The translations under genes and the position numbers were made by a program. From positions 1 through 26,149 of the forward strand of contig NZ_MRTH01000061.1 of assembly GCF_001956045.1 (NCBI RefSeq): 26,149 bases of DNA. Reading direction: 5' to 3'. Shown here piece after piece: positions 1 to 26,149 of the stretch. The stretch comes from Paenibacillus sp. FSL H7-0331 (lineage in GTDB: Bacteria; Bacillota; Bacilli; Paenibacillales; NBRC-103111). Each line of letters begins with the position of its first letter. The stretch's first letter is position 1. The notes under the pieces were generated by a model that was not told the DNA's origin, did no database searches, and saw only the letters and a list, made by a program, of their open reading frames with translations.

Positions 1-27
1 AAACGCTACCAGCTCCATAGCATCCAT
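1..27 (-). CDS. Partial CDS, start only (window edge)
   Basis: An ATG at 27-25 follows a good ribosome binding site (AGAGGTGG, 34-41, spacing 6) and stays open to the window edge, giving MDAMELVAF. Nine codons are too few to name a product. It lies downstream of the small peptide gene at 144-308 but is separated from it by a strong hairpin at 47-92. It could be a chance start. Confidence 0.3.
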
Positions 28-46
28 AATAAGCCACCTCTTCACA

Positions 47-92
47 TTGAACTGGAAAAAACCTAACGATAGTTAGGTTTTTTCCAGTTCAA
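47..92. terminator. Long perfect hairpin, probable terminator
   Basis: Two 21-nt arms (47-67 and 72-92) are perfect inverse complements around a GATA loop. The stem holds A6/T6 runs, so it could terminate transcription in either direction. It lies just after the stop of the small peptide gene, whose transcript it most likely ends. A 21-bp perfect stem is longer than a typical intrinsic terminator. Confidence 0.65.
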
Positions 93-143
93 TAATCTGT
101 TTTTAAAAGAATCAAATCCGAGTCTATCGTTTTAACTTGTGCT

Positions 144-308
144 TTAGTTTGAACCACCAGGCTTACGTCGTTTATTTACATGTGGGGCGGCGCCGGGAAT
201 TATTAGTCCCCATTTTCCGCCTCCAGTTGTTTCTTTCATTTCCTGCTCCGTCAACGGCTTCTCCAAATCTTCAAGCTTCAAATCTTTTGATTCGTTCTCA
301 TTGGACAT
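144..308 (-). CDS. Small double-glycine-leader-like peptide, putative bacteriocin/RiPP precursor
   Basis: A 54-aa ORF with an excellent ribosome binding site (GGAGG, spacing 7 to ATG 308-306). The N-terminal half is acidic and leader-like, with LEDLEKPLTEQEMKETTGG (residues 12-30) ending in a Gly-Gly pair at 29-30. The C-terminal 24 residues switch to a basic, Gly/Pro-rich segment starting GKWGLIIPGAAPHV and ending in KRRKPGGSN. Acidic leader, GG junction and basic core is the layout of peptides exported by C39-peptidase ABC transporters and of several RiPP precursors. No modification enzyme or transporter is visible; any would lie beyond the left edge. The LuxR-type regulator upstream may control it, which is inference. 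It could also be an ordinary small hypothetical protein. Confidence 0.6.
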   Translation of the reverse strand: MSNENESKDLKLEDLEKPLTEQEMKETTGGGKWGLIIPGAAPHVNKRRKPGGSN

Positions 309-432
309 TATTATTCCTCCAGTAAATTAAGTTTTTTGATCTCATTAAGAATACCATCTTGCTTTCGCGCATTCTATTATCCGAACGTAGCAAAATAGTA
401 AAATTCAGGTATACCTTCATTCTCCTCACTGA

Positions 433-476
433 TAAAAAAAAGAAGACAAGCTCTCTCCCGAAAGAAAGCTTATCTC
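433..476 (-). terminator. Terminator of the LuxR-type regulator
   Basis: Read on the minus strand, an imperfect stem (AGATAAGCT pairing with AGCTTGTCT, one wobble) is followed by a run of eight T. It starts about 10 bases after the stop codon of the regulator gene at 487. Confidence 0.7.
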
Positions 477-486
477 CTTACGATCA

Positions 487-2541
487 TTATGTTTTTTTCA
501 AGTAGCTGTTAACCAGTTGCGTTCGATTCCTGACATTCAACTTCCGAAATACTGCTGTCAAATGCTTCTTGACCGTTACTTCTGTAATATACAAGTCCGC
601 CGCAATTTCTTGATTCGTATAGCCATTCTCCAGCAGCCCCACCACTTCTTTTTCCCGCTCGGACAGCATCGACATACCATCATCCTGCTGCTTGGAATGA
701 TCTACAAGACCGAAGGACGCTATCATTTTGTTCAAATAATCCTGCAGCTTGCCGCCCCTCGTATCGAGAACGTAATATGGCGTAGGGGTGTTAATGTCAT
801 AATCGTAATGTGCAACGTTTTTCACCTGCTCGCACCCCAAGCTAAGGTGGAATTCCTTTAAGAAGGAGAGCTCCGGAGGAGCAGTCGTCACGACATAACC
901 GGAAGAAATAAGCAGTGAGATGAACGTTAGCCCTGCAGTTGTACGTATCGCCACGTCCTCAAAATCCGTCACATCGATCGTTTTCACAAAATAACCCGCA
1001 ATATGTTCCTTCGGCACCCGGAGTTCCTTTAGCTTATGATCCGGCAGACTTTGGAAATAAGTGGATGACGGCGGGTGAGTTAGCAAGTAGTCAAGCGTTC
1101 CTGCATGAATCGGAATGATTGCCGTCAGGCCGCATATTGCCCCCTGCTGATCTCTCATCAGCTTAATAATGCCAGGATCGAGTTCGTAAAGCTCTTGAAG
1201 ATGAATATGCTTAATCGGGTAAAAACATTCTTCTTTAGAAATCATATACTCAAACCTCTCGCCCGTGTCCGGGTTCTGGAGAGGAAGGCAAACTTCCTTC
1301 AGATTGATGATACGATTTTCCAAATACTGCTCAGCCTCCGCCCAATTGGACGGATTCAACGTCTCCATGAGATACGGAGTAGATTTCTGAAAACAGAAAT
1401 TGCGAACAACATGATCGCCAATATAATAGTACCATTCAACGCCTTCCCAAGCGATCGTCTTTCTCTTGGACGGGTTGGTCATCCTGCTGTAATAATATTT
1501 GATGCAGCACTTCCATAACCAGTCGTAATGCTCAGGCTGGCGCAAACGCAGCTGATAGCGGATGGCATCCCGCATCAAATCATGAAGGATCCAACCCCTA
1601 TCCACTCTCCGTATGAAGGAAAGTCCAACCAGCCTTTGGAATAAATCCGTCTTTACTTGTCGATCCAATACATAGGAGAGCAGCTCCTGGTTAAAATGCC
1701 GAAGTACAGCTACGGCCTCTACGAGCTCCCTAAGATTGTCGTCCGGAACCTCTTGTAACCAGATGCTCACGATATGCTCGAACACTTCGATTTCATCCAC
1801 CAATTCCAAGCCATGAATGTTCTGAACCATCGTCGTCGAGACGATCAAGGACAACGTGAGCGGATGTCCTCTAGTTTTCATCCACACCTGTTTGATCATC
1901 GGCTCCTGAGAAATGCCCGAGCGCTCCAAATATTGCTTAACGGACAAATAATCCAGATCCCCAATGGGCATCCGATGTATCCAATGGCGCCATGCCGGAG
2001 AACTGAGCCATATGCCTTGCAAGGGAAATCTTCCCGCAATGATAATCAGGATTTCCGGATGCAATTGTGGAAGGAGTGCCTCTTTCAGCCAGTGCTCCAT
2101 ATCACCCATGTCCTCGAATGTGTCAAATGCGAGGACAAGCTTCTGATTCGCCACCTTTTCCCTCAGGATATCATGGCATAGCTCTAAAAGCGCCTGTGGC
2201 TCGGCAATCTGCTGCAGCTTCTCTATCGGATAGCCGAGCATACGCAACATTTGCGTGCAGAAGTCCTGCGGTGTATGAGAGAATCCGCGGCTGTCCATTA
2301 ACAGAAAAGCGGCATTCACATGCACCGCCAGCCGACGGAACTCATCGATTAAATAGCTTTTTCCTACGCCACCGGTACCATAGAGATTCAAGATCCGTCC
2401 CTGTTGTCCGCCGTCAATTAATTGGTGCAAGAAATACTGGATTTCGATGTCCCGTCCTACCAAATAATGTCTTTCCAGCAGGTCAATCTGGACAGCTATG
2501 CGTTCCTCGGGACCGCCTACCTTCACCTTACCATCATACAT
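487..2541 (-). CDS. ATPase/LuxR-type transcriptional regulator
   Basis: A 684-aa regulator. After VGRDIEIQYF (28-37) comes a Walker A motif GTGGVGKS (55-62) and a Walker B-like strand LVLAFD ending at D140, so the N-terminal third is a STAND/AAA_16-type NTPase like those of MalT- and LAL-family activators. The last 60 residues (625-684) are a LuxR helix-turn-helix with SEREKEVVGLLENG, TNQEIAADL and TVKKHLTAVFRKL. The region around 440-600 holds no pattern I can name firmly; it has alternating strands and helices and loosely resembles an acetyltransferase-like fold. Proteins of this build use nucleotide state as a switch and bind DNA as activators; the inducer here is unknown. The ATG at 2541 has only a modest upstream AAGGTAGG. 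A terminator follows directly. Confidence 0.8.
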   Translation of the reverse strand: MYDGKVKVGGPEERIAVQIDLLERHYLVGRDIEIQYFLHQLIDGGQQGRILNLYGTGGVGKSYLIDEFRRLAVHVNAAFLLMDSRGFSHTPQDFCTQMLRMLGYPIEKLQQIAEPQALLELCHDILREKVANQKLVLAFDTFEDMGDMEHWLKEALLPQLHPEILIIIAGRFPLQGIWLSSPAWRHWIHRMPIGDLDYLSVKQYLERSGISQEPMIKQVWMKTRGHPLTLSLIVSTTMVQNIHGLELVDEIEVFEHIVSIWLQEVPDDNLRELVEAVAVLRHFNQELLSYVLDRQVKTDLFQRLVGLSFIRRVDRGWILHDLMRDAIRYQLRLRQPEHYDWLWKCCIKYYYSRMTNPSKRKTIAWEGVEWYYYIGDHVVRNFCFQKSTPYLMETLNPSNWAEAEQYLENRIINLKEVCLPLQNPDTGERFEYMISKEECFYPIKHIHLQELYELDPGIIKLMRDQQGAICGLTAIIPIHAGTLDYLLTHPPSSTYFQSLPDHKLKELRVPKEHIAGYFVKTIDVTDFEDVAIRTTAGLTFISLLISSGYVVTTAPPELSFLKEFHLSLGCEQVKNVAHYDYDINTPTPYYVLDTRGGKLQDYLNKMIASFGLVDHSKQQDDGMSMLSEREKEVVGLLENGYTNQEIAADLYITEVTVKKHLTAVFRKLNVRNRTQLVNSYLKKT

Positions 2542-2917
2542 AGGATATACCTACCTTCGAATTACATTATGGGGAGAAGAGTGCGATGCAGCAAAGTACG
2601 TTCTTAGCCTTCTAAAAGTAAAACGGTCAGGATCATTTTGCAAACCGCAGCCCAAAAAAACACGATAAAAAAAATGCAATCTGAGCAGCAATATTTAAAG
2701 GCGCTGTTTTATAAATATATAACTACAATTCTTATCATTTTATCACTATTCGGAAAAGATTACTTAATGTATTCTTACTACATTATTTAAACTATTTTTA
2801 TTCCATATTTTTATTACCCAAATTACAAAAAAGCAGATACCGTTTGACCAGCACCTGCCGAATTCAAGCAACGCTATTCTTCTATTCTACATCTAGCCAA
2901 TGATCAAGACTGGCATT
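2542..2917. other. AT-rich intergenic region
   Basis: 376 bases without a credible gene. It must hold the promoter of the LuxR-type gene, but I cannot pick out a convincing -35/-10 pair. A weak minus-strand hairpin with an A/T tail at 2827-2858 is listed separately. Confidence 0.5.
2827..2858 (-). terminator. Weak terminator after the YozG-like gene
   Basis: On the minus strand GCAGGT pairs with ATCTGC (one G-T wobble), with a further four-base inner stem, and six T follow. It lies about 60 bases after the stop of the helix-turn-helix gene at 2918. Confidence 0.45.
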
Positions 2918-3142
2918 CTATCGTATCCGTTTGTCTTCGTCGCTTTTGTACTCCAAAATATCACCTGGCTGACAATCCAATGTCTTACATATCGCTTCTA
3001 ATGTTGAAAAACGAACCGCTTTTGCTTTCCCATTTTTCAGAATGGAAAGATTCGCCATAGTAATTCCAACCCTCTCCGAAAGCTCCGTTACGCTCATTTT
3101 TCGTTTTGCTAACATCACATCAATATTAATAATAATTGCCAT
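2918..3142 (-). CDS. YozG-like Cro/CI-type helix-turn-helix regulator
   Basis: A 74-aa single-domain regulator. MAIIINIDVMLAKRKMSVTE opens it, then SERVGITMANLSILKNGKAK gives the helix-turn-helix and FSTLEAICKTLDCQPGDILEY the closing helices, the pattern of the small Xre-like proteins paired with DUF2975 membrane proteins. The ATG at 3142 is preferred over the in-frame GTG at 3151 because GAGG sits 8 bases upstream of it. The gene follows the DUF2975 gene with almost no gap, so the two form an operon. By analogy it probably controls that operon. Confidence 0.85.
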   Translation of the reverse strand: MAIIINIDVMLAKRKMSVTELSERVGITMANLSILKNGKAKAVRFSTLEAICKTLDCQPGDILEYKSDEDKRIR

Positions 3143-3152
3143 ATGCTCCACC

Positions 3153-3635
3153 TCAGACCGTTAAATCATTTTCTGATTTTATATTAATAGCTTCTTGTAA
3201 AAGTCTTTGGAGAACAGCAGCAAAAACGGCGATCACCATAGAGGCGAAAATAATGACCAATCCCATTGGTATGAAACTTGGAGGGTCAACTCTCTTCCCC
3301 ATGAGATAGTAGAGTGGCATACCTAGCAGGTACAAGGTACTGATTGTGATGGCACAGTATTTTATATTCTTTAAAACCTTTACCGATAATTCCGAGAACG
3401 CTTGGTTCTTATCAATATAGCTTAGAAGTTTAAAAGCTTGATACAGAGCAAAGTAAAAGGGTATCGCTGCCGCGTACATATCGATTAAAACGAGAGATTT
3501 CATATAAGCAATATCTGGATACAATTCTCCAGCAAAATTCCCGATCTTAGGCAACAAAAATATGCACAATGCAAGAACTGGGATTCCTATAAAAATAACA
3601 GCTAGCTTTAAAAACAATGTCGTAACTTGTTTCAT
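3153..3635 (-). CDS. DUF2975 family membrane protein
   Basis: A 160-aa protein with four hydrophobic segments: LFLKLAVIFIGIPVLALCIF near the N-terminus, LIDMYAAAIPFYFALYQAF, YCAITISTLYLLGMPLYYLM, and FIPMGLVIIFASMVIAVFAA, the last followed by an amphipathic tail LLQEAINIKSEND. This layout, plus the YozG-like gene directly downstream, fits DUF2975, a family of unknown function. The ATG at 3635 has GAGG eight bases upstream; the longer reading starts at a GTG (3644) inside the ribosome binding region. A wrecked second copy lies just upstream. Confidence 0.8.
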   Translation of the reverse strand: MKQVTTLFLKLAVIFIGIPVLALCIFLLPKIGNFAGELYPDIAYMKSLVLIDMYAAAIPFYFALYQAFKLLSYIDKNQAFSELSVKVLKNIKYCAITISTLYLLGMPLYYLMGKRVDPPSFIPMGLVIIFASMVIAVFAAVLQRLLQEAINIKSENDLTV

Positions 3636-3670
3636 AAAAAGCACCTCGTTAATTAAATTTTACCGAAACG

Positions 3671-3791
3671 TTAATCATTTTCTGGTTTAATTCAAAATGG
3701 CTTTTGAAGTGCGTCCACAATGGCTGTCTGCAATTCCAATCAGAAAAATAATTACCTTTAAGAAATTGGTTCAACCTTGTTTAACATTCAT
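3671..3791 (-). pseudogene. Remnant of a second DUF2975 gene
   Basis: The leader GAGGTGCTTTAA-ATG copies the ribosome binding site and start of the intact gene (GAGGTGCTTTTT-ATG). It then reads MNVKQG, stop, TNFLKVIIFLIGIA, matching KQVTTLFLKLAVIFIGIP of the intact protein. In another frame the 3' end reads ALQKPF, stop, IKPEND, matching LLQEAINIKSEND at the intact C-terminus. Only about 120 bases remain of roughly 480, so a large internal deletion joined the two ends after a tandem duplication. Confidence 0.7.
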
Positions 3792-3823
3792 TTAAAGCAC
3801 CTCACTGATTTAATGATAAAATG

Positions 3824-3852
3824 ACTTTAACATACGATTTATCGTTTTGCAA
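3824..3852 (-). promoter_or_regulatory. Candidate promoter with overlapping palindromic operator
   Basis: On the minus strand TTGCAA (-35, 3852-3847) is 17 bases from TAAAGT (-10, 3829-3824). The spacer holds the palindrome ACGATTTATCGT (3834-3845). The 9-mer TATCGTTTT occurs at 3840 and again at 3861, 21 bases apart. The position fits transcription of the DUF2975 remnant, DUF2975 and YozG-like genes, and the palindrome is a candidate operator for the YozG-like protein. Confidence 0.4.
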
Positions 3853-3913
3853 TAAATTAATATCGTTTTTAACTATATTATTATTGTTATTATTATATCC
3901 TTTTAATTTTGAC

Positions 3914-3948
3914 AAAAATAAAAAGCATTTCTCATTACAAAGAAATGC
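3914..3948 (-). terminator. Terminator facing out of the Tn7-like element
   Basis: A perfect 8-bp stem (GCATTTCT with AGAAATGC, 3925-3932 and 3941-3948) is followed on the minus strand by a T-rich tail. It lies outside the left end of the element and would stop transcripts leaving the kinase gene; before the insertion it would have stopped read-through from glmS. Confidence 0.55.
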
Positions 3949-4065
3949 CTCTACTTTAAAATGTTTAAATTTACTACATGTTCAACAAAACTGCTCGTTA
4001 GTTTAGCGCCGGTACTTGAGTCTAGTACTTTATTTCTCAGTCTAATACTTTATTTTCACCAAACA

Positions 4066-4070
4066 AAAAA
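4066..4070. repeat. Target site duplication, left copy (AAAAA)
   Basis: AAAAA directly precedes the TGT terminus at 4071 and matches the five A after the other terminus (14735-14739). Five bases is the duplication length of Tn7-family transposition. The sequence is homopolymeric, so the exact register is uncertain by a base. Confidence 0.75.
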
Positions 4071-4204
4071 TGTCAGGTGATAAAAAACTTTGGAACCAAT
4101 TTTGTTGATTTTATTGAGTTTGCCGCGGCACGTGATAAACACGAAAAATAAAAAGTCTGAAACCACTAGTTATTACCATGTAAAGAAAGTTGGGACCTTC
4201 CTCA
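4071..4204 (+). repeat. Tn7-like left end with three spaced TnsB-type sites
   Basis: From the terminus TGTCAGGTGAT, a GGAACC core appears at 4092-4097, GAAACC at 4159-4164 and GGGACC at 4192-4197, each preceded by an A-rich stretch and AGT or ACT (for example AAAGAAAGTTGGGACC). These match the unit of the right end. The wide spacing is the left-end pattern of Tn7. Confidence 0.8.
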
Positions 4205-4416
4205 AATAAGCCAATAATTCCCCATCTTACACTGGTAATCTAAGGACCATATAGCTTCCTGATATGATAATTCATGCGATACAGTTACATTTAACCAAAG
4301 CATATTAATTTTACATAGGGTAATTTCAAATATTTTCAATGGGTGCAAAGTACTGGGTATCAGCAACAAACATGCTGTGTGCTTTGTATAGTCCCTATTC
4401 GCTGAGTTCGCTCGTT
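4205..4416. other. Non-coding interior of the left end
   Basis: About 210 AT-rich bases between the last left-end site and the stop codon of the kinase gene. No gene and no good intrinsic terminator are visible. Confidence 0.5.
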
Positions 4417-6540
4417 TTAATAATCATTTAAAACGAAACGTATATCGGATGGATACGGAGTATCCTTCAAAAGGCTGATTAATAAATCATGAGAATTAAG
4501 AAAATCCTCCCCAATTATATGTGCTATTTCTTGAGAAAGTTTATCCTGACCAGCCAAATTACCCATAATATCAACCAGTATGGCTTGGGCTAAAGGCACC
4601 TTCTTTTCTAATGCAACTACTAATATCAAGTTTAAAGTAGATATCTGCGCTACAAGACTGCGTGATGATTTATAAATTACATTCAAATGCTCTGAAAGGT
4701 GACTCCACTCCCCTTCATTACAGTCTATCACCCTAATAATGTTCACTTTTGCTATTTGTATAAATGGTACCATTACCGTTTCATGCTTTGCACATTCCAT
4801 AAGCACATCATTGGGAATGGATAAGAATGGTTTAACAAATTTTTCAACGACTTCATTCGATTCTTCAATATTCGCTGTAGATAGACATTTTAAAACGTGC
4901 TTCACATCAGAAAAGAAATCTTTTAATTCATAAGATCTTAAACTACCAAATAAATAATCACTTTGAGCCAAGCTATTATTAAAATCATCTATTAACTCTT
5001 GGACAGTTTGATACCTTTTAGAACGATCCTCTTCCATTGCCTTTCCAACAATAGGTTGATATTTAATAAGCGACCTGAATCCTCGCTCGGGTGATTCTCC
5101 ACTAAATATGAAATACATTATGGCACCTAGCGAATAGATATCAGACAGAGAATCCGCATTTTTCAAACTCTCCTTTTGCTCTGGAGCAGTAAACGCAGCT
5201 CTTCCATATGACATGTTAGAATGTCTGGTAATTGAAGAAAGCGATTGGTCATCTTTCGCCAGACCAAAATCAGCAATCTTCGCCACTATAGTCCCGTCAC
5301 TGCTGGAAAATATCAAGATATTATGCGGGGCTAAATCCCGGTGACTTATTTTAAAATTATTATGTAGATAAGAAGCGCCGCAAAGTATATCTTTAAATAT
5401 ACGTAATTTTATTTCCTCCGACACGGCAGGATTTAATTCTAACCACTTCTCTAAGGAAGTTTCCGCTAATGGCATTGTGAATAGAAAGGGTTCTTTATCG
5501 AGTTTTATTTTATCGACTTCAATAATATTAATATGAGATTTCTTTTCTCGTAAAAGCCTGACCTCTCTTTTAAAGCGCAGTAAGTAGTCCTCCCCTTCCT
5601 TTCCATGTTCTTGAATAAACACTGACTTCTCAAAGAGTACTTTACAAGCCATTTCTTTTTTTGCAATCAAATCGAAAACTCTATATACTTCAGCAAACCC
5701 ACCAAATCCAATTTTTTTCAATGGAATTAGGTGATTTTTTTGTACTTCTCCATTTTGGTCTTCTAACGTCCACAAACGACGAGCTAATCTATTGGACTGC
5801 GGGCAGAATAAAATACGATACCCATATAAAATATGTGTAATCTGTTCTTTATCAGGGTTTAAATTGATGTCCCTGCCTTTATCCAAATGATTTAAAACTT
5901 GTAATGCAAATAACATCATCTTACCGCCATCCGAATTAGGAGCTAGAGCATAAAAATCGCCTGTAAGTCTATGGGAGAATAGCGGTAAAAAGGTATCGTT
6001 ACCCAAAGGTAAGTTGTCAAAAATTTCTTTCAATAGGTTAAGTAATTGATTAAGTGAATTCGGCTTGTTCTTATACATCAAATGAATAAATGATGCATTT
6101 CGATAGCTCGATATGAATGAAACAAATCTATAGAAGGGGCTTTCTCTTTTAGTAAGCCTCAGAAAAGTTTGAAAGAACAGTTCTTTCTTTTTTTCAAAAT
6201 TGTGTTTATCTTCGCTTTTGGACGTTAAGTTTCCCAAAAAGTATAATTGTAGAAGATCGTTCATATCCAGACCTTCAAATGAATTCTTATATTTTGTTTT
6301 CATAATAGCTTTCTCAAATTTTGCTGCAGTAATCGTGATTGGCTGGCCATCCCTGTATATCTCACCAAAAAAACCTTCTAACGTTTGCAGTTGGTTTGGT
6401 GATAGATCGCTAAGGACGACTTTTGTCCCCTTGACGATTTTTCCACGACTCCGGTATTTTCCCTTGAAAAGTGTAAGTATATCGCTAAATTCTTTCTCAT
6501 CTCGAAAAATATTAACCAGTTCTTCTAATGAAGACTCCAT
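4417..6540 (-). CDS. JetD-like N-terminal region fused to a Hanks-type Ser/Thr kinase
   Basis: A 707-aa protein. Residues ~15-130 (ILTLFKGKYRSRGKI, LSPNQLQTLEGFFGE, ITITAAKFEKAIMKTKY, LLQLYFLGN) and LPLFSHRLTGDFYALAP (185-201) follow the pattern of the N-terminal half of type III Wadjet JetD (DUF3323/TIGR02679, whose TGDPHALD-like motif they echo). Where the DUF2399 Toprim domain should come there is an intact kinase: glycine loop IGFGGFAEV (277-285), Lys300, Glu326, HRDLAPHN (400-407), DFG (424-426), APE (452-454), Asp467 and a late arginine (506/509). Residues ~530-707 are helical without a known motif. It follows jetC by 83 bases on the same strand, with AAGGAAG 7 bases before the ATG, in the jetD position. 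Base composition is clearly more AT-rich than jetABC, suggesting a different history. All kinase catalytic residues are present; the substrate is unknown. The kinase call is firm, the JetD relation is from motif memory. Confidence 0.85.
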   Translation of the reverse strand: MESSLEELVNIFRDEKEFSDILTLFKGKYRSRGKIVKGTKVVLSDLSPNQLQTLEGFFGEIYRDGQPITITAAKFEKAIMKTKYKNSFEGLDMNDLLQLYFLGNLTSKSEDKHNFEKKKELFFQTFLRLTKRESPFYRFVSFISSYRNASFIHLMYKNKPNSLNQLLNLLKEIFDNLPLGNDTFLPLFSHRLTGDFYALAPNSDGGKMMLFALQVLNHLDKGRDINLNPDKEQITHILYGYRILFCPQSNRLARRLWTLEDQNGEVQKNHLIPLKKIGFGGFAEVYRVFDLIAKKEMACKVLFEKSVFIQEHGKEGEDYLLRFKREVRLLREKKSHINIIEVDKIKLDKEPFLFTMPLAETSLEKWLELNPAVSEEIKLRIFKDILCGASYLHNNFKISHRDLAPHNILIFSSSDGTIVAKIADFGLAKDDQSLSSITRHSNMSYGRAAFTAPEQKESLKNADSLSDIYSLGAIMYFIFSGESPERGFRSLIKYQPIVGKAMEEDRSKRYQTVQELIDDFNNSLAQSDYLFGSLRSYELKDFFSDVKHVLKCLSTANIEESNEVVEKFVKPFLSIPNDVLMECAKHETVMVPFIQIAKVNIIRVIDCNEGEWSHLSEHLNVIYKSSRSLVAQISTLNLILVVALEKKVPLAQAILVDIMGNLAGQDKLSQEIAHIIGEDFLNSHDLLISLLKDTPYPSDIRFVLNDY

Positions 6541-6623
6541 AAATACACTTCCTTGATAGCTCTAGCGCTATTGATTCAACTGCGTTTTTAACTCGAGCCT
6601 TTCGAAATGAAATACCATTTTGT

Positions 6624-9600
6624 TCACTCCACTTCTAGTTGTCTCTTTCCGTTCCAATGATAACGACGAAAACCCATATGTGGAGAAGAAGGCTGCCGCA
6701 AAATTGTGACGATTGAAAGTGATTTTACAGTCCGATAGCAGCCCCACAAATCATACGAATTCATGATGTAATCAAAATCAAAGTCTTGAATCATATTGAA
6801 CATTTTCTCTTTATTGTTGGAATCTACTCCCGCAAATGCCTCATCAAGCGTGATTAACCTTGCTGCGGTATCTGATGCACTCATAAGGATTGCGTCGATC
6901 GCCGCAAGCAGTGGCATATACAAAATAATCGCTTTTTGACCATTGCTATATCTCCCAAAATTGCGGTTTCCTACTGTTTCTGATCCCACCCCTTTATCAA
7001 CCTTCGTTTCAAATACAAACCATTTCCGGTAATCCAAAATCTCTTTGTAGGCCTCCAGTCTGGTCATTCTAAAATCTTTTTTTGTTCGTTGTTGTACGGC
7101 TTCGATGCGCGCACGGAAATGAGCTGCAACTTTTTCAAGATCGGAGGGATCGATGAATCTACTGTTACGACTTAACAAATCCACAAGTTGTTTTGTCTTT
7201 AATGTATCGTCTTCTACAGCATCCTTCGTATTCCAGTCCAAATGAATCCTAAGTCCCTCGAACTCGTGGAACCGCTTGTTTATTTCATCAACCCATTGTC
7301 CAGCTTCATGAATTCGAACCTGGATTGTACGTCCGATCTCGTTAATGATAATATCTGTAAACAGTTCTTTTTCTTTATCCCCAATATTTTGTTTTAACTT
7401 AAGCTCGATATCAGATAATTCCTGAAGCAACTCCAGCGGTGAACATGGAACCCCGCCGTTACTCTGCAGGCTTAGTGTAAAATATGAAATTAGTCGATTT
7501 AGCGCGTCTACATCGGTTCTTCCGATTTTCTCCTTCACTTCACTTTCCGCGTTCCAGGGTTGTTCTTGTTGGCGACGTAGACGGTAGTCTTCAAGATCGC
7601 CTCGCACCTCTCTTTCCACATCTAAAAGACGCACGAGTACATCTTCACGGTTAGGAGCACTTACACGGTCCTGCCCTAATATTTGATCGGCCGTGTAAGC
7701 AGAAAACGGACTATTTATGGTTTGGAGCTTACGAAATTCTTTATACCACACGTTCTCTCTTTCCGAGGCTTGTAAAACAGCTGTTTTGAGTTTTTCAATT
7801 TCTTTTTTTGCATCGTCGATTTGTAGTGTGAGTTGGTTAAATACCTGTTCTGCTTGTTGCTGACTATCTTCAGCGTCGTTAAGCTGCAGGTTCGCTTTCT
7901 CAATTTGTTTAAACACGTCCGAGTTTGAATCCATGGCTTCTTGCAAGCGCTGAATGGTCCTTTCGAGCTCCGATTGCTTGTACGATAATTCATCGTAGTT
8001 CTCTTGATACTCCTCTACAACGGGTTTCAAAGAATCCAGATGTCTCCTGCTCTGGGCAATCCTCTTCTCCACTTCCATTCGTTTTTCGGCAAGCGCGTCT
8101 ATTGCCATGATTTCCTCTTTATATTTCCCGCATTGTTCGAGGGTATGGTTGCAAACGTCCAGGCGAAGCGGGATATCCATATCACCAATTAAACGCATAA
8201 CATGATTTCGAACATTAAGGGTTTCTCGTCGAATGGACTCATAATGCGAATATGCTTCCTCTTTTTCCGAATCCCGACGTTTAGCATCTCGTTTTTCTGC
8301 ATCTTGCTCCCGATAAACATCCTTAATTTCCTGCGTGGAAGGAATCTTCATCCATGTTTGGACTAGTTCGTCGATCTTGACCTGCGCCGCGCGTAGTTCA
8401 CGGCTTTGATCCGATAAATGATGTTCTAATTCTTCTAGTTGCTCTCGAAGAGCAAGAAAGCGCCGCTGACGAGCCTCTTCTCGAGCCCGAAGACCGACAT
8501 ATGTCTCACTGCATCCAGGCGCAGTTCCTTCTAGGAAGCCGCTACGGAAAACGCCATCCTCACCGATGTACCCTTCTTGATTTTCGTCAACTGAAATTCC
8601 TTGCAGAACACGCTCAATTGTTTTCGTATCGATTTTATCACTAGGAACAGGCTCCATCAGATCACCCAGATGCTTGCTTTTCGGCGCTTGTGTGCGAAGT
8701 ACAACCGCTTGACCAGTTGCCTTTGCTTCATATTCCTCAGGTACAATGACAGCTTGGAGCAGTCCGGAACGTTGAATGACGGACTCGATACTTTTTCGGA
8801 TAGGGTCCGAAACGGTTTCCTTGAACTCGACAGCTTCAAAAAAACGAATATATGGGATTTTAAGCTCATCAAGGCCATTCCATTGTAGTCGCTCCTCTTT
8901 CTGCTCAGGAGGTTCCACAAACGGTGCTGACAGAACCTTCTCATATTCAATTTGAACTTTCTTGATTTCACTGGTTAGCCGCTGAACATGGTACTCGGCT
9001 TCCCTTTTTTGGGTTTGGAATGGTTTTTCCCGAGACTCTAAAATCTCTTGCTGCCAAGAATGAAACTTTTCCTCTTCTTCACTATATTCATATAAATCGC
9101 CTAAAATCCCTTGCAATGCTTCCCACTCTCGTGTTTCAATTGATAGGCCGTGATCAGTTGACCAACTTTCGATGCGTTCGAACAACCCGACTCTGCACTT
9201 TTGAAGCTGCTTGTACAACGAGTCTATTTTTACAATCGAAGCATTGTATGCCTCTAGTTTGTTTTCAAACTCAGTTCGTTTTTGCATGGTTTTCGCTTCT
9301 TGTTCTTTATAGCTTTGTAGATTTTTTTCAATTTCTTTTAATCGTGTAATATGCCGATCAATTTCTTCTTTCCACGATGCAATTAAACTAATCTGATCTA
9401 CCGTCGTCGAAAATTGACTAACAAACCGATCGTGGTAGTCGAACTTGATCGACGTTTCATACTCTTTCAAGTAATCGAGAATTCCTTGGATCTCATCCCT
9501 AATTTGAAGTTCATCCTTAACTGCCTCATCGACGGCTTGCTCATTCTTGCGAACATCCGCCCTAGAATTGCGGAGTTGGGTTTCCTTCTGGCCTAACTTT

Positions 9601-10649
9601 TCTTTTACTTGATCAAATTGACTTTCCATTTCTCGCTTCTTTTTTTCAGCTTCGAAGATATCCTGATGAGCTTCTTTAAGCGTATTAACAGTTACTCCAA
9701 GTGCTGTAATTTGTTGCTCTGATTCTTCGATTCGCTTTTTCGCATCTGATTGTCTTTGGGTCATCTCTTGCAAGTCACTTTCTTTTGTGATAAGACGACT
9801 TTGCTCACCTTTGAACAGTTGAGAAGCGCGAGAAACATGCTCGGCAAACTCGAAGAACAGAGCAAATTGGTAAGCTTCATAGGCTGCGCTCAGCTTTTTC
9901 AATGCCTCTACTTCAGATGTTGTCTTTGTTAAGAGTTCTTCTTGCTCAGTAATTTTTGATACAATATTCGTTAGCGACTCCAAATCGTTATCAGATAGCT
10001 CTGGGAGCGCATCCGTCAAACTTGTATTAATAATGTTAGGCCCAACATCCTTGCTGATTTTGGGTGGCCGCAGTTCAATTAATAGCTTGATATACATATG
10101 GAAAGTGTGCATATTTTGAAATCCGAACAACAGCCGATTGACCTCTCTCGCATATTCAGCCTTATGTTGCGTAATGAACGCTCCTTTGAAACGGTCACAG
10201 AAATCACGATAATCGAGCGGAGCCTTCCCATCCCTTGTTTGGTCGTATAGTAACAAGTCTTTCCCGACCTGCTTTCCATTTGTGACAATGAAATACCAAG
10301 TCGTTAAATCCCTCGACTTACGTACGCCCGAAAGGCCCATACCAATGGTTATGAGCTGCTCCCCCTTACGAAATTCTATGTAAAGGTAGCCGTTTCCGTC
10401 TTTCTTTTGATTGACCGCCTCTTCACCAAGATGAAGGTCAATCAACAAACGATCAGTACGCTTTTGAGGATCAAGGCGAGAAGGGTTGTAATTCCCATCA
10501 AGCAGCAGGGGCAACATCAAAGTCGAGGCTATCGTCTTCCCGCTAGCATTATCACCGCGAATAAACAGTTTTCCGTCCGATAGTTCAATTTCCGTATCGG
10601 CATGATACCAAACATTAAAATAACCAATTCTGGTCGGTTTCCAGCGCAT
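6624..10649 (-). CDS. jetC: Type III Wadjet JetC-like SMC ATPase (TIGR02680 type)
   Basis: A 1341-aa SMC/MukB-like protein. The N-terminus KPTRIGYFNVWY, then GKLFIRGDNASGKTIA with Walker A GDNASGKT (32-39), then LPLLLDGNYNPSRLDPQKRTD, is the signature of the TIGR02680 family. Two long coiled-coil stretches rich in E/K/Q flank a globular hinge-like part around 590-720. The C-terminal head has an ABC signature-like YSNGQK (~1234-1239), Walker B LITLDEAFAGVD with D1269-E1270 and a D-loop. The family dimerises with JetA and JetB and extrudes DNA loops, which lets Wadjet sense small circular DNA. Its ATG overlaps the end of jetB by 35 bases and has AAAGGAGG 9 bases upstream. All ATPase motifs look intact and the length is normal for the family. 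Confidence 0.93.
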   Translation of the reverse strand: MRWKPTRIGYFNVWYHADTEIELSDGKLFIRGDNASGKTIASTLMLPLLLDGNYNPSRLDPQKRTDRLLIDLHLGEEAVNQKKDGNGYLYIEFRKGEQLITIGMGLSGVRKSRDLTTWYFIVTNGKQVGKDLLLYDQTRDGKAPLDYRDFCDRFKGAFITQHKAEYAREVNRLLFGFQNMHTFHMYIKLLIELRPPKISKDVGPNIINTSLTDALPELSDNDLESLTNIVSKITEQEELLTKTTSEVEALKKLSAAYEAYQFALFFEFAEHVSRASQLFKGEQSRLITKESDLQEMTQRQSDAKKRIEESEQQITALGVTVNTLKEAHQDIFEAEKKKREMESQFDQVKEKLGQKETQLRNSRADVRKNEQAVDEAVKDELQIRDEIQGILDYLKEYETSIKFDYHDRFVSQFSTTVDQISLIASWKEEIDRHITRLKEIEKNLQSYKEQEAKTMQKRTEFENKLEAYNASIVKIDSLYKQLQKCRVGLFERIESWSTDHGLSIETREWEALQGILGDLYEYSEEEEKFHSWQQEILESREKPFQTQKREAEYHVQRLTSEIKKVQIEYEKVLSAPFVEPPEQKEERLQWNGLDELKIPYIRFFEAVEFKETVSDPIRKSIESVIQRSGLLQAVIVPEEYEAKATGQAVVLRTQAPKSKHLGDLMEPVPSDKIDTKTIERVLQGISVDENQEGYIGEDGVFRSGFLEGTAPGCSETYVGLRAREEARQRRFLALREQLEELEHHLSDQSRELRAAQVKIDELVQTWMKIPSTQEIKDVYREQDAEKRDAKRRDSEKEEAYSHYESIRRETLNVRNHVMRLIGDMDIPLRLDVCNHTLEQCGKYKEEIMAIDALAEKRMEVEKRIAQSRRHLDSLKPVVEEYQENYDELSYKQSELERTIQRLQEAMDSNSDVFKQIEKANLQLNDAEDSQQQAEQVFNQLTLQIDDAKKEIEKLKTAVLQASERENVWYKEFRKLQTINSPFSAYTADQILGQDRVSAPNREDVLVRLLDVEREVRGDLEDYRLRRQQEQPWNAESEVKEKIGRTDVDALNRLISYFTLSLQSNGGVPCSPLELLQELSDIELKLKQNIGDKEKELFTDIIINEIGRTIQVRIHEAGQWVDEINKRFHEFEGLRIHLDWNTKDAVEDDTLKTKQLVDLLSRNSRFIDPSDLEKVAAHFRARIEAVQQRTKKDFRMTRLEAYKEILDYRKWFVFETKVDKGVGSETVGNRNFGRYSNGQKAIILYMPLLAAIDAILMSASDTAARLITLDEAFAGVDSNNKEKMFNMIQDFDFDYIMNSYDLWGCYRTVKSLSIVTILRQPSSPHMGFRRYHWNGKRQLEVE

Positions 10650-11835
10650 GCTTAACGTCCTCCTTTGGCGGTACTTCTTCTTCTGCTATTTCACCTGCCA
10701 CACGGCCTAATGCATCACTAAAAATCCATTCATCGTTCACTACCTTCAACAGGCCCAGTTGCTTCATATAGTCGGCAACTTCTCCCCATAGCGCTCGATC
10801 AGACAGGCTGGACTTCGCTAAATGATCCTGATTCGCCCTACGGACTGAAACAAACAGATCGAAGGCATCCTTGGCATGAAGCGCAACATAGCCACGGTGA
10901 TTCGACCAATTTTCACCTTGATCAAGCCGATCACGTAAATGAGTCCCTATCGCAGTGACGATATGAGAATGTGTGTTATAAGTAGGATAGACACTCTTCC
11001 CTTCTCTGGGTTTGTCATGGACTAGAAGCCAGGTGGAGGCATACCTCTCTAGAAATACCCCTTGAAATACTTCCTCCAGCTTTTGCTGCATGCGAAGGCC
11101 GTGTCTTTCTGCATAAATCTCTTCATCTTGTGATAATTCGGATAAAAACAGGCAGCCCTGCGCAAATAAACGCCTCCAAATTTGCTGTTCATATAGTATC
11201 CCTTCTTCGATTTCCTCTTGATGAAGCGCCTCTCTAAGTAGAATCATGTTGCTAAATTCATATAACGGTACACGAGTCTGACGAATCACGTGCCTAAGCC
11301 CATTGGAGACTTGAATGAGTAGATCATAATCTTCGCTGTCTCGAAATTGGTCAATGGTTCGGTCGAACATGAGAAGAAGCCGTTCTTGTTCCAACGTTTT
11401 AATTACGCGGATTAGACTTGTACGAACTCCATGATCAGACCAAGAAATGGCATCTGGTCCTCCAGGATAATATGCTTTAATGCTTTCAAGCAACTCACGC
11501 AGCACAAATTGTTGATCCTCGCCTTTCTCTTCCATAAACGCCAATACACAAGCATATAAAACAAAATCCATTTGGTATTTCAATGAGTGTGTAGGGTTAG
11601 GATCGAACACTCTCCGTTCGGGGCGTTTGATCAAACGAACATAGCCATCTCCCATGTAGATAGGGTAATGGAACCATTCCCGAAAAACAGCTTTTAGTTT
11701 GTGCTCGTGACTTCGAATGCGAGAGTAGAATTCAGGTTTATGTTCGCTATAGACCCACTCTTCGGACCAGAGCAAAAAGACTAAGGTTTGGATTTCTTCG
11801 GCTAGGGCTTCAGCGTTACTCACCTGCAACACCAT
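10615..11835 (-). CDS. jetB: Type III Wadjet JetB-like subunit (DUF2398/TIGR02678)
   Basis: A 406-aa protein matching the DUF2398/TIGR02678 pattern: an early FYSRIRSHEHKLKAVFREWF, then GYVRLIKRPE, a Tyr-rich FVLYACVLAFMEEKGEDQQ, and LLLMFDRTIDQFRDSEDYDL followed by a winged-helix-like middle. JetB acts as the KITE-like dimer bridging JetA and JetC. It overlaps jetA by 20 bases and jetC by 35, so the three are translationally coupled. The ATG at 11835 lies directly after GAGG; TTG or GTG codons a few residues in are possible alternative starts. Confidence 0.87.
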   Translation of the reverse strand: MVLQVSNAEALAEEIQTLVFLLWSEEWVYSEHKPEFYSRIRSHEHKLKAVFREWFHYPIYMGDGYVRLIKRPERRVFDPNPTHSLKYQMDFVLYACVLAFMEEKGEDQQFVLRELLESIKAYYPGGPDAISWSDHGVRTSLIRVIKTLEQERLLLMFDRTIDQFRDSEDYDLLIQVSNGLRHVIRQTRVPLYEFSNMILLREALHQEEIEEGILYEQQIWRRLFAQGCLFLSELSQDEEIYAERHGLRMQQKLEEVFQGVFLERYASTWLLVHDKPREGKSVYPTYNTHSHIVTAIGTHLRDRLDQGENWSNHRGYVALHAKDAFDLFVSVRRANQDHLAKSSLSDRALWGEVADYMKQLGLLKVVNDEWIFSDALGRVAGEIAEEEVPPKEDVKHALETDQNWLF

Positions 11836-13318
11836 CCTCTAACACTATTTCAATGTCATCCATGGTAAGTTCTCCATCTGTACATTTCATCTTAATGCGG
11901 TCATCAGTAGCGACAAAAGCGCGAAATTCACGACCGTCAGGTAAATAAGCAATATCATGATTGCGTAAGCCCTCGGTTTCCATGTACAACAAAGTTTCCC
12001 TTAATGCCGGACTGATTTCATCCAGATCTCGGATTCGAATTCGCCCGTTCACAGAGATCGCTTCCATTTCGCTTCGCAATCGTTCCTCTTGCTCTTTATG
12101 TTCCATTTCAATTCGCTGGCGCTCGAGTGGGTCTTCAAGCAGGATCGATTTAACTCGCTTAACAAAATCCCGCTTTTTGCGGGGGATTAGTTCGATCTGC
12201 TCCGCAGGCAACTCCCATACGGACTTGGTTTCACTGTCTGAAGTCTGTATATCGGTGATTACCATTTGTGAAGCGGGACCAATTCCCTTTATATAACCAA
12301 ACAATTCTTTGCATTCTTCATCTTCGTTGGCCTTGAAAAATAGGGCCGCAAGATGTAAGTAATCATGCTTTCGGTTGGTGTAGTGGAAGAGCCGATCACT
12401 TACTTGTCTAGACAGACGTAGGACTTTGCTGATTGCGGTTTTGGTTTGCTCCATCAGAAAGTAGTACCCTCCCTCTTGGGAGCTTTCATTAGCAAACCAA
12501 TTAATCATTGATTGCCACTGCTTTTTGTGCAATTCCACGCGCTCTTCTTGATTTGTGTCTTCCAGGGTAGGAAGTTGAATCCGATTGATCTCGTAATCTA
12601 CGATTAAATAAATGACATCTTCAATGTAATCTTTGGAAACGGACATCAGTTTCTTTAAAATGCGAACTTGTTGCTTTTGAATATCGCGAACAAATTCGTC
12701 CAAGTAGCTAACAAATTTATTTTTATGCTCAAGGAACTTGTCTGAGAGATAAGCCGCTTCCATGTCAGTGCTGTTCACGTGGGAGAGATAGTCCGACGTA
12801 TCAATACGCAAGCGATCATGCCGCCCCATGATTTCGTTCCAAAGGTTATATAGTTCGGATGGTTCTTTTATCGTTGCACTTTTGAAACGATCGAGTTCTT
12901 CGATAATACGGGCCGCTAAATTCTTCTCTAGTGACCCCCTTACTCGATTTGCCCGTCGCTCCATCGTTGCGATCATTTCTTCAACATCTATGAGTGCATC
13001 GGTGGCTCGAATCAAATGTTTTTTTCGCTTGAAATCTTCATATGCCATGTATTTGACATTCTCTTGTTGTGATATCTCAATATTCCCCCACTCTTTCATC
13101 GTACCAAGATCCATCTCCAAATCCTCGATTGAGTAGTCAGGGAACCGTTCAACAAACTCATCCATTTGCCTTAAAGCGGTATATATCTCTTCCGTTGTGA
13201 GCATGGTTCTAAATGTACGATGATGTTCGTACAGAACGCGGGCAATAGGCCGATAGCGATCAGTCCGTTGGTTTGCAACCAAATAAGTGAATTGTTCCAA
13301 TCTATTAAAAAGACTCAT
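11816..13318 (-). CDS. jetA: Type III Wadjet JetA-like kleisin subunit (DUF2397/TIGR02677)
   Basis: A 500-aa protein matching DUF2397/TIGR02677: FNRLEQFTYLVANQRTDRYR, then an early winged-helix part (YRPIARVLYEHHRTF), MKEWGNIEISQQENVKYMAY, then long helices (LVDVEEM-like to LEKNLAARIIEEL) and a C-terminal winged-helix-like part. It is the kleisin-type subunit that closes the JetC ring. The ATG at 13318 is chosen over 13360 because AAAGGAG sits exactly 6 bases upstream; the longer reading runs through that site. First gene of the cargo operon, with a -10-like TATAAT upstream. Confidence 0.88.
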   Translation of the reverse strand: MSLFNRLEQFTYLVANQRTDRYRPIARVLYEHHRTFRTMLTTEEIYTALRQMDEFVERFPDYSIEDLEMDLGTMKEWGNIEISQQENVKYMAYEDFKRKKHLIRATDALIDVEEMIATMERRANRVRGSLEKNLAARIIEELDRFKSATIKEPSELYNLWNEIMGRHDRLRIDTSDYLSHVNSTDMEAAYLSDKFLEHKNKFVSYLDEFVRDIQKQQVRILKKLMSVSKDYIEDVIYLIVDYEINRIQLPTLEDTNQEERVELHKKQWQSMINWFANESSQEGGYYFLMEQTKTAISKVLRLSRQVSDRLFHYTNRKHDYLHLAALFFKANEDEECKELFGYIKGIGPASQMVITDIQTSDSETKSVWELPAEQIELIPRKKRDFVKRVKSILLEDPLERQRIEMEHKEQEERLRSEMEAISVNGRIRIRDLDEISPALRETLLYMETEGLRNHDIAYLPDGREFRAFVATDDRIKMKCTDGELTMDDIEIVLEDGVAGE

Positions 13319-13324
13319 ATGATT

Positions 13325-13357
13325 CTCCTTTAGAGATTTACCCATTCTATTATTATA
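13325..13357 (-). promoter_or_regulatory. Ribosome binding site and -10-like element of jetA
   Basis: AAAGGAG (13331-13325) decides the jetA start. A consensus TATAAT lies at 13357-13352, but no good -35 is found 16-18 bases further up, so if this is the promoter it needs help from an activator or another sigma factor. Confidence 0.4.
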
Positions 13358-13360
13358 CAC

Positions 13361-13765
13361 TTTTTACAACTATAAGAATGGAAGATATTCCATAGGTGTT
13401 TTTCCACTAATCAATCAACGTGTAACAAAACCTACCAGTGCCAGCACTTCAACCATAATTGAATTTGCCTGTGAATGATTATGAAAGTCTGCTTGCTGTT
13501 TCTTCGGCTTACCCGCTTTAAAATGAAATGAGCGATGGTTCGGAACCACCGCTCTACTCTCCCATCCATTTGCGTAACGGCACTAATTAATACTGTCAAT
13601 CCAATAATATTCTTTTCAAGAGGTGATTCACACATCGGATTTCGACACGACCATGGGCCAGAGCCAATGATAATACGGTTGCAAAACAGTGACTACTATC
13701 GAGGAAATTTTCAACAGATCCAGTTAAGAACCGCATAAGTAGTAGATAAAAAATAATATATGAGT
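13361..13765. other. Intergenic region between jetA and the TniQ remnant
   Basis: About 400 bases with only weak ORFs (67 codons on each strand) that have no recognisable family and no good ribosome binding site. A 25-bp interrupted palindrome at 13530-13554 stands out. This is where the missing 3' half of tnsD, and probably other transposon genes, have been lost. Confidence 0.5.
13530..13554. repeat. Interrupted palindrome with a TGGTTC core
   Basis: Arms GAGCG-n-TGGTTC and GAACCA-n-CGCTC around a central G. The core shares TGGTTC with the end repeats of the element. It may be an operator for jetA or a terminator without a T tail. Confidence 0.45.
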
Positions 13766-14536
13766 TCAGAATTCCGATTTAAATAACCTTTTTATAGTTC
13801 GCCGTTCCAAAAAGTAACGTTTTTCTGGGATTACTGAAGCCAACCTTTGTTCTGAATAAGACTCAAAAAAGTCATTAATCAATTTAGTTTTATGAATAAG
13901 ACCTGAAGGGTGTATGTAACCTTTCTCCCCCAAGCAAGATAACAACTTTACACTTAATTCATTGGCATCTGTATCACCCTGATTTTCCATTAAGTAAATA
14001 AAATCTGTCATCAGGTCATTCTGCAGTTGATTCTCTATATTTACTACCGAGTCGGGGATGGGGTCTATTTTATGACCTAAGGGACAGACTGGCTTTTTTA
14101 AATAAAGCTGGCCAGAGTTGCTTGTTAGATCAAAACTACATTCCGGGCATTTGCTTATTAAACTGCAGTTGTGTTTATGACATATATTAATGTGTTTTAG
14201 CTGGTGATATCTATTTAAGTAACATTCTCCGAAATTAGCGCAATCCTCTGAAAGGCATGCTGGACAGTACCTTAAATCTTCGTTGATTAGTCCCTTTGGT
14301 CCGCTTCCAGACAGTTGCCCGGCAAGAGATGTTCTTCCTTCAGATCCATTTAATATATCATTTAATAACTGCTCATTTTGTTTTGTTGTCAAAAAGGGCT
14401 TTAGCAATGGGTATACAGTGTTGTTATTTAGATAAAACGATACGTTATCTATCGAGGGCTTATATTTATCCTGATCCAGTTCACTTAATGTCCCCTGTGA
14501 AACCCCAATCATATTGGCAAACTCCACCTGATTCAA
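13766..14536 (-). pseudogene. Xre-like HTH joined to a truncated TnsD/TniQ domain
   Basis: A 256-aa open frame. Residues 1-30 (NQVEFANMIGVSQGTLSEL, DQDKYKPS) are a Cro/CI-type HTH. From ~31 on it is TnsD/TniQ: TVYPLLKPFLTTKQNEQ, LRYCPACLSED, YLNRYHQLKHINICHKH, CPEC, with the zinc ligands C91, C94, C119, H122, C130 and C133 in place. The usual TniQ N-terminus is missing and the protein ends soon after LIHKTKLINDFFESYSEQ, where full TnsD proteins continue for some 200 residues of target DNA binding. In the open frame the HTH continues upstream (YQKIRKFKDL) with no start codon. A well-placed GGGAGG and ATG (14583) lie one frame off and stop after 16 codons. So a start-proximal frameshift, or an unlikely TTG start at 14536, must be assumed. 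Best read as a deletion scar. If translated, it could still bind TnsC or DNA. Confidence 0.75.
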
Positions 14537-14601
14537 ATCTTTGAACTTCCGTATCTTCTGGTACGATCCCCAATCGAAGTCATTATTTCCTCCCTATAAA
14601 G

Positions 14602-14638
14602 AAAAAAGTCCCGATGAGGACAATTCATCATCGGGACT
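14602..14638 (-). terminator. Strong terminator inside the right end
   Basis: A perfect 11-bp stem (14607-14617 with 14628-14638, arms AGTCCCGATGA and TCATCGGGACT) followed on the minus strand by six T. It lies between the end repeats and the first start codon of the element, so it shields the element from glmS read-through or attenuates a promoter in the right end. Confidence 0.85.
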
Positions 14639-14642
14639 GATT

Positions 14643-14734
14643 TCAGCGGTTCCATACATTTTTTACTGGTTCCACAGTTTCTTTACTGGTTCCAGACTTT
14701 CTTTACTGGTTCCCAACTTTTATATCATCTGACA
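14643..14734 (-). repeat. Tn7-like right end, four tandem 20-bp TnsB-type sites
   Basis: Reading inward from the terminus (TGTCAGATGAT), the core GGAACC appears four times at an exact 20-base period (complements at 14708, 14688, 14668, 14648). The unit is GGAACCAGTAAAGAAAGTCT, and the innermost copy is degenerate (GGAACCGCTGAAATC). Tight tandem sites in the glmS-proximal end are the right-end pattern of Tn7. Confidence 0.88.
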
Positions 14735-14757
14735 AAAAAGAAGGGGTTTCCCCCTCC
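14734..14757 (-). terminator. glmS terminator, invaded in its T tract
   Basis: On the minus strand GGAGGGG pairs with CCCCTTC around GAAA, followed by six T, starting one base after the glmS stop codon. The transposon terminus falls within this T tract, and the target duplication rebuilt it. Confidence 0.85.
14735..14739. repeat. Target site duplication, right copy (AAAAA)
   Basis: Five A directly follow the terminus of the right end and repeat those before the left end. Confidence 0.75.
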
Positions 14758-14758
14758 T

Positions 14759-16588
14759 TTATTCAACCGTAACGCTTTTCGCCAAATTCCTTGGCTTATC
14801 CACGTCATTACCGCGTGCAAGCGAAGCATAGTAAGCCAACAACTGCAATGGAATGACAGACAATGCCGGGCTAAGCAACGGGATTGTCTGCGGGATCTCC
14901 AACATTTGATCCACAGCTTTGCCAAGCTCTGTCTCACCTGCTGTGTGAATACCAAACACATACGCTCCGCGTGCTTTAACTTCCTTGATATTGCTCACTG
15001 TTTTCTCAAATAGATCCGGCTGTGTGGCTAAGGCGATAACAGGAATGCCCTCTTCGATCAGAGCCAGTGTACCGTGCTTTAATTCACCAGATGGGTAAGC
15101 TTCGGAATGAATATATGAAATCTCCTTCAGCTTCAGCGAACCTTCCAAAACAACCGCATAATCGATGCCGCGGCCTATGAAGAACAGGTTATTGTGTGTG
15201 GCTATTTGCTCTGCACATTCCTTGATCACTTCAGCATGCTCCAGAATCTGCTCAACCTTTTCAGGAAGCTGCTTTAACTCAGCAACAACATCAGCGATAA
15301 AAGCTTCATCCTGTGTTCCCAATGTTTGAGCCAGGTACAATCCAAACAAATAAAAGGCGATAAGCTGCGAGGTATATGCTTTTGTAGAGGCTACAGCAAT
15401 TTCAGGTCCTGCCCACGTTACAATCACATCATCTGCCTCACGTGCTACGGAGCTGCCCACTACATTCGTAACGGCAACTACACGTGCACCGCAGCGTTTG
15501 GCTTCACGTAACGCAGCCAAAGTATCTGCTGTCTCTCCAGACTGGCTGACGACCACTACAAGTGTGTTTGGGGTAATAATCGGTGAACGGTAACGATATT
15601 CCGAGGCTACATCGGTTTCCACTGGAATACGAGCCAGCTTTTCAATAATGCTTTTACCGACCATCCCTGCATGATACGCCGTGCCGCAGGCAACGATATG
15701 AACCTGTTGAATGGATTTAATGTACTCGTTTGTCATCTTTAATTCGTTCATGACAACCTTCTTACCTGTTGGGTCGATTCGGCTGCCCATTGTATCCCGA
15801 TAAGCCTTCGGCTGCTCATAAATTTCTTTTAACATAAAATGATCAAATCCGGCTTTTTCAGCTGTAATAATATCCCAATCGACATGAAATAATTCCCGGG
15901 AAATAAAATTCCCCTCAAGCGTCATTAATTCGACACCCTCTGAGGTCAAAACCGCCATTTCACCATCGTTCAAAATATATACGTTACGTGTGTGATCAAG
16001 AATTGCCGGAATATCGGATCCAATGAAATTCTCGCCTTCACCTACACCAATAATTAAAGGGCTGAAGAAACGGACTGCAACCAGCTTCTCAGGCTCATAC
16101 TCCGTCAACACACCTAATGCAAAAGCACCGGTCATCCGGGTAATCGCCTTTTGCACCGCCTTGACGATATCACCTTCATAAAGACTGGATATAAGATGGG
16201 AGATCACTTCCGTGTCAGTCTCAGACACGAACACATGACCTTGGGCCGTTAATTCTTCTTTTAAAGTCATGTAATTTTCGATGATCCCATTGTGCACCAC
16301 AGAAAATTTACGCGAATTATCGGTATGTGGATGGGAGTTCACATCGGAGGGTTTACCGTGTGTAGCCCACCGCGTATGCCCAATCCCGATTGAACCCGTT
16401 AAAGGCGCTCCATCAAGCACCGCTTCCAAATTGGCCAATCTGCCCTTGGATTTAGTGATTTGCAATCCATCTTGCGTATATACGGCCACACCTGCGGAAT
16501 CGTAACCGCGATATTCTAATTTCTTCAAGCCTTCAATCAATATATTTTGAGAATTACGTTTACCAACGTATCCAACAATACCACACAT
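14759..16588 (-). CDS. glmS: Glutamine-fructose-6-phosphate aminotransferase (isomerising)
   Basis: A 609-aa cytosolic enzyme making glucosamine 6-phosphate from fructose 6-phosphate and glutamine, the first step to UDP-GlcNAc. The MCGIVGYVGK start puts the N-terminal nucleophile Cys at position 2 of the class II glutaminase domain (GIGHTRWATHGKPS, HNGIIENY). Two SIS sugar-isomerase domains follow (VACGTAYHAG, VVSQSGETADT, FIGRGIDYAVVLEGSLKLKE), and it ends in the family's DKPRNLAKSVTVE. The length is normal. AGGAGG lies 10 bases before the ATG. Upstream is the glmS ribozyme. Its 3' end is the recognition site for TnsD proteins, and a Tn7-like element sits 24 bases downstream. Confidence 0.98.
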   Translation of the reverse strand: MCGIVGYVGKRNSQNILIEGLKKLEYRGYDSAGVAVYTQDGLQITKSKGRLANLEAVLDGAPLTGSIGIGHTRWATHGKPSDVNSHPHTDNSRKFSVVHNGIIENYMTLKEELTAQGHVFVSETDTEVISHLISSLYEGDIVKAVQKAITRMTGAFALGVLTEYEPEKLVAVRFFSPLIIGVGEGENFIGSDIPAILDHTRNVYILNDGEMAVLTSEGVELMTLEGNFISRELFHVDWDIITAEKAGFDHFMLKEIYEQPKAYRDTMGSRIDPTGKKVVMNELKMTNEYIKSIQQVHIVACGTAYHAGMVGKSIIEKLARIPVETDVASEYRYRSPIITPNTLVVVVSQSGETADTLAALREAKRCGARVVAVTNVVGSSVAREADDVIVTWAGPEIAVASTKAYTSQLIAFYLFGLYLAQTLGTQDEAFIADVVAELKQLPEKVEQILEHAEVIKECAEQIATHNNLFFIGRGIDYAVVLEGSLKLKEISYIHSEAYPSGELKHGTLALIEEGIPVIALATQPDLFEKTVSNIKEVKARGAYVFGIHTAGETELGKAVDQMLEIPQTIPLLSPALSVIPLQLLAYYASLARGNDVDKPRNLAKSVTVE

Positions 16589-16639
16589 AGGGATAGAACC
16601 TCCTGCATATTTAAAAAACGATTATTCCGAAATTGTTAT

Positions 16640-16890
16640 GACGTTCATCGGTCATGCTGGAATCTTGTACACACAGTCACCCATGTGCTTTGCATTCCAA
16701 CTTAACGGTAGAGCCGCTACCGGAAGGTCCCCGCCGAATATTCCGAACACCTTCACCTCGTCAACTTGCAAGCGGCTGCCTACGGGATATCATCCATTCC
16801 AAGCCCGACAACTATTACTTAAACAGCTTGTCTCTTATCGCTTGAATTGCCTGGCCATCTTCCCATGGCACCCTCACAAGTTCTGGCGCT
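16640..16890 (-). ncRNA. glmS ribozyme (GlcN6P-activated self-cleaving riboswitch)
   Basis: On the minus strand ATA followed by GCGCCAGAACTTG gives the conserved cleavage site, between A (16890) and G (16889). The core continues about 100 bases later with CAAGTTGACGAGG, then TTCGGCGGGGACCTTCCGG, and the P4 hairpin GCACATGGGTGACTGTGTG with its GGGTGAC loop. AACTTG next to the cleavage site pairs with CAAGTT to close P2. The known ribozyme cleaves the glmS mRNA when glucosamine 6-phosphate accumulates. The segment inside P2 is much longer than in the Bacillus subtilis version. Confidence 0.9.
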
Positions 16891-16944
16891 ATTGATACGT
16901 AACCCCGATCCTCCTGTTCCTTCTTGAATAAAAAGCTTATTAAC

Positions 16945-16973
16945 ATCTTATTCATTTTATGTGTAGAGTGCAA
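16945..16973 (-). promoter_or_regulatory. Candidate glmS promoter
   Basis: TTGCAC (16973-16968), spacer of 17, TAAGAT (16950-16945) on the minus strand. The start would lie about 45-50 bases before the ribozyme cleavage site, which fits a short 5' fragment released on cleavage. Confidence 0.5.
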
Positions 16974-17010
16974 CACTAATTTTCTTTTAAATTCCGACAA
17001 CCTCAGCGAC

Positions 17011-17044
17011 AAAAGCCCTCTAATGACAAGCATTAGAGGGCTTT
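17011..17044 (-). terminator. Terminator between glmM and glmS
   Basis: A perfect 14-bp stem (17012-17025 with 17031-17044, arm AAAGCCCTCTAATG) with a 5-base loop and a short T run on the minus strand, about 60 bases after the glmM stop. It separates glmS from the cda-glmM operon, so glmS needs its own promoter. Confidence 0.85.
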
Positions 17045-17106
17045 CGACCCCATTCTCTATAAGTCCTTATCCACAAGCCTATAAACCTTGTCGGATATAG
17101 TAAACT

Positions 17107-18447
17107 TTAGGAAAGTTCTTTTTCAATAATCGCTGCCAAATCGTCTACATAAGCCTCAACCTGAATCTTATCCGGTCCTTCAGCCATTACACGAATCAGC
17201 GACTCTGTTCCCGAAGGTCTCACCAGTACACGACCATTATCGCCAAGCTCCTGTTCGACTTTCAGGATCGCCTGCTCAATAACAGGGTTCCCCTGCCACT
17301 TGCTCTTATCCTTTACTCTTACATTAACCAGCTTTTGGGGGTATTTACGCATAATTCGCTTCATTTCCGTTAGCTTTTTGCCGGACAACACCAAGGTATC
17401 CATCAACTGCAATGCGGTCAAAATACCATCACCAGTTGTGTTGTAGTCAAGGAAAATCACATGCCCTGATTGTTCGCCACCCAGGTTATATCCGTTCTTG
17501 CGCATTTCCTCCATCACATAACGGTCACCTACCGCCGTTTTGGCCGCCTTCATACCTACCGCTTCAATGCCTTTAAAGAACCCGATATTGCTCATCACTG
17601 TCGTCACAATCGTGCTCTGCTGTAATTGCCCAGCTTGATTCAATGCATGCCCGCAAATGCTGAGAATATAATCCCCATCCACTTCCTCACCGGTTTCATC
17701 AATCGCGATTAAGCGGTCTGCATCTCCGTCAAAAGCAAAGCCGATGAATGCGCCATGCTCCAGCACTGCTTTTTGCAAAGCTTCTGGGTGGGTAGACCCA
17801 CAATGATCATTAATATTGCATCCATTCGGCTCAGCGCCTACAGTAATGACCTCAGCGCCCAAGGCCTCGAATACTTTGGGTGCAAGCTCATAGGCAGCTC
17901 CATGCGCACAATCCAGAATTATTTTATATCCTTTAAAAGAGGACTTAACACTCGCCTGCACATAATCCAGATACGCATATTTAGCCTGATCGTCGTCCAC
18001 AGCCGTGCCGAGATTAGCACCCGTAGGCCGCGGCAATTCATCTTGTTCCGCATCCATTAACCGTTCAATTTCAAGCTCTGTTTCATCTGACAGCTTAAAG
18101 CCATCACCACCAAAGAACTTGATGCCATTATCCTCAACCGGATTGTGTGAAGCCGAAATCATCACACCTGCATCCGCTTTAAGCTTACGTGTCAAATAAG
18201 CAATTCCCGGTGTCGATACAATGCCAATACGTATTACATTGGCGCCGATCGATAATAGTCCTGCTACCAACGCAGCTTCCAGCATCGAGCCGGATATTCT
18301 TGTATCACGTCCGATAATAACTGTGGGCTTGTCAACCTGCCCTGCCAGCACATAACCCCCGCAGCGGCCTATTTTATAGGCTAGTTCAGCCGTTAATTCT
18401 TGATTTGCGATCCCTCGAACACCATCGGTTCCGAAATATTTCCCCAT
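17107..18447 (-). CDS. glmM: Phosphoglucosamine mutase
   Basis: A 446-aa enzyme converting glucosamine 6-phosphate to glucosamine 1-phosphate for UDP-GlcNAc synthesis. [15 protein letters not shown] opens it. The phospho-serine loop [10 protein letters not shown] has Ser100 as the phosphorylated residue. The metal loop FDGDADR starts at D240, and the phosphate-binding loop VRPSGTES is near the C-terminus. The length is standard. It is the last gene of the cdaA-cdaR-glmM operon, 40 bases after cdaR. In other Bacillota GlmM binds and restrains CdaA, tying c-di-AMP to wall precursor supply. Confidence 0.98.
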
Positions 18448-18487
18448 TTATTTGCTATCTCCTTCAATTATCATTTCGTAACATTCG

Positions 18488-19720
18488 TTACTTTTTGGCA
18501 CTGATCTCGACTGTAGCTTTAAAATCCTGCGGCGTACTCTTTTTAATAAACGTAGGCAGGTTCCAGCTTACAGGGATTTCATAGCGGCCTGGTGGCATAT
18601 TGCTCACATCCAAAATGGCTTGAACATCCTGCACCTTCACCTTATCCAGTATCGCCGGTGCACCTTCAGCAACAAAATTAATTTTCCCCGTTTCGGGAAG
18701 CACGACCTTTGTATCGAACCCATCATTTTGACCGATGATGGACAGAGGCACCTGCTCAAGGGTTTTTGTAGCAGAAGCTACGATATTAATTTTCACCTCT
18801 ACCTTGGCAGGGTCCATCTGAGTCGCCTTGTTCCGCAGCGGAATATCCAGATTTAACGTGTATTCCTTTTCTTCCTTTAAGTCAGCGAGATTAATATTAG
18901 GACCCTCATAAAACTCCAAACGGTTCAATACATCCTGTGTCCCGAATACCGTTACTTTATCTACGTTTTGCACCAGAGAAGCAACACTGAATCCCTTGGG
19001 AGGTTCACCCGACAGCTTCAGCTGCAGGGGCACCGTCGTAAATGGACTTGTAATCGGAACCTCCACCTCGACAACAGCCGGATTGATGGTAGCTAACTCC
19101 ATTGTTTTGCCTGTCTTGTCGTAAGCGACCAACTTGGCTTTATTCGACACAGCTGATTGTGCTTTCTCCACGTTTACTTCGGCTCTGACTGATTCTACAG
19201 CATCTATGCTTCCACTGGGGAGCGTTACCGTCACTTTATTCGGTTTAACAATAGGCTGCCCCGCCTTTAAGCCCACAGCAGGCATACCTGTTACATTAAT
19301 CGTTACCGGCATCTGCTTATTCGACTTCTCATCGATGACGACTTTCGCGTTAGAAGGGCTGACTCTCACCGTAACACCGCTTGGAAAACCAACGGGAGTC
19401 AAAGGAACAATCCGCTCTCCCTTACCCAAATTCGTCAAATCGACCTCCACCGAATATTTGCTGAGCATTGCCTTTTTCAAAGCTGCTTCCTTGCCGCTTA
19501 ATGTCACAATAACCTCGGCAGGGTCCATCGTTTGCACATAAAATTGATTACTATCATATTTAGGCGTTACCGTTACATTGGAAATTTGTTCTTCCCTTAC
19601 CCCATTATTACTCGTTCCTGGCAAGGTGTTATCTTCCATATGTACCACAGCCCACAATAAAATGCCGATAACAAGCGCCAAAATTTTAACTACATTTGTA
19701 TTACGCAACCACCGATCCAT
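18488..19720 (-). CDS. cdaR: CdaA regulatory protein with YbbR repeats
   Basis: A 410-aa membrane-anchored protein. One N-terminal transmembrane helix (KILALVIGILLWAVVHM, ~12-28) leads to an extracytoplasmic part built of four YbbR-type beta repeats. Each carries a version of P..V.V.G (for example AEVIVTLSGKEAAL, VTVTLPSGSIDAVESV, VDKVTVFGTQDVLNRL, INFVAEGAPAILDKV). CdaR modulates the diadenylate cyclase CdaA. Its ATG starts one base after the cdaA stop, so the two are coupled. Confidence 0.95.
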   Translation of the reverse strand: MDRWLRNTNVVKILALVIGILLWAVVHMEDNTLPGTSNNGVREEQISNVTVTPKYDSNQFYVQTMDPAEVIVTLSGKEAALKKAMLSKYSVEVDLTNLGKGERIVPLTPVGFPSGVTVRVSPSNAKVVIDEKSNKQMPVTINVTGMPAVGLKAGQPIVKPNKVTVTLPSGSIDAVESVRAEVNVEKAQSAVSNKAKLVAYDKTGKTMELATINPAVVEVEVPITSPFTTVPLQLKLSGEPPKGFSVASLVQNVDKVTVFGTQDVLNRLEFYEGPNINLADLKEEKEYTLNLDIPLRNKATQMDPAKVEVKINIVASATKTLEQVPLSIIGQNDGFDTKVVLPETGKINFVAEGAPAILDKVKVQDVQAILDVSNMPPGRYEIPVSWNLPTFIKKSTPQDFKATVEISAKK

Positions 19721-19721
19721 A

Positions 19722-20528
19722 TTACCATAACCTCCATTTCCAAATGGAGTTTTTTTCCTTGGTCTTGTTCTTGTTTTTCAGCTCTTCAAAAAGCTTGGAA
19801 AGCAAGGCTTCTTCCTTAATATCACGAATAATATGACCATTAAGCGCCAGTGAAATTTGACCGGTTTCCTCCGATACAATCACACATACAGCGTCCGATA
19901 CCTCACTCATCCCAATCGCGGCCCGATGTCGGGTACCCAGCTCTTTGCTTATAAACGGATTCTCCGACAGCGGCAGGTAACATCCCGCAGCCATCAAGCG
20001 ATTGTTGCGCACGAGAACCGCCCCATCATGCAAAGGGGTATTCGGTATGAAAATATTAATTAGCAACTCCGAGCTGATATGCGACTCTATAGCAATTCCG
20101 GATTCAATATAGTCATTCAAACCGGTTTCCCTCTCAAACACGATAATAGCCCCGATTTTACGGCGAGCCAAATAATCTACGGCCTTAATGACCTCACCGA
20201 CCCGCTTATTCAATTCGTTGTCTGTCTCTGTAGGCGTCCGACTGAACAGTGCGCCCCGACCCAACTGCTCCAATGCACGGCGCAGCTCCGGCTGAAATAT
20301 GATAATGACCGCCAGTACCCCGAAGGTAAACATCTGATTCATCATCCATTGAAGCGTGCTCAGCTTAAACCAGGTACTCAGTGCCCAAGTCACAACAACG
20401 ACGAAGATCCCTTTTAACAGTTGAATCGCCCTTGTTCCACGTACAAGTAAAATCAGCTTATATATGACGTAGCTTACAATGAGTATATCTATAATATCTT
20501 TTATGTTGATGGCTGTTATATAGTCCAT
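19722..20528 (-). CDS. cdaA: Diadenylate cyclase CdaA (DacA)
   Basis: A 268-aa membrane enzyme making c-di-AMP from two ATP, a signal for potassium, osmotic and wall homeostasis. Three N-terminal transmembrane helices (about 11-30, 40-55, 66-80) precede the DAC domain, with DGA at 168-170 in TPLHDGAVLV and RHR at 200-202 in GTRHRAAIG. The ATG at 20528 is preferred to an in-frame TTG at 20543, because GGGGG stands 8 bases before it and the longer reading starts inside that site. First gene of the cdaA-cdaR-glmM operon, with its own promoter. Confidence 0.97.
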   Translation of the reverse strand: MDYITAINIKDIIDILIVSYVIYKLILLVRGTRAIQLLKGIFVVVVTWALSTWFKLSTLQWMMNQMFTFGVLAVIIIFQPELRRALEQLGRGALFSRTPTETDNELNKRVGEVIKAVDYLARRKIGAIIVFERETGLNDYIESGIAIESHISSELLINIFIPNTPLHDGAVLVRNNRLMAAGCYLPLSENPFISKELGTRHRAAIGMSEVSDAVCVIVSEETGQISLALNGHIIRDIKEEALLSKLFEELKNKNKTKEKNSIWKWRLW

Positions 20529-20599
20529 CGTATCTGCCCCCAAACGACACGCGGCTTGATTGTTTCTTGAATGTTTTTTGATGATCCTTAAATCATACC

Positions 20600-20628
20600 A
20601 TAATATGAGGAAAAATCCTCCCTTTCAA
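20600..20628 (-). promoter_or_regulatory. Promoter of the cdaA-cdaR-glmM operon
   Basis: TTGAAA (20628-20623), spacer 17, TATTAT (20605-20600) on the minus strand, a good vegetative-type match. It lies about 70 bases before cdaA and overlaps the terminator hairpin that ends rsiW. Confidence 0.6.
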
Positions 20629-20651
20629 GATATCTTTAAGGAAGGATTTTT
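20611..20651 (-). terminator. rsiW terminator
   Basis: AAAAATCCTTCC pairs, with one bulge, with GGAGGATTTTT, ending in five T on the minus strand, 18 bases after the rsiW stop. Nearly symmetric, so it would also work for rightward transcripts. Confidence 0.7.
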
Positions 20652-20668
20652 GAAATGATCCATATGTC

Positions 20669-21280
20669 CTATTTGACCTGTGATATCTTGGATGCCAAAC
20701 CATTCATTTTAAACCATAACCAGCCAAAAGCTTCATCTATTTGTGTAATTTGACCCGAAATATGAGCCGTTGAAGCGAGAATGACTGATCCTTGAACAAC
20801 AACAATATCCCCTTCAATATCCCCATCTACCTGCAGCTTGCCGTTTTCGACCATAATATTGCCTGCAACCTTCTTCCCGACAGGCACATATACGGTATTA
20901 CCCTGGATGACGACGGATTGAAGATCCGTACCTTTCACGATAAGCTCCGAGTTCTCATTCCACATGGACATGAAGCTGCCCGTCATCACAAGTACGAATA
21001 CAGCAGCCACAGAGATACCCGGATGATTCCGTATCCACTGCCTCCAGAGGCTTCTTTGCTTCATGGGAGGTAAAGCCGCCATAATCCTTTCCGTTAGTCC
21101 GGCAGAGGCCTCTACGCGGGGCCAAGACTGAATTAGAGCCTCGACTCGCTCCAACTGCTGGAGCCGCATCTTACAGGTTGGACAGGTCAGCAGGTGCTTC
21201 TTAAGCTGTAAAGCTTCCGAACCCTTAAGACTGCCGTCCATATATTCATGTATCAAAGGGAGGGCTTCCTTGCAATCCAT
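20669..21280 (-). CDS. rsiW: Anti-sigma factor RsiW
   Basis: A 203-aa single-pass membrane anti-sigma factor. The cytosolic zinc-binding anti-sigma domain has C3, then H29, C33 and C36 (HLLTCPTC). A transmembrane helix lies at about 89-107 (ISVAAVFVLVMTGSFMSMW). The outer part (~110-180) is a run of short beta repeats, GNIMVENGKLQVDGDIEGDI and ILASTAHISGQI, of the bactofilin/polymer-forming type. It holds SigW inactive until regulated proteolysis. The ATG at 21280 has AAAGGAG 9 bases upstream; the longer open frame starts without a site. It follows sigW by 79 bases with an ECF promoter between. Confidence 0.92.
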   Translation of the reverse strand: MDCKEALPLIHEYMDGSLKGSEALQLKKHLLTCPTCKMRLQQLERVEALIQSWPRVEASAGLTERIMAALPPMKQRSLWRQWIRNHPGISVAAVFVLVMTGSFMSMWNENSELIVKGTDLQSVVIQGNTVYVPVGKKVAGNIMVENGKLQVDGDIEGDIVVVQGSVILASTAHISGQITQIDEAFGWLWFKMNGLASKISQVK

Positions 21281-21324
21281 AGCGAGCCACTCCTTTCCGT
21301 TTACATAGTTACTTGTGTAATACA

Positions 21325-21350
21325 TACGTAAATGCGCGCAAGATGTTTCA
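21325..21350 (-). promoter_or_regulatory. ECF SigW-type promoter between sigW and rsiW
   Basis: TGAAAC (21350-21345), spacer of exactly 16, CGTA (21328-21325) on the minus strand: a full match to the known SigW consensus. It begins 10 bases after the sigW stop and would give a leader of about 40 bases on rsiW. No such match is seen upstream of sigW. Confidence 0.75.
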
Positions 21351-21359
21351 AAAATAAGT

Positions 21360-21926
21360 TTACAAAACCCGTTCCAACTTTTTCCTTAAAAATTCCCGAC
21401 CCCGATGTAGACGTGTTTTGATTGTAGTCACTGGCATGGACAATACATCACTGATCTCCTGAAGCGACAAGTCCTGCAAATACCGCAAAATCACAACCGA
21501 TTTGTATTTCTCCGGCAAAGAATCTATCGATTTACGAATTTCCGTTTGCGTCTCGGATAAGACAACCTGTTCATCAGGTGTATCCTCAAGACTGGGCAGC
21601 GTTGAATACCAATCGGTACCTTCACCATCCTTCATCTCAGCATCCAGGGAGTAAGTGGCCTTACGTTTTCGGAGACGATCGATACAAAGATTCGTTCCGA
21701 TCCTATAAATCCATGTCGAAAACTTCTGAAACTCATCATACCTATCGAGGTTGGTAAACACCCTAAGGAATGTTTCCTGTACAATTTCCTCTGCCTCATG
21801 TCTGCTATGCAGCATCCTGTAGGCAAGATGGAAAATTTTATCCTTATATAGCTCCACCAGCTCGGCAAAAGCAGCTCTGTCTCCCTTACGAGCTAATTTG
21901 GCGAGCCTCACATCCATCTGCTCCAA
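21360..21926 (-). CDS. sigW: RNA polymerase ECF sigma factor SigW
   Basis: A 188-aa ECF sigma factor. Region 2 spans DRAAFAELVELYKDKIFHLA to STWIYRIGTNLCIDRLRKRK and includes the core-binding EAEEIVQETFLRVF. Region 4 spans SLPEKYKSVVILRYLQDLSL to PVTTIKTRLHRGREFLRKKL. The sequence closely parallels Bacillus SigW, and rsiW follows, as in Bacillus. SigW answers to envelope stress such as antimicrobial peptides. The start is taken at TTG 21926, since GGAGG lies 8 bases before it; ATG 21917 and TTG 21956 are alternatives. Confidence 0.93.
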   Translation of the reverse strand: MEQMDVRLAKLARKGDRAAFAELVELYKDKIFHLAYRMLHSRHEAEEIVQETFLRVFTNLDRYDEFQKFSTWIYRIGTNLCIDRLRKRKATYSLDAEMKDGEGTDWYSTLPSLEDTPDEQVVLSETQTEIRKSIDSLPEKYKSVVILRYLQDLSLQEISDVLSMPVTTIKTRLHRGREFLRKKLERVL

Positions 21927-21989
21927 CCGACATTCCTCCAAACTTCCGATCCACAACCTACATCGTTCATGCGCTTGATTCCGGAATCT

Positions 21990-22868
21990 TCAGGACACTT
22001 TGCGTTTCTCGGCTACTACAATTCCTGTCAATATTAAGAGCATACCAAACCATTGTACACCATGTACAGCTTCATTCAAAAAGAACAGTGAAGCCACAAT
22101 ACCGACAGGTAATTCCATAGCTCCAAGCATCGCTGCCAAGGTACTACCGATCCGTGGTATTCCTACCATAAATGCGATCGTAGGCAGTGCTTGACCCAAT
22201 CCGCCGAGCCCTACTCCCCATAATAGCAACGACTCTCCCCCAGTCTGAAAAAAAACTGCCGGCGGATAAATCAGATACAATAAAGGTAGTGAACCGGTAA
22301 TCATAACAGCAGCTTTCATAAAAGGGTGCAGGTGTGTCTCCATCCTGCCAGCCATGAATAGAAAGAAGCCATAAGTCACTGCAGCTCCGATCCCGCAAAT
22401 AATGCCTAAATAAGTGAATCGGCTCCAATCCGCCTCGAAGGCCTCCACAGCACATAACGTCCCTAACATAATCATAATTACGGCTAACCACTGATTACGT
22501 TCCGGCCATTTGCGATTGGCTATCGAATCCATTACGATCGTTATCCAGGTAAACTGAAACAATAGGACGATGGCAACCGTCGCATCCATTTCCGACAGAG
22601 CTGTGTTATAGAGAAGTGTTGAAGCGGTTAATCCAAACATACCGACTAACGACAGCTTGATCCATGGACCCTTGAATGGATTTCCCCATGTTTGTCGCTG
22701 AAGCAGCACGAGCAGCCATAATAAAGCCGCACCTGCCGTCATTTGACTCGCTGTAATCTGAAACTCGTTCCAACCGTCTTGGTATGCCATTTTAATTAGC
22801 GGAGACAAAAGTCCGTAGCTTGAAGCCCCTACGATGACCAGCACAATCGCAAACCATCTTGAATTCAA
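21990..22868 (-). CDS. EamA/DMT family transporter
   Basis: A 292-aa integral membrane protein with about ten hydrophobic helices in two EamA-type halves (FAIVLVIVGASSYGLLSPLI opens the first, YLGIICGIGAAVTYGFFLFMAG the second). The substrate cannot be told; relatives export amino acids or metabolites. The start is TTG 22868, with GGAGG 8 bases upstream. It ends 63 bases before sigW. No SigW promoter or terminator is seen between them, so sigW may be reached by read-through. Confidence 0.85.
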   Translation of the reverse strand: MNSRWFAIVLVIVGASSYGLLSPLIKMAYQDGWNEFQITASQMTAGAALLWLLVLLQRQTWGNPFKGPWIKLSLVGMFGLTASTLLYNTALSEMDATVAIVLLFQFTWITIVMDSIANRKWPERNQWLAVIMIMLGTLCAVEAFEADWSRFTYLGIICGIGAAVTYGFFLFMAGRMETHLHPFMKAAVMITGSLPLLYLIYPPAVFFQTGGESLLLWGVGLGGLGQALPTIAFMVGIPRIGSTLAAMLGAMELPVGIVASLFFLNEAVHGVQWFGMLLILTGIVVAEKRKVS

Positions 22869-22913
22869 GCCTTAATCCTCCTTACGTTTACCTAAAAAGC
22901 TTCCAGCACGACC

Positions 22914-22952
22914 CAAAAAAAGCCAGGTAGCTCAATCTCAGGCTACCTGACT
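22914..22952 (-). terminator. ppc terminator
   Basis: AGTCAGGTAGC pairs with GCTACCTGGCT (one wobble), followed by seven T on the minus strand, about 80 bases after the ppc stop codon. Confidence 0.88.
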
Positions 22953-23029
22953 CTACAATGAGCAGAGATAATTATGTTTGTTATGGCTTGCCTACCGCTT
23001 ATCCTATCGTTATCCCGATTAACCGTTGA

Positions 23030-25819
23030 TCAGCCAGTATTCCTTAGTCCTGCTGCGATACCATTAATCGTTAACAATACTTCGCGTATGAGCAGCGTAT
23101 CGTCCTCGTCGCGTTCTCTTTCCGCCCTTAGCTCTGTTACGAGCTGGACCTGCAAATAGCTCAACGGATCTACGTAAGGGTTACGAAGTCGGATTGACTC
23201 TTGAATGACCGGTACATTATCCAAAATTTCTTGCTGACCGCTAATCTTCAAAATCAAATCAGACGTCTTTTCATACTCTTCCTTAATTTCATTAAAAATA
23301 CGCTCTGCGATAGCAGCATCCTTGATCATACTGCCATACTCCTTAGCGATCAACAAATCTGCTTTGGCCATTGCCATTTGCAGATTATCAATCAAGGAGC
23401 GGAAGAACGACCAATTTTCGTACATATTTTTCATAATCGTCAAGTTCTCTGCTTTATCCTGATAAAAGCTGTAGAGACCCGTACCGGCCGCATACCAAGC
23501 AGGAAGCAAGTAACGGCTTTGTGTCCAGGCAAATACCCAAGGAATGGCACGAAGATCTTCAAATCGATCACTATTTTTACGCTTCGATGGACGGGAGCCG
23601 ATATTTAGCTCACCAAGCTCCGGAAGTGGTGTAGACTCTTTAAAGAAGGTCAAGAAATCCGGGTCACGGAAAATCAAGTCTTGATACTTCGTCTGCGCTT
23701 TTTCCGAAATATCGCGCATAATCGTTTCCCACTGTTCCTCAGACTCTTCAATCTGTGGGTTACGAGCATTCAGCGCTGCAATGAGCAATGCAGAGGTTGC
23801 TTGCTCCAAGCTGCGATAAGCTATTCCCTTCATTGAATAACGGGAGGATAACACCTCTCCTTGCTCCGTTATCTTAATGCCTCCACCAATCGTGTCGGCT
23901 GGTTGTGCCAAAATGCTGCGGTTCAATGGCATTCCTCCACGTCCGAGCGCTCCGCCGCGGCCATGGAAAAACTTCAGCTTCACGCCGTTCTCAGACGCGG
24001 CCTCTGTAATCGAGCGCAATGCCACTCTCAATTCCCAGTTCGCTGTAATCACACCGCCGTCTTTATTGCTGTCGGAATAGCCCAGCATGATTTCCTGCAA
24101 GTGATTCGTGCTAACCAGGCTGTTCCGATATGCCGGGATTTGGTACAACGTCCTCATAATATCAGGCGCAGCATGCAAATCATCAATCGTTTCAAACAGC
24201 GGTACGGACTGCAGCGTGCATGTCACAGAACCATCGGCTTCCTGGCGGTATAAGCCAGCTTCTTTACCGAACACAAGTACCTCCAGCAAATCACTGGCAG
24301 CCTCTGCCATACTGATCAAATAGCTGGACACACAGTTCAAACCAAACTCCTGCTGTGCTTGCTTCACAACGCGGTATACATTCAAACATTCCTGAGTTGA
24401 TTCTGAATAGTCCATGTATGGCGTAGTAATCGGTCTTGGTTCCGTTAATAAACCACTCAGCAGCTTGATCTTATCTTCCTCAGCGAGTGCCGAATAATCC
24501 GGACAAATGCTCATTTTCGCTAAGATTTCTGTCATGGCTGCTTCGTGCTCTTTACTGTGCTGTCTAATATCCAATGAAGCCAAGTGGAACCCAAACAATT
24601 CAACCTGACGGATCAATTTAACGACATAATCATCGGCAATGAAATCAGCAAAATGATTACGCAAGCTGCGATCAATAATTTTTAAATCCGCAAGAAACTC
24701 ATCAGGCGAATTGTATTTTTGCAAACTATTAATGGAAGGATCCGCGGCATTACGGATTTTTTGGATCATATAGACAATTTTGATGCGGTAAGGTTCTTTT
24801 TCATTGCGCCATACTTCATGAGACCGCAGATCCAGATGCTCACGATCCACCTGAATCGAATCGAGCAATTCCTGAGTAACCTCTACGATATTTTTGCTAA
24901 AGCTTAAATGCGTAGTGAATTCATTCAACAGCTCGTCGTATTTTTGAAGGGCCAGCTTGCGGTGAAGCGTGAGTGTTTCCCATGTAACTTTGGACGTTAC
25001 CGACGGATTGCCATCACGATCTCCACCAATCCATGAACCGAATTTCATATAGATAGGCGCATGCCAGGATTCTTCAGGGTAATAAATTTGCAGACAACGT
25101 TCCAGCTCCTGATACACCTCTGGAAGCACGTCAAACAACGTTTCATCGAAGTAGTACAATCCATTGTGCACCTCATCGATAACCGTTGGCTTACGATCTC
25201 TCAGCTCGTCCGTCTGCCAAAGAGTAATAACTTCACCCATTAGCTTATCACGAAGCTGCTCCCGTTCCCGGAAAGTCAAATTAGGGTTGTCCAATTCCAT
25301 CACTTGATTGGCGATGCGTTGATGAATATCCAATACGGCACGTCGTGTTGCTTCCGTAGGGTGCGCCGTCATAACCAGTTCCAACGAAATGCCCTGCAGC
25401 ATTTCCTGTACTTCGGCTGCGTTAATTTGTTGATTTTTGAGATCGCGTACTACATCTTCAATAGAACCAGGCTGTACATTTTCGCCAGCCGAACGTTCAT
25501 AGTCACGTTTTCTCCGAATACGGTGATTCTGCTCAGCAATATTAATCAGTTGAAAATAAATCGCAAAAGCCCGGATCACCTGATGTCTCTTTTCCGGTGC
25601 CAGTGACGTGATCGTTTCTTTAAATTCGTCATACATCTCAGTGGAATACTGAGCACGTAGATTTTTACTCATTTCTCTAATATTCTCTACAATGACCAGT
25701 AATTCATTGCCGCCTTGATGAACCAGCACTTCACCTAAAATATGTCCGAGAAATCGAACATCTCTACGCAGTAGGTTATTCGCAGTATTTTTGTTGATCG
25801 AACTGTTTGAATCCGACAT
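23030..25819 (-). CDS. ppc: Phosphoenolpyruvate carboxylase
   Basis: A 929-aa cytosolic enzyme forming oxaloacetate from PEP and bicarbonate to refill the TCA cycle. The catalytic His is H153 in LVMTAHPTEATRR. Also present are GSWIGGDRDGNPSVT, LDIRQHS, GYSDSNKDGG, the FHGRGGALGRGG loop, and the conserved C-terminal RNTG. The length is normal for bacterial PEPC. The ATG at 25819 has AGGAGG 6 bases upstream; the longer open frame from 25894 lacks a site and adds residues foreign to the family. It is a single-gene unit between a tRNA terminator and its own terminator. Confidence 0.97.
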   Translation of the reverse strand: MSDSNSSINKNTANNLLRRDVRFLGHILGEVLVHQGGNELLVIVENIREMSKNLRAQYSTEMYDEFKETITSLAPEKRHQVIRAFAIYFQLINIAEQNHRIRRKRDYERSAGENVQPGSIEDVVRDLKNQQINAAEVQEMLQGISLELVMTAHPTEATRRAVLDIHQRIANQVMELDNPNLTFREREQLRDKLMGEVITLWQTDELRDRKPTVIDEVHNGLYYFDETLFDVLPEVYQELERCLQIYYPEESWHAPIYMKFGSWIGGDRDGNPSVTSKVTWETLTLHRKLALQKYDELLNEFTTHLSFSKNIVEVTQELLDSIQVDREHLDLRSHEVWRNEKEPYRIKIVYMIQKIRNAADPSINSLQKYNSPDEFLADLKIIDRSLRNHFADFIADDYVVKLIRQVELFGFHLASLDIRQHSKEHEAAMTEILAKMSICPDYSALAEEDKIKLLSGLLTEPRPITTPYMDYSESTQECLNVYRVVKQAQQEFGLNCVSSYLISMAEAASDLLEVLVFGKEAGLYRQEADGSVTCTLQSVPLFETIDDLHAAPDIMRTLYQIPAYRNSLVSTNHLQEIMLGYSDSNKDGGVITANWELRVALRSITEAASENGVKLKFFHGRGGALGRGGMPLNRSILAQPADTIGGGIKITEQGEVLSSRYSMKGIAYRSLEQATSALLIAALNARNPQIEESEEQWETIMRDISEKAQTKYQDLIFRDPDFLTFFKESTPLPELGELNIGSRPSKRKNSDRFEDLRAIPWVFAWTQSRYLLPAWYAAGTGLYSFYQDKAENLTIMKNMYENWSFFRSLIDNLQMAMAKADLLIAKEYGSMIKDAAIAERIFNEIKEEYEKTSDLILKISGQQEILDNVPVIQESIRLRNPYVDPLSYLQVQLVTELRAERERDEDDTLLIREVLLTINGIAAGLRNTG

Positions 25820-25932
25820 GGTTCCCCTCCTGAGGCTTGCTTTACATAGCAATTTTCTTTGTAATGTCTTAGACCATAATGAGTATTTTAACACAACAGT
25901 ACGCTGATATATAGTTTATTTATAGAGAAAAT

Positions 25933-25954
25933 AAAAAAAGACCCGCTGGGTCTT
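25933..25954 (-). terminator. Terminator of the tRNA unit
   Basis: AAGACCC pairs with GGGTCTT around AGC, followed by a run of T on the minus strand, 15 bases after the tRNA-Gly CCA. Confidence 0.88.
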
Positions 25955-25968
25955 GTTATGATTGAATA

Positions 25969-26042
25969 TGGAGCGGGTAAGGGGAATCGAACCCCTGCTA
26001 TCAGCTTGGAAGGCTGAAGTTCTACCATTGAACTACACCCGC
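25969..26042 (-). tRNA. tRNA-Gly (anticodon TCC)
   Basis: 74 nt with acceptor GCGGGTG/TACCCGC, anticodon arm TCAGC-CTTCCAA-GCTGA giving TCC, T arm GGGGTTCGATTCCCC, and CCA encoded in the DNA. Followed by a terminator. Confidence 0.96.
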
Positions 26043-26074
26043 TTGCGTAAAACTCAAAAGCATTTAAAAAATAA

Positions 26075-26149
26075 TGGTCGGGACGACACGATTTGAACAT
26101 GCGACCCCCTGGTCCCAAACCAGGTGCTCTACCAAGCTGAGCTACGTCC
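26075..26149 (-). tRNA. tRNA-Pro (anticodon TGG), cut by the window edge
   Basis: The anticodon arm CCTGG-TTTGGGA-CCAGG gives TGG. The 3' end CGTCCCG-A-CCA is complete with encoded CCA. The acceptor 5' strand starts at GGACG, so about two bases lie beyond the edge. It is 32 bases upstream of tRNA-Gly and probably co-transcribed with it. Confidence 0.94.

What the first reader, a model, noticed from the sequence alone, without database searches (positions are those of the whole stretch)
4417..6540. Wadjet JetD-like subunit with its nuclease replaced by a Ser/Thr kinase
The gene in the jetD position encodes an N-terminal region of ~235 aa that reads like type III JetD (DUF3323/TIGR02679, including the LTGDFYALA version of its TGDPHALD motif). 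Where the DUF2399 Toprim nuclease should follow there is a complete Hanks kinase with all catalytic residues (K300, E326, HRD 400-402, DFG 424-426). Known Wadjet systems extrude loops on small circular DNA and then cut it with JetD. Here the same sensor would be wired to phosphorylation: plasmid or phage DNA sensed by JetABC could switch on a kinase that arrests the cell or modifies a replication or partition protein. I know of no described Wadjet variant of this kind, but cannot search.
Basis: partly seen in the sequence, partly recalled or inferred. Interest (0 to 1): 0.95.

Follow-up and report, generated by a model that had tools for sequence, protein, structure and literature searches.

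The report
Wadjet armed with a protein kinase
In this Paenibacillus-like genome a Wadjet-type gene cluster, of the kind known for cutting small foreign DNA circles, carries a protein kinase where the DNA-cutting part should be, so sensing foreign DNA would likely switch on phosphorylation of cell proteins instead of cutting, which suggests that this defence can exchange its weapon.

Summary
Observation confirmed. Residues 1-244 are the JetD N-terminal domain (Pfam DUF3323 E=2e-17; profile match to 63 nuclease-type JetDs E=7e-37). The nuclease half is replaced by a Ser/Thr kinase with all catalytic residues and a helical tail shared with Stk2-like kinases.

It recurs: 33 such proteins among 120 listed homologues, and 8 of 8 genomic copies opened lie behind jetABC. 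None of those 8 genomes shows a DUF2399 nuclease, while two control genomes do.

Beyond the finding: the kinase-bearing jetABC cores are not one clade (p-AU 7e-5; about 23% identity between the extremes). Residues 1-115 mostly follow the JetABC lineage, while residues 116-707 recombine between cores. A second, distantly SMC-like four-gene operon carries a related kinase in the same slot in 6 of 6 loci.

Best mechanism (inferred): JetABC senses small circular DNA and activates the kinase, which phosphorylates host proteins and arrests or kills the cell, as reported for Stk2. Substrates, activation and anti-plasmid activity are untested. New variant of a known kind: a modular Wadjet with an exchangeable effector.

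The parts
4417..6540 (-). Kinase-JetD: JetD N-terminal domain + Ser/Thr kinase + helical tail, 707 aa, fourth gene of the operon
   Evidence: Pfam, NCBIfam and PADLOC hits; 33-member family; AlphaFold2 model pLDDT 84.3, pTM 0.71
5809..6540 (-). Residues 1-244: JetD N-terminal domain (DUF3323). Residues 1-115 mostly follow the JetABC lineage in segment comparisons
   Evidence: hhalign against 63 nuclease-type JetDs, E=7e-37; segment identities and trees
4966..5739 (-). Residues 268-525: Hanks-type Ser/Thr kinase with K300, E326, HRD 400-402, N407, DFG 424-426, D467
   Evidence: Pfam; invariance in 33 of 33 except F425; dN/dS 0.14-0.18
4420..4965 (-). Residues 526-707: all-helical tail, homologous to the tail of short Stk2-like kinases
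   Evidence: hhalign of the tail against P0036/37/38/41, E=7e-32; P0037 and P0038 match the PADLOC Stk2 profile to position 487 of 500; secondary structure
6624..10649 (-). jetC, SMC-family ATPase, 1341 aa; Walker A residues 32-39, signature 1230-1238, Walker B 1263-1274
   Evidence: TIGR02680 above cut-off; PADLOC JetC2 E=0; motifs
10615..11835 (-). jetB, 406 aa (DUF2398; KITE subunit); overlaps jetC by 35 bp
   Evidence: Pfam E=4.5e-47; PADLOC JetB2 E=2.7e-62; TIGR02678 82.4 bits, under its 124.65 cut-off
11816..13360 (-). jetA, 514 aa (DUF2397; kleisin subunit); overlaps jetB by 20 bp
   Evidence: Pfam E=2.5e-74; TIGR02677 above cut-off; PADLOC JetA2 E=8.8e-93

Best explanation
This operon is a type II Wadjet whose fourth gene keeps the JetD N-terminal domain but carries a Ser/Thr kinase and an Stk2-like helical tail in place of the Toprim nuclease, so that JetABC loop extrusion on small foreign circular DNA would likely activate phosphorylation rather than cutting. 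SHOWN by sequence: the four-gene order; the JetD N-terminal domain; loss of the nuclease half; a kinase with intact, conserved catalytic residues under purifying selection; recurrence; exchange of the kinase part between divergent JetABC cores. INFERRED: residues 1-115 are the docking part for JetABC; when two JetABC motors converge on a fully extruded small circle, two kinase subunits are brought together and activate each other; the active kinase phosphorylates several host proteins and stops growth or kills the cell, as reported for Stk2, so that the plasmid or phage does not spread. Whether DNA is sensed at all, and which proteins are phosphorylated, is untested.
For: JetD N-terminal homology. 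Kinase residues identical in 33 of 33; kinase-domain dN/dS 0.14-0.18. jetA-jetB-jetC-kinase order in 8 of 8 loci opened, plus the window. No DUF2399 in 8 of 8 carrier genomes, found in 2 of 2 controls. D200 of the TGDxHALD motif is D in 63 of 63 nuclease-type JetDs but in 3 of 33 kinases. Among PADLOC models the kinase is most like the defence kinases MAD6 (147 bits) and Stk2 (129 bits); tail shared with Stk2-like kinases. Kinase-bearing JetABC cores not one clade (p-AU 6.6e-5); effector part recombines. A second SMC-like operon carries a related kinase in the same slot in 6 of 6 loci. [quoted passage not shown] JetD is taken as the effector and JetABC as the sensor (PMC10586767, passages).
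Against: No experiment. No substrate found: S/T columns specific to kinase-bearing JetABC (5) are no more frequent than those of eight other residue classes (2 to 9). jetC is disrupted in 2 of the 8 loci (L155, L157), so some copies may be inactive. The link of the tail to Stk2 is transitive: P0001 itself matches the Stk2 profile only in the kinase domain, and of 5 short kinases scanned only P0037 and P0038 reach the end of that profile. In NCBIfam the best kinase hit is the housekeeping-type PknB_PASTA model (107 bits, cut-off 450), not a defence kinase. The JetD N-terminal domain had no sequence match among solved structures, so docking rests on homology. L154 breaks the rule that residues 1-115 follow JetABC.
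Confidence: 0.62

Rival explanations
1. The kinase acts on the invader rather than the host: it phosphorylates a plasmid replication or partition protein, or a phage protein, bound near the extruded DNA, so the plasmid is lost without host arrest.
For: The effector is predicted to sit on the target DNA through JetABC; Wadjet is known against plasmids (PMC10586767, passages). Kinase-domain conservation fits any substrate.
Against: Plasmid proteins are diverse, so one conserved kinase would need broad specificity (inference); the nearest described defence kinases (Stk2, KKP) act on many host proteins (PMC9146914, PMC11341870, passages).
Confidence: 0.15
2. The kinase regulates its own JetABC or chromosome structure: after losing the nuclease the complex became a condensin-like SMC whose motor is tuned by phosphorylation, not a defence system.
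For: [quoted passage not shown] Kinase and SMC are encoded together in two SMC operon types.
Against: Patchy presence (8 of 394 genomes of the family), disrupted jetC in 2 of 8 and a recombining effector look like defence, not housekeeping. No excess of S/T columns specific to the kinase-bearing JetABC.
Confidence: 0.13
3. A chance gene fusion or decaying locus without a conserved function.
For: jetC is disrupted in 2 of 8 kinase loci.
Against: 32 relatives besides the window protein at 43-94% identity with invariant catalytic residues; dN/dS 0.23-0.34 for the whole gene and 0.14-0.18 for the kinase; open reading frames of all four genes in the window.
Confidence: 0.02
4. JetABC-kinase still destroys DNA because a separate nuclease, encoded elsewhere, is recruited or switched on by phosphorylation.
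For: DNA cutting is the only Wadjet output in the passages seen.
Against: No DUF2399 nuclease in any of the 8 carrier genomes. Other nuclease families were not searched, the genes beside the operons were not scanned for nucleases except in the window, and the window's genome is not held.
Confidence: 0.08

Closest known systems
Wadjet type II (JetABCD; DUF2397, DUF2398, TIGR02680, DUF3323+DUF2399)
   Same: jetA, jetB, jetC and the JetD N-terminal domain, in one operon; the same gene order in the nuclease loci fetched
   Different: The DUF2399 nuclease half is absent and a kinase plus helical tail takes its place; no DUF2399 in 8 of 8 carrier genomes, while 10 of 10 nuclease-type JetDs scanned have DUF3323 and DUF2399
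Stk2 (staphylococcal abortive-infection kinase)
   Same: Ser/Thr kinase domain (129 bits); tail homologous to that of short kinases, two of which match the Stk2 profile past the kinase
   Different: Stk2 is a single locus (PMC11341870, passage); here the kinase is fused to a JetD domain and encoded behind an SMC complex
MADS protein kinase MAD6
   Same: Best PADLOC hit of the kinase domain (147 bits, residues 250-484)
   Different: 91.6 bits against a 460-bit NCBIfam cut-off; different operon (recalled). The 10 of 26 papers listed hold no MADS paper by title
KKP (kinase-kinase-phosphatase) phage defence
   Same: Defence through phosphorylation of many host proteins (PMC11341870, passages)
   Different: KKP has two kinases and a phosphatase; here one kinase and an SMC sensor
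MksBEF
   Same: JetABC-like core without the JetD nuclease (PMC10586767, passage)
   Different: No replacement effector that I recall

Membership tests
Wadjet type II (PADLOC naming) | jetA (DUF2397/TIGR02677) | tested here: met
   Pfam E=2.5e-74, TIGR02677 192.1 bits above its cut-off, PADLOC JetA2 E=8.8e-93
Wadjet type II (PADLOC naming) | jetB (DUF2398/TIGR02678) | tested here: met
   Pfam E=4.5e-47 and PADLOC JetB2 E=2.7e-62; TIGR02678 itself under its cut-off (82.4 of 124.65 bits)
Wadjet type II (PADLOC naming) | jetC SMC-type ATPase (TIGR02680) with intact ATPase motifs | tested here: met
   559.7 bits, cut-off 462.85; Walker A, signature and Walker B present
Wadjet type II (PADLOC naming) | JetD N-terminal domain (DUF3323) | tested here: met
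Wadjet type II (PADLOC naming) | JetD C-terminal Toprim nuclease (DUF2399) | tested here: not met
   No DUF2399 match in the protein, kinase instead; absent in 8 of 8 carrier genomes; present in 10 of 10 nuclease-type JetDs
Wadjet type II (PADLOC naming) | ATP-driven exclusion of small circular plasmids | not testable with these tools
   Needs plasmid transformation or reconstitution
Stk2 | Active-type Ser/Thr kinase of this clade | tested here: met
   PADLOC Stk2 E=6.2e-38 over residues 274-525; catalytic residues present
Stk2 | Stk2-type C-terminal region | tested here: inconclusive
   P0001 matches the Stk2 profile in the kinase only; its tail matches the tails of P0036/37/38/41, of which P0037 and P0038 match Stk2 past the kinase
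Stk2 | Single stand-alone gene | tested here: not met
   Fused to DUF3323 and behind jetABC in 9 of 9 loci, window included
Stk2 | Phage-triggered cell death by multi-protein phosphorylation | not testable with these tools
   Needs infection assay and phosphoproteomics
MADS (MAD6) | Above the curated MAD6 score | tested here: not met
   91.6 bits against 460
KKP | Two kinases and a phosphatase | tested here: not met
   One kinase and no phosphatase among 8 proteins scanned at 487-16588; a 77-aa frame at 2918-3151 was not scanned

The most novel reading that the evidence does not exclude
Wadjet is not only a DNA cutter but a modular DNA-shape sensor with exchangeable effectors: a suicide kinase has replaced the JetD nuclease on several divergent JetABC cores by recombination inside jetD, and an independent SMC-like operon carries a kinase of the same kind in the same slot. 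SMC loop extrusion would then feed phosphorylation signalling in bacteria.
Probability: 0.7. Interest if true: 0.92.

Novelty: new variant of a known kind. Interest (0 to 1): 0.87.

Why it matters
In the Wadjet passages seen here the output is always DNA cleavage by JetD. A kinase in the same slot separates sensing from killing and predicts that completed extrusion by JetABC is a general activation signal. It gives a direct test of how JetABC hands the signal to JetD: parts of JetD needed for activation rather than cutting should lie in the shared N-terminal 245 residues. It would also be the first SMC motor known to me that controls a protein kinase as an immune output, and it offers a cutting-free readout (phosphorylation) of plasmid sensing.

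Tried and rejected
Separate DUF2399 nuclease serving the operon: none in 8 of 8 carrier genomes, with positive controls; one search had no positive control and is not relied on. Kinase phosphosites in JetABC: 5 columns are S/T in 8 of 8 kinase operons scanned (L157 of 9 dropped) and rare in nuclease loci, but eight other residue classes give 2 to 9, so no signal. Type-B kinase N-terminal region (L003, L004) as a JetD domain: no profile match to JetD or to the DUF3323 kinases (prob 0.2), no solved relative, AlphaFold2 model poor (pLDDT 63) with no match at E<=0.001; its nature stays open. Type-B kleisin-like and KITE-like genes against JetA and JetB: no profile match (prob 0.5 and 0.7) and no convincing solved relative; only the SMC gene matches JetC (prob 94.8; JetC and Smc2 chains in the PDB). 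Type-B SMC search in the 100-genome genus sample found nothing, without a positive control. Plasmid and phage collections: no place covers 80% of the query. Structure search with the full model listed kinases only, so the fold of residues 1-245 and of the tail was not tested by structure. Three other DUF3323 places in the family sample were opened and are not fusions: L159 nuclease-type JetD with an insert, L160 an AraC-like regulator by eye, L161 a broken nuclease-type JetD. Literature: searches showed no kinase-bearing Wadjet in their listings; passages of six papers were seen (PMC10586767, PMC11341870, PMC9146914, PMC12287153, PMC12904381, PMC10853773), the other listed papers were not opened, preprints are not held, and a broad ABC-ATPase classification paper that I recall was not held.

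Full report
WHAT IS THERE. The window holds jetA (11816-13360), jetB (10615-11835), jetC (6624-10649) and a fourth gene (4417-6540), all on the minus strand; jetA/jetB and jetB/jetC overlap, and 83 bp separate jetC from the fourth gene. jetA, jetB and jetC match DUF2397, DUF2398 and TIGR02680 and the PADLOC type II models. The fourth gene matches the JetD N-terminal domain (DUF3323, E=2.2e-17; PADLOC JetD2 residues 2-244, E=6.6e-36) and then a protein kinase (274-522, E=2.4e-31).

THE JETD PART. A profile of the 33 kinase fusions, residues 1-250, aligns over residues 1-244 with positions 18-271 of a profile of 63 nuclease-type JetDs, 234 columns (prob 99.9, E=7e-37). The 63 come from 67 fetched DUF3323 loci: two of the 67 were kinase fusions and two gave no JetD reading frame; some of the 63 are near-identical. 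Ten of the 63, among them those of the loci that turn out to be sisters of kinase loci, were scanned against Pfam: 10 of 10 carry both DUF3323 and DUF2399. In the 63, H and D of the TGDxHALD motif are present in 63 of 63; in the kinases the H position is H in 20 of 33 and the D position is D in 3 of 33. The motif's last residue is thus mostly lost once the nuclease is gone (my inference: it serves the nuclease).

THE KINASE PART. Of 623 homologues (120 listed), 33 carry DUF3323 and a kinase together; the 32 besides the window protein are 43-94% identical to it, and the named cultured sources are Paenibacillus and one Desulfitobacterium. The Desulfitobacterium gene context was not seen. K300, E326, H400, R401, D402, N407, D424, G426 and D467 are identical in 33 of 33; F425 is L in 4. 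Between the window, L158 and L156, dN/dS (Nei-Gojobori, own script, three pairs) is 0.14-0.18 for the kinase, 0.16-0.25 for residues 116-245, 0.35-0.51 for 1-115 and 0.38-0.45 for the tail; the kinase is lowest in two of the three pairs. Among PADLOC models the best kinase relatives are MAD6 (147 bits) and Stk2 (129 bits); in NCBIfam the best is PknB_PASTA (107 bits, cut-off 450) ahead of MAD6 (92 bits). The helical tail 526-707 is homologous to the tail of short kinases P0036/37/38/41 (E=7e-32). Of five short kinases scanned, P0037 and P0038 match the Stk2 profile to position 487 of 500, while P0036, P0041 and P0121 match to 362-393. The AlphaFold2 model has mean pLDDT 84.3 and pTM 0.71.

RECURRENCE. 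In 394 genomes of the GTDB family, 60 have a DUF3323 match; 8 of these 60 were opened and verified as kinase fusions, three other odd places were opened and are not, and the rest were judged by frame length only. In a class-level sample, 63 of 398 genomes have DUF3323; 2 of them, G002 and G222, are among the 8 fusions. All 8 fusions lie directly behind jetA-jetB-jetC (loci L001, L002, L153-L158). jetC is split into two reading frames in L157 and its start is out of frame in L155. DUF2399 is absent from all 8 genomes and present in both control genomes. The window's own genome is not held; L158, its nearest relative (JetABC 93% identical), is among the 8.

EFFECTOR EXCHANGE. A tree of concatenated JetA, JetB and JetC (window + 8 kinase loci + 18 of 20 nuclease loci; L167 and L170 dropped because jetABC was not found whole) splits the kinase-bearing cores into {window, L156, L158}, {L154}, {L155, sister to nuclease locus L168} and {L001, L002, L153, L157, sister to nuclease locus L169 at 44-45% identity}. 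The JetDs of L168 and L169 carry DUF2399 (as L089 and L090). Between the window group and the L001 group, JetABC is only about 23% identical, while the kinase domains are 60-66% identical. One clade is rejected (log-likelihood 650 lower, p-AU 6.6e-5; quick tree, LG+G4, long branches present). By my reading of the tree at least three changes of effector are needed. Inside the gene the segments disagree: in the four loci L001, L002, L153 and L157, with nearly identical JetABC (84-91%) and residues 1-115 (80-83%), the kinases fall in two types 56-59% identical; L154, with a JetABC only 25% identical, has the L001/L153 type (83-84%), and L155 the L002/L157 type (74%). Trees of residues 1-115 keep the four together (SH-aLRT 93, under the program's mark of 95); residues 116-245, 268-525 and 526-707 reject it (p-AU 1.4e-5, 9e-7, 1.4e-41; the group was taken from the JetABC tree) (the program warns of long branches meeting in the last). 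Residues 1-115 of L155 match the nuclease JetD of its sister locus L168 best (48 bits; best kinase 35 bits). Against a strict rule, L154 residues 1-115 are 70-74% identical to the L001 group although its JetABC is distant. I infer that the first 115 residues dock on JetABC and that the rest is an exchangeable effector.

A SECOND SMC-KINASE OPERON. Another group of proteins in the list (42 of them, with P0035, were aligned; most are 588-640 aa) shares the kinase domain at about 42-53% identity but has a different N-terminal region. In 6 of 6 loci (L003, L004, L189-L192) such kinases (617-636 aa) are the fourth gene behind a 417-464 aa gene, a 191-218 aa gene and a 957-959 aa SMC-type ATPase. 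The ATPase has an SMC hinge (22.7 bits at a 22.5 cut-off in both proteins scanned) and matches JetC and Smc2 chains of the PDB; one of the two small subunits scanned matches JetB1 weakly (E=5e-4). PADLOC gives only weak JetC1/LmuB/JetB1 hits for the first three genes, and NCBIfam no hit over a cut-off for the four genes of L004. The kinase N-terminal region was found in 4 of 394 family genomes. This supports the idea that this kinase type serves SMC sensors, though the N-terminal region could not be linked to JetD.

HOW IT PROBABLY WORKS. Reported for Wadjet, mostly type I: JetABC is the sensor, JetD the effector; [quoted passage not shown] Stk2 phosphorylates multiple bacterial proteins, resulting in cell death (PMC9146914, passage); KKP works through phosphorylation of host proteins (PMC11341870, passages). 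Putting these together, the kinase would be held by JetABC through its N-terminal domain, activated by proximity when extrusion completes, and would then arrest or kill the cell. Every step of this paragraph is inference for the window's operon.

NOVELTY. Eight literature searches listed no paper on a Wadjet with a kinase; passages of six papers were seen, the other listed papers were not opened, and preprints and many journals are not held. PADLOC's JetD2 model does match the N-terminal half, so annotation pipelines may call these loci ordinary Wadjet systems (inference). Most source names shown for the 33 say protein kinase or serine/threonine kinase; one says DUF3323. I rate it a new variant of a known kind.

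Noticed in passing
L003:3949-10828, L004:3965-10759, L189:3840-10531, L190:3840-10552, L191:4971-11649, L192:3807-10425: A four-gene operon (kleisin-like, KITE-like, 957-aa SMC ATPase, Ser/Thr kinase) with only weak PADLOC hits for its first three genes and no NCBIfam hit over a cut-off; possibly an undescribed SMC-kinase defence system.
   Followed up: partly
window 14759-16588 and L156:17450-19318, L158:65-1738: The operon of the window's lineage lies beside a glmS-like gene (SIS and glutamine amidotransferase domains) in 3 of 3 loci, the classical Tn7 attachment region as I recall; the other six kinase loci showed no match to it in the fetched stretches.
   Followed up: partly
window 13766-14536: A TniQ-like gene (Pfam E=2e-9; PADLOC TniQ_IB E=1e-13) lies between the glmS-like gene and jetA in the window but has no match in the 8 other loci; perhaps a remnant of a Tn7-like element.
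   Followed up: no
P0035 (804 aa): A kinase with the N-terminal region of the second SMC operon and, by eye, the C-terminal tail of the JetD kinases: a natural hybrid of the two architectures.
   Followed up: no
window jetC residues 1230-1238: The ABC signature reads SNGQ in the window's lineage and SNGE in L154, against SGGE in all 18 nuclease loci of the tree and the other kinase loci.
   Followed up: no
L155, L157: jetC is disrupted in two of eight kinase loci while the kinase gene stays open.
   Followed up: partly
L002:14087-22130: Genes behind the kinase in L002 look like further defence genes by eye, including a GHKL-type ATPase and a large ATPase-like protein; not scanned.
   Followed up: no
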